In this document: piece after piece, positions 1 through 45,714 of the stretch
How positions within the stretch are numbered: position 1 is the first letter of the stretch
Layout of the letters: each line of letters begins with the position of its first letter
Program-made: the position numbers and the translations under genes
DNA from: Acidimicrobiales bacterium
Lineage (GTDB): Bacteria; Actinomycetota; Acidimicrobiia; Acidimicrobiales; MedAcidi-G1
Assembly (NCBI GenBank): GCA_014239855.1
Contig: JAAZXY010000015.1
Span: 1 to 45,714, forward strand
Direction: 5' to 3'
Length of the DNA: 45,714 nucleotides
The notes under the pieces: generated by a model
What the model saw: the letters and a program-made list of their open reading frames with translations, nothing else
Database searches by the model: none
Told to the model about the DNA's origin: nothing

Positions 1-722
1 CCCACGTGGTGGTCAACGACGTTGACGCCGAACGGGTCGCCACCGTCGTCGACGGAATCACCGCCGCTGGCGGCTCAGCCATCGGCACCCCGGCCGACGT
101 CTCGGACTCGGCCCAGGTGGCCACCATGTTCGACACGGCGGTGGAGGCCTTCGGAACGGTCGACGTGCTGGTCAACAACGCCGGCATGGTCAGCCCGATG
201 CTCCACTTCTTCGAGGCCGACGAGGCCTGGTGGCGACGCATCATCGACGTCAACCTGACCGGCCACTTCCTCTGCTCGCACCGGGCGGCCCGCATCATGG
301 CGGCGGCCGGCCACGGCGTCATCATCAACATGTCGTCGGGCGGCGCCACCCGGGCCCACCGGGCGTTCACCGCCTACGACGCATCCAAGGGCGGCATCGA
401 GGCCCTCACCCGGGCCATGGCGCTCGACCTGGGCCCGTACGGCATCCGGGTGTGTGCCCTCATGCCGGGTTCCATCGACACCGAGGGCATGGACGAGGCG
501 GCCCGCAACCTGCGGGGCGAGAACATCCCCCTGGGGCGCCCCGGCGATCCGGACGACATGGCCGGGCCGGCTCTCTTCTTGGCGTCCGACGACGCCTGCT
601 ACATCACCGGCGACGTCATCAAGGTGGACGGCGGGATGCTCTCCCAGCAGCGTTCGGCCACCGTCGACATCATGCCTCCCAGCGACTTTCCGTCGTTGGA
701 GCAGGTCCTCAACGGGGACTGA
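1..722 (+). CDS. Short-chain dehydrogenase/reductase (SDR), 5' end outside window
   Basis: NAD(P)-dependent oxidoreductase of the classical SDR family; the substrate cannot be told. The reading frame is open from the first bases. The visible protein lacks the N-terminal TGxxxGxG cofactor loop, so the gene begins upstream of the window and the GTG at 6 is internal. Seen: LVNNAG motif, the serine strand INMSSGG, the catalytic pair YDASK (YxxxK), then the PGSIDTEGM loop after the active site and the usual C-terminal ITGDVIKVDGG. A tail of about 25 residues follows the normal SDR end. It lies 10 nt before hyuA on the same strand and is probably the first visible gene of an operon with hyuA, hyuB and a DAO flavoprotein. 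It may oxidise or reduce an intermediate of that pathway. Family is certain, substrate unknown. Confidence 0.93.
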   Translation, partial: HVVVNDVDAERVATVVDGITAAGGSAIGTPADVSDSAQVATMFDTAVEAFGTVDVLVNNAGMVSPMLHFFEADEAWWRRIIDVNLTGHFLCSHRAARIMAAAGHGVIINMSSGGATRAHRAFTAYDASKGGIEALTRAMALDLGPYGIRVCALMPGSIDTEGMDEAARNLRGENIPLGRPGDPDDMAGPALFLASDDACYITGDVIKVDGGMLSQQRSATVDIMPPSDFPSLEQVLNGD

Positions 723-732
723 GAGGCCGACC

Positions 733-2880
733 ATGGGCAGCATGCGGATCGGCGCCGACGTCGGAGGCACGTTCACCGACGTCGTCCTGGAGATGGACGA
801 CGGGCACGGCGGCGGGACCCGCATGTTCTCCACCAAGGTCCTCACCACGTACGACGCCCCCGAGCGGGGCATCCTCGACGGGGTGGCCACCGTGGTGGCC
901 GAGGCGGGAGCCGACCTGGCCGACCTGGACACGTTCATCCACGGGACGACGCTGGCCACCAACGCCCTCATCGGCCGAACCGGCGCCCGGACGGCGCTGG
1001 TCACCACCGACGGCTTCCGCGACACCATCGAGATGCGGACCGAGAGTCGGTTCGAGCAGTACGACCTCAACCTGGTGCTGCCCACCCCGCTCATCGAACG
1101 CCGTGACCGCCATGTACTGCGGGAGCGCATCGCGGCGGACGGCACCGTGCTGCGGCCGTTCGACGAGGCCGAGGCCCGGGCACTCATCGAGGTACTGGCC
1201 GACCGTCCCGCCGACGAGGCCTACGAGGCCATCGCCGTCGGTTTCATCCACGCCTACGTGGACGGCAGCCACGAGCGCCGCTTCCGCGACCTTCTCCAGG
1301 AACGCCTCCCCGACGTACCGGTGTCGATCTCGTCGGAGGTCGCCCCCCAGATGCGGGAGTTCGAACGGTTCAACACGGTGTGCGCCAACGCCTACGTGCA
1401 GCCCCTCATCGCCACCTACCTGCGGAGCCTCGCAGCCCAACTGCTCGAGACGGGCGCCACGTGCCCGGTGTACCTCATCCACTCGGGCGGTGGCCTCATC
1501 AACGTCGACGGGGCGGCCCGGTTCCCGGTTCGACTCATCGAGTCCGGCCCCGCCGGTGGGGCCATCTTCGCGGCCGACATCGCGGCCCGCCACGGCCTGG
1601 ACCGGGTGCTGTCGTACGACATGGGCGGCACCACGGCCAAGATCTGCCTGATCGAGGACCAGACGCCCCGCACGGCCAAGACGTTCGAGGTGGCCCGCAC
1701 CCACCGCTTCACCAAGGGCAGCGGCATGCCCATCTCCATCCCGGTCATCGAGATGATCGAGATCGGGGCCGGCGGCGGGTCGATCGCCACGGTCGACGTG
1801 TTGGGCCAGATCCGGGTCGGGCCGTTGAGCGCCGGATCGGAACCCGGGCCGGCGGCCTACGGGCTGGGCGGCACCGAGCCCACGGTGAGTGACGCCAATC
1901 TGGTGCTGGGTCGACTGTCGGCCGACACGTTCGGCGCACCGGGCATCGACCTGGATGATTCGGCGGCCCGCGACGCCCTGGACCGGTCGGTCGGCACGGC
2001 CCTGAACATGGACGCCGAGACGGCGGCGGTGGGCGTGGCCGAGGTGGTCGACGAGAACATGGCCAACGCGGCCCGCGTCCACGCCGTCGAAAACGGCAAG
2101 GACGTCGCGGCGTTCACCATGATCGCTTTCGGGGGTGGCGCCCCGCTGCACGCCGGACGGCTCTGCGAGAAGTTGGACGTCGACGAACTGCTGGTGCCAC
2201 CGGGCGCCAGCGTGGGATCGGCCATCGGCTTCCTGCGGGCCCCTTTCGCCTACGAGGCCCTTCGCAGCCACCACGCCACCGTGGACCACTTCGACCCGGA
2301 CGCCGTCAACCGGATGCTGGTCGACCTGGCCGACGAGGCCACGGCCTTCGTGTCCGAAGCACTGGCCTCGACCGGTGCGTCGGTGGCCGACGTGCCGTTG
2401 GAAACCGAGCGCTGGGCCTACATGCGTTACGCCGGGCAGGGCTGGGAGATCCCGGTGCCCGTCGACGCGGCCCCGTTCGACGCGGTGGGCGGCGAGTTGC
2501 TGGCCAACCGTTTCGAGAAGGCCTACGAGGAATTCTTCGGCCGGGCCATTGCCGGTCTGGCTGTCGAGGCGATCGGCTGGTCGGTCCGGGTGTCCACCCC
2601 CCGACCTCCCGTGGACCGGGTCGAGCGGGTGGCGGCCGCCCGGGACGTCACCCCGCACCGGACCCGGCCCATCCACGACACGGCGTCGGACACCACACGG
2701 TCGGCCGGCGTCGTCGAACGGGACGACCTGTCCTCCGGGGATCGGGTGACCGGCCCGGCGGTCATCGTCGAGACCCAGACCACCACGCTGTTGTCGTCAC
2801 GCCAGCAGGCCGTCATGCAGTCCGACGGCTGCCTACTCGTCACGAGAACGGATGCACGCGACGAGGAGGCCGACCGATGA
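733..2880 (+). CDS. hyuA: Hydantoinase/oxoprolinase family subunit A (HyuA-like)
   Basis: ATP-dependent amidohydrolase or carboxylase subunit of the HyuA / 5-oxoprolinase / acetone carboxylase beta family; 715 aa, a usual length. Seen: N-terminal phosphate loop GADVGGTFTDVV, the HGTTLATNA segment, a central actin-like ATP motif DMGGTTAKICLIED, GAGGGSIATVD, and the C-terminal FGGGAPLHAG block. Start chosen at ATG 733 because GAGAGG stands 6 nt upstream; ATG 742, just before RIGADVGG, is an alternative. The stop overlaps the hyuB start (ATGA), so translation is likely coupled. Family members act on N-methylhydantoin, 5-oxoproline, acetone or acetophenone, and the sequence alone does not choose among them. 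The flavoprotein downstream favours an N-methylated amide or hydantoin, which is inference. Confidence 0.9.
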   Translation: MGSMRIGADVGGTFTDVVLEMDDGHGGGTRMFSTKVLTTYDAPERGILDGVATVVAEAGADLADLDTFIHGTTLATNALIGRTGARTALVTTDGFRDTIEMRTESRFEQYDLNLVLPTPLIERRDRHVLRERIAADGTVLRPFDEAEARALIEVLADRPADEAYEAIAVGFIHAYVDGSHERRFRDLLQERLPDVPVSISSEVAPQMREFERFNTVCANAYVQPLIATYLRSLAAQLLETGATCPVYLIHSGGGLINVDGAARFPVRLIESGPAGGAIFAADIAARHGLDRVLSYDMGGTTAKICLIEDQTPRTAKTFEVARTHRFTKGSGMPISIPVIEMIEIGAGGGSIATVDVLGQIRVGPLSAGSEPGPAAYGLGGTEPTVSDANLVLGRLSADTFGAPGIDLDDSAARDALDRSVGTALNMDAETAAVGVAEVVDENMANAARVHAVENGKDVAAFTMIAFGGGAPLHAGRLCEKLDVDELLVPPGASVGSAIGFLRAPFAYEALRSHHATVDHFDPDAVNRMLVDLADEATAFVSEALASTGASVADVPLETERWAYMRYAGQGWEIPVPVDAAPFDAVGGELLANRFEKAYEEFFGRAIAGLAVEAIGWSVRVSTPRPPVDRVERVAAARDVTPHRTRPIHDTASDTTRSAGVVERDDLSSGDRVTGPAVIVETQTTTLLSSRQQAVMQSDGCLLVTRTDARDEEADR

Positions 2881-4481
2881 GCGAGCTGCGCCACCAGGTC
2901 ATGTGGAACCGACTCATCTCCATTGTCGAGGAGCAGGCCCTGGCGCTGGTCCGTACCGCCTTCTCGACCAGCGTGCGCGAGGCGGGCGACCTGTCAGCCG
3001 GCGTCTACGACGTGCGGGGCCGGATGATCGCCCAGGCGGTGACCGGTACACCGGGCCACGTCAACACCATGGCCGCCGCAGTGGCCAACTTCATCGAGGA
3101 CATCGGTCCCCACCGGATCTACGAAGGCGACTCGTACGTCACCAACGACCCGTGGAAGGGCACCGGCCACCTCCACGACTTCACCGTGGTGAACCCGGTG
3201 TTCCGGGCCGGCGCGCTCATCGGCTACTTCGCCTGCACGGCGCACGTGGTCGACGTGGGCGGGCGTGGCTACGGCCCCGACGCCACCGAGGTCTACGAGG
3301 AGGGGCTGTTCGTCCCCATCATGAAGTTCGCCGAGCGGGGCGTGGTCAACGAGGACCTCCTCAACATCGTGCGCCACAACGTGCGCGAGGCGGGGCAGGT
3401 GGTGGGCGACCTGTACTCCCTGTCGGGCTGCAACGACACGGGCGCCCGACGGCTGCACGCCATGCTCGACGAGTTCGACATCGACGACCTGGAGGACCTG
3501 GCGGCATTCGTGTTTGACCGGACGGCGGCGGCCACCCGGGAACGCCTGGCCGACCTCCCGGCCGGGACGTACGCCAACATGATGCGGGTCGACGGCTACA
3601 ACGACTCGATCGACCTGGCGGTGACGCTCACGGCGACCGACGGTGAGGTACACGCCGACTTCGACGGCACGTCGCCGACATGTGCCCACGGGGTGAACGT
3701 ACCCCTGACCTACGCCCACGCCTACTTCTCCTACGCCATGTTGGTGGCCCTGGCCCCGGAGATGCCGTCCAACTGGGCGTCGCTGGCCGCCTTCACGGTG
3801 AGCGCCCCCGAAGGCTGCATCCTGAACGCCAAGCACCCCGAACCGGTGGCCGTGCGCCACGTCATCGGCCACTTCGTGACCGACCTGTGCCTGGGGGCCA
3901 TCGCCGGCGTCCTGCCCGACGTGGTGCCCGCCGAGGGTGCCGGGGCCCTGTGGAACTTCCAGGTCAGCGCCCGGGCCAGCGACCCGTCGTCGGGACTACC
4001 GCCCCGTGAGGTGCTCATGTTCAACAGCGGCGGCACCGGTGCCCGGCCCACGCTGGACGGCATAAACGCCACGGCGTTCCCCAGCGGCGTACGCACCATG
4101 CCGGCCGAGGCCACCGAGCAGTCCGGCCCGGTCGTCGTGTGGCGAAAGGAACTACGCCCCGATTCGGGCGGCGAGGGCCGCCACCGGGGCGGTCTGGGCC
4201 AGGTCATCGAGATCGGCCCGGCCGCCGGCTACGACATCTCGGTGTCGTGCATGTTCGACCGGGTGGCCAACCCGGCCCGGGGACGTCACGGTGGGGGCGA
4301 CGGCGCCCCGGGACGTGTGCACCTCGACGACGGCACGCCCTTCGACGCCAAGGGCAAGCAGCCGGTCCCCGAAGGGCGAACGCTGGTTCTGGAACTTCCG
4401 GGTGGAGGCGGGCTCGGCGATCCGGGCGAACGGGACGCCGCCGAAGCGGCCGACGACCGGCACCAGGGGTACGTGTCTTGA
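2877..4481 (+). CDS. hyuB: Hydantoinase/oxoprolinase family subunit B (HyuB-like)
   Basis: Partner subunit of HyuA in the HyuB / acetone carboxylase alpha family, 534 aa. Seen: the characteristic opening with RLISIVEEQALALVRTAFST, the TGTPGHVNTM segment, the conserved TNDPWKGTGHLHDF block (metal-site region of the family), HNVREAGQ, and a glycine-rich end (GGGDGAPGRV and LELPGGGGLGDP). It overlaps hyuA by 4 nt (ATGA), and its TGA overlaps a TTG start of the next gene, so the three form one translational unit. Together HyuA and HyuB would form the ATP-dependent enzyme. N-methylhydantoinase, oxoprolinase and ketone carboxylase remain possible; no small gamma subunit like that of acetone carboxylase is present. 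Confidence 0.9.
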   Translation: MSELRHQVMWNRLISIVEEQALALVRTAFSTSVREAGDLSAGVYDVRGRMIAQAVTGTPGHVNTMAAAVANFIEDIGPHRIYEGDSYVTNDPWKGTGHLHDFTVVNPVFRAGALIGYFACTAHVVDVGGRGYGPDATEVYEEGLFVPIMKFAERGVVNEDLLNIVRHNVREAGQVVGDLYSLSGCNDTGARRLHAMLDEFDIDDLEDLAAFVFDRTAAATRERLADLPAGTYANMMRVDGYNDSIDLAVTLTATDGEVHADFDGTSPTCAHGVNVPLTYAHAYFSYAMLVALAPEMPSNWASLAAFTVSAPEGCILNAKHPEPVAVRHVIGHFVTDLCLGAIAGVLPDVVPAEGAGALWNFQVSARASDPSSGLPPREVLMFNSGGTGARPTLDGINATAFPSGVRTMPAEATEQSGPVVVWRKELRPDSGGEGRHRGGLGQVIEIGPAAGYDISVSCMFDRVANPARGRHGGGDGAPGRVHLDDGTPFDAKGKQPVPEGRTLVLELPGGGGLGDPGERDAAEAADDRHQGYVS

Positions 4482-5665
4482 CCGGCTACGGCACCGTCAT
4501 CGTGGGCGGGGCCGTCATGGGAAGTTCACTGGCCTACTGGCTGTCGGAGAACCCCGACCACGACGGCACCGTGCTGGTCGTCGAGATGGATCCCACCTTC
4601 GAACGGTCGTCGACCACGCTGTCCGAAGCCAGCGTCCGCCACCAGTTCTCCGAGCCGGTCAACATCCGGCTGTCGATGTTCGCCACCGAGTTCATCGCCG
4701 GCTTCCACGAGAACGTCCAGGTGGACGGCGAGTCGCCCGAACTCGGTTTCCGGGACACCGGCTACCTGTTCCTGTCCACCGACGACGGGATGGACGTCCT
4801 CCGGGAGAACCACGAGGCGCAGCGGTCGTGCGGGGCCGAGGTGGCGCTGCTGTCGGCCGGCGACCTGGCCGAGCGATTCCCGTACCTGTACGTCGACGAC
4901 CTGGCCGGGGCCAGCCTCGGGCTACGCAACGAGGGCACGTTGGACGCCTATTCGCTGATGCGGGGCTTCCAGCAGCGGGCCCGCCACAACGGTGTGGAGT
5001 ACGTGACCGACCGGGTGGTCGGGCTGCGGTGCAGCGACACCGGCGACCGGGTCACCCACGTGGAACTGGCCTCGGGTGCGGTCGTGGCGTGTGACCGGGT
5101 GGTGAACTGCACCGGTCCCCGGGCCCGATGGATGGCCGACCTGGTCGACCTGCCCCTCCCCGTCGAACCTCGGATACGGGGCGCCTGGGTGTTCGCCTGC
5201 CGGACGCCCCTGGAGGGCCCCACCCTGCCGCTGACCATCGACACCACCGGCATGCACGTACGAACCGAGCCACCGCACTATCTGGCCGGCATGCCGCCGA
5301 TCGACGACATTGCGGTCGACGTCGACGACTTCGCCGTACGTCATGACGAGTGGGAGGGCCAGATCTGGCCCGCCCTGGTGCACCGGATCCCGACCTTCGA
5401 GCGGATCGGCGTGACGCACTCGTGGGTCGGCCACTACGCCTACAACACGCTGGACCACAACGGCGTGGTGGGAGCCGCCGAGGCGGTGCCCAACTTCTAC
5501 TTCTGCAACGGGTTCAGCGGCCACGGCCTCCAGCAGAGCGCCGGTGTGGGCCGGGCCCTGAACGAGCTCATCACCTACGGCGAGTACCGCACCATCGACC
5601 TGTCGCAGATGGGCCACGACCGCATCGTCCGCGGCGAACCCTTCCTGGAGAAGGCCATCATCTGA
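4478..5665 (+). CDS. DAO-family FAD-dependent oxidoreductase (sarcosine/dimethylglycine oxidase-like)
   Basis: Flavoprotein amine oxidase or dehydrogenase, about 395 aa. Seen: N-terminal dinucleotide fold with TVIVGGAVMGSSLAYWL, the VVEMDPTFERSSTTLSEASVR substrate-loop region, VNCTGPRARWM, and the C-terminal FAD/substrate motif CNGFSGHGLQQSAGVGRAL. The whole resembles FOXRED1 and sarcosine or dimethylglycine oxidase chains. The start is placed at TTG 4478, whose TTGA overlaps the hyuB stop; no ATG lies closer to the Rossmann motif than M14. The family oxidises the C-N bond of secondary or tertiary amino acids. After a hydantoinase it could demethylate sarcosine to glycine and a C1 unit (inference). 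It converges on livF with only 21 nt between the two stops. Confidence 0.85.
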   Translation: MTGYGTVIVGGAVMGSSLAYWLSENPDHDGTVLVVEMDPTFERSSTTLSEASVRHQFSEPVNIRLSMFATEFIAGFHENVQVDGESPELGFRDTGYLFLSTDDGMDVLRENHEAQRSCGAEVALLSAGDLAERFPYLYVDDLAGASLGLRNEGTLDAYSLMRGFQQRARHNGVEYVTDRVVGLRCSDTGDRVTHVELASGAVVACDRVVNCTGPRARWMADLVDLPLPVEPRIRGAWVFACRTPLEGPTLPLTIDTTGMHVRTEPPHYLAGMPPIDDIAVDVDDFAVRHDEWEGQIWPALVHRIPTFERIGVTHSWVGHYAYNTLDHNGVVGAAEAVPNFYFCNGFSGHGLQQSAGVGRALNELITYGEYRTIDLSQMGHDRIVRGEPFLEKAII

Positions 5666-5686
5666 GAACAGGCACCTGAGCGGGTG

Positions 5687-6430
5687 TCAGCCCTCGCCGA
5701 GGTAGGAGGCTCGTAGCTCCGGGTTGGCCATGAGGGCATCGGCGGTGTCGTCGAGCACCACCCGGCCGGTCTGGAGCACCCAGCCACGGTCGGCAATGGA
5801 CAGCGCCATGTTGGCGTTCTGCTCCACCATGAAGATGGCCATGCCATCGGCGTGGATCTGCTGGATCAACTCGAAGTTCTGCTGGACGAGTGCCGGGGCC
5901 AGGCCCATCGACGGCTCATCCATGAGCAGCACCCGCGGCCGCGACATGAGCGCCCGACCGATGGCCACCATCTGCTGCTCGCCACCGGACAACGTGCCCG
6001 ACTTCTGCGAGAGGCGTTCCTTGACCCGTGGGAACAGGTCGTAGATCTTCTCGAGGTCCTCGGCAATGCCGTCCTTGTCGTTGCGGAGGTACGCCCCGAG
6101 CTCGAGGTTCTCCTTGACCGACAGTCGCTTGAAGAGTCGACGGTTCTCGGGAACCATGGTGACGCCGTTGATGACCCGGTAGCTGGTCGGCTTGTCGTTG
6201 ACGACCTCGCCGTCCAGCACCACCTCGCCCGACGTGGGCGTGACCATACCCAGGAGGGTCTTGAGCGTCGTCGACTTGCCCGAGGCGTTGCCGCCCAGCA
6301 GGCAGACCAACTCACCCGGGTAGATGGCCAGGTCCACGTCCTTGAGGATGTGGACGGCGCCGTAGTGGGTGTTGACCTGGCGGAACTCCAGGAGTGCCGT
6401 GGCGCCGTTGGTCGAACTGGTCTCACTCAT
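5687..6430 (-). CDS. livF: Branched-chain amino acid ABC transporter ATPase LivF
   Basis: Cytoplasmic ATP-binding subunit of a LIV/HAAT-type importer, 247 aa. Seen: Walker A LLGGNASGKST, Q-loop region VPENRRLF, ABC signature LSGGEQQM, Walker B VLLMDEPSMGL and the H-loop replaced by FMVEQNANMAL, as is normal in LivF, whose switch residue is Q/E-N. It is the last gene of livH-livM-livG-livF, with ATGA overlaps between the genes. Its first codon overlaps the livG stop. No livK binding protein is in view, so the transported solute (amino acid, amide or urea type) cannot be fixed. Confidence 0.93.
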   Translation of the reverse strand: MSETSSTNGATALLEFRQVNTHYGAVHILKDVDLAIYPGELVCLLGGNASGKSTTLKTLLGMVTPTSGEVVLDGEVVNDKPTSYRVINGVTMVPENRRLFKRLSVKENLELGAYLRNDKDGIAEDLEKIYDLFPRVKERLSQKSGTLSGGEQQMVAIGRALMSRPRVLLMDEPSMGLAPALVQQNFELIQQIHADGMAIFMVEQNANMALSIADRGWVLQTGRVVLDDTADALMANPELRASYLGEG

Positions 6431-7212
6431 CGGTTGGCCTCCACGGGACGGCCCAGATAGGCCTCGATGACGTCGGGGTTGGTCGACACCTCGTCGTACG
6501 ACCCCTGGGCGATGGGCACCCCGTGGTCGAGTACCACGACCCGGTCCGAGACGTCACGCACCACCTTCATGTCGTGCTCGATCATGATGATGGTGAAGCC
6601 CCACTCGGTCCGGAGCCGGCCGATGAGGGCGGTCAACTCGGCGGTCTCTATCGGGTTCATGCCGGCCACCGGCTCGTCGAGCAGGAGGAGGCGCGGCTGG
6701 GTGGCCATGGCCCGTGCGATCTCGAGACGGCGTCGGTTGGCGTACGACAGCACGAAGGCCGGCTGATCCATCCGGTAGCCGACGAGACGGTGGCCGAAGA
6801 ATTCGAGGACCTCGATGGCCCGCTCCCGAATCTCCCGTTCCTCCTTCTTGAAAGCCTTCGTCTGGAGCAGCGCCCCGTAGATCAGCTGGCTGGTCCGGCA
6901 GTGCTGGGCCACCATCACGTTCTCGAGGATGGTCATGTTGGGGAACAACCGCACGTTCTGGAACGTCCGGGCGATGCCCAGGGACGTCACCGTGCTGGGA
7001 TCCAGCCCCAGGATCGACTCGTCCTCGAAGAGGATGTCGCCCTCGGTGGGCGCCACCAGGCCGGAGATGGTGTTGAAGAACGTCGTCTTGCCGGCGCCGT
7101 TGGGGCCGATCACGCTGACGATCTCACCCTCGTTGATGTGGAAGTTGAGGCCCGACAGGGCATCGAGGCCACCGAAGGTGATCTTCAGGTCTCTGATCTC
7201 AAGAAGGCTCAT
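6427..7212 (-). CDS. livG: Branched-chain amino acid ABC transporter ATPase LivG
   Basis: Second ATP-binding subunit of the importer, 261 aa. Seen: Walker A VIGPNGAGKTTFFN, Q-loop RTFQNVRLFPNMTI, signature region ALSYANRRRLEIARA (the LivG form is usually LSYGxQRRLE; here glycine is replaced by alanine), Walker B LLLLDEPVAGMNP and H-loop IMIEHDM. The LivG-specific insert after the Q-loop is present. It overlaps livM upstream and livF downstream by 4 nt each. Function follows from family and operon context. Confidence 0.93.
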   Translation of the reverse strand: MSLLEIRDLKITFGGLDALSGLNFHINEGEIVSVIGPNGAGKTTFFNTISGLVAPTEGDILFEDESILGLDPSTVTSLGIARTFQNVRLFPNMTILENVMVAQHCRTSQLIYGALLQTKAFKKEEREIRERAIEVLEFFGHRLVGYRMDQPAFVLSYANRRRLEIARAMATQPRLLLLDEPVAGMNPIETAELTALIGRLRTEWGFTIIMIEHDMKVVRDVSDRVVVLDHGVPIAQGSYDEVSTNPDVIEAYLGRPVEANR

Positions 7213-9041
7213 TCCTCCTCCCCTCCTCCGTCACCCACTGGCACCGGCGCCGCATCCTCGTCGTCGGCATCGTCGTCGATGCCGGGCTTGTCGCCCTTGA
7301 GCCAGGCGTCCTGCAGGAACTCGTCCTGATGCAACTCGCGGCTGCGGCGGGCGCTCGGCACGAGACCTTCGGGGCGCTTGAGCATCATGAAGACGAGCAG
7401 CATCCCGTAGATGAGCAACTTGAAGTTCTGGAACTCCTGGAGCAGGCCGGGCTGTTTGGGCCCACCGAGCACGCCGATGAGGACGAATGAGCCGACCATC
7501 ACGCCGGCGATGTTGCCCATCCCGCCGACGATCACCACCACGAGGATGATGATCGAGATCAGGATCATGAAGCTGGTCGGGAAGACGGAGCCGACCTTGG
7601 CCACCAGCACGGCCCCGCTGAAGGCGGCCAGCACGGCGCCCACCACGAAGGCCATCAACTTGGCGCTCACCGTGTTGATGCCCATGGCCTCGGCCACCTG
7701 CTCGTCCTCACGGATGGCCATCCAGGCCCGACCCAGGCGGGAGGCCTGCAGGCGCCACGACACGTAGATGGCGATGACGCAGAAGAACAGCACCAGATAG
7801 AAGACCGACCTCGGGTCGGTGCCCTTCACCGTGGCGAAGCCCAGGTCGACGCCCGGGACGTTGGTGATGCCCTGGGCGCCACCGAAGTAGGGGCCCAACC
7901 AGTCCGACATGAACAGCAGGCGGATGATCTCACCGAAGCCCAGGGTCACGATGGCCAGATAGTCGCCGCGCATTCGGATGACCGGCGCTCCGATCACCAG
8001 CCCGACGATGATGGCGAAGATCACCACGAAGATGAGGCTGAAGCCGAAGTGCAGCTCGGGGGCGAACCACGGGCTGTTGGGCGAGGTCAGCACCGCGGTG
8101 GTGTAGCCACCGACGGCGAAGAAGGCCACGTAGCCGAGGTCCAACAGGCCGGCCAGACCGACCACGATGTTCAGGCCCAGAGCCAGCAGCAGGAAGAGGC
8201 CGACGTTGGCCAGCAGCTCGTTCATGATCTTGCCGAGGAACATGGGCAGGACGATGCACAGGACGGCCACTACGGCGAACAGGATGATGGAGGCCTTCTG
8301 TCGTTCGACGCCCTCCATGTCCCGGTAGCGGTTGGTCACCGCCTTGACCCGACCGTTGGTGAGTGCGGCGATCACGACCATCACGGCACCGACCACGATG
8401 GTCGACGTCAGCGTGAGGCCACCCTTCTTGGCGTAGATCAGATCGGTCAGCCACTCCAGACCGAAACCCTCGGAAACATCGGAGACCGCCTCCTCCAGCA
8501 CCGACAGCGACAGCAGCCCGAGCGTGACGATGCCGACGATCCGACGGACGGCCCGAGGCATCACGTGCAACGAGGCGCCGGCCAGGCCGAGCACTCCGCA
8601 GGTCACGATCCATGCACCGGCACCGAAGCCCATGCCGTTCTCATAGGTCAGGAAGCGAAAGAGCTTGGGGCTCCAGTTGACCAGCGGGTCACGCAGGTTC
8701 CACGAGTCGAGCGCCACCATGAGCAGCGACAGGAGACCGCCGCCGATCACGCCGACCACCAGGCCGGTCACCAGGTCGAAGAGGCCCTGCTTGCGGGACT
8801 CGAAGCCCTCCAGGACCACCTGGCTGGCCGACACCCAGCCGATGGCGATGGGGACCAGCACGACCGAGACGTAGCCGAGGCTGAGATAACGCTCGATGAT
8901 CTCCCGACGATCCAGCTCCACAGGCATGCCGACCAGACAGAGGGCGATCAGGGCACCGCCACAGATCAGCCCCCAACGGAGCACCTTCTTCCAGTCCTGA
9001 TCCAGGGCCGAGGACGGCATGGGTGCGGTCAAGGTACTCAT
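7209..9041 (-). CDS. livM: Branched-chain amino acid ABC transporter permease LivM, with long N-terminal membrane extension
   Basis: Inner-membrane permease, about 610 aa. The C-terminal half is the LivM fold (LALGLNIVVGLAGLLDLGYV, then VIRMRGDYLAIVTLGFGEI, then the EAA-like loop near LGRAWMAIREDE). About 240 residues precede it with roughly six hydrophobic segments, beginning at WGLICGGALIALCL. This extension makes it much longer than the usual 300-420 residues. The tail is strongly acidic (DDDADDEDAA and GGGEEE). The start ATG at 9041 overlaps the livH stop (ATGA), which fixes it. It pairs with LivH to form the translocation channel. Confidence 0.9.
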   Translation of the reverse strand: MSTLTAPMPSSALDQDWKKVLRWGLICGGALIALCLVGMPVELDRREIIERYLSLGYVSVVLVPIAIGWVSASQVVLEGFESRKQGLFDLVTGLVVGVIGGGLLSLLMVALDSWNLRDPLVNWSPKLFRFLTYENGMGFGAGAWIVTCGVLGLAGASLHVMPRAVRRIVGIVTLGLLSLSVLEEAVSDVSEGFGLEWLTDLIYAKKGGLTLTSTIVVGAVMVVIAALTNGRVKAVTNRYRDMEGVERQKASIILFAVVAVLCIVLPMFLGKIMNELLANVGLFLLLALGLNIVVGLAGLLDLGYVAFFAVGGYTTAVLTSPNSPWFAPELHFGFSLIFVVIFAIIVGLVIGAPVIRMRGDYLAIVTLGFGEIIRLLFMSDWLGPYFGGAQGITNVPGVDLGFATVKGTDPRSVFYLVLFFCVIAIYVSWRLQASRLGRAWMAIREDEQVAEAMGINTVSAKLMAFVVGAVLAAFSGAVLVAKVGSVFPTSFMILISIIILVVVIVGGMGNIAGVMVGSFVLIGVLGGPKQPGLLQEFQNFKLLIYGMLLVFMMLKRPEGLVPSARRSRELHQDEFLQDAWLKGDKPGIDDDADDEDAAPVPVGDGGGEEE

Positions 9042-10168
9042 GCCCGGTCCTCCGATGAGAGCCGCTCTCCGAAGAGCCCGGAGGGCTTGAACAGCAGCAC
9101 GAGGACCAGCACGGTGAAGGCCACCGCGTCCTTGAGCTGGGACACGCCCGGCACGCCGAGCGGTTCGAGGATGACCAACGGTGCGATGGACTCGGCCGAG
9201 CCCAGCGAGATGCCGCCGGCCATGGCGCCACCCAGGTTGCCGATGCCGCCGACCACCGCTGCGGTGAACGCCTTGACGCCGGGCAGGAAGCCGGTCATGT
9301 GGGTGACTGAGCGGAACATGAGGCCCCAGAGGATCCCGCCCACGCCGGCCATGGCGCCACCCACCGCGAACGTGGTGACGATGGTGCGGTTCACGTCGAT
9401 CCCCATGAGGGACGCGATCTCCTTGTCCTCGGCGACGGCCCGCATGGCCTTGCCGGTCTTGGTCCGCTCCACGATGTACCAGAGCCCGGCCATGGAGGCG
9501 GCGGCCACGGCCAGCACCAGCAGGCGGGTTCCGGCGATCTCGAACGTCAGGATCGACCGCTGCTTGGACAACCACTCAGGGAGGCGGGGGTAGCTCTTGG
9601 TGGACGGACCGAACAGACCGAGCACGAAGTTCTGGATGAAGAACGAGACGCCGATCGACGTGATCAGCGGAATGAGACGGGGCGAGTTGCGGAGCGGTCG
9701 GTAGGCCACCCGCTCCATGACCACCGCGGTGAACGTCGAGAAGAAGACGGCCATCACGATGATGAGGACCAGGCAGAGCAGGAAGTTGGACTCCCACATC
9801 CCGTTGGCCTGGAACTTGTCCGAGGCAATGAAGCCGGTCATGGCCCCCACCATGAACACCTCGCCGTGGGCGAAGTTGATGAAGCCCAGCACGCCGTAGA
9901 CCATCGAGTAGCCCAGAGCGATGAGGCCGTACATCGATCCCTGGGAGAGCCCCGAGATGAGTAGGCCCTTGAACTGGTCGCCGGTGAGACCCCGGGCGCC
10001 CGGGTTGCGCCACTGGGCGAACGGGTTCTCGGGGTCGAACTGCTGCCAGATGAAGGCCAACAGACCGACCACGATCATGGTCACCAGGAAGACCCGGATG
10101 AAGGTGAGGAAGCGGTCGACGGCCACGAGTCGTCGCGCGGACTTCGTCGAGATTGCGTGAGTTGGCAC
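9038..10168 (-). CDS. livH: Branched-chain amino acid ABC transporter permease LivH
   Basis: Inner-membrane permease, about 376 aa, first gene of the transporter operon. Seen: a membrane helix near the N-terminus (FIRVFLVTMIVVGLLAFIW), then the LivH core LSQGSMYGLIALGYSMVYG and LGFINFAHGEVFMVGA, the cytoplasmic coupling loop EDKEIASLMGIDVNRT, and GLMFRSVTHMTGF. The start is set at GTG 10168, which has GGAG 5 nt upstream. An in-frame start further upstream would run into the divergent aminotransferase promoter and adds a non-conserved, non-membrane stretch. Extra residues between the first helix and the core (WRNPGARGLTG) are typical of longer actinobacterial LivH proteins. Confidence 0.9.
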   Translation of the reverse strand: MPTHAISTKSARRLVAVDRFLTFIRVFLVTMIVVGLLAFIWQQFDPENPFAQWRNPGARGLTGDQFKGLLISGLSQGSMYGLIALGYSMVYGVLGFINFAHGEVFMVGAMTGFIASDKFQANGMWESNFLLCLVLIIVMAVFFSTFTAVVMERVAYRPLRNSPRLIPLITSIGVSFFIQNFVLGLFGPSTKSYPRLPEWLSKQRSILTFEIAGTRLLVLAVAAASMAGLWYIVERTKTGKAMRAVAEDKEIASLMGIDVNRTIVTTFAVGGAMAGVGGILWGLMFRSVTHMTGFLPGVKAFTAAVVGGIGNLGGAMAGGISLGSAESIAPLVILEPLGVPGVSQLKDAVAFTVLVLVLLFKPSGLFGERLSSEDRA

Positions 10169-10207
10169 AGATGCTCCGTCTGACGTCACTGGCAAAGGGC
10201 AGACGGA

Positions 10208-10213
10208 AGAGTA
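10208..10213 (-). promoter_or_regulatory. Candidate -10 box for the liv operon
   Basis: TACTCT on the minus strand, 39 nt before the GTG start of livH in the divergent intergenic region. It fits the actinobacterial TAnnnT pattern. No convincing -35 hexamer is seen, so this is a weak call. Confidence 0.3.
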
Positions 10214-10270
10214 TCCGCCCAACGGCCTGTCCGTGTGCCCTCCGTCACCGCTGGCGACGACGTCCATCGG

Positions 10271-10276
10271 TACGCT
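10271..10276 (+). promoter_or_regulatory. Putative leaderless -10 box (TACGCT) of the class IV aminotransferase
   Basis: TACGCT is followed by 7 nt and then ATG 10284. No Shine-Dalgarno sequence is visible, so transcription probably starts at the A of the start codon. Confidence 0.45.
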
Positions 10277-10283
10277 CGCCCCC

Positions 10284-11198
10284 ATGTCCCGCAGCACCCA
10301 TCAGGCCCTGGCCGACGAGCGCAACGCCTCCGTCGAGATCTACATCAACGGCGAGTTCTTTCCCCGCCACGAGGCCAAGGTGTCGGTGTTCGACAGTGGC
10401 TTCCTGGTGGGCGACGGCGTCTGGGAGGGGCTGCGGCTCCACCATGGCCGGTTCGCCTTCCTGGACCGCCACATGAACCGACTGTTCGCCGGACTGGCCG
10501 CCACCGGCATCGATGTGGGCATGACCCGGGACGGTGTGATCGAAGCGCTCCGGGCCACCGTGGACCGCAACGACATGCACGACGACGTCCACGTTCGCCT
10601 CATGGTCACCCGCGGCGACAAGAAGACCCCGTCACAGCACCCGTCCAACTGCGTGGGCGGACCGAACGTGGTCATCATCGCCGAGCACAAGGCGGCTGAT
10701 CCGGCGGTGCTGGCCTCGGGCATCTCGTTGTTCACGGCCACCGTGCGACGACCGCCACCCGACACGCTCGACCAGCGCCTCAACTGCCACTCCAAGATGC
10801 ACGAGGTGATCGCCCTCATCCAGGCCGTGGAGGCCGGTGCCGACGAGGCCCTCATGCTGGACCCGACGGGAGCGGTGGCCACCTGCAACGCCACCAACTT
10901 CTTCATCGTCCGGGAAGGCGGCGTATGGACGTCGACCGGGCACTACAACCTGAACGGCATCACCCGTCAGGTGGTGCTGGAGATCGCGCCGCAGGCCGGG
11001 CTGACCGCCCATGAGAAGCCGTTCTCGCTGACCGACGTCTACTCGGCCGACGAGGTGTTCGTGACCGGCACCTTCGCCGGACTCACCCCGGTGGTGTCCG
11101 TCGACGGGCGAACCATCGGCAACGGTGGCCCGGGGCCGTTGACGGCCCGCCTGCGCGACCTGTACCACGAGGCTGTCGAAGCCGACGTGACCCGCTGA
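10284..11198 (+). CDS. Class IV (fold type IV) PLP aminotransferase
   Basis: PLP-dependent enzyme of the branched-chain aminotransferase / D-amino acid aminotransferase / aminodeoxychorismate lyase superfamily, 304 aa. Seen: an N-terminal strand with INGEFF and VSVFDSGFLVGDGVWEGLR, the lysine region LNCHSKMHEVIAL (the lysine expected to bind PLP), and the phosphate-binding segments DEALMLDPTGAVATCNATNFF and NLNGITRQVV. The start at ATG 10284 is favoured by a TAnnnT box 7 nt upstream. Longer in-frame starts add a non-conserved stretch. The following sulfotransferase lies 32 nt downstream on the same strand. Substrate is undetermined; BCAT-like or D-amino-acid transaminase are both possible. 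Confidence 0.88.
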   Translation: MSRSTHQALADERNASVEIYINGEFFPRHEAKVSVFDSGFLVGDGVWEGLRLHHGRFAFLDRHMNRLFAGLAATGIDVGMTRDGVIEALRATVDRNDMHDDVHVRLMVTRGDKKTPSQHPSNCVGGPNVVIIAEHKAADPAVLASGISLFTATVRRPPPDTLDQRLNCHSKMHEVIALIQAVEAGADEALMLDPTGAVATCNATNFFIVREGGVWTSTGHYNLNGITRQVVLEIAPQAGLTAHEKPFSLTDVYSADEVFVTGTFAGLTPVVSVDGRTIGNGGPGPLTARLRDLYHEAVEADVTR

Positions 11199-11230
11199 TC
11201 CGGGTCCGTCCAGGTCGCGACGCCTTCCTC

Positions 11231-11965
11231 ATGGCCCCTCCGCTCAACTGCCTGCGAATCAACTGCTGGTCGGGGCCGCGCAACATCTCGACGTCGTTCA
11301 TGTACGCCTTCGGGCAGCGGGCTGACACCACGGTGTTCGACGAGCCCATCTACGCCCACTACCTGCGGGTCACCGGGCGCCAGCACCCCGGGCGGGCCGA
11401 GGTGCTGGCCAGTCAGGATCCCGACGGCGAGGCCGTGGTACGGGACCTGATCCTGGGTGACCACCCGACGCCGGTGGTCTTCTTCAAGCAGATGGCCCAG
11501 CACGTCGTGGACCTGGACCTGGGATTCCTCGCCTCGTGTCGCAACATGCTCCTGATCCGGGACCCTGAACGGGTGGTGACGTCGTTCGCCAAGAACGTCC
11601 CCGACGTGGGGGTGGCCGATACCGGGCTCCCCATCCAGGTGGCGTTGCTGGAAGCCATGCTGACCGCCGGCGAGGACCCGGTCGTCGTCGATTCCGCGGC
11701 CCTGCTGGCCGCACCGGAAGCCATGCTCCGACTGCTCTGTGACCGCCTCGGCCTGGACTTCGATCCGGCGATGCTGTCGTGGCCAGCCGGTCCCAAGCCC
11801 GCTGATGGCGTGTGGGCCGAGCACTGGTACGCCAGCACCCACCGGTCCACCGGCTTTGAGGCCGGGGCACCGAGCACCGAGCCCGCTCCGCCTCACCTCC
11901 GACCGGTGGTCGACGAGGCCCGGAGCCTCTACGAACGTCTGGCGGAGTACGCGCTCACCGTCTGA
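11231..11965 (+). CDS. Sulfotransferase-family protein
   Basis: P-loop sulfotransferase-like protein, 244 aa. Seen: an N-terminal PAPS-binding-like loop WSGPRNISTSFMYAF, then LLIRDPERVVTSFAKN (the second phosphate motif, with Arg-Asp-Pro and serine). It lacks the Gly-Lys of classic PAPS loops, with PRN in the turn instead. It follows a class IV aminotransferase and is probably co-transcribed with it. Adjacent or fused aminotransferase-sulfotransferase pairs are known to me in other lineages, but the product is not. Its last 37 nt overlap the convergent end of the small aconitase-X subunit gene. Confidence 0.8.
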   Translation: MAPPLNCLRINCWSGPRNISTSFMYAFGQRADTTVFDEPIYAHYLRVTGRQHPGRAEVLASQDPDGEAVVRDLILGDHPTPVVFFKQMAQHVVDLDLGFLASCRNMLLIRDPERVVTSFAKNVPDVGVADTGLPIQVALLEAMLTAGEDPVVVDSAALLAAPEAMLRLLCDRLGLDFDPAMLSWPAGPKPADGVWAEHWYASTHRSTGFEAGAPSTEPAPPHLRPVVDEARSLYERLAEYALTV

Positions 11966-12417
11966 CCCGACACCGTGCACCGGTCGCCGGTGTGCAGCCC
12001 GTCGATGCCCTCGGCCAGCACCACCACCGGTACGAGCCGGCCGTAGAGCTCGTCGGCCACCACGGCGCCCAGAGCGATGATCTCATCAGGCTCGGCCATC
12101 AGTACGGCCCGCGGGCCGGTTCCGGCCCGGACCGCTTCACACAGGACGCTGCTGCCGCCACTGGAACCCTTTCCTGACGGCATGACCAGCACCCGGTCGG
12201 CCACCGATTCCCCGACCTGGGGGTGACGCCGGTCGATGATCCGGCCGGTCGTCGGATCCAGGCCGCCCCAGAAGCTCAGGGGCTCATCGAGGCGCAGGAC
12301 CTCGCCCGACGCCTCGCCGGCCACCATGGTCCGGCCCTCCAACAGGTCGACGGGTGTTCCCGCCTCAGGCGGGGGTCCCTCAGATAGGGGTCCCTCAGAT
12401 AGGGGTCCTTCAGACAC
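11929..12417 (-). CDS. Aconitase-X swivel (small) subunit, DUF126 family
   Basis: Small subunit of an AcnX-type dehydratase, 162 aa. Seen: the DUF126 signature LSFWGGLDPTTGRIID, HPQVGES, VLVMPSGKGSSGGSSVL (phospho/substrate serine loop) and LMAEPDEIIALGAVVADELYG. The GTG start overlaps the stop of the large-subunit gene by 8 nt. The first 15 residues come from a 15-bp tandem repeat (SEGPL units), so the true conserved protein begins later, near TPVDLLEG. Known two-subunit AcnX enzymes include cis-3-hydroxy-L-proline dehydratase; archaeal forms act on phosphomevalonate. The substrate here is not certain. It converges on and overlaps the sulfotransferase gene by 37 nt. Confidence 0.88.
   Translation of the reverse strand: MSEGPLSEGPLSEGPPPEAGTPVDLLEGRTMVAGEASGEVLRLDEPLSFWGGLDPTTGRIIDRRHPQVGESVADRVLVMPSGKGSSGGSSVLCEAVRAGTGPRAVLMAEPDEIIALGAVVADELYGRLVPVVVLAEGIDGLHTGDRCTVSGQTVSAYSARRS
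12372..12416. repeat. 15-bp tandem repeat, 3 copies, at the AcnX subunit junction
   Basis: Unit GGGGTCCCTCAGATA at 12372-12386 and 12387-12401, with a third copy at 12402-12416 carrying two substitutions. Read on the minus strand each unit encodes Ser-Glu-Gly-Pro-Leu at the start of the small AcnX subunit. The large-subunit stop lies in the first translated copy. Confidence 0.9.
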
Positions 12418-13675
12418 GGGTCCACAGCCCCTCGTCGCGGACCACCCGGCCGGCGACCGCTGATTCGACGCAGTCCTCGATGCTGCCGAACACCACCTCG
12501 ACGCCGAGGTTGCCCGGCGCGTAGTAGGCCCACTTGGCCGAATCGGTCATCGAGGTGCCCGACGTGTCCTCGATGATGGACGTGAAGTAGGTGCAGGTGT
12601 CGACCACCATCTGGACGCCGGCATCGACCAGACGGTCGGCCCAGCCACGCAACTCGACCTCACGGAGCACATCACGGCCCGTCGAGGCGTAGACGTTGAC
12701 CCCGTCGTGGATGCGTCGGTCACCCAGCACCTCGACGAGTCGGCCGAACTGCCCGACCGAATAGTGCGGCGTGCCGAGGCTGACCGTGCGGAGGCGATCG
12801 TCATCCGTCGTGCTGAGGCGATCCCGGGCGGCCCGGAGATCCTCCGGCCCGACCTCGAACTCGGCCACCGGGGCCCGGCCGCCGAGCGCCGCGTCGAGCG
12901 TGGGCGCTTCGGGCGTACTGCCCGCTACGTGGAACAGGCCCACGCTGCCCGTCGACGCCGCGGCGGCACCGAGGGCCTTGAGTCGATCCTCGGAGACCCC
13001 GTCGGGCAGTCCCACGATGACCGGAACGGCCTTCCCGACCAGCGGTCCGATCAGGCCACCCAGCACCGGATAGAGGACGTCACGGTCCAGGAGTTCGTCG
13101 GACACCCCGTTCAGTCGAACCACCGTGGTGGCCAGCCGGTTGGCGTCAAGGTGCAGGCCAGCGGCCGGCGCCCGGCCGGTGATGGCACAGCACAGGTCGA
13201 TGAAGTCCCCCCAGCGGTGGGTTCGGGCTCCGAGCACCGAGTTGGCGAACACGATGGCGTTGGACTCGGCCCACGCCACGTGCTCGCCGAAGCCGGGGCG
13301 CTCCTCGAGCTGGTAGGGCGCACAGGTCCAGGTCGGCCGGCAACCCATCTCCTCGAACCGATCCATGAGGCGCCGCGACAGTCGGACCTCCTCGGCGTCA
13401 CCCCGGGAGAGTTCGGGATGGAGCAGGTCCAGGGACGAGACGTTCAGGGTGGTCGGCACCGACACCCGGGCCCCGTCGTCGGCCAGCCGGCCGGCGAAGT
13501 CGAGCGACGCCATGCCGGTGAACAGACAGGAGTCGATGTGGGCCCCGACGATGTCCAGCAGCCGTTCGGCCTCCATGGCTTCGGCGACCCGGGTCACCAC
13601 CCGCATGGCCAGGGCTACCGCCGGCCCCTCTTCGCCCGCCAGACGTGCGGCGTCGCGCTCGTCGAGGCGGAGCAT
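12410..13675 (-). CDS. Aconitase-X catalytic (large) subunit, DUF521 family
   Basis: Catalytic subunit of an AcnX-family Fe-S dehydratase, 421 aa. Seen: an N-terminal LAGEEGPAVALAMRVV, GAHIDSCLFTGMASLDFA, VSVPTTLNVSSLDLL, then the cysteine-bearing segments WTCAPYQ, DLCCAITGRAP and VVDTCTYF, which carry the candidate cluster ligands. It ends with WAYYAPGNLGVEVVFGS. The start ATG 13675 overlaps the preceding LysM gene stop (TGATG), and its own stop overlaps the small-subunit start. Characterised bacterial AcnX enzymes dehydrate cis-3-hydroxy-L-proline; that function is possible but no proline racemase or imino acid reductase is nearby. The family call is secure, the substrate is not. Confidence 0.88.
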   Translation of the reverse strand: MLRLDERDAARLAGEEGPAVALAMRVVTRVAEAMEAERLLDIVGAHIDSCLFTGMASLDFAGRLADDGARVSVPTTLNVSSLDLLHPELSRGDAEEVRLSRRLMDRFEEMGCRPTWTCAPYQLEERPGFGEHVAWAESNAIVFANSVLGARTHRWGDFIDLCCAITGRAPAAGLHLDANRLATTVVRLNGVSDELLDRDVLYPVLGGLIGPLVGKAVPVIVGLPDGVSEDRLKALGAAAASTGSVGLFHVAGSTPEAPTLDAALGGRAPVAEFEVGPEDLRAARDRLSTTDDDRLRTVSLGTPHYSVGQFGRLVEVLGDRRIHDGVNVYASTGRDVLREVELRGWADRLVDAGVQMVVDTCTYFTSIIEDTSGTSMTDSAKWAYYAPGNLGVEVVFGSIEDCVESAVAGRVVRDEGLWTRV

Positions 13676-14277
13676 CAGCAGTTGGGGTTGACCTCGGGCT
13701 CGTCGGGATCGGGAACTTCACCGTCGATCACCAGCTCCTGCCCCACGAAGAGCAGGTTGGCATCGTCGATGGCGTTGCGTTCCATGATGTCCTCGACCGT
13801 GGTGTCGTGGCGCTTGGCGATCTTGGACAGCGAATCGCCGGCCATGACGGTCACGATGAGGACGTCGCCCGTCTCGGCGGGTTCCTCGGCGTCCGGATCG
13901 TCGAGCAGGATGACCTGGCCGACGAAGATCTGGTTGGCGTCGCAGAGTTCGTTGATGCGAACCAACGTGTCGACGTTGGTGCCGAACCGCTTGGCGATCT
14001 TGGACAGCGAATCGCCGGCCTCTACGGTCACCGACTCGGCAACCTCCGGTGGCGCCTCCGTCGTGGTGGCCGGCGCGGCGGTCGTCGTGGTGGCCGGCGC
14101 CTCGTACACGGCCTCCGTGGTGGTCGTGGCCGTGGCGCCAGCGGTCGAGGCATCGGCCGTGGTGGCGGCGAAGATGGCCGTCGTGGTGGTCTGGACGACG
14201 ACCGGATCGTCGTCGGAGCCTCCACAGGCGGTGGCCACGAGGGCCAGAACGGTCAGGGAAACGGCGAACCTGCGCAT
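13675..14277 (-). CDS. Secreted lipoprotein with two LysM domains
   Basis: Exported peptidoglycan-binding protein, 200 aa. Seen: a short signal peptide RRFAVSLTVLALVATAC, with a lipobox-like cysteine at about residue 18; a Thr/Ala-rich linker (residues 30-75); then two LysM repeats starting VTVEAGDSLSKIAKRFG and VTVMAGDSLSKIAKRHD, each ending in an FVGQ segment; and an acidic tail. The start ATG 14277 has a TATGCT box 6 nt upstream and no Shine-Dalgarno, so it is probably leaderless. Its stop overlaps the aconitase-X start by one base, although no functional link is obvious. No enzymatic domain is attached. Confidence 0.88.
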   Translation of the reverse strand: MRRFAVSLTVLALVATACGGSDDDPVVVQTTTTAIFAATTADASTAGATATTTTEAVYEAPATTTTAAPATTTEAPPEVAESVTVEAGDSLSKIAKRFGTNVDTLVRINELCDANQIFVGQVILLDDPDAEEPAETGDVLIVTVMAGDSLSKIAKRHDTTVEDIMERNAIDDANLLFVGQELVIDGEVPDPDEPEVNPNC

Positions 14278-14283
14278 GATCGG

Positions 14284-14289
14284 AGCATA
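14284..14289 (-). promoter_or_regulatory. Putative leaderless -10 box (TATGCT) of the LysM lipoprotein
   Basis: TATGCT on the minus strand, 6 nt before ATG 14277. Transcription would begin at or next to the start codon and could continue into the two aconitase-X genes. Confidence 0.5.
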
Positions 14290-14366
14290 GGTCCGGCCCC
14301 CCACTCCGCCGGGTACCCCTCCGACCCGCTCGGCCCGCCCCCCCGGAGAGGTTTCCCGAAAGCTCT

Positions 14367-15413
14367 TCAGCCAGCCAGCACCTCGGCGATCGACTCCCGG
14401 AAGTCGGGTCGCAACACCCCCACCTCGGTGATGATTCCCGTGACCAGGTCGGCCGGCGTGACGTCGAATGCCGGGTTCCAGACGGCCACCGGGCCGGGGT
14501 GGGCGGCCCTCAGATCCGAGGCCTGAACCTCGTCCCCCGAGCGGTCCTCGATCTCGATCTCGGCACCGGTCGCCGTGGCGGGGTCGATGGTCGATGTCGG
14601 TGCCGCCACGTAGAACGGGATCCCGGCCCGGGCCGCGGCCACGGCATGGGCGAAGGTCCCCACCTTGTTGGCCACGTCCCCGTTGGCGGCGATCCGGTCG
14701 GCACCGACCACCACGGCATCGATCCGCCCGGAAGCCAACAGCCCACACGCCGACGAGTCGGGCATGAGCGTCACCGGGATGCCGGCCGAGGCCAGTTCCC
14801 AGACGGTCAGGCGTGCGCCCTGCAGCAGCGGCCGGGTCTCCGAGGCGTAGACCTCCACGGGGTGGCCCTCGCGTGCCTTTCCGTAGACCACTCCGAGCGC
14901 CGTACCGATGCCGGTGGTGGCCAGGCGGCCGGCGTTGCAGTGGGTCATGAGCGTTCGGGCGTCCGGCAACTCGGCGGCACCGTGACGGCCGATGGCATCG
15001 CAGGCGTCCCGGTCCTCGGCGAACACGGCGTGCGCCTCGGCCAGGGCGCCGGCCCGCCGATCGGCGGCATCCATCGGGGCGATCCGAGCAACGACCCGGT
15101 CCACGGCCCACCGCAGGTTCACCGCCGTGGGTCGGGCATCGGCGATCCGCTCGGTCAGGGGCCCGAGTTCGTCCGGTCCGGCTGAGGAGCCCCCGGCCGC
15201 CAGTTCGTCGATGGCCACCACCACTCCGTAGGCCCCACAGGCACCGATGGCCGGAGCGCCCCGAATGGCCAGCCGGCCAATGGCATCGACCACCTCGTCG
15301 ACGGTCCGCAGGGCGATGACCCGGAGTTCGGCGGGCAGCAGGGTCTGGTCGATGATCTCGACGTGGTCGTCGACCCAGGCAATGGTCGGCGGCGTATCGA
15401 TGTCGATGGTCAT
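14367..15413 (-). CDS. mtnA: S-methyl-5-thioribose-1-phosphate isomerase
   Basis: Isomerises methylthioribose-1-phosphate to methylthioribulose-1-phosphate in the methionine salvage pathway; cytoplasmic, 348 aa, a usual length. Seen: IIDQTLLP and LAIRGAPAIGACGAYG near the N-terminus, THCNAGRLATTGIGTALGVVY with the catalytic cysteine, and the aspartate motif VVGADRIAANGDVANKVGT. It lies after the GFA gene with an ATGA overlap. No other mtn genes are in the window. Related eIF2B-like isomerases (ribose-1,5-bisphosphate isomerase) are less likely, given the close match of both motifs. Confidence 0.93.
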   Translation of the reverse strand: MTIDIDTPPTIAWVDDHVEIIDQTLLPAELRVIALRTVDEVVDAIGRLAIRGAPAIGACGAYGVVVAIDELAAGGSSAGPDELGPLTERIADARPTAVNLRWAVDRVVARIAPMDAADRRAGALAEAHAVFAEDRDACDAIGRHGAAELPDARTLMTHCNAGRLATTGIGTALGVVYGKAREGHPVEVYASETRPLLQGARLTVWELASAGIPVTLMPDSSACGLLASGRIDAVVVGADRIAANGDVANKVGTFAHAVAAARAGIPFYVAAPTSTIDPATATGAEIEIEDRSGDEVQASDLRAAHPGPVAVWNPAFDVTPADLVTGIITEVGVLRPDFRESIAEVLAG

Positions 15414-15892
15414 GTCGACCCACTCCCGGGATCAACATTGGAGGGATGGCCCAGAGCGCGGTCTCCCGGGTGGGTCTCGATCGTCGGGTCCAGGTGGTGG
15501 TAGTCGCCGGCTTCGTCGGCGTAGATGGCCACGACGGTTCTCAGACCGGTCGGCTGGTCGAGCGTTCCGGCGGCCACCGAGACCCGACCGGACTTGTCGG
15601 TGGCCTCCCAGAAAAGGGTGGCGCCGCACGTCGAGCAGAAGCCGTACCGGACGGTGTCGGTTCGTCGGTACCACCGGAGCGTGTCGTCGGACTCCAGGTG
15701 GAGGTCGGCCGAGCGCGTCGCGGTGGCCGACATGTGGTGACCGGTGATCCGCCGGCACGGCTCGCAGTGGCAGTGGACCACGTCGCGGAGTTCGCCGGTG
15801 ATGCGGTAGCGAACCCCACCACAGGCGCACCCTCCGGTCGCCCGGATCTCATCGGCGGTCCCGCTGTCACCAGTCACGTCATCACCAGCCAT
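15410..15892 (-). CDS. GFA-family (glutathione-dependent formaldehyde-activating enzyme-like) zinc protein
   Basis: Small zinc-binding protein of the GFA/CENP-V fold, 160 aa. Seen: cysteine sets GCACGGVRY, HCHCEPCRR and GFCSTCGATLFW, which ligate the structural and catalytic zinc ions, and the family spacing throughout. The start ATG 15892 has GAGG 8 nt upstream. It overlaps mtnA by 4 nt, so the two are translationally coupled. Members named GFA were proposed to join formaldehyde to glutathione, but most homologues, especially in actinobacteria that lack glutathione, have no proven role. A formaldehyde function here should not be assumed, although it would suit a C1-active cell. Confidence 0.88.
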   Translation of the reverse strand: MAGDDVTGDSGTADEIRATGGCACGGVRYRITGELRDVVHCHCEPCRRITGHHMSATATRSADLHLESDDTLRWYRRTDTVRYGFCSTCGATLFWEATDKSGRVSVAAGTLDQPTGLRTVVAIYADEAGDYHHLDPTIETHPGDRALGHPSNVDPGSGST

Positions 15893-16045
15893 GCGCGAAT
15901 CCTCGCACGGTCCCGTGTCCGATGACCGGTATCCGATGGTGCCGGGCCGGGTCGTCGGTGGTGGACTGCCGATCTGCCGTATCAGATCGCCGCCCTCCTG
16001 GCTGCCACGTCCTGGGCGTGCAGCAGCCTCATCGCCGCCGAGCCG

Positions 16046-16867
16046 GTGCGCCGCCTCGGCGGGCCACGGTTCTGCCGCATCCGGATGCTGTACGTCAGCG
16101 CCATGCTGCTCGTGCTGGCCACCGTCACCGGCGGGTGGTCGACCCTGAAGGCGTCCGACCTCGGCCTGTTGGCCGTGTCGGGGCTGGTGGGGATCCTGGT
16201 GGGCGACCTGGCGTTGTTCACCGCCATGGCCCGGATCGGCCCCCGGCGGACGTCGGTGCTGTTCACCACCAACGCCCCGCTGGCCGCGGTGGGTGGCGTG
16301 CTGCTGTTCAACGAGTCCTTCGCCCCGTGGGCGTTGGTCGGTGCCGTGCTGACCGTGGGGGGCATCGCCCTGGCGGTCAACTTCGGCTCGCGGAGCGGAA
16401 CCCACACCGACGTCTTCGAGCGGGTCGAGGGTTCGATGCTGGTCGGGGCGACGTGGGCGGTGGTCGGCGCCCTCGGTCAGGCTCTCGGGGCGCTGGCCGT
16501 CAAGCCCATCCTCGACGGCGGAGCCGACACCCTGGCGGTGGCCGCAACGCGGGTGGTGATGGCCACCGTCGCCCTCTGGGTGCTCGCCCGACCGGTAGAC
16601 CGGCTGGCCCGTCCGGCCCGGAGCGGCCCGCTGCTGCCGTTGGACCACCTTCGACTGGTCGGGAGTGGCTTCGTGGCCATGGTGCTGGGCATGTCGTTGC
16701 TGCTGTGGGCACTGGGGCATGGTGACACCGGTGTGACCACCATCCTTTCGGCCACCACGCCGGTCATCCTGCTGCCCCTCCTCTGGGTCCGGATGCGTCA
16801 GGTCCCGACCGTCGGGGCGTGGACCGGCGCCGTACTGACGGTGATCGGAACCGCCCTCCTGCTCTGA
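16046..16867 (+). CDS. EamA/DMT-family permease, 5' end uncertain
   Basis: Drug/metabolite-superfamily membrane transporter. From the first usual start codon (GTG 16046) it is 273 aa with about nine hydrophobic segments and two EamA repeats, the first including LVGILVGDLALFTAMARIGP and the second beginning near SMLVGATWAVVGALGQALG. Upstream in the same frame, codons from 15974 encode a convincing first helix (IAALLAATSWACSSLIAAEPV), but no ATG, GTG or TTG precedes it before a stop at 15923. Either CTG 15974 is the start, or an 8-base near-duplication (15966-15973 / 15974-15981) has shifted the frame from an ATG at 15936. Substrate unknown. It converges on the nitroreductase gene. Confidence 0.82.
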   Translation: MRRLGGPRFCRIRMLYVSAMLLVLATVTGGWSTLKASDLGLLAVSGLVGILVGDLALFTAMARIGPRRTSVLFTTNAPLAAVGGVLLFNESFAPWALVGAVLTVGGIALAVNFGSRSGTHTDVFERVEGSMLVGATWAVVGALGQALGALAVKPILDGGADTLAVAATRVVMATVALWVLARPVDRLARPARSGPLLPLDHLRLVGSGFVAMVLGMSLLLWALGHGDTGVTTILSATTPVILLPLLWVRMRQVPTVGAWTGAVLTVIGTALLL

Positions 16868-16898
16868 CCGGTCGCCGTCGCCGCAGGACCTTCACGGT

Positions 16899-16920
16899 GG
16901 CTTCCCGGCGGCTTCCCGGC
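16899..16920. repeat. 11-bp tandem duplication in the convergent intergenic region
   Basis: GGCTTCCCGGC occurs twice in direct succession (16899-16909 and 16910-16920), between the stops of the EamA permease and the nitroreductase. Confidence 0.85.
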
Positions 16921-16935
16921 CCGAAGGACCGGCGT

Positions 16936-17679
16936 TCAGTCATCGATGACGACCAGGACCTCCTCGAGGGCCTTACGTGCCAGGTCGGGCACCCGGACTC
17001 CGGGGAGCGGATGGCCCACCGGGAACATCACGAACGGGCGCTCGTTGTCGGGACGTCCGAGCACCGTCCGGAGGAAGGCCATGGGTGACGGCGTGTGGGG
17101 CAGGGTGGCCAGACCCATCTCGTGGATGGCCGCCACGAACAGGCCGGCCGCGATGCCGGTGCTCTCCTTGACGTAGTAGTTCTTTCGCTTCGAGCCGTCC
17201 GGACGGCGCTCGTAACGCTGCTCGAACAGGACGACCAGCCACGGGGCCACGTCCAGGAACTCCTTGTGATGGTCGGTGCCCAGCGGCGCCAGGGCCTCCT
17301 GCCACTCGTCGTTCATACGGTTCTCGAGGTAGTTGGTGTGTTCCTCGGCCTCCGCGGCCTGTCGGATCCTCGACTTCACCGTCGGGTCGGACACGGCGAC
17401 GAAGGTCCACGGCTGCTTGTGGGCGCCCGAGGGGGCGGTCGATGCCGCGGCCACCGCCGTTTCGATGAGATCCCGGGGCACCGGATCGGGACTGAACATC
17501 CGGATGCTGCGCCGCCGGTCCGCCGAAGCACGAAACACCTCGGCCCGGGTCCGCATGGTCTCGTCGTCGACCCGCTGGTGGTCATGGACCACGAACGGAT
17601 GTCGGGCAGCCAGGTCCGGCGACGGATAGGGATGCCGGTAGATCGGCTCACCCATCGGATCATCGGAAACTTCGGGCAT
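16936..17679 (-). CDS. Nitroreductase-fold flavoprotein, iodotyrosine deiodinase-like
   Basis: FMN-dependent nitroreductase-superfamily enzyme, 247 aa. Seen: RRSIRMFSPDPVPRDLI with the FMN-phosphate arginines, STAPSGAHKQPWTFVAVSD (the IYD-type loop with serine and glycine at the flavin), and the lid segment EEHTNYLENRMND with a later HHKEFLDVAPW, which supply the Glu-Tyr-Lys set that holds the zwitterion of halotyrosine in animal IYD. GRPDNERPFVMFPVGHP closes the fold. I infer reductive dehalogenation of iodo-, bromo- or chlorotyrosine, as known for bacterial IYD homologues. The start ATG 17679 has GGAGAA upstream. It lies just downstream of tRNA-Leu on the same strand. Confidence 0.85.
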   Translation of the reverse strand: MPEVSDDPMGEPIYRHPYPSPDLAARHPFVVHDHQRVDDETMRTRAEVFRASADRRRSIRMFSPDPVPRDLIETAVAAASTAPSGAHKQPWTFVAVSDPTVKSRIRQAAEAEEHTNYLENRMNDEWQEALAPLGTDHHKEFLDVAPWLVVLFEQRYERRPDGSKRKNYYVKESTGIAAGLFVAAIHEMGLATLPHTPSPMAFLRTVLGRPDNERPFVMFPVGHPLPGVRVPDLARKALEEVLVVIDD

Positions 17680-17706
17680 GGGGGGATTCTCCTTCGCGCT
17701 CCGCCG

Positions 17707-17792
17707 TGCCCGGGACAGGAATCGAACCTGTACGCCCCCGGAGGGGCCGCGGGGTTTAAGCCCGCTGCGTCTACCAGTTCCGCCACCCGGGC
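17707..17792 (-). tRNA. tRNA-Leu, anticodon UAA
   Basis: An 86-nt class II tRNA. The acceptor arms are GCCCGGG (17786-17792) and CCCGGGC (17708-17714), with discriminator A at 17707. The D-loop contains GGAACTGGTAGACGC. The anticodon stem GCGGG/CCCGC encloses CTTAAAC, giving UAA. A long variable arm and a TTCGAAT T-loop complete the structure. The 3' CCA is not encoded. A TACCGT box at 17802-17807 may be its -10 element. Confidence 0.96.
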
Positions 17793-17845
17793 GCTCCGGC
17801 CACGGTAGTCAGGCCGCCAGCTTCTGGTAGCCAGCACCTCAGACG

Positions 17846-17893
17846 ACTGGCGCTTCTGGCAACTGGCGCTTCTGGCAACTGGCGCTTCAGGCA
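17846..17893. repeat. 16-bp tandem repeat, 3 copies, at the end of a hypothetical gene
   Basis: ACTGGCGCTTCTGGCA occurs at 17846-17861 and 17862-17877, and with one substitution (T to A) at 17878-17893. On the minus strand that substitution creates the TGA stop of the hypothetical protein, so the third copy is partly coding. Confidence 0.9.
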
Positions 17894-18264
17894 GCCAGCG
17901 CCGGTTCGTCGACGGACAGCCACAGGGCGGCCCGGACGGTGTCGGCCCGTCGGCTGTCCAGTTGGTTGGCCACCACCACGCCCTCGACCATGTCGGCCAG
18001 CACGGCACCCCAGGGGCGGCCCCGCACCACCACCGAAACGGTGGCCGAAGTGCCGCGCCGTCTGATGGTGCGCTGCACCCCGGTAATACCCGGCGGGCTT
18101 CGGAAGGTCGGCACCTCGAGGCCCCGCAACCTGGCGGCCCGTCCGATCGACCGGGCCGCTTCGGCGAACCGGATGGCCCCCGGGTTGCTTCGGGGGCCCG
18201 GCCCGCCTCCGCTTCTCTGTGTTCTGTCTTCTCTCCGCTCCATGCCGATGATCTTCGCGCCCAC
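17887..18264 (-). CDS. Conserved hypothetical protein
   Basis: A 125-aa, very basic protein with no domain I can name. The first 30 residues are low-complexity (GGGPGPRSNPG). Then comes a compact region with AEAARSIGRAARLRGLEVP, FRSPPGITGVQRTIRRRG, VSVVVRGRPWGAVLADMVEG and VVVANQLDSRRADTVRA, which I have the impression of having seen in other actinobacteria. The GTG start at 18264 has GGAGGG 9 nt upstream; ATG 18243 is an alternative. It is divergent from the Fe-S nuclease with 50 nt between, and lies upstream of tRNA-Leu. Codon use with G/C in third positions supports coding. Function unknown. Confidence 0.7.
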   Translation of the reverse strand: MGAKIIGMERREDRTQRSGGGPGPRSNPGAIRFAEAARSIGRAARLRGLEVPTFRSPPGITGVQRTIRRRGTSATVSVVVRGRPWGAVLADMVEGVVVANQLDSRRADTVRAALWLSVDEPALAA

Positions 18265-18314
18265 CTGTGACAGCCCTCCGGGGGCCTGTCACCACCCCGG
18301 GCCATACTCGTCCC

Positions 18315-19283
18315 ATGCCGGACCGTCCCGGGGACGAAAACCCCGCCGCACAGCCTCAGAATCTGAACCCCGCCCAGCAGGCGGTGCTCGACGAGTTGGG
18401 CGCCCGGGCCGACGATCGTCCGGAGTTCGACGAGGACCTCCGGCCACACCTCCGGGCGGCCCTCGAGACGGCCATCGAACCCCACCTCGACGACCTTCCG
18501 CCCAATGACGACGTGTACCTCTCCAAGCACCGGCTGGGCCAGGTCCACGGGTGCGAAACGAAGTACCTGGCCGAGGAGGCCGAGGACTTCCAATGGCGGG
18601 TCCCCATCGCCCGCGGGTCGGTCGTGCACAAGGCCGTGGAACTGGCCGTCCACTGGCGTCGGGAGTTCGAGCCGCCGACGCTGGTCGACGAGGCCCTGGC
18701 CCGCCTCGAAGCTGACGATCGGGGACTCGGCTACTGGCTCCAGGGGGTGTCCGAGGCCGAACGGGCCGAGCTGCGGTCCCTGGCCGTGGACTCCTTCACC
18801 AAGTTCGTCGAATGCTGGCCACCACTCCGTCCGGCCTGGCGACCGGTGACCGAGTCCCGCCTCCGGGCCGAACTGTGCAACGGCCGGGTCATTCTCGACG
18901 GCAAGGTCGACCTCTCCCTCGGCGCGGCCCGAGGACTGCAGGCCGGCAAGGTCATCGTGGACTTCAAGACCGGTACCTCGGTCCCCGTCCACCGTGAGGA
19001 CCTCCGCTTCTACGCATTGATCGAGGCCCTACGGATCGGCGTTCCACCGCGGATGCTGGCCTCCTACTACCTGGATCGAGCCCACTTCGTCCCCGAGGAG
19101 GTGACCATCGAGACCCTGCTGGCCACCATTGCCCGGGTATCGGACGGCGTGGGGCGACTGGTCGAGCTCCACCACGGAGGCCGGACACCGAACCGGATTC
19201 CGGGGCCACCCTGTCGGTGGTGTCCCGCCTACGACGAGTGCGAAGTGGGTCAGGCCCACCGGGCTGAGTTCGACGACCACTGA
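18315..19283 (+). CDS. PD-(D/E)XK nuclease, RecB/Cas4-like with probable 4Fe-4S cluster
   Basis: Predicted DNA nuclease, 322 aa. Seen: one early cysteine in GQVHGCETKYL (about residue 80), the motif-I histidine in GSVVHKAVELAVHW, GKVDLSLG, the catalytic VIVDFKTG (D-x-K), a following tyrosine (RFYALI), and a C-terminal cysteine trio CRWCPAYDEC. The four cysteines match the cluster of Cas4, AddB and related RecB-family exonucleases. It stands alone: there are no cas genes, CRISPR repeats or recombinase subunits nearby, so a Cas4 role is unsupported and housekeeping repair is more likely. The start at ATG 18315 follows a CATACT box by 6 nt. Confidence 0.85.
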   Translation: MPDRPGDENPAAQPQNLNPAQQAVLDELGARADDRPEFDEDLRPHLRAALETAIEPHLDDLPPNDDVYLSKHRLGQVHGCETKYLAEEAEDFQWRVPIARGSVVHKAVELAVHWRREFEPPTLVDEALARLEADDRGLGYWLQGVSEAERAELRSLAVDSFTKFVECWPPLRPAWRPVTESRLRAELCNGRVILDGKVDLSLGAARGLQAGKVIVDFKTGTSVPVHREDLRFYALIEALRIGVPPRMLASYYLDRAHFVPEEVTIETLLATIARVSDGVGRLVELHHGGRTPNRIPGPPCRWCPAYDECEVGQAHRAEFDDH

Positions 19284-19330
19284 CGGTCAGGTGTTGGTCG
19301 TCCCCGGCCGGCGGCCAGAGATGTTCCTCA

Positions 19331-20590
19331 TCAAGCGTCGAGCAATCGGAACCGGCCCGTCAGATGCAGGAACGCTCCCCCGACGAGAACCACCAGCCCG
19401 GCGAAGGCCACCACCGGACGGGGCCCGAAAACGGTGATGGCCGCCCCCATGGCCAGGTTGGCGAACGGCGACACCCCCAGCACCCCCATGAGGTAGAGCG
19501 CCATCACCCGCCCACGGATGGCGTCGTCGACCTGGAGTTGCACGGTGGAGTTGAGGTTGGAGGCCGACGCCAGGTGCATGCATCCGATCAGGCCCAGCCC
19601 GACGAACCCCATCCAGAGAACCGGTGCCGCCGCGAACAACATCAGGGCGATGCCGTACCCGCAGGTGGCGAACAGCTGGAGCCTGGACCGCCGGATCTGC
19701 CCGAGTTCCCCGACAACCAGCGGAGCAGCCAGAAGGGCACCCAGTCCCTGAGCCGAACCGAGCATGCCGAACCAGAAGGGCGAGACCTCGAACACCTCTT
19801 CGGCGAACACCACGATCTGCTGCACCACCGGTTGACCCATGGTCGACACCAGGGCGGTCGTGCCGATGGCCACCCGGATGCCCGGCGAGCCCAGGACGTA
19901 GCGGATCGACTCCCGGTAGTCACCAAGGATCGACGGCGAATGCCCGGGCCGGCTCCCGTCGGGCGCCCGCTCGGGCCGGAACAGGTCCGCGGCCCGGATC
20001 ATGAACAACGCAGTGAGGACCGGGCCGTAGAACACGGCCGCCACGAACAATGCCCAACCGGGCCCGGCCGTCCCGATGAGCAGCCCGCCGAGGGCCGGGC
20101 CGAACGTCCGGGCCGCGTTGAACTGGGTGGAGTTGAGGGTGATGGCGTTGCGGAGGTGTTCGCGTGGCACACATTCGGCCACGAAGGACTGCCAGGTCGG
20201 GAGTTGAATCCCGTAGATGAAGCCACCGGCCAGCAGCAGGCCGATCCACGCAACCACACTCCGGACACCCAGTCCCCAACTGGCGGCCATCAGCGCGGCC
20301 AGCACCGAACAGGCGGTGTTGGTGCACAGCAGCACCTTTCGGCGATCGAATCGGTCCGACACGTGGCCGGCCACCGGGTTGGTGAGCAGCATGGGAATGA
20401 ACGACGCGAAGGCGGCCGCACCCACCCACGCCGCCGATTCGGTGATCTGGTAGACGATCCAATAGGTGGCCACGTACTGGGTCCACCGGCCGTTGTTGGT
20501 GATCGCCCCACCGATCCAGAAGAGTCGGTAGTTCCGGAAGGCCATCGCCGGATAGCGCCGACCCGGCGAAGGTGGCGCTCCGGTGGGCAT
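19331..20590 (-). CDS. Major facilitator superfamily transporter (MFS_3/EntS-like)
   Basis: Twelve-helix membrane exporter, 419 aa. Seen: FRNYRLFWIGGAITNNGRWTQ at the first helix, the cytoplasmic motif A GHVSDRFDRRKVL between helices 2 and 3, TWQSFVAECVPREHLRNAI and ITLNSTQFNAARTFGPALGG in the N-half, and a second motif near AIRGRVMALYLMGVLGVSP. This pattern is that of the enterobactin-exporter EntS/MFS_3 group, which moves small hydrophobic or siderophore-like molecules; the substrate is unknown. The start ATG 20590 is preceded by TAGGGT at 7 nt. It is divergent from the crotonase gene and convergent with the nuclease gene. Confidence 0.9.
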   Translation of the reverse strand: MPTGAPPSPGRRYPAMAFRNYRLFWIGGAITNNGRWTQYVATYWIVYQITESAAWVGAAAFASFIPMLLTNPVAGHVSDRFDRRKVLLCTNTACSVLAALMAASWGLGVRSVVAWIGLLLAGGFIYGIQLPTWQSFVAECVPREHLRNAITLNSTQFNAARTFGPALGGLLIGTAGPGWALFVAAVFYGPVLTALFMIRAADLFRPERAPDGSRPGHSPSILGDYRESIRYVLGSPGIRVAIGTTALVSTMGQPVVQQIVVFAEEVFEVSPFWFGMLGSAQGLGALLAAPLVVGELGQIRRSRLQLFATCGYGIALMLFAAAPVLWMGFVGLGLIGCMHLASASNLNSTVQLQVDDAIRGRVMALYLMGVLGVSPFANLAMGAAITVFGPRPVVAFAGLVVLVGGAFLHLTGRFRLLDA

Positions 20591-20597
20591 GGTTTCG

Positions 20598-20603
20598 ACC
20601 CTA
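20598..20603 (-). promoter_or_regulatory. Putative leaderless -10 box (TAGGGT) of the MFS transporter
   Basis: TAGGGT on the minus strand, 7 nt before ATG 20590, with no Shine-Dalgarno between. Confidence 0.45.
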
Positions 20604-20629
20604 GATGGGACCCGTGCGAGACTCCGGCC

Positions 20630-21397
20630 ATGAGCATGCTGAAGATCGAACGACGTGACCGTGTGGCCATCCTGACCTTCGACGATCCCGATCGTCGCAA
20701 CGTCATCAGCAACGAGATGAACGACGAACTGCTGGTGGCCTTCGACGAGCTGGAGGCCGACGAGGGCGTGGGCGCCGTCGTCCTCACCGGAGAGGGACGG
20801 GCCTTCTGCGCCGGCGCGGTGCTCGACGACCTACTGGATGCCGGCAAGGGCGACGACGACGGTGCCCTGCCCGACATCTACCGGGGATTCCTGCGGGTGG
20901 CCCACACGCCGCTCCCCACGGTGGCAGCCGTCAACGGCGCGGCGGTGGGCGCTGGAATGAACATGATCCTGGCGTGCGACCTGGTCATCGCCGGCCGGTC
21001 GGCCCGGTTCGACTCGCGGTTCCTGACCATCGGGATCCACCCCGGTGGCGGCCACACGTGGCGGCTCCGCAACATCACCAACCTGCAGGCGGCCAAGGCC
21101 ATGGTGCTGTTCGAGCAGATCCTGGACGGCGAGCAGGCGGCCCGGCACGGCGTGGCCTGGGACTGCGTGGATGATGACGACCTGCTGGACCGGGCGGTGG
21201 AGTACGCGGCCAGGGCGGCCAAGCATCCGCGCGAGCTGGTGGCCGTCACCAAGCAGACCCTGCACGACACCGCCGCGGTGACCGAGTCGGTGCCGTCGGT
21301 TCAGTTGGAGATCGAGCCGCAGGTCTGGTCCATGCGCCAGCCCGCCTTCACCGAGATGGTGGCCAAGCTCAAGGCGCGGATTGCCGAAAAGGAATAA
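20630..21397 (+). CDS. Enoyl-CoA hydratase/isomerase (crotonase) family protein, catalytic glutamates absent
   Basis: Crotonase-fold acyl-CoA enzyme, 255 aa. Seen: FDDPDRRNVISNEM, the first oxyanion-hole segment GRAFCAGAVLDDLL, the second, VNGAAVGAGMNMILACDL, and the PGGGHTWRL helix. The two glutamates of rat hydratase fall at asparagine (GAGMN in place of GGGCE) and phenylalanine (FDSRF in place of FGQPE) by my alignment. It is therefore unlikely to be a plain hydratase and may act as an isomerase, hydrolase, lyase or decarboxylase. The start ATG 20630 is used, with ATG 20636 as an alternative. It is divergent from the MFS gene, 39 nt away. Confidence 0.88.
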   Translation: MSMLKIERRDRVAILTFDDPDRRNVISNEMNDELLVAFDELEADEGVGAVVLTGEGRAFCAGAVLDDLLDAGKGDDDGALPDIYRGFLRVAHTPLPTVAAVNGAAVGAGMNMILACDLVIAGRSARFDSRFLTIGIHPGGGHTWRLRNITNLQAAKAMVLFEQILDGEQAARHGVAWDCVDDDDLLDRAVEYAARAAKHPRELVAVTKQTLHDTAAVTESVPSVQLEIEPQVWSMRQPAFTEMVAKLKARIAEKE

Positions 21398-21451
21398 CGG
21401 TCGCCGGCAACACCGCCGACAGCACCGCCAGGAACAGGCGACGATCGCCGG

Positions 21452-22093
21452 TTACCGGCCCGCGCTCTCCAGCCACGAGCCGACCAGGTCGGCCCGTCGC
21501 ACGCACCATTCCTCGGCCGTCATGGCATACCGGAGGTGGTCCTCCCACACTCCGGCGATCTCCAGGTAACGCTCGGCCAGCCCCTCACAGCGGAACTCCA
21601 GTTTCTCGACGACCCGACGGGACCTGGCGTTGCGGGGCACGATCGACACCTGGATGCGGTGCAGGTCGACCTCGTCGAAGGCGAAGCGGCAGAGGGCGAC
21701 CATCGCCTCGGGGATGTAGCCGTTGCCAGCCCGGTCCTCGTCCATCCAGTACCCCACGTGGGCACTCCGGAAAGCCCCACGGACCACGTTGGAGAGGTTC
21801 AGTTCACCGGCGAAGGCCGGCCGTGTGGCGCCATCGACGATGAACACGCCGAATCCCCAGCCGGTTCCCAACTGGCGCTCCCGCCGTCGGGTGGCACACC
21901 GCATGGCGAAGGCCTGGCTGTCCTCCACCGGGTCGGGCTGTCCGAATCCCCGACGGGGTTCCCAACGGGTCAGCCACTCGGCGTTGCGCCGTCGGACATC
22001 GCGCCAGTCGTCGAAGTCGTCGGACTCCAGCGGCCGAAGGAGCACCCTGGGGCCCTCGACGACCGGACAGTCGATGATCTCGTCGATGGCCAC
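21452..22093 (-). CDS. GNAT-family N-acetyltransferase (RimJ/RimL-like)
   Basis: Acetyl-CoA-dependent N-acetyltransferase, about 213 aa. Seen: PRVLLRPLESDDFDDW at the N-terminus, VGYWMDEDRAGNGYIPEAM (the acetyl-CoA pyrophosphate loop, R-x-x-G-x-I form), LCRFAFDEVDLHRIQVSI and NARSRRVVEKLEFRCEG, which is the typical RimJ layout for protein N-terminal acetylation. Start set at GTG 22093, with GGGGAAG 8-10 nt upstream; residues further upstream in the frame are not conserved-looking. It lies downstream of the glyoxylate aminotransferase on the same strand, 86 nt away. Target protein unknown. Confidence 0.88.
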   Translation of the reverse strand: MAIDEIIDCPVVEGPRVLLRPLESDDFDDWRDVRRRNAEWLTRWEPRRGFGQPDPVEDSQAFAMRCATRRRERQLGTGWGFGVFIVDGATRPAFAGELNLSNVVRGAFRSAHVGYWMDEDRAGNGYIPEAMVALCRFAFDEVDLHRIQVSIVPRNARSRRVVEKLEFRCEGLAERYLEIAGVWEDHLRYAMTAEEWCVRRADLVGSWLESAGR

Positions 22094-22179
22094 GATGCAT
22101 CTTCCCCGGCGGCCCATGTCCCGGGACAAGCCGGGACGCTCGATGATCTGGGTGAAATCCCGTCGAGAAGGCGCGTGGA

Positions 22180-23274
22180 TCAGCCCAGGATCTCGTCCAG
22201 CGCGCCCAACAGGAGGGTGACGTTGCGCTGACGAGCCGTGTGGCCCATGCAACCGATGCGCCAGACCCGGCCGGCCACCGGGCCGAGGCCGCCGCCGATC
22301 TCGATCCCGTACTCGGCCAGGAGTCGCCCACGGACGCCCGCCTCGTCGACGCCATCGGGCAGTCGGTCGTCCGGGACGATCACCGAGGTGAGTTCGGGGA
22401 GACGGTGGCCCTCCTGGGCGAACAGTTCGAAGCCCCGCTTGACGAGGCCCTCCTGCAGCCGATCCCCGCATGCCTGATGTCGGGCCTGCACGTTCTCGAG
22501 CCCCTCGTCGAGCACCACGCCCAGACCGGCGTGCAGCGCGTAGAGCATCGAGATGGGGGCGGTGTGGTGGTAGGCGCGGGCGCCGCCACCGGTCACGTAG
22601 TTGGCGATCATGGCGAAGTCGAGGTACCAGGACTGCGACTTCTCGACGAAGCCGTCGATGGCGGCCTGGGAGACGGTCACCGGCGACAGGCCGGGCGGGA
22701 CGCCGAGGCACTTCTGGGTGCCGCTGTAGGCCAGGTCGACGCCCCATTCGTCGATCTCCAGGGGGATGCCGCCGAGGGAGGTGACGCAGTCGACCAGCAG
22801 CAGGGCGTCGCCCTTGCCGGCCCCGAGGGGGGCGATGTCGTTGCGGACGCCGGTGGACGTCTCGGCGTGCACCACGGCGATGACCTTGGGTGACGGATGG
22901 GCGTCCAGCAGGGTCTGGGGATCGATGGCCGTTCCCCACGCGGCGTCGACCCGGACGACCTCGGCGCCACAGCGCGACGCCACGTCACACATGCGTTCGC
23001 CGAACACGCCGTTGACGCCGACGACGACCACGTCCCCGGGACCCAGCACGTTGACGAAGGTGGCCTCCATGCCGGCCGAACCGGTGGCCGAGACGGGGAA
23101 GGTCAGGGGGTTGGACGTCCGGAAGACCTCGCGGAGGCGTTCGTTCGTCTCGTCCAGAAGGGCAATGAAGTCGGGATCCAGGTGACCCAGGACCGGGCGA
23201 CCGAAGGCCTCGATGACCTCGGGGTACGGGTTCCCGGGACCGGGGCCCATGAGGATGCGATCTGCGTGCGACAT
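22180..23274 (-). CDS. Serine-glyoxylate / alanine-glyoxylate aminotransferase
   Basis: Class V PLP aminotransferase, 364 aa. It transfers an amino group from serine or alanine to glyoxylate, giving glycine. Seen: [21 protein letters not shown], the [10 protein letters not shown] phosphate region, [12 protein letters not shown], the PLP aspartate in [12 protein letters not shown], and lysine 188 in YSGTQKCLG. The start at ATG 23274 is chosen over ATG 23283 because a TAGGAT box sits exactly 7 nt before it and the family normally opens just there. In the serine cycle this step consumes glyoxylate and makes hydroxypyruvate from serine, which fits the mtk-mcl-ppc genes 4 kb away. Alanine-, serine- and aspartate-specific members look alike, so the donor is inferred. 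Confidence 0.87.
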
Positions 23275-23281
23275 GGCTTCC

Positions 23282-23287
23282 ATCCTA
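23282..23287 (-). promoter_or_regulatory. Putative leaderless -10 box (TAGGAT) of the glyoxylate aminotransferase
   Basis: TAGGAT on the minus strand, 7 nt before ATG 23274. It supports that start over the earlier ATG, which overlaps this box. Confidence 0.5.
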
Positions 23288-23364
23288 CAGAACGAATCAC
23301 TACTGGTGGGAAAGTTCTCTCCTCTGGGGAAAGAACCTCATCGGCCGCCGAAACCGGCATGAGG

Positions 23365-24777
23365 TCAGATCTGCGAGGCGACCAGCCCGTCGAGGATGTC
23401 GGACTCCGACACCAGGCACTCGTCGAAGCCGAACTGGCGCATCACCTTCACGAGGATCGACAGGCCACCCACGATGACGTCGGCCCGGGCCTCCTCCATG
23501 CCCGGGTTGGCCATCCGTTCCCCACGGTCCTCGGTGGCCAGCGTGCGGTAGACGTCCTCCACGGCCTCCTTGGTGAGCCGGAAGTGGTGGATCTGGTCCC
23601 GGTCGTAGGTGGCCAGGCCGATCTCGACGGCGGCCACACAGGACACGGTGCCCGCCAGACCGACCAGCGTGCGGGCGTCGGCCACACCCGGAACCTCCAG
23701 GCGCACCTCGTCGAGGTGGGCTTCGGTGACCGACAGGCAGGCCACCAACTCCTCGGGTCGGGCCGGGTCGTGCTCGATCCACTGTTCGGTGAGTCGCACG
23801 CAGCCGATGTCGCATGACCAGGCCGCCTCGGCCTCGGTGGTCCCGACCACGAACTCCGTCGATCCCCCACCGATGTCGAGAATGAGGAACGGCCCGTCAC
23901 CGGCGTCGAGCTCCGCGGTGGCCCCGGCGAAGGAGAGATGCCCCTCGTCCAGGCCGGACAGCAGTTCGGGCCGAAAACCAATGACGGCCTCGGCCGCATC
24001 GAAGAACTCGTCGCGGTTGGCGGCGTCACGGGCCGCCGAGGTGGCGGTGATCCGGCAACGGGTCACCCCGTGGGCGTCCATGGCCTCGCGGTACTCCGTG
24101 AGGACGGCAACCACCCGGTCGATGGCTCCGGGGGCCAGGCGGCCCGTGGCGTCGACCCCCTCCCCCATCCGGGTGATGTGCATCCGCCGCTCCAGGGTCT
24201 CAAACCCGGCCGGTCCCGCACCGGCGGCGGCCCGCCCGATCAGCAGGCGGGTGGAGTTCGTTCCGCAGTCGATGGCCGCCACCGCGCCCGCGGGACCGTC
24301 ACCAGCGGAATCATCAGGGGCGTCGCCGGTCAGCCGGGCGTGGACCCAGCGGCCCACCGGGTCGTCGCCACCGGCCAGGAACCACGCATAGTGGGCATGC
24401 AGGCACTTGACCCCCTGACGGGTCCCGCCGACGCCGCCTGACGGGCGATGTCCGTCATGGTCGGCCGGAATGGCCGCGTCACGCTCGGCGGCATACCGGC
24501 CATGGGCCTCGGCCAGTTCATCGGGGTCACATGCCGCCTCGGCATCACGGACCCCGCCGGTCGATTCCAGAGTCCCGATCCGGGACCGCAGGGCGTCACC
24601 GACCAACCAGTACCGGGTGGGCATCGGCCGGTCGTCGTCCAACAGGGGGTGGTTGCGAATGACCACCGGCGTGCCGTCGTCATCGCGCACGACGACCTCG
24701 AACGCCCCTTCCGGACGGCGACCCAGGAGGCCCTCGACGACCGAGCCCTCGGTCGGACGTTCGTCGGGAACCACCAT
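23365..24777 (-). CDS. DUF501 - exopolyphosphatase/GppA fusion protein
   Basis: A 470-aa protein joining two modules that are usually separate neighbours. Residues 1-150 are DUF501, with RRPEGAFEVVVRDDDG, the end block RPSGGVGGTRQGVKCLHAHY and LAGGDDPVGRWV. Residues 165-470 are the Ppx/GppA actin-like fold: VAAIDCGTNSTRLLIGR (phosphate 1), ITATSAARDAANRDEF, LDIGGGSTEFVVG (phosphate 2) and LVGLAGTVSCVAAVEIGL. The Ppx part hydrolyses inorganic polyphosphate or (p)ppGpp-type pentaphosphate. In many actinobacteria the order is eno-ftsB-DUF501-ppx; here ftsB-eno lies about 10.6 kb away. The start ATG 24777 is 11 nt downstream of the coxG stop. Confidence 0.92.
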   Translation of the reverse strand: MVVPDERPTEGSVVEGLLGRRPEGAFEVVVRDDDGTPVVIRNHPLLDDDRPMPTRYWLVGDALRSRIGTLESTGGVRDAEAACDPDELAEAHGRYAAERDAAIPADHDGHRPSGGVGGTRQGVKCLHAHYAWFLAGGDDPVGRWVHARLTGDAPDDSAGDGPAGAVAAIDCGTNSTRLLIGRAAAGAGPAGFETLERRMHITRMGEGVDATGRLAPGAIDRVVAVLTEYREAMDAHGVTRCRITATSAARDAANRDEFFDAAEAVIGFRPELLSGLDEGHLSFAGATAELDAGDGPFLILDIGGGSTEFVVGTTEAEAAWSCDIGCVRLTEQWIEHDPARPEELVACLSVTEAHLDEVRLEVPGVADARTLVGLAGTVSCVAAVEIGLATYDRDQIHHFRLTKEAVEDVYRTLATEDRGERMANPGMEEARADVIVGGLSILVKVMRQFGFDECLVSESDILDGLVASQI

Positions 24778-24788
24778 CTCGCTCAGGT

Positions 24789-25418
24789 CTAGATGAGCGC
24801 CAACACGATGACCACGATCACCACGACGGCGATGATCGTCGAAACGAGGCGCTTGAGGACGGAGGCGCCAGCAGCACCCAGCAGGTCGACTGCCTCGGCC
24901 TCGGGAGCCTCAATGACCCGCACCTCTGGGGCGGCCTCCTCGGCTGCAGCCTCGGCGGGGGCGTCCTCGGTGGGGGCCGATGAGACCAGGTCACTCAGGT
25001 TGTCGGCGAACTGGGCCATCAGCTTGCGGGACACGTCGGCCATGACCCCGCGACCAAACTGCGCCACCTTGCCCGCCACCTTCAGATCGGTGGTGACGGT
25101 GACCTTCGTTCCGCCGTCGATGGCCGCCAACTGGGCGATGATCTCCGCCGCAGCGCTGCCCGCCCCCCGGGTGTCACGGCCCTCGGCCCGCAGCACGGCC
25201 CGGTGACCCTCATCGTCGCGCTCCACGAAGGAGGCCGCTCCCTTGTACTGGACGGTGATCGGACCGACCTTGACCTTCACCACACCACGGAACTCGTCGC
25301 CCTCCACCTCCTGGAGCTGGGCGCCGGGCAGACAGGGAGCGATGCGTTCCACGTCGGTCAGAAGGGCCCAGACCCGGTCGATCGGTGCCGATACCTCGAA
25401 CTCGTTGTTCAGTTCCAT
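24789..25418 (-). CDS. coxG: CoxG-like SRPBCC protein with C-terminal membrane anchor
   Basis: CO dehydrogenase subunit G family, 209 aa. Seen: an SRPBCC (START-like) domain over residues 1-150, with FEVSAPIDRVWALLTDVERIA, CLPGAQLQEV and KVKVGPITVQYKG. A Glu/Ala-rich linker follows, then a C-terminal helix (STIIAVVVIVVIVLALI) that anchors it to the membrane. In carboxydotrophs CoxG is thought to tether or mature the Mo-Cu CO dehydrogenase. It overlaps the nucleotidyltransferase gene by 10 nt and shares its strand with the XdhC-type genes, which supports a Mo-hydroxylase maturation role. No coxMSL structural genes are in the window. Confidence 0.88.
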   Translation of the reverse strand: MELNNEFEVSAPIDRVWALLTDVERIAPCLPGAQLQEVEGDEFRGVVKVKVGPITVQYKGAASFVERDDEGHRAVLRAEGRDTRGAGSAAAEIIAQLAAIDGGTKVTVTTDLKVAGKVAQFGRGVMADVSRKLMAQFADNLSDLVSSAPTEDAPAEAAAEEAAPEVRVIEAPEAEAVDLLGAAGASVLKRLVSTIIAVVVIVVIVLALI

Positions 25419-25969
25419 CGCCGAAGGTCCTCCACGGTGTCGACGTCAGCGGGTTCGCCCGGACACGATACTTCCAGCACGAGATCCGACCTCTGGATGA
25501 GGAGGCCCCGTGCCCCCTCGTCGCCCACCTCGGGGAGATCACCCCACAGCGTCCGACCGATTCGGACCGGCGGCCGGCGGCGACCATCGAAGGTGGCCAC
25601 CGCCAGTTCGGCATCTGCCGCGGCGACCGCACGCCACGCTTCGGCCGGCACGCCCGGGCTGTCGGCCAGTCCGACCACCACCGCGCCGTGGCCCACGGCC
25701 TCCGCGTGGGCCACGGCCAGACGGAGCGATCCGGCCTGACCCTCGGCCCACCGGTCGTTGTGGAGGACCGTCGCCCCCCCGGGGATCACCGCGGCGAGGT
25801 CGACGGCCCCGGTGACCACGATGAGCTCGTCCAGCCCGGCATCCGAAGCGGCGGCCAACGCATGGGCGGCCAAGGGTCGTCCGGCGAGATCCGCCAACAG
25901 CTTGTGGCCGTCACCCTTCCAGCGTTCGCCACCTCCGGCGGCCAGCACCACCGCGGCCCGGGATCCCAT
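25409..25969 (-). CDS. MobA/MocA-like molybdenum cofactor nucleotidyltransferase
   Basis: NTP transferase, 186 aa. Seen: N-terminal nucleotide loop VVLAAGGGERWKGDGHKLLAD (LAAGxGxR, then K), LDELIVVTGA, DRWAEGQAGSLRLAV, and the metal-binding region VVGLADSPGVP, where the usual MP-D pair is replaced by LADSP. It probably adds CMP or GMP to molybdopterin cofactor for a xanthine-oxidase-family enzyme, which uses the cytosine form made by MocA. Its place between coxG and xdhC supports this. It starts 9 nt after the XdhC gene and overlaps coxG by 10 nt. Confidence 0.85.
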   Translation of the reverse strand: MGSRAAVVLAAGGGERWKGDGHKLLADLAGRPLAAHALAAASDAGLDELIVVTGAVDLAAVIPGGATVLHNDRWAEGQAGSLRLAVAHAEAVGHGAVVVGLADSPGVPAEAWRAVAAADAELAVATFDGRRRPPVRIGRTLWGDLPEVGDEGARGLLIQRSDLVLEVSCPGEPADVDTVEDLRRWN

Positions 25970-25978
25970 TCTCCGACC

Positions 25979-26836
25979 TCAGTCGTGGATCGGGCCGTCG
26001 GTGGCCGACAGCGCTCTGGTCGATCGGCCGGTCCGCAGGGCGATGATCTCCGACACGATGGAGATGGCCGTCTCCTCAGGGGTACGGGCCCCGATGTCCA
26101 GTCCGATGGGCGACCGCAGCCAGGCCAGTTGTTCGTCGGTCACGCCGGCGTCGCGGAGTCGGCCCAGACGGTCGTCATGGGTCCGCCGGGAACCCATGAC
26201 CCCGATGTAGCCGACCGAGGTGGCCAACGCCCCGACAATGGCCGGCACGTCGAACTTCACGTCGTGGGTGAGCACGCACACCGCATCGCGGCGACGCAGC
26301 TCCGGGCCCACCTCGGCCAGGAGCCGGTCGGGCCAGTCCACGACGACCTCGTCGGCCAGCGGGAATCGCTGCGTGGTGGCGAACACCTCCCGGGCGTCAC
26401 ACACCGTGACCCGGTAGCCGAGCACCTTGGCCACCCGCACGAGCGCCGCGGTGAAGTCCACCGCGCCGAACACCAGCATCCGTGGGGGAGCAGCGAACGA
26501 CTCCACGAAGACCGAGACCGTCTCCTCGCGGGCTTCGCCGTGGGCGCCGTAGTGGCGGACTCCGCTGCGTCCCGCCGAGAGTTCACCGAGTGCGTCACGG
26601 GCCACCACCCGATCCAGGCCCTCGTCACCCAGAGTTCCCAGGACCTCGACGCCCTCGCCGGTCGTGCGTCGCACCAGCAGGTGCCGGCCCGTGCCCGTCA
26701 CGTCGGACCCCGGGCCGTCGGATCCCGGTCCATCGATCACGGTGGCCAGGGCGACGGGCACCTCGTCGGCCAGCAGCTCAGCCAGCCGGTCAAAGAGCTG
26801 CCCGCCCCCGTCTCCCGGATCGTCCCCGTCGTCCAT
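25979..26836 (-). CDS. coxF: XdhC/CoxF family molybdenum-hydroxylase maturation protein (Rossmann part)
   Basis: Accessory protein that binds and protects or sulfurates molybdenum cofactor before insertion, 285 aa. Seen: a divergent first half with a low-complexity insert (GPGSDGPGSD), a Rossmann dinucleotide strand MLVFGAVDFTAALVRVAKVLG, VTVCDAREVFATTQRFP, CVLTHDVKFDVPAI, GYIGVMGSRRTHDDR, and the C-terminal block IGLDIGARTPEETAISIVSEI. These are the hallmarks of the XdhC C-terminal domain. The separate small gene just upstream carries the XdhC_CoxI N-terminal module, so the two may work as one split protein. Gap to that gene is 3 nt. Confidence 0.88.
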   Translation of the reverse strand: MDDGDDPGDGGGQLFDRLAELLADEVPVALATVIDGPGSDGPGSDVTGTGRHLLVRRTTGEGVEVLGTLGDEGLDRVVARDALGELSAGRSGVRHYGAHGEAREETVSVFVESFAAPPRMLVFGAVDFTAALVRVAKVLGYRVTVCDAREVFATTQRFPLADEVVVDWPDRLLAEVGPELRRRDAVCVLTHDVKFDVPAIVGALATSVGYIGVMGSRRTHDDRLGRLRDAGVTDEQLAWLRSPIGLDIGARTPEETAISIVSEIIALRTGRSTRALSATDGPIHD

Positions 26837-26839
26837 CGG

Positions 26840-27154
26840 CTACCAGTCCAGAGGTTCCACGAAGAGATGGACGGTGCCACCACAGGTCAGCCCGACGGAG
26901 AACGCCTCGTCGTCGCTGTACCCGAAGGAGACCATGCGACGGTCACCGGTGGCCAGCACGTCGAGCGCCTCGGACACCACCGCGCCCTCGACACAGCCCC
27001 CGGAGACCGATCCGGCGACCTCTCCGTCCTCGGTGACGGCCATCGCCGCTCCCGGCAGACGAGGTCCGGAACCCTCCACTTCGACGACGCGGGCCAACGC
27101 GACCCGCTGGCCGTCACGTCGCCATCGCTGGATGTCGTCGATCAGTTCTCGCAC
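26840..27154 (-). CDS. coxI: XdhC/CoxI N-terminal domain protein
   Basis: Small 104-aa protein consisting only of the XdhC_CoxI domain. Seen: ALARVVEVEGSGPRLPGAAM, the key GSVSGGCVEGAVVSEA motif with its conserved cysteine, and LTCGGTVHLFVEPL at the end, with the second cysteine. It would bind molybdenum cofactor together with the CoxF-type protein encoded 3 nt downstream. The start is GTG 27154 with a TAGCCT box 6 nt upstream, so it begins a probable leaderless transcript coxI-coxF-mobA-coxG. Confidence 0.88.
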   Translation of the reverse strand: MRELIDDIQRWRRDGQRVALARVVEVEGSGPRLPGAAMAVTEDGEVAGSVSGGCVEGAVVSEALDVLATGDRRMVSFGYSDDEAFSVGLTCGGTVHLFVEPLDW

Positions 27155-27160
27155 GCCCGC

Positions 27161-27166
27161 AGGCTA
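27161..27166 (-). promoter_or_regulatory. Putative leaderless -10 box (TAGCCT) of the coxI-coxF-mobA-coxG run
   Basis: TAGCCT on the minus strand, 6 nt before GTG 27154. No Shine-Dalgarno is visible between them. Confidence 0.45.
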
Positions 27167-27220
27167 TGGCCCATCGCCATGGCCCACCGCGGTGAGGCCG
27201 CCGGCTCCCCGGAAGAACAC

Positions 27221-27245
27221 CCGGGCCGTGCCGTCAGGGGCCCGG
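27221..27245 (-). terminator. Hairpin just after mtkB, possible terminator
   Basis: CCGGGCC (27221-27227) and GGCCCGG (27239-27245) form a perfect 7-bp stem with an 11-nt loop, 3 nt after the mtkB stop. No T-tract follows, which is common in G+C-rich actinobacteria. It separates the mcl-mtkA-mtkB run from the coxI promoter. Confidence 0.45.
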
Positions 27246-27248
27246 CCG

Positions 27249-28127
27249 TCAGAGCAGCTTGGAAATCACGGTCCCGAAGTCCGACGGCCGCTCGACCACC
27301 GTCACCCCGTGATCCTTCATGATCTCGATCTTCTCGGCGGCCGACTCGCCCGGTCCGGTGACGATGGCTCCGGCATGGCCCATGGTCCGGCCCTTGGGGG
27401 CCGACAGCCCGGCGATGTAGGCCACCACCTTCTTGTGCATGTGGTCCCTGGCGAACGCCGCCGCCTGAGCCTCCTGGGGGCCACCGATCTCGCCGATCAC
27501 GCAGACCACGCTGGTCTCGGGATCCTGCTCGAAGGCCTTGAGGTGGTCGGTGAACGAGCTGCCGTTGATCGGGTCGCCGCCGATTCCCACGCTGGTGCTG
27601 ACCCCGATGCCCAGTGATTTGAGCTGCGAGGCGGCCTCGTAGCCGAGGGTGCCGGAACGTCCGATGATGCCCACCGGACCCTGGGCGTAGATGTGGCCCG
27701 GCATGATGCCGAGCAGGGCCTTGCCGGGGCTGATCACGCCGGCGCAGTTCGGGCCCATGAGGGTCATGCGTTTCTCGACCCGCTTGGTCCGCATGTAACG
27801 CTTGACCTTCATCATGTCCTGGGCCGGGATCCCGTCGGTGATGCACACGCAGTGGGCGATCCCGGCGTCGGCGGCCTCCATGATGGCGTCAGCGGCGAAG
27901 GGCGGCGGGACGAACACGATGCTGGCCTCGGCGCCCGTCTCGTTGACGGCGTCCTTCACGGTGTCGAACACCGGCAGGCCCAGGTGGTCGGAACCGCTCT
28001 TGCCGGGTGCGATGCCCCCGACCACGTTGGTTCCGTACTCGATCATCTCCTCGGCATGGAACGTTCCCATGCGTCCGGTGAACCCCTGGACGATGACCGG
28101 GGTCTTCTCGTCGACGACGATGCTCAT
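27249..28127 (-). CDS. mtkB: Malate-CoA ligase (malate thiokinase) alpha subunit
   Basis: Alpha subunit of an ATP-dependent acyl-CoA ligase of the SucD family, 292 aa. With MtkA it would make malyl-CoA from malate. Seen: the CoA-binding start VDEKTPVIVQGFTGRMGTFH, PPPFAADAIMEAADAGI, ITDGIPAQDMMKVKRY, the GPNCAGVISPGK block, and the phosphohistidine H251 in TMGHAGAI. Segments such as MSIVVDEKTP, IPAQDMM and GHIYAQGPVG resemble, from memory, MtkB of serine-cycle methylotrophs more than TCA-cycle SucD. The start ATG 28127 is 2 nt after mtkA. Downstream mcl-type context supports malate over succinate. Succinyl-CoA synthetase is the alternative. Confidence 0.85.
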   Translation of the reverse strand: MSIVVDEKTPVIVQGFTGRMGTFHAEEMIEYGTNVVGGIAPGKSGSDHLGLPVFDTVKDAVNETGAEASIVFVPPPFAADAIMEAADAGIAHCVCITDGIPAQDMMKVKRYMRTKRVEKRMTLMGPNCAGVISPGKALLGIMPGHIYAQGPVGIIGRSGTLGYEAASQLKSLGIGVSTSVGIGGDPINGSSFTDHLKAFEQDPETSVVCVIGEIGGPQEAQAAAFARDHMHKKVVAYIAGLSAPKGRTMGHAGAIVTGPGESAAEKIEIMKDHGVTVVERPSDFGTVISKLL

Positions 28128-28129
28128 GA

Positions 28130-29302
28130 CTAGTTCGCCTCCCAGGAAACTGCGGCCACGGACTTCTCGCCGGCCTCGGCCAGCGTCTCTGCGGTGATCA
28201 GGTCGACGTCGCTCTGCTCGAGGATGCGACGTCCCTCCTCGACGTTGGTGCCCGACAGCCGCACGACCACCGGGACCTTCACGTCCAACTCGTTCATGGC
28301 CTTCACGACCCCCTCGGCCACCCAGTCGCACCGGTTGATGCCGGCGAAGATGTTCACCAGGATCGCCTCGACACGGTCGTCGGACAGGACGAGCTTGAAC
28401 GCCTTGGCCACCCGGTCCGGCGATGCCCCACCACCGATGTCCAGGAAGTTGGCCGGCTCGCCACCGGCGTGCTTGATCATGTCCATGGTGGCCATGGCCA
28501 GACCGGCCCCGTTGATGATGCAGCCGATGTTGCCGTCGAGTCCCACGTAGCTGAGGCCCCGATCGGCGGCGTTCATCTCACGAGGGTCCTCCTGGGACTT
28601 GTCCCGGAGTTCGGACACGTTCTGGTGACGGAACAGGGCGTTGTCGTCGAAGCTCATCTTGGCGTCCAACGCCAGCAGACGACCCTCTTCGGTGACCACC
28701 AGCGGGTTGATCTCCAGCAGGGTGGCGTCAAGCGCCCGGAAGGCCTTGTAGGCGCCCAGCAGGAGTGTCTCGGCCTGGGCGATCAGCCCGGCGTCCAGGC
28801 CGCAGGCGAAGGCGGCCTCCCGGGCCTGGAAGCCCTGCAGCCCGACCGCCGGCTCGATGTGGATCCGGTGGATGGCCCCGGGGTCGGTCTCGGCCAGTTC
28901 CTCGATCTCCATGCCGCCGGAGCCCGACATGACGAGCACGATCCGTTCCGTCTGGCGGTCCAGCACCATGGACAGGTAGAGCTCGCGCTCGAAGGGAACC
29001 ACGGGCTCGATGTAGAGCCGGTAGACGCCCCTGCCGCCGGGACCGGTCTGGTTGGTGACCAGCCGGCGTCCCAGAAGGTCGTCAGCGGCCTCCCACACCT
29101 CGTTCTCATCAGCGCACATGCGGATGCCGCCGGCCTTGCCGCGGGCGCCGGAGTGGATCTGCGCCTTCACGACCCACTGCTCGCCGCCGATCTCCTTGGC
29201 GCGGTAGGCGGCCTGCTCCGGGCTGTAGGCGAGGCCGCCGGTGGCGATCGGCACGCCGAAGTCCGAGAGAAGGGCCTTGGCCTGGTACTCGTGAATGTCC
29301 AT
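28130..29302 (-). CDS. mtkA: Malate-CoA ligase (malate thiokinase) beta subunit
   Basis: Beta, ATP-grasp subunit of the SucC family, 390 aa. Seen: [36 protein letters not shown] (the ATP-grasp lysine region), [20 protein letters not shown] (Mg-binding), [20 protein letters not shown], then [20 protein letters not shown]. The last segment differs from TCA SucC, where the usual form is NIFGGIVRCDLIADGI, and agrees with my recollection of methylotroph MtkA. The start at ATG 29302 has GGAGA 10 nt upstream. The 64-nt gap to mcl holds a palindrome and (GTTC)5. Cytoplasmic; it forms a heteromer with the subunit encoded 2 nt downstream. Confidence 0.85.
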
Positions 29303-29327
29303 GGACTGGTTCTCCGTCCCGTTTCTG

Positions 29328-29365
29328 GTTCGTTCGTTCGTTCGTTCGGAGCGACCGCGGTCGCT
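29328..29365. repeat. (GTTC)5 microsatellite followed by a perfect 16-bp palindrome, mcl-mtkA gap
   Basis: Five tandem GTTC units (29328-29347), then AGCGACCGCGGTCGCT (29350-29365), which equals its own reverse complement. Both lie in the 64 nt between the mcl stop and the mtkA start. They could attenuate or set expression of mtkAB relative to mcl, or be a protein-binding site. No T-tract follows. Confidence 0.85.
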
Positions 29366-29366
29366 G

Positions 29367-30314
29367 CTATCGGCCGTCGATGGCGGCGGCCTGGGCCACC
29401 ACGTTCTCGGCCATGCGGGCCGACGCGGCATCGATCATGCGGCCCTCGAGCTGGGCTGCTCCCCGACCCTCGGCGGCCGCCTCCTCGAGGGCGGCAAGGA
29501 TCCGGTGGGCCCGGTCGACCTCGTCGGCGGGCGGCGAGAAGACCTGGTTGGCCAGTTCGATCTGGGAGGGGTGGATGGCCCACTTGCCCTCGTAGCCCAG
29601 GGCGGCGGCCCGGCGGGCGCCATCGAGATAGCCGTCGGGGTCGTTGAAGTCGCCGAACGGTCCGTCGATGGGACGGATGCCGTAGGCCCGGCAGGCCACC
29701 AGCATCCGGGACAGGGCCTGGTGCCACTGGTCTCCCGGGTAGTCCGGGTTGAGGCCACCGATGTTGGTGGTGCGGGCCCGACAACTGGCCGCGTAGTCGG
29801 CCACGCCGAAGTGCATCGCCTCGAGGCGGCGGCTGGACGTGGCGATGGACTCCACGTTGGCCATGCCCAGGGTGGTCTCGATGAGGGCCTCGATTCCGAT
29901 CCCACCATCGGAGACATCGAGACCGGTGGCCTCCTCGATCTGGGTGACCATGGCATCGACCATGTAGACGTCGGCGGCCACCCCCACCTTGGGAATGAGG
30001 ATGGTGTCCAGGTGCTCGCCGGCCTGTTCGACCACGTCGACGACGTCCCGGTACATGTAGTGGGTGTCGATGCCGTTGATCCGGACGGAGATGGTCTTGC
30101 CCAGTCCCCTCCAGTCGATGTCCCGCAGCCCGTCGATGACGTTGCGGCGAGCCTGTTCCTTGTCGCCGGGAGCGACCGCGTCCTCCAGATCGAGGAACAC
30201 GTAGTCCACGTCACTGGCCGCGGCCTTCTCGAACAGGGCCGGGTTGGTCCCGGGCACGGCGAGTTCGCTGCGCTGGAGTCGCTGGCGGGCGGGGGCATAT
30301 CGGGTGTGGCTCAT
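29367..30314 (-). CDS. mcl: L-malyl-CoA lyase (malyl-CoA/beta-methylmalyl-CoA lyase, CitE-like family)
   Basis: Mg-dependent HpcH/HpaI-type lyase that splits malyl-CoA into acetyl-CoA and glyoxylate, 315 aa, a usual length. Seen: [41 protein letters not shown] (Mg-binding glutamate/aspartate), [49 protein letters not shown], and the closing block [16 protein letters not shown] plus [20 protein letters not shown]. The THYMYRD and PFGDF motifs are characteristic of malyl-CoA lyases of the serine cycle and related pathways rather than citrate lyase beta. The start ATG 30314 has GGAG 5 nt upstream. First gene of mcl-mtkA-mtkB and divergent from ppc. Confidence 0.93.
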
Positions 30315-30327
30315 GGTGCTCCGGTGC

Positions 30328-30344
30328 CGGGAGGCAGCCTCCCG
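30328..30344. promoter_or_regulatory. 17-bp palindrome in the mcl 5' leader
   Basis: CGGGAGGC-A-GCCTCCCG is a perfect inverted repeat between the candidate mcl promoter and its ribosome-binding site. In RNA it could form a hairpin 13 nt before the start codon; in DNA it could be an operator. Confidence 0.5.
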
Positions 30345-30375
30345 AGCGGGGATGCTGCAGGGGTGATCTGGAACG

Positions 30376-30405
30376 CATTCTGCACGAATGTTTCCTCAGA
30401 TTCAA
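30376..30405 (-). promoter_or_regulatory. Candidate promoter of mcl-mtkA-mtkB with overlapping dyad operator
   Basis: On the minus strand TTGAAT (30400-30405) and CAGAAT (30377-30382) are spaced by exactly 17 nt, a good -35/-10 pair. The dyad CATTC-N5-GAATG (30376-30390) overlaps the -10 box. In serine-cycle methylotrophs a LysR-type regulator (QscR) controls these genes, so a repressor or activator site here is plausible. Confidence 0.5.
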
Positions 30406-30433
30406 GTAGGTAGAACCACAGGGGTGATTCGAC

Positions 30434-30439
30434 TAGGTT
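30434..30439 (+). promoter_or_regulatory. Putative leaderless -10 box (TAGGTT) of ppc
   Basis: TAGGTT is followed by 6 nt and ATG 30446. A 10-mer, CAGGGGTGAT, occurs at 30358-30367 and again at 30419-30428, just before this box, and may be a shared regulatory site. Confidence 0.45.
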
Positions 30440-30445
30440 TCCCCC

Positions 30446-33205
30446 ATGTCGCAGTTGACGTCGGTCACACCTGAACGGGGACCCGAGCCGACCGACGCCG
30501 CACTCCGGGCCGATATCCGGCGCCTCGGAACCCAGTTGGGCAACACCTTGGTCCGCCAGCACGGCGAAGACCTGCTGGACGCCGTGGAGCGGGTCCGCAC
30601 CCTGACCCGCCACCTCCGCGAACAGGACGCCGCCACCCCCTCCACCGAGGCATGGGTGGCCACCGAACTCCACGAACTGTTCGACGACACCGACGTGGCC
30701 CACGCCATCCTCCTGGTGCGGGCCTTCACCGTCTACTTCCACCTGGCCAACGTGGCCGAACAGGTCCACCGCATCGAGGACCTCAACTCGGGATCGCCCA
30801 ACGCCGCCAACCAGTTCGACGAGACCATCCACTCGTTGATGGCGACGGGCATCACGGCCGGGGAGATCGCCGACCTCGTGGGACGGGCCGAGGTCCGACC
30901 GGTCTTCACCGCCCATCCAACCGAGGCGTCACGGCGGGCCATTCTCGACAAGTTGGCCACGGTCAGCCAACTTCTCGAACAGCGTTCCGAGCAGCGACGG
31001 ACCGAGGCCGACCAACGACGGATCGACCGGCGGATCGAAGAGATCATCGACGCCGTCTGGCAGACCGACGAACTGCGACACGTGCGACCCGAGCCGATGG
31101 ACGAGGCGCGGTCGGTCCTCTACTACATCGGCCTGACCGTCCGCGAGGCCATCCCCGACCTGTTCGACGAGATGCAGGCCGCCCTGGCCTCCATCGGCCA
31201 GTCGCTGCCCGCCGATCGCGTTCCCATCCGGTTCGGATCGTGGGTGGGAGGCGACCGGGACGGCAACCCCAACGTGCTCCCGGCCACCACCGACGAGGTG
31301 CTGGGCCTGCAACGCCGCCGAGCGCTCGAGGTCCTCATCGCCGAGATCAGCGACCTGGGCCATGAGTTGAGCATCAGCACCCGGGTCCACGACGTGTCCG
31401 ATGAACTGGCGGCGGCCACCGAGGCCGACCGGTCGATGTTGGCCGACCTGGGCAACCGGGTCGACCACTCGGAGCCCTACCGGATCCGATGCGAGGCCAT
31501 CCGGCGTCGACTCCGGGCCACCGCAGGGCACGGGACCGAGGCCCGTGGGTACGGGTCACCGGCCGAACTGCACGCCGACCTCGACGTCATCGACCGGTCC
31601 CTGCGGGCCAACGGCGGTGGTCTACTGGCCGACGGTGCCGTGGCCCGGGTGCGACGGATCCTCCAGGTGATCGGCTTCCACTTCGCCACCCTCGACGTCC
31701 GCGAACACTCCGATCGCCACCACGAGGCGTTGACCACGCTGTTCGCCGCCAACGACGTCGACTACGGCGCCCTCACCCCCGAGGAACGGTGCACCCTGCT
31801 GGCCGCGGAGATGGAGAGTCGGAGGCCGCTCGCCCCACCGGCCACCCCGGATGACGCCGGCGCACTGGCGCTGTTCCGCACCCTGCGCCAGATCATGGAC
31901 CGTGACGGCGACGACGTCATCGAGAGCTACGTCATCTCCATGACCCAGGGCGTCCAGGATGTGCTGGCCCCGGTGGTCCTGGCCCGTGAGGTGGGGCTCA
32001 TCGACCCGGCGCACGACACGGCCCGGGTCGGGTTCGTCCCCCTCTTCGAGACCATTGACGACCTGCGCTCCATCGGTCCGACCCTGCGGGCCCTGTTCTC
32101 CGTCACCCCCTACCGACGCATCGTCGAACTCCGCGGCGGATCCCAGGAGGTGATGGTCGGCTACTCGGATTCCAACAAGGACGGCGGCATCACCACGTCG
32201 CAGTGGGAGATCCACAAGGCCCTCCGGGTCATCCGGGAGGTCTCCGACGAGACGGGGATCCCCATCCGGGTGTTCCACGGCCGGGGCGGCACCATTGGCC
32301 GGGGTGGCGGGCCGACCCACGCCTCCATCCTCGGGCAGCCCAACGGCGTGCTGGACGGCGAGGTGAAGTTCACCGAACAGGGCGAGGTCATTGCCGACAA
32401 GTACGGACACCCCGAGATCGCCCGTCGGAACCTCGACCTGGCGTTCACCGCGGTGCTCGAGGCGTCGCTGGCGCACAAGGCCCCCCGCCACGACGAGACC
32501 ACCATCACCCGGTGGTACTCGATCATGGACGACATGGCCGATGACGCCTACGCGGCCTACCGGGGCTTCGTGGAGACCCCCGGACTGGTGGAGTACTTCA
32601 CCACCTCGACCCCGGTCGAGGAACTGGGCGAGATGAACATCGGTTCACGCCCCGCCCGGCGCCGGGGGGCCACCACCGGGATCGCCGACCTGCGGGCCAT
32701 CCCCTGGGTGTTCGGCTGGACGCAGTCCCGGCAGATCATCCCGGGATGGTTCGGCGCGGGCAGCGGTCTGGCCGCCTGCCGGGCGGCAGGCCATGGTGCC
32801 GAGCTGCGTCGCATGTACGAGGACTGGCACTTCTTCCGGACCTACGTGTCCAACGTGGAGATGACGCTGACCAAGACCGATCTGGCCATTGCCCGCCACT
32901 ACGTCGAGCGACTGGTCGACCCGTCACTGCACCACCTGTTCGAGGCGGTGGTCGACGAGTACCACCGGACGGCCGACGAGATCCGGGCCATCACCGGTGC
33001 GGCCCTGCTGGCCGAGAAGCCGATGCTGCGACGCACCCTGGCCGTCCGCGACGCCTACCTCGACCCGCTCAACGTCCTCCAGGTGGAGATGCTGCACCGC
33101 TCCCGATCCGGTTCGACCGAGGGCCAGCCGGCCGACGAGGAACTCCAGCGGGGACTGTTGTTGACCATCAACGGCATCGCGGCCGGCATGCGAAACACCG
33201 GCTGA
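30446..33205 (+). CDS. ppc: Phosphoenolpyruvate carboxylase
   Basis: Fixes bicarbonate on PEP to give oxaloacetate, 919 aa, full length for the bacterial-type enzyme. Seen: the catalytic histidine 157 in VFTAHPTEASRR, FGSWVGGDRDGNPNV, LDVREHSDRH, the second signature VMVGYSDSNKDGG, the glycine-rich loop FHGRGGTIGRGGGPTH, and the invariant C-terminus INGIAAGMRNTG. It is divergent from mcl with 131 nt between and is flanked downstream by the convergent coxE gene. In the serine cycle this enzyme provides oxaloacetate for malate and malyl-CoA formation; an anaplerotic role is the alternative. Confidence 0.97.
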   Translation: MSQLTSVTPERGPEPTDAALRADIRRLGTQLGNTLVRQHGEDLLDAVERVRTLTRHLREQDAATPSTEAWVATELHELFDDTDVAHAILLVRAFTVYFHLANVAEQVHRIEDLNSGSPNAANQFDETIHSLMATGITAGEIADLVGRAEVRPVFTAHPTEASRRAILDKLATVSQLLEQRSEQRRTEADQRRIDRRIEEIIDAVWQTDELRHVRPEPMDEARSVLYYIGLTVREAIPDLFDEMQAALASIGQSLPADRVPIRFGSWVGGDRDGNPNVLPATTDEVLGLQRRRALEVLIAEISDLGHELSISTRVHDVSDELAAATEADRSMLADLGNRVDHSEPYRIRCEAIRRRLRATAGHGTEARGYGSPAELHADLDVIDRSLRANGGGLLADGAVARVRRILQVIGFHFATLDVREHSDRHHEALTTLFAANDVDYGALTPEERCTLLAAEMESRRPLAPPATPDDAGALALFRTLRQIMDRDGDDVIESYVISMTQGVQDVLAPVVLAREVGLIDPAHDTARVGFVPLFETIDDLRSIGPTLRALFSVTPYRRIVELRGGSQEVMVGYSDSNKDGGITTSQWEIHKALRVIREVSDETGIPIRVFHGRGGTIGRGGGPTHASILGQPNGVLDGEVKFTEQGEVIADKYGHPEIARRNLDLAFTAVLEASLAHKAPRHDETTITRWYSIMDDMADDAYAAYRGFVETPGLVEYFTTSTPVEELGEMNIGSRPARRRGATTGIADLRAIPWVFGWTQSRQIIPGWFGAGSGLAACRAAGHGAELRRMYEDWHFFRTYVSNVEMTLTKTDLAIARHYVERLVDPSLHHLFEAVVDEYHRTADEIRAITGAALLAEKPMLRRTLAVRDAYLDPLNVLQVEMLHRSRSGSTEGQPADEELQRGLLLTINGIAAGMRNTG

Positions 33206-33235
33206 GATCAGCTCCGGGACAGCCCGTGGCCGGCG

Positions 33236-34387
33236 TCAGTCCTCGGCCAACACCTCGGCGAGGGTGCGTAGCGAGTCCAGCGTGTGGCCCTCGAGGAATC
33301 GATCCACGTAGGGCAGGGCAGCGGCCATGCCCCGGGCCAGAGGGGCGTAGCCCGGAGACGCCTTCAGCGGGTTGACCCACACGATCCGGTGGGCCACCCG
33401 ACCGAGGCGTGCCATCTGCTCGGCCATCACCACCGGCTCGCCCCGGTCCCAACCATCGGACAGCACGACGACCGTCGCTCCGCGGGCCATTCCCCTGACC
33501 CCCCACTGGTCGTTGAAGACGCGCAGGCCGTCTCCCAGGCGCGTCCCGCCGGACCAGTCGGTGACCGCCTCGGCCGCCCGGCTCAGGGCGGCGTCGGGAT
33601 CCCGGGTGGACAGCTCCCGGGTGAGGCGGGTCAGGCGCGTACCGAGGGCGAACGCCTCGACGTCGCGGCGCCCGACCATCGCGGCGTGCAGGAAGCGGAT
33701 GAGGGCCCGGGCGTAGGGCTCCATCGATCCGGAGACGTCCAGCAGCAGGACAAGTCGACGGGGCCGCTCCCCGGGCTCGGCGAAGCAACGCCGGAGCGGT
33801 TCGCCACCGGTGCGAAGGGCGGCCCGCACGGTGCGCCGCAGGTCCTGTCGGCCCCGGCGGGCAGTCGGTCGAAGGCGGCGGCACCGCCGGGTGGCCCCGA
33901 ACAGGCGCATCCGGCCCATCAGGTCGTGGAGTTCGGCCAGTTCCTCGTCGGTGCACCCGGCGAAGTCCCTGGCCGCCAACACCTCGGCCCGCGACCAGCG
34001 GACCTCGAGGTGGTCCTCTCCCCGCTCCGATCCGTCGTCGTGGTCGTCGTCCGGCGGCGGATCCCCGGCCCGGTCGAGCGACAGGGTGACCGGATGCCGG
34101 GCCACGGGGACCCGTCCCCGAAGGGGGGCACCGGTCCAGTGGTGGTCGAACACCTCGTCATAGGTGCCGATGTCCTCCGGGCGACACACCAGGGTGGCCC
34201 GGCCCGACCAGTACACGCCGGACCGGTCGGCCGCCCCGACTTCGGCCACCGCCCGGCCGAAGGCCAGGGTGCTTCCCAACGGGACCACCAACCCGGAGGT
34301 CCGCAGGCGATCCACGAACCGGACCAGGTGACGGTCCAGGGTCAGGACCCCGCACCGGTCGGGGTCGAGGTGGGCGATGTCGATCAC
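33236..34387 (-). CDS. coxE: CoxE-like von Willebrand factor A domain protein
   Basis: VWA-domain protein, 383 aa, of the CoxE family. It partners the MoxR-type ATPase CoxD in maturing the copper-sulfur-molybdenum site of CO dehydrogenase in Afipia (Oligotropha) carboxidovorans. Seen: LTLDRHLVRFVDRLRTSGL near the N-terminus, a charged linker (DDDHDDGSERGEDH), and the VWA domain from about residue 215 with the MIDAS motif LLLDVSGSMEPYA, ALGTRLTRLTREL, SGGTRLGDGL and VVLSDGWDRGEP. The start is GTG 34387, 35 nt after coxD. It is convergent with ppc. Such MoxR-VWA pairs also serve other complexes, so a CO dehydrogenase role is inferred from the coxD/F/G/I companions. Confidence 0.88.
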   Translation of the reverse strand: MIDIAHLDPDRCGVLTLDRHLVRFVDRLRTSGLVVPLGSTLAFGRAVAEVGAADRSGVYWSGRATLVCRPEDIGTYDEVFDHHWTGAPLRGRVPVARHPVTLSLDRAGDPPPDDDHDDGSERGEDHLEVRWSRAEVLAARDFAGCTDEELAELHDLMGRMRLFGATRRCRRLRPTARRGRQDLRRTVRAALRTGGEPLRRCFAEPGERPRRLVLLLDVSGSMEPYARALIRFLHAAMVGRRDVEAFALGTRLTRLTRELSTRDPDAALSRAAEAVTDWSGGTRLGDGLRVFNDQWGVRGMARGATVVVLSDGWDRGEPVVMAEQMARLGRVAHRIVWVNPLKASPGYAPLARGMAAALPYVDRFLEGHTLDSLRTLAEVLAED

Positions 34388-34422
34388 GATCGGACCCCGG
34401 GAACGGCGTCGCCGGCCGCCGG

Positions 34423-35346
34423 TCAGGCCCCTCGGAGGAGGCCGACCACCTCGCCGAAGCCCCGAGACCGGAGGCGATCCTGATCCTCCCGGTACTTGAG
34501 CAGCGTTCCGATGGTGATGTCCATGGCCTCGGCATCCAGATCGTCGACGCCGATCAGCACGAGGGCCTCGGCCCAGTCCAGCGTCTCGGCCACCCCGGGC
34601 GGCTTGTACATGCCCATGTCCCGGAGCTCGGCGGCCACCGTGGCCACGTCACGAGCCAAGGAGGCCGACACGTGCGGAGCCCGCACCCGGAGGATCTCGA
34701 CCTCGCGGTCCACGTCAGGATGCTGCACCCAGTGGTACAGGCAACGCCGCTTCAGCGCATCGTGGACGTCGCGGGTGCGGTTCGAGGTGACGACCACCAC
34801 GGGTGGTACCTCGGCCCGGTAGGTGCCCAGCTCGGGCACGGTCACCGCGTAGTCCGAGAGGATCTCCAGCAGGAACGCCTCGAACTCGTCGTCGGCACGG
34901 TCCACCTCGTCGATGAGCAGCACCGGTGGCACCCCGCCAGTGGCCGACAACGAGCGCAGGAGCGGTCGGCGAACCAGGAACCGCTCGTGGTACAGCTCGT
35001 CCTCCAGGGTCGCCGCATCGGACCCGGCGGCCGTCCCCGCGGCCTCGGCGGCCCGCAGGTGTAGGAGTTGGCGGGAGTAGTCCCACTCGTAGACGGCCTG
35101 GGAGACGTCGATTCCCTCGTAGCACTGGAGTCGGATGAGCTCGCCCCCCGACCATGCGGCAAGGGCGCGGGCGGCCTCGGTCTTACCCACCCCGGCCTCG
35201 CCCTCCAGCAGGAGCGGACGACGGAGGCGCAGCGCCAGGTAGACGGCCGTTCCGAGGCCCTCGTCGACCAGATACCCCTGCGCGCCGAGCCCGGTGACGA
35301 CCTCGTCAACCGAGGCGACGTCGTGGACGGTTCCGGCAGGGGGCAT
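34423..35346 (-). CDS. coxD: CoxD-like MoxR-family AAA+ ATPase
   Basis: AAA+ chaperone of the CoxD type, 307 aa. Seen: Walker A LLLEGEAGVGKTEAARAL, LIRLQCYEGIDVSQAVYEW (a CoxD-type segment), Walker B VLLIDEVDRADDEFEAFLLE, sensor 1 VVVTSNRTRDVHDAL, the arginine pair in KRRCLYHWV, and an AAA lid with YKPPGVAETLDWAEAL. CoxD is proposed to act as an ATP-dependent unfoldase on apo-CO dehydrogenase, together with the VWA protein CoxE encoded downstream. The start ATG 35346 has a TAACCT box 6 nt upstream, so it likely begins a leaderless coxD-coxE transcript. It lies 25 nt before ftsB ends on the same strand. Confidence 0.9.
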   Translation of the reverse strand: MPPAGTVHDVASVDEVVTGLGAQGYLVDEGLGTAVYLALRLRRPLLLEGEAGVGKTEAARALAAWSGGELIRLQCYEGIDVSQAVYEWDYSRQLLHLRAAEAAGTAAGSDAATLEDELYHERFLVRRPLLRSLSATGGVPPVLLIDEVDRADDEFEAFLLEILSDYAVTVPELGTYRAEVPPVVVVTSNRTRDVHDALKRRCLYHWVQHPDVDREVEILRVRAPHVSASLARDVATVAAELRDMGMYKPPGVAETLDWAEALVLIGVDDLDAEAMDITIGTLLKYREDQDRLRSRGFGEVVGLLRGA

Positions 35347-35352
35347 TCCGAC

Positions 35353-35358
35353 AGGTTA
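35353..35358 (-). promoter_or_regulatory. Putative leaderless -10 box (TAACCT) of coxD-coxE
   Basis: TAACCT on the minus strand, 6 nt before ATG 35346, in the 25-nt gap after ftsB. Confidence 0.45.
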
Positions 35359-35371
35359 GGAGAAGCGGGGG

Positions 35372-35698
35372 TCAGCCGCCGAAGGGCCAGAGGCCCGGGA
35401 TCTCGTGTTCGGCCCGGGGTGACGGCGGGATGGCGTAGGCCTCCTCGTCGGGACGGATCAGTCCGTAGTCCTCGCGGGCCCGGCGTTCGATCTCGTCGTC
35501 GGTACCGAGGGCGTCGATCCGCTCCTCGTAGCCCCGGTTGACGGCCTCGACGGCCTCCACCTCGATCCTCAGCTCGGCCGTACGGTCCCGCTGCTCCAAC
35601 CAGTCGCGGAACGGCACCACGCCGAGCGGAAGCGCGGCCGCCGCCGCGGTGACGACCACCAGGACCCGGATCAGCCGTCGGTTGGCGGCCGGTCGCAA
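35372..35698 (-). CDS. ftsB: FtsB/DivIC-like septum formation initiator
   Basis: Small bitopic division protein, 108 aa. Seen: a short basic N-terminus, one membrane helix (VLVVVTAAAAALPLGVVPF, residues 11-30), a coiled-coil stretch (QRDRTAELRIEVEAVEAVN), and the family end motif EIERRAREDYGLIRPDEEAY. It bridges FtsL and FtsQ in the divisome. It follows eno with 3 nt between, as in most actinobacteria, and would normally be followed by DUF501 and ppx; here coxD comes next instead. Confidence 0.9.
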   Translation of the reverse strand: MRPAANRRLIRVLVVVTAAAAALPLGVVPFRDWLEQRDRTAELRIEVEAVEAVNRGYEERIDALGTDDEIERRAREDYGLIRPDEEAYAIPPSPRAEHEIPGLWPFGG

Positions 35699-35701
35699 GG
35701 G

Positions 35702-38422
<2,721 letters not shown>

Positions 38423-38426
<4 letters not shown>

Positions 38427-39352
38427 GAACCCAGTCGGGCGAGCGCCGGAGCCAACGGCCCGGCGGGCGGAGCGACCCGTCCCACCACGGGATCCCAGAC
38501 GCCGAAGCGGGCGTCGACCTCCACGGTGCGGGTCAGCCCGGCGATCTGCAGCAGTGCAGCGGAAAGTCGGGGTCCGAGGTCGTCGAAGGCCACGGGCTCG
38601 ACGGGGTGCACCTCGTCGATGCGGATCACGTGGAAGCCGAACTCGCTGGGCACCGGACCCACCATGGTCTGACCGGCGGCCAGGGCCCCGAGGGCGGCCC
38701 GTTCGAACGTGGGGACGAATCGCCCGAGGCCGACACAACCCAGCGATCCACCGGCCTGACCCGATCCCGGGTCCTGGGAGATCGACCCGGCCATCGCCGC
38801 GAAGTCCTCCCCCGACTCGAGCAGGTGCATGACGGCGCGGGCGTCGTCCTCGTTGGCGACGAGGATGTGGCTGGTGCAGAGATCGTGGGCCAGCAGGTGG
38901 GCGTTGGCGTCGTAGGCGGCCCGGACGCCTTCACCAGCCTCCTCCACCACATCGAGGGCCGCCTGCCATCCGATGAAGCGGGGCAGCGACGGGTCACCGG
39001 CGTCCACACCGGCGGCGATGAGGCGGTCGCGGGCCGCCGTGCGCGCCTCGGCACCGATCACCACGTCATGTTCGGCCAACAGGTCCGACAGCGCCTCGTA
39101 GCGCACGTACCGGTCGACCACGCCGGCCGCCGCCTCGGCGTCGACCGCCTCCACGTCGACCGGGCCACCGGTGGCCTCGGCCACCAGGGTGGCCACGCCT
39201 TCGCGGTCCAGGCTGGTCTCCCCCACCCGGACCGCCTCGACCGAGGAACCACAGGCCGCGGCCACCAGCGCGACCGCCAGCGTGAGGGCGACCAGGGAGA
39301 TGACGGTCGGCCGGGCGTATCTCTTGACGGGGAACTCGTTCACGGGGTGCAC
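38423..39352 (-). CDS. Exported lipoprotein with PpiC-type peptidyl-prolyl isomerase domain (SurA/PrsA-like)
   Basis: Extracytoplasmic folding factor, 309 aa. Seen: a signal peptide (VISLVALTLAVALVAAAC) with lipobox-like VAAAC at about residue 34; an N-terminal chaperone-like region to about residue 150; and a parvulin domain with CTSHILVANEDDARAVM, DFAAMAGSISQDPGSG, GGSLGCVGLGRFVPTFE and VPSEFGFHVIRIDEV. The start is GTG 39352, with GTG 39343 as an alternative; neither has a strong ribosome-binding site. It takes the place of a lipoprotein gene (lpqU) found between mfd/mazG and eno in mycobacteria. It follows mfd by 23 nt and overlaps mazG. Confidence 0.9.
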
Positions 39353-39375
39353 AGGTCGTCGAGGCTACGCGACCC

Positions 39376-42300
39376 TCAGGTCGTGCCGTCGCCTCCACCC
39401 GTCGACGGACCCACATCGATCGGGGGCACGACGTCTTCCAGGATCTCGGTCAGCGATCCGGCCAGGTTCCCCTCGCGGGGCTTCTTCAGGGGCAGGAAGA
39501 CCTGCTGCTGGGCCTCCTTGTACCGGGCGTCGCGGTACTTGCGGGCCAGCCGGGTCTGGCGACTCAACGGCAGGACGACCGGGGAACAACGGGCGATGTG
39601 CTCGGGGCCGCCCAGTCCGGGGCCCTTGCCGACAGTGACCTCGGTGATACCACGGGCCACGCACGCCGAACGGAGCCTGGCCACGGCCAGCAGCGCCTTG
39701 ACCGGCGGAGGGATCGGTCCGTATCGGTCCTCCCACTCGGCCTGCACGGCATCGACGCCCGCCGGATCGGGTTCGGTGCCCGCGTTGGCCAGCTTCCGGT
39801 AGGCCTCGAGGCGAAGGTCGCTACGGGACACGTAGTCATCGGGCAGGTGGGCGTCGAGCGGCAACTCGACGCGGATCTCGGCCTGGGGCACGGGGGCCGT
39901 CCCGGCCAGCTCGGCCACCGCCTCGGTGACCATCTGGCAGTAGAGGTCGTAGCCCACCGCCGCTATGTGACCACTCTGACCGGTGCCCAGCAGGTTGCCG
40001 GCCCCCCGGATCTCCAGATCACGCATGGCGATCCGGAAGCCCGATCCCAGTTCGGTGGTCTCGCCAATGGTGCGGAGCCGCTCGTGGGCCTGCTCGCTGA
40101 GCGAACGGTCGGGCGGGGTGAACAGGTAGGCGTACGCCCGCTGGCCGGCCCGGCCGACCCGCCCCCGCAACTGGTGGAGCTGGCCCAGACCCAGGAGATC
40201 GGCCCGGTCCACGACCAGGGTGTTCACCGTCGGCATGTCGATCCCCGACTCGATAATGGTGGTGCACACCAGGACGTCGTAGCGACCCTCCCAGAAGTCG
40301 AACACCACCGATTCGAGACTGGCCTCGTCCATCTGCCCGTGGGCCACGGCGACCCGGGCCTCGGGCACCAGATCGCGAACCCCGCCGGCCACCTGGTCGA
40401 TGTCGTGCACCCGGTTGTGGACGAAGAACACCTGCCCCTCGCGCAACAGCTCGCGGCGGATGGCCTCGGCTACCGGGCGTTCGTCATAGTCGCCCACGTA
40501 GGTGAGGATGGGCTGGCGATCGGCGGGCGGCGTGTCGAGCAGGCTGAGGTCTCGGATGCCGGTGAGCGACATCTCCAAGGTGCGGGGAATGGGGGTGGCG
40601 GTCAGCGTCAGGACGTCCACGTCGGCCCGGAACGTCTTGATGGCCTCCTTGTGGCTGACCCCGAACCGCTGCTCCTCGTCGACGACCAGCAGGCCGAGAC
40701 GGGCGAACCGGACGTCGGCCGACAGCAGCCGGTGGGTGCCGATCACCACGTCGATCGAACCGTCGGCCAGACCCTCGGACACCTTGCGGGCGTCCGCGGA
40801 GGTCAGGAACCGGCTCAACACCTCGACCCGCACCGGGTACGGGGCGAAACGGTCCCGGAAGGTCTGGCCGTGCTGCTGGGCCAGCAGGGTGGTGGGAACC
40901 AACACGGCGGCCTGGTGTCCGTCCTGCACCGCCTTGAACACGGCCCGCACCGCCACCTCGGTCTTGCCGAAGCCCACGTCGCCACACACCAGGCGGTCCA
41001 TGGGCACCGGCCGCTCCATGTCGGCCTTGACGTCCTCGATGGCCCGCAGCTGGTCGGGGGTCTCCTGGAAGGGGAAGGCCTGTTCCAGCTCGCGTTGCCA
41101 CGGGGTGTCCTCGGCGAAGGCGTGGCCCTCGGCAGTCACCCGCTGCTGGTAGAGCACCACCAGTTCCTGGGCGATCTCGGCCACCTCGGAACGCACCCGG
41201 GCCCGGGTCTTCTGCCAGTCGGAGCCGCCCATGCGGCTGAGGGTCGGCACCTCGCCTCCGGTGTGGGGCCGGATGGCGTCGATCTGGTCGGTCGGGAGGT
41301 AGAGCCGGTCGTCCCCCCGGTACTCGAGCAGCAGGTAGTCGCGCTCGACGCCACCCATGGATCGGGTGGTCAGGCCGCCGAAGCGGGCCACCCCGTGGTG
41401 CTCGTGGACGACGTAGTCGCCGGGAGCCAGGTCCTCGAACACCCGGATGGCCGATCGACGACGGGGTCGGGTCCGCCGTCTGGTCCGTCGACGGCCGGTC
41501 AGCTCGCCCTCGGTGACGAGCGCCAACCGGGAGGCGGGGAGGACGAAGCCCCGCTCCAGGGGCGCCACGACCAGCGATGCGCCGGCCGGGACCACATGGC
41601 CGTCGAGGTGTCCGGACGGCCGCACGACCTCGATCTCGGCCTCCAGGAGCCGCCGTGCCAGTTGGTCGGCGCTGCCCTCCCCGTCGGCGGCCACCACCAC
41701 CCGGTGGCCATCGGCCAGCAGGCGTCGGAGCCGTCCGGTCGGCCCCTCGGAGTCCTCGGTGACCACGGCTGCCGCCACATCGCGACCCCAGCCCGAGGCC
41801 TGCACGGTCTCCACACCGGGCCCGTCCGGGACGGCGTCCATGGTCCAGACCGGGGCGCCGGTGTGGACCAGCAGGCGTTCCCAGTCGGTGTGCAGTCGGG
41901 GGAACACCGTGTCATCGGCCCCCCAGGTGGTGGCCAGCGTGGAGGCCAGCTCGGCCTCCTCGGCCTGCAGGTCGGCGATGCGATCCCGGAGCCTTCGGGG
42001 CTCGACGGCCACCACCAGGGCGTCGTCGTCGACCAGGTCGAACAGGACCCGTTCGTCGCCGGACAACCACGGCAGCCACGACTCCATTCCGTCGAACAAC
42101 TCGCCGTCGGCCAGACGGTCCCACTGCTCGCGGCCCCAGGGTTCGGTGGCCACCAACTGGGCGGCCCGGGCCCGCACCTCGTCATCGGGAAGCAGTTCGC
42201 GGCAGGGATGCAGCTCCACCTCGGCGCGCGACACGGTGGCCCGCTGATCGGCCACGCCGAACTCGGTCAGGCGCTCCACCTCGTCGCCCCACAGGTCGAT

Positions 42301-42894
42301 CCGGACCGGCGCGTCATCGGTCGATGGCCAGACGTCGATGATCGAGCCGCGAACCGACAGTTCGCCCCGATGCTCCACCTGGTACTCACGGCGGTACCCG
42401 ACGGCCACCAGGTCGGCGACGAGCGCCTGCTGGTCGACGGTGTCGCCGGGCCCGATACGTACCGGATCGATCCGTCCGGCACCCGGGCCGAGCCGTTGGA
42501 CGAGGGCCCGACCCGAGGCCACGACCACCAACGGTCGATCGTCAATGGAAGCCAGCCGGTGGAGGGCCCGGAGCCGTCGACCCATCGTCTCCACCCCGGG
42601 GCTGATGCGTTCGAAGGGCAGCGTCTCCCATGCCGGGAAAAGCTCCACGGCAGACCTTCCCGACGGCAGGTCGCCCAGGAAGAGTCGGAGGTCGTTGGCC
42701 AGGCGTTCGGCCTCGGTGCCGGTGGGAACGGCCACCACCAGAGGTGTGCGTCCCGTCCGACGGACGAGCGAAGCCAACACCATGGCCCGGGCCGGTTCGG
42801 CGACCGCCAACGACGCGGTGCGGCGGCCCAGCACGGCGGCCACCGACGGGTCGTCGTCGAGCAGCGCGGGTAGGTGCTCCAGAAGGGTCGACAT
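39376..42894 (-). CDS. mfd: Transcription-repair coupling factor
   Basis: DNA translocase that removes stalled RNA polymerase and recruits UvrA, 1172 aa, full length. Seen in order: the UvrB-like N-terminal module (ELFPAWETLPFERISPGVET), the CarD-like RNA polymerase interaction domain (LAPGDYVVHEHHGVARFGGL), helicase motif I VCGDVGFGKTEVAVRAVFKA, motif Ia VLVPTTLLAQQH, DEEQRFGVSHKE (motif II), TLTATPIPRTLEMSLTGIRD, the TRG-type segment, motif V TIIESGIDMPTVNTLV, and motif VI QLHQLRGRVGRAGQRAYAYL. A C-terminal TRCF domain ends in an acidic tail. The start is ATG 42894. It lies just downstream of pth. Confidence 0.97.
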   Translation of the reverse strand: MSTLLEHLPALLDDDPSVAAVLGRRTASLAVAEPARAMVLASLVRRTGRTPLVVAVPTGTEAERLANDLRLFLGDLPSGRSAVELFPAWETLPFERISPGVETMGRRLRALHRLASIDDRPLVVVASGRALVQRLGPGAGRIDPVRIGPGDTVDQQALVADLVAVGYRREYQVEHRGELSVRGSIIDVWPSTDDAPVRIDLWGDEVERLTEFGVADQRATVSRAEVELHPCRELLPDDEVRARAAQLVATEPWGREQWDRLADGELFDGMESWLPWLSGDERVLFDLVDDDALVVAVEPRRLRDRIADLQAEEAELASTLATTWGADDTVFPRLHTDWERLLVHTGAPVWTMDAVPDGPGVETVQASGWGRDVAAAVVTEDSEGPTGRLRRLLADGHRVVVAADGEGSADQLARRLLEAEIEVVRPSGHLDGHVVPAGASLVVAPLERGFVLPASRLALVTEGELTGRRRTRRRTRPRRRSAIRVFEDLAPGDYVVHEHHGVARFGGLTTRSMGGVERDYLLLEYRGDDRLYLPTDQIDAIRPHTGGEVPTLSRMGGSDWQKTRARVRSEVAEIAQELVVLYQQRVTAEGHAFAEDTPWQRELEQAFPFQETPDQLRAIEDVKADMERPVPMDRLVCGDVGFGKTEVAVRAVFKAVQDGHQAAVLVPTTLLAQQHGQTFRDRFAPYPVRVEVLSRFLTSADARKVSEGLADGSIDVVIGTHRLLSADVRFARLGLLVVDEEQRFGVSHKEAIKTFRADVDVLTLTATPIPRTLEMSLTGIRDLSLLDTPPADRQPILTYVGDYDERPVAEAIRRELLREGQVFFVHNRVHDIDQVAGGVRDLVPEARVAVAHGQMDEASLESVVFDFWEGRYDVLVCTTIIESGIDMPTVNTLVVDRADLLGLGQLHQLRGRVGRAGQRAYAYLFTPPDRSLSEQAHERLRTIGETTELGSGFRIAMRDLEIRGAGNLLGTGQSGHIAAVGYDLYCQMVTEAVAELAGTAPVPQAEIRVELPLDAHLPDDYVSRSDLRLEAYRKLANAGTEPDPAGVDAVQAEWEDRYGPIPPPVKALLAVARLRSACVARGITEVTVGKGPGLGGPEHIARCSPVVLPLSRQTRLARKYRDARYKEAQQQVFLPLKKPREGNLAGSLTEILEDVVPPIDVGPSTGGGDGTT

Positions 42895-42907
42895 GATTCT
42901 GAACGAA

Positions 42908-42951
42908 GGTTTCTCAGCGCTGGTTTCTCAGGAACGGGTTTCTCAGGAACG
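42908..42951. repeat. 15-bp tandem repeat at the end of pth
   Basis: GGTTTCTCAGGAACG occurs at 42922-42936 and 42937-42951, with a decayed 14-nt copy at 42908-42921. On the minus strand each copy carries TGA; the pth stop (42943-42945) is in the copy nearest the gene. Confidence 0.88.
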
Positions 42952-43554
42952 GGCGTTGACGCGACCCATGGTGGCGTCCACGCCCTCGGCCAGGATCGCT
43001 TCCACCGCGTCGGCCGCTTTCTGCACGATGACCCCGAGTTCGGCCGCCTCGGCTTTCCCGGGGCGTCGCAGCACGTGATCGGCGCTCGACTGTCGACCGG
43101 GGGGCCTACCCACTCCGAGACGGACCCGCAGGTAGTCCTGCGTCTTGAGATGCGCGGTGATCGACTTCAGGCCGTTGTGTCCGGCCAGTCCGCCGCCGAC
43201 CTTGACCCGCAGGCCCCCGACCGGCAGGTCGAGTTCGTCATGGACCACCACGATCCGACTCGGATCGTCCACGCCGTGCCGGTGCACCAGCTTGCGGACG
43301 GACTGACCCGACTCGTTCATGAAGGTCTGCGGGAAGGCCAGCGCCACCCGCTGACCACCGATGCGAACCTCGCACGACAGGGCGAGTTCCCTGGAACGAC
43401 GGAGTGAACCGCCGTGACGATCCGCCAGGACGGCGATGACGTCGGCACCCACGTTGTGGCGCGTGCCGACGTAGTCATCTCCGGGATTTCCGAGGCCGAC
43501 GACCAGAAGGGCCGCCGGTTCCCCGGTCCGTTCGGTGCGGGACCGACGCAGCAC
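42943..43554 (-). CDS. pth: Peptidyl-tRNA hydrolase
   Basis: Cleaves peptidyl-tRNA released by stalled ribosomes; cytoplasmic, 203 aa. Seen: LLVVGLGNPGDDYVGTRHNVG with Asn23 and the catalytic His33, AFPQTFMNESGQSV, the aspartate in VVHDELDLP (Asp106), and GGGLAGHNGLKSI with Asn127. The start is GTG 43554; the first 15 residues are an extension before the conserved core and a later start is possible. It sits 21 nt after rplY, as in mycobacteria, and its stop falls inside a tandem repeat. Confidence 0.95.
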   Translation of the reverse strand: MLRRSRTERTGEPAALLVVGLGNPGDDYVGTRHNVGADVIAVLADRHGGSLRRSRELALSCEVRIGGQRVALAFPQTFMNESGQSVRKLVHRHGVDDPSRIVVVHDELDLPVGGLRVKVGGGLAGHNGLKSITAHLKTQDYLRVRLGVGRPPGRQSSADHVLRRPGKAEAAELGVIVQKAADAVEAILAEGVDATMGRVNARS

Positions 43555-43575
43555 GTCTCGTGTCGGTCCTTGTCG

Positions 43576-44262
43576 CTACTCGGAGTCGGCGGCCTCGTCG
43601 GCGTCGCCGCCCTCGTCGGAGCCCTCGGCACCCTCGGCACCCTCCGCCAACTCGCCTTCGGCCTCGGCCTCGGCGGCGTCATCAGCAGCCATGGCCTCCA
43701 GCGTGGAGCGGGTGATCATGCCGACGGCCACCGTCTCCTCGGGGTCGACGTCGGTGGTGACACCAGCCGGCAGGACGATGTCGCCCACGCGCTTGGAGTC
43801 GCCGATGACGAGGTCCGAGATGTCGATCTCGAGCTCGTTGGGGATGCTGTCCGGTGCGGCGTTCACGGTCAGGCTGAACAGGTTCTGGTCGACCATGCCG
43901 TCGGCATCGTGGACCTCCTTGGCCTCGCCGATCATGACGACGGGCACGTCGACGGTCACGTCCTGCTTGGGGTCGATGAGCAGGAAGTCGACGTGGGTCA
44001 CGTCGCGGCGCACCGGATGACGCTGGATGTCCTTGACGATCGACATCTGCTTGTCGCCGCCGAACTCCAGGTGGATCACCGCGTTCACACCGGCATCGGT
44101 GGTCAACGCACGACGCAGTTCGGGCCAGTCGACGTCGATGCTGACCGGGTCCTGGCTGAGGCCGTAGACGACGGCCGGGACGCGGCCCTCACGACGGAGG
44201 CGGCGGCTGGACCGGGTGCCGGTTTCCCGGGTGGTCTCTGCGGAGAGGACGATCTCGCTCAT
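43576..44262 (-). CDS. rplY: 50S ribosomal protein L25, long CTC form
   Basis: 5S-rRNA-binding ribosomal protein of the CTC/TL5 type, 228 aa. Seen: L25 domain (ETGTRSSRRLRREGRVPAVV, then KDIQRHPVRRDVTHVDFLLI), the C-terminal TL5 beta domain (QNLFSLTVNAAPDSIPNELE, LPAGVTTDVDPEETVAVGMI), and a long acidic low-complexity tail rich in Glu, Ala and Gly. The start ATG 44262 has AGAAAG 7 nt upstream and opens directly at SEIVLSAE; a start at 44289 is less likely. A TAGGCT box at 44346-44351 may give a leader of about 80 nt. Between prs and pth, as in other actinobacteria. Confidence 0.94.
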   Translation of the reverse strand: MSEIVLSAETTRETGTRSSRRLRREGRVPAVVYGLSQDPVSIDVDWPELRRALTTDAGVNAVIHLEFGGDKQMSIVKDIQRHPVRRDVTHVDFLLIDPKQDVTVDVPVVMIGEAKEVHDADGMVDQNLFSLTVNAAPDSIPNELEIDISDLVIGDSKRVGDIVLPAGVTTDVDPEETVAVGMITRSTLEAMAADDAAEAEAEGELAEGAEGAEGSDEGGDADEAADSE

Positions 44263-44387
44263 GAAAGTGCTTTCTGGAGGTGCGTTCAACCGGCCTGCAC
44301 GGGTCGGCAGGTTCGGACGGGCGGTCTTGTGGGGACCGGCGGAAAAGCCTATCGGCGCATGACCCCCGGGCGTCAGGGCCGGCTACT

Positions 44388-45368
44388 TCAGGACAGGTTG
44401 TCGCCGCCGAAGATCTCACTGACCGACGCGTCCTCGAAGACGGCGTCGATGGCCCGGGCGATGACCGGGGCCACCGACAGCACCTCGATGAGGTCGGGAT
44501 CGGCTCCGGCGGGCAACGGCAACGTGTCGGTGACGATGACCTTCTCGATGGGCGATGCGGCCAGCCGCTCCAGGGCCGGGCCGGAGAACACGCCGTGGGT
44601 GGTGGCGGCCACCACCCGTGAGGCACCCCGTTCGGCCAACTGCTCGGCCGCCGCACAGATGGTTCCCGCGGTGTCGATCATGTCGTCGACGATGACGCAG
44701 ACCTTGCCCTCCACCTCACCGACGACCTCCTTGGCCTCCACGGTGTTGAACGCCGTGTGGCTACGGCGTTTGTGGACGATGGCCAGATCCGCACCCAGCT
44801 GGTTGGCGTAGCGCTCGGCCACCTTCACCCGACCGGCATCGGGAGACACGATGGCCAGGTCACCCTCCAGCGAGCGGAGGCGGTCGACGAGGACCGGCAT
44901 GGCGGTGAGGTGGTCGACCGGCCCGTCGAAGAAGCCCTGGATCTGGCCCGAGTGGAGGTCGATCCCCACCAGGCGGCTGGCGCCGGCCTCCTTGAACAGG
45001 TTGGCCACCAACTTGGCGGTTATGGGTTCGCGCCCCGACGACTTGCGGTCCTGGCGGGCGTAGCCGTAGTGGGGACAGACCACGGTGATGCGTTTGGCCG
45101 ACGCCCGGCGGGCCGCATCCACCATGATCAGCTGCTCCATCAGGGTGTCGTTGATCGACATGCCCTCGGATTGGCAGTGGGTCTGGATGATGAAGGCGTC
45201 ACATCCGCGGATCGACTCGGAGAACCTGCAGTGGATCTCGCCGTTGGCGAACTCGGCGATGTTCGGCTCGCCCAGGGACTCGCCCAGTTCGGCGGCGATG
45301 GCCTCGGCCAGCGGGCGGCTGGCCCGACCGGAGACGACGTACAACTTCTTGTGGGTGACCAGTTCCAT
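44388..45368 (-). CDS. prs: Ribose-phosphate pyrophosphokinase
   Basis: Makes PRPP from ribose-5-phosphate and ATP for purine, pyrimidine, His and Trp synthesis; 326 aa, a usual length. Seen: VVSGRASRPLAEAIAAELG, NGEIHCRFSESIRGCD, the ATP-binding flexible region ITVVCPHYGYARQDRKS, IDLHSGQIQGFF, the nucleotide loop VVSPDAGRVKVAER-type segment (IVSPDAG), and the PRPP motif VCVIVDDMIDTAGTI. The start ATG 45368 has GAGG about 15 nt upstream. TATGAT at 45410-45415 is a good -10 candidate. It lies upstream of rplY with 125 nt between the two coding regions. Confidence 0.97.
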   Translation of the reverse strand: MELVTHKKLYVVSGRASRPLAEAIAAELGESLGEPNIAEFANGEIHCRFSESIRGCDAFIIQTHCQSEGMSINDTLMEQLIMVDAARRASAKRITVVCPHYGYARQDRKSSGREPITAKLVANLFKEAGASRLVGIDLHSGQIQGFFDGPVDHLTAMPVLVDRLRSLEGDLAIVSPDAGRVKVAERYANQLGADLAIVHKRRSHTAFNTVEAKEVVGEVEGKVCVIVDDMIDTAGTICAAAEQLAERGASRVVAATTHGVFSGPALERLAASPIEKVIVTDTLPLPAGADPDLIEVLSVAPVIARAIDAVFEDASVSEIFGGDNLS

Positions 45369-45409
45369 GGGGTGCGGCGGGATCCTCGTCGGGGGCGGTT
45401 CCGCATCCG

Positions 45410-45415
45410 ATCATA
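45410..45415 (-). promoter_or_regulatory. Candidate -10 box (TATGAT) of prs
   Basis: TATGAT on the minus strand, 41 nt before ATG 45368, in the 68-nt gap after the Thr-rich gene. It is a five-of-six match to TATAAT; no clear -35 hexamer is seen. Confidence 0.4.
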
Positions 45416-45436
45416 CGGGGCGACCGTCGGCGCGGA

Positions 45437-45714
45437 TCAGCCGATGTAGACCGGTCTCGGAGGGACCATGCCGGGCAGCTCGGCCACCTCGGGAACGGTG
45501 GTCAGAGGGGTCGTGGCGGCCGTCGTCGGGGGCACCCGGGAGGTGGTCGTCGTCGTGCCGATCGTGGTCGTGGTCGTGACGGCGACGGTGGTGGTCGGCG
45601 CCCGGGTCGTGGTGGTGGTCGTGACGGCGACGGTGGTGGTCGGCGCCCGGGTCGTGGTCGTGGTCGTGACGGCGACGGTGGTGGTCGGCGCCCGGGTCGT
45701 GGTCGTGGTAGTGA
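45437..45714 (-). CDS. C-terminal end of a Thr-rich, probably exported protein, 5' end outside window
   Basis: An open minus-strand frame runs from the window edge to TGA 45437-45439 with no start codon inside, so only the last 91 residues are seen. They consist of 15-residue repeats of the form six Thr, then RAP, TTT and VAV, followed by IGTTTTTSRVPPTTAA and an end of TTVPEVAELPGMVPPRPVYIG. Such Thr/Pro-rich tails are typical of secreted or cell-wall actinobacterial proteins, as linkers or stalks (for example in penicillin-binding proteins). The catalytic part, if any, lies beyond the window, and no function can be given. It is upstream of prs on the same strand. Confidence 0.75.
   Translation of the reverse strand, partial: TTTTTTRAPTTTVAVTTTTTTRAPTTTVAVTTTTTTRAPTTTVAVTTTTTIGTTTTTSRVPPTTAATTPLTTVPEVAELPGMVPPRPVYIG
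45576..45714. repeat. 45-bp tandem repeat encoding Thr-rich 15-mers
   Basis: Near-identical units start at 45576, 45621 and 45666 (each opening GTGACGGCGACGGTGGTGGT), with a fourth beginning at 45711 and running out of the window. Units differ only by single bases in the GTGGTNGTGGT part. The repeat is in frame with the Thr-rich coding region. Confidence 0.9.

Follow-up and report, generated by a model that had tools for sequence, protein, structure and literature searches.

A putative serine-cycle module in uncultured Acidimicrobiia, probably fed by the methyl groups of methylated amines

The serine cycle, which makes biomass from one-carbon (C1) units, is best known from Proteobacteria. Does the locus described here confer the same capacity on an actinobacterium? 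It lies in a window of 45,714 nucleotides (the whole stretch of DNA analysed) from an uncultured, apparently marine genus of the Acidimicrobiales/Microtrichales; that the host is actinobacterial, as an earlier sequence-only reading of the window had held, is supported by how its closest named relatives are labeled. In the accessible portions of the open-access literature, no report was found that ties the serine cycle to Acidimicrobiia, and none of the available excerpts of PMC6003095, PMC8552738, PMC6517601, PMC4172156, PMC5430712, PMC5910564, and PMC6119699 ascribes the pathway to this class. In the part of PMC6517601 that was available, some MAGs are described as encoding the serine cycle and one MAG is named Acidimicrobidae_1.

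In the window, mtkB, mtkA, and mcl form one operon, from which ppc diverges (Table 1); all four genes were found where the sequence-only reading had placed them. The likely start of mtkB, as read from the sequence, is an ATG at about 28127 that overlaps the end of mtkA. The coxG-like, MocA-like, and XdhC-like genes (24789..26836) belong to the conserved locus and are outside the serine cycle. The conserved block between mcl and ppc was recognized in an alignment of 11 members of the genus; it was rejected as the mark of a regulon, since its pattern had no second match in the stretches of the same genome that were scanned. A similar stretch can be made out by eye upstream of ppc in G014, a genome without the operon, although it is not among the matches of the pattern scan. 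The enolase gene, which had also been counted in favor of the cycle, is present but is poor evidence and was dropped as a member of the cluster, because eno stays near the locus in relatives without mcl and mtkAB; the order mfd-eno-ppx is presumably ordinary in Actinobacteria.

Table 1. Coordinates of the features discussed, as positions in the window.
Feature	Position	Strand	Assignment
class V aminotransferase	22180..23283	-	probably alanine/serine-glyoxylate aminotransferase (glyoxylate to glycine)
coxG-like	24789-25418	-	flanking gene
MocA-like	25409-25969	-	flanking gene
XdhC-like	25979-26836	-	flanking gene
mtkB	27249..28133	-	malate-CoA ligase (malate thiokinase) alpha subunit, SucD family
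mtkA	28130..29302	-	malate-CoA ligase beta subunit
mcl	29367..30314	-	malyl-CoA lyase; Pfam HpcH_HpaI PF03328
mcl/ppc divergent intergenic region	30315..30445	.	conserved block at about 30380-30430
ppc	30446..33205	+	phosphoenolpyruvate carboxylase
coxE-like	33236-34387	-	flanking gene, synteny
AAA ATPase, MoxR/CoxD-like by position	34423-35346	-	flanking gene, synteny
enolase	35702-36979		present in window

The ligase groups with MtkA and not with SucC, an assignment supported by several comparisons. MtkA scores 675 bits on the NCBIfam model of the malate–CoA ligase beta subunit (NF010647, cut-off 604), on which the separate SucC of the same genome reaches 371.5 bits. The 11-residue motif that had been taken as a sign of MtkA rather than SucC was confirmed: its core, A-G-I-N, starts at residue 320 and occurs, among 89 MtkA-like rows, in all 88 that are not gapped at this place; the three SucC genes in the comparison read GGI[V/T/M]R instead. 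Structures of succinyl-CoA synthetase suggest a substrate-binding role for this loop; no paper on that role was found. In a phylogeny, as the earlier reading had suggested, the window's mtkA is nested within the MtkA set, apart from SucC, in what is a quick tree with only three SucC rows on long branches, one of them beside oxalate genes. MtkB is 67-70% identical to the homologues encoded next to mtkA in Methylobacterium bullatum, Aminobacter, and Paracoccus, vs 50-53% to SucD of E. coli, of Azospirillum, and of the second copy in its own genome. A second, TCA-type sucCD, the search for which had been proposed, is indeed present on another contig (C67), and the MtkAB-like ligase is thus not the sole copy; a SucC-type match (40-43% identity) occurs in all 17 genomes of the genus.

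The assignments of the two neighboring enzymes also held. For Mcl, the closest solved structure is 5ugr, the Methylobacterium enzyme, listed as a malyl-CoA lyase/beta-methylmalyl-CoA lyase (413 bits), followed among those cited by the malyl-CoA lyase 4l9y (315 bits), and Mcl is 62% identical to that of M. bullatum. The ppc product scores 956 bits on NF000584 (cut-off 815).

Homologous clusters exist in Aminobacter (pAM01), Paracoccus aminovorans (plasmid II), and M. bullatum (a record without annotation), with identities of 64-71% for MtkA, 67-70% for MtkB, and 62-72% for Mcl, and, as with these clusters, formate–THF ligase (FtfL) is encoded in the window's genome. There are also differences. 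In the window ppc is transcribed divergently, and its identity to the Methylobacterium and Paracoccus counterparts is only 33-34%; the window's cluster, unlike reference clusters, has no D-glycerate dehydrogenase; and its glycerate kinase is of the GlxK type and encoded outside the cluster. The aminotransferase differs as well, its best solved relative being the alanine–glyoxylate aminotransferase 1vjo (338 bits), with the serine–glyoxylate aminotransferase 6pk1 far behind (154 bits). The gene that had been read as a glyoxylate aminotransferase is present and probably encodes one, but its product passes no NCBIfam equivalog cut-off. A homologue (73-75% identical) is divergently adjacent to mcl-mtkA-mtkB in all four loci examined in a second family of Acidimicrobiia (f35).

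From the occurrence, orthology, synteny, and clustering of its genes, the block would supply the half of a serine cycle that releases acetyl-CoA and glyoxylate. If the enzymes are active as predicted and flux runs in this direction, PEP carboxylase would convert PEP to oxaloacetate, which malate dehydrogenase would reduce to malate; MtkAB would then form malyl-CoA, and Mcl would cleave this ester into acetyl-CoA and glyoxylate. Glyoxylate would be converted to glycine by the aminotransferase encoded nearby, a presumed SHMT would join glycine and methylene-THF to give serine, and serine would return to PEP via hydroxypyruvate, glycerate, and enolase.

Part of this remainder is encoded in the genome, and the claim of assimilation of C1 units or glyoxylate through a serine cycle is supported for its core enzymes. 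Formate–THF ligase was found in 15 of the 17 genomes of the genus, with two copies in the window's genome (it was not found in G004 or G016, both of which have mtkA), and a full-length FolD (methylene-THF dehydrogenase/cyclohydrolase) is 40% identical to that of Paracoccus. Isocitrate lyase (NF011645, 748 bits, cut-off 562), the enzyme that regenerates glyoxylate in the icl+ variant of the cycle, occurs in 14 of 17 genomes, one match being partial. The glycerate and hydroxypyruvate steps fit less well. None of the 17 genomes has a glycerate kinase of the MOFRL type; a GlxK-family kinase, found in 15 (the two without it include G009, 94% complete and with mtkA), may stand in for it, and in the window's genome this protein scores 238 bits on TIGR00045 (cut-off 168) and falls below the cut-offs of the 2-kinase and 3-kinase equivalogs. 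A dedicated HprA was not found: of five reductase-family members in the window's genome, three were scored and none exceeded a curated cut-off for hydroxypyruvate reductase, one being SerA and the other two passing nothing. GlyA (SHMT) had no match within the stretches of the same genome that were compared.

The lack of a clear hydroxypyruvate reductase would be accounted for by a modified serine cycle, in which serine is deaminated to pyruvate by an SdaA-type enzyme and PPDK or PEP synthase then forms PEP from pyruvate, so that hydroxypyruvate and glycerate are bypassed. In the available part of one study, SdaA rises together with serine-cycle proteins in Ruegeria pomeroyi on glycine betaine (PMC12478193), although the GlxK-family kinase retained in 15 of 17 genomes argues against such a bypass. 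We regard this modification as unlikely; it is a variant of the cycle proposed here, and its odds overlap with those of the latter.

What would feed the cycle? The C1 units are most likely methyl groups of methylated amines, passed to THF by MTTB-family/corrinoid methyltransferases and GcvT-type demethylases, with formate entering through FtfL. MTTB was found in all 17 genomes (three to seven matches each, some of them fragments). On contig C102, ftfL is followed by genes for MTTB, a RACo activator, a pterin methyltransferase (NF005719, 352 bits, cut-off 259), a small PF13769 protein, DUF1638, and a corrinoid protein that stays below the MtgC cut-offs (199 vs 370 bits). This MTTB is nearest to 4yyc (679 bits), with 2qne and the glycine betaine methyltransferase 9yce at 399 bits each and the TMA methyltransferase 7xcl at 108. 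A comparable arrangement is known from R. pomeroyi: according to the portion available, glycine betaine is demethylated by MtgBCD, with cobalamin-dependent methyl transfer to THF, and serine-cycle proteins are raised on this substrate (PMC12478193). However, that organism is an alphaproteobacterium, and the MTTB and corrinoid proteins of the window's genome are family matches below equivalog cut-offs. MTTB and FtfL also occur in G001, G002, and G014, which lack mtkA; C1 handling is therefore independent of the module. Methanol oxidation by XoxF is not supported, since the model TIGR03075 (PQQ methanol dehydrogenase XoxF/MxaF) exceeded its cut-off in none of the 17 genomes.

In the f35 locus L172, the trio has the aminotransferase gene on one side and, directly adjoining it on the other, a gene for TMAO demethylase (1190.8 bits, equivalog cut-off 1100); upstream are glutamine-amidotransferase, GXGXG, and FMN glutamate-synthase genes like those beside Aminobacter mtkA. 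The proteobacterial MAG L055 also carries the four-gene block, there adjoined by an MTTB and a DAO-GcvT gene. Among the neighbors of the trio's relatives are thus genes for TMAO demethylase, an NMG-synthase-like protein, and MTTB, which suggests C1 use. This speaks against an open, non-cyclic use of the same enzymes, in which PPC, MtkAB, Mcl, and the aminotransferase turn PEP or C4 acids into acetyl-CoA and glyoxylate/glycine, or run in reverse for glyoxylate uptake, with no net C1 assimilation. The lack of an identified hydroxypyruvate reductase or methylotroph-type glycerate kinase would suit this use, as would four loci that keep mcl and ppc without mtkAB, at odds with what a complete cycle leads one to expect; yet malate synthase A and isocitrate lyase are encoded side by side in the genome, and glyoxylate uptake therefore needs no Mcl. 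We consider non-cyclic use improbable; the likely function of the locus is a serine cycle that draws its methyl groups from methylated amines.

It is very improbable that the ligase is instead a second ligase for succinate or another dicarboxylate, in an operon for another CoA-ester lyase pathway (citramalate, methylmalyl-CoA). MtkA does pass the SucC cut-off (NF001913, 537 bits, cut-off 370) and MtkB that of SucD (NF004230, 420 bits, cut-off 336), no malate-type alpha-subunit model is among the NCBIfam matches of MtkB, and Mcl passes no NCBIfam equivalog cut-off. Against this, MtkA scores highest on the malate-ligase model, with which loop and tree agree, and Mcl, nearest to 5ugr, is far below the cut-offs of the RipC and CitE models.

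The module is kept, reduced, or lost at one fixed chromosomal place, where members of the family keep all four genes, mcl and ppc, or ppc alone. Within the genus, 13 of 17 genomes have nearly full-length mcl and mtkA, the latter at 87-100% identity; the mtkA match in G003 has two in-frame stops. Remnants of mtkB or mcl in three genomes indicate loss of the module. In the order as a whole few genomes have MtkA (9 of 298), and five genomes of f35 have it. Beyond assemblies labeled Acidimicrobiia, the nearest homologues come from MAGs labeled Gammaproteobacteria and Gemmatimonadales. Five proteobacterial-labeled MAGs (L044, L053, L055, L056, and L064) share the gene order, including the divergent ppc, at identities of 64-65% for ppc and about 80% for mcl, but, unlike the window, their blocks have no cox accessory gene match at the sides. 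That a proteobacterial contig was binned into an actinobacterial genome, as the draft state of the host genome (83% complete) and these homologues might suggest, is scarcely credible and already contradicted by the same synteny in separately named Acidimicrobiia-labeled assemblies (L030, L031, L036, L050) and family f1, by the agreement in GC between block and flanks in L168 (67.6 vs 68.4 and 69.3%), and by the remnants of mtkB that relatives retain at this position.

A careful ppc tree places the proteobacterial MAGs beside genus g2 within the family (83/96), but an AU test (p 0.247) did not reject a single clade for 16 Acidimicrobiia rows, and quick mtkA and mcl trees place the MAG rows differently. 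The block may have passed from Acidimicrobiia to these MAGs or the reverse.

There is perhaps an even chance that the broader picture holds, in which lineages of Acidimicrobiia assimilate the methyl carbon of quaternary amines or TMAO through a horizontally spread serine cycle, corrinoid-fed in the window's family and TMAO/N-methylglutamate-linked in the second, and in which the four genes moved together between Acidimicrobiia and (probably marine) Gammaproteobacteria. The presence, reduction, or loss of the module at one locus offers natural with/without comparisons among close relatives. If the proposal is true, serine-cycle markers in ocean metagenomes could no longer be taken as proteobacterial by default, and uncultured Acidimicrobiia would be an added lineage that turns methylated-amine carbon into biomass.

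The sequence-only reading had assigned mtkB and mtkA (malate-CoA ligase alpha and beta subunits), mcl (malyl-CoA lyase) and ppc (PEP carboxylase) to a serine-cycle module, and the anatomy of this block was confirmed, with all four genes at the positions in the table. Their predicted enzyme identities are well supported. Curated-model cut-offs were exceeded by mtkB (SucD model) and by ppc (its own model); no equivalog model passed for mcl in this scoring, and its closest solved structures are malyl-CoA lyase 5ugr (413 bits) and then 4l9y (315). Relative to homologues from Methylobacterium bullatum, Aminobacter, and Paracoccus aminovorans, identity reaches 64–71% for MtkA, 67–70% for MtkB, and 62–72% for Mcl, whereas ppc is just 33–34% identical to its Methylobacterium and Paracoccus counterparts; the Aminobacter and Paracoccus regions compared are annotated serine-cycle-type clusters, and the Methylobacterium record carries no annotation. 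An alignment of 11 genus members revealed a conserved stretch of ~50 bp between the divergent mcl and ppc, with no second match in the scanned stretches of the window's genome.

Coordinates of features in the window and at loci L165 and L161
Feature	Sequence	Position	Strand	Remark
Hydantoinase B-like and DAO oxidoreductase genes	window	2877-10297		near branched-chain amino acid type ABC transporter
Aconitase X (AcnX)	window	12410-13675		PF04412, 429 bits
Aminotransferase	window	22180-23283		closest to 1vjo, an alanine--glyoxylate aminotransferase
CO-dehydrogenase-type accessory genes (coxG, MocA, XdhC, coxE, coxD-like)	window	24789-26836, 33236-35346		surround the block
mtkB	window	27249-28133	-	
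mtkA	window	28130-29302	-	
mcl	window	29367-30314	-	
ppc	window	30446-33205	+	
Short separate ORF between xdhC and ppc	L165	14185-14806		XdhC/CoxI N-terminal-domain-like by eye
Short separate ORF between xdhC and ppc	L161	6371-6872		XdhC/CoxI N-terminal-domain-like by eye

The window mtkA passed the malate--CoA ligase beta model (675 bits vs. cut-off 604) and also lies above the SucC cut-off (537 vs. 370). A separate TCA-type sucCD pair does exist, on contig C67 of the same genome; its SucC gave 488 with the SucC model, whereas its 371.5 with the malate model falls short of the required 604, and it thus provides an internal control for the malate call on mtkA. SucC-type matches (40–43% identity) occur in all 17 genus genomes and mtkA, at 87–100%, in 13, the G003 copy having two in-frame stops. 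Among 104 plasmid records matching MtkA, 34 are 60–80% identical and 70 less than 60%; within the 40 matches listed, rows at 64–71% are malate--CoA ligase and rows at 54–55% sucC, where annotated. A loop reading A-G-I-N in 88/88 MtkA-like rows with letters there (89 such rows aligned) is G-G-I-[V/M/T] in SucC of E. coli, Azospirillum, and the window's genome. Similarly, a quick tree of 93 rows placed the window protein among MtkA, although it held just three SucC rows (the Azospirillum one adjoining oxalate genes) and long branches, as the program warned.

Among the remaining steps, formate-THF ligase, which the sequence-only reading had proposed as a check, is present in 15/17 genus genomes, with two copies in the window's genome; the search did not find it in G004 and G016, both of which carry mtkA. 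The C67 stretch also encodes FolD, which shares 40% identity with the Paracoccus protein. MOFRL-type glycerate kinase was found in none of the 17 genomes, and a GlxK-family kinase in 15 (absent from G005 and G009), scoring 238 bits vs. a cut-off of 168 in the window's genome, where the 2-kinase and 3-kinase equivalogs were both below cut-off. Five D-2-hydroxyacid dehydrogenase family members of the window's genome are hydroxypyruvate reductase candidates; the three that were scored comprise SerA (547 vs. 454) and two for which no model passed. Isocitrate lyase occurs in 14/17 genus genomes (one match partial), adjoining malate synthase A in the window's genome. From these predicted enzymes a serine cycle is likely, with no hydroxypyruvate reductase passing its cut-off among the three candidates scored.

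At E < 1e-120, a threshold that more divergent copies would escape, MtkA was detected in 9/298 genomes of the order, representing 4/171 genera and two families, f1 (that of the window) and f35. Four named MAGs, assigned by label to Acidimicrobiales or Acidimicrobiaceae, have Mcl proteins 91–97% identical to that of the window; the isolate name of one includes Microtrichales, and from the MAG names, the host group would be marine. In f1, the recurrent order is aminotransferase - ppx - coxG - mocA - xdhC - (mtkB-mtkA-mcl) - ppc - coxE - coxD - enolase. The enolase gene, previously read as serine-cycle evidence, is weak evidence because it stays in place with or without the block. Near full-length mcl occurs in 13/17 genus genomes and a 77-residue piece in G007; matches in G001, G002, and G014 are distant only (31–32%). 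The locus is complete in G112; in G261, G280, G197, and L054, a named MAG, mcl and ppc occur with no mtkAB match there, and MtkA was not found elsewhere in G261, G280 or G197 at the same threshold. Only ppc is present at the locus in G001, G014, G172, G070, and G144, and the G002 stretch taken has no ppc, mcl or mtk match beside coxE. Pieces next to ppc match the MtkB C-terminus in G172 (48 residues, 62.5%, E 1e-13) and G001 (33 residues, 73%, E 6e-10), and in G007 the final 18 residues of MtkB are matched (E 0.002) by a stretch overlapping an mcl piece, which indicates that at least three absences are losses. Those in G014, G002, and two genomes of genus g2 may be either losses or never-gained states. 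In G008 (locus L029), the block is kept with no coxE, coxD or coxG match around it.

The block with divergent ppc also occurs at five loci of MAGs whose labels read Gammaproteobacteria, Proteobacteria, Acidiferrobacter or Candidatus Thioglobus. Where measured, their flanks have 51–58% GC, matching the 54–58% of the block; f1 loci have 65–72% in 9/12 measured, and 56–61% in L166, L163, and L161, which are without mcl and mtkAB. These values make misbinned f1 contigs less likely. In one of the five, L055, an MTTB (corrinoid-system methyltransferase) gene (625 bits) and a DAO-GcvT gene adjoin the block. Six Pelagibacteraceae-labelled loci (L085, L090, L099, L103, L104, L108) have mcl followed by mtkA (58–62% to the window) and mtkB. 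Six others (L066, L067, L070, L073, L074, L100), labelled Gammaproteobacteria, Oceanospirillaceae, Pseudomonadales or SAR324, have mcl with no mtkA/mtkB match in the fetched flank.

Five f35 genomes carry MtkA; in one, assembled in six contigs, the block is on a 1.7 Mb contig and is thus not a binning accident. An aminotransferase homologue is the divergent neighbour of mcl in all four f35 loci examined. In L172, a convergent TMAO demethylase gene (1190.8 bits vs. 1100) follows mcl-mtkA-mtkB. Upstream are a glutamine-synthetase-III-like gene, below cut-off (318 vs. 470), and homologues of glutamine amidotransferase (34%), GXGXG (34%), and FMN glutamate-synthase (52%) genes near Aminobacter mtkA, which are candidate N-methylglutamate synthase genes (mgsABC). 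All three recur in L174 and part of the third in L175; none matched in the G276 stretches (L173, L186).

Concerning the C1 source, XoxF-type dehydrogenase exceeded its cut-off in none of the 17 genus genomes, and MTTB is present in all (3–7 matches each, some fragments). Contig C102 of the window's genome encodes ftfL, MTTB, a RACo activator, a pterin methyltransferase, a PF13769 gene, DUF1638, and a corrinoid protein that matches the MtgC model best but below its cut-off (199 vs. 370). The closest match of the C102 MTTB is 4yyc, followed by 2qne and glycine betaine methyltransferase 9yce, with TMA methyltransferase 7xcl far lower. On C66, the second ftfL is accompanied by MTTB and by a gene with weak similarity to MTHFR (35 vs. 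294), and C54 has a 3-hydroxyacyl/carnitine-dehydrogenase-like gene, whose G014 homologue is below the carnitine 3-dehydrogenase cut-off (525 vs. 592), and a GcvT gene. As a guess, the window's hydantoinase B-like and DAO genes might act on an N-methylated substrate.

The closest precedent in the literature covered is Ruegeria pomeroyi, in which serine-cycle proteins and SdaA increase along with glycine betaine demethylation by MtgBCD; the share of ocean mtgC reads assigned to Actinomycetota was 5% (PMC12478193). The open-access literature covered, with subscription papers mostly and preprints wholly outside its scope, contained no report of a serine cycle in Acidimicrobiia. The cycle would be a known pathway in a lineage new to it, as a variant of mixed origin. 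Since MTTB and FtfL are retained in the mtkA-less G001, G002, and G014, we infer that the module would add assimilation to a pre-existing demethylation capacity.
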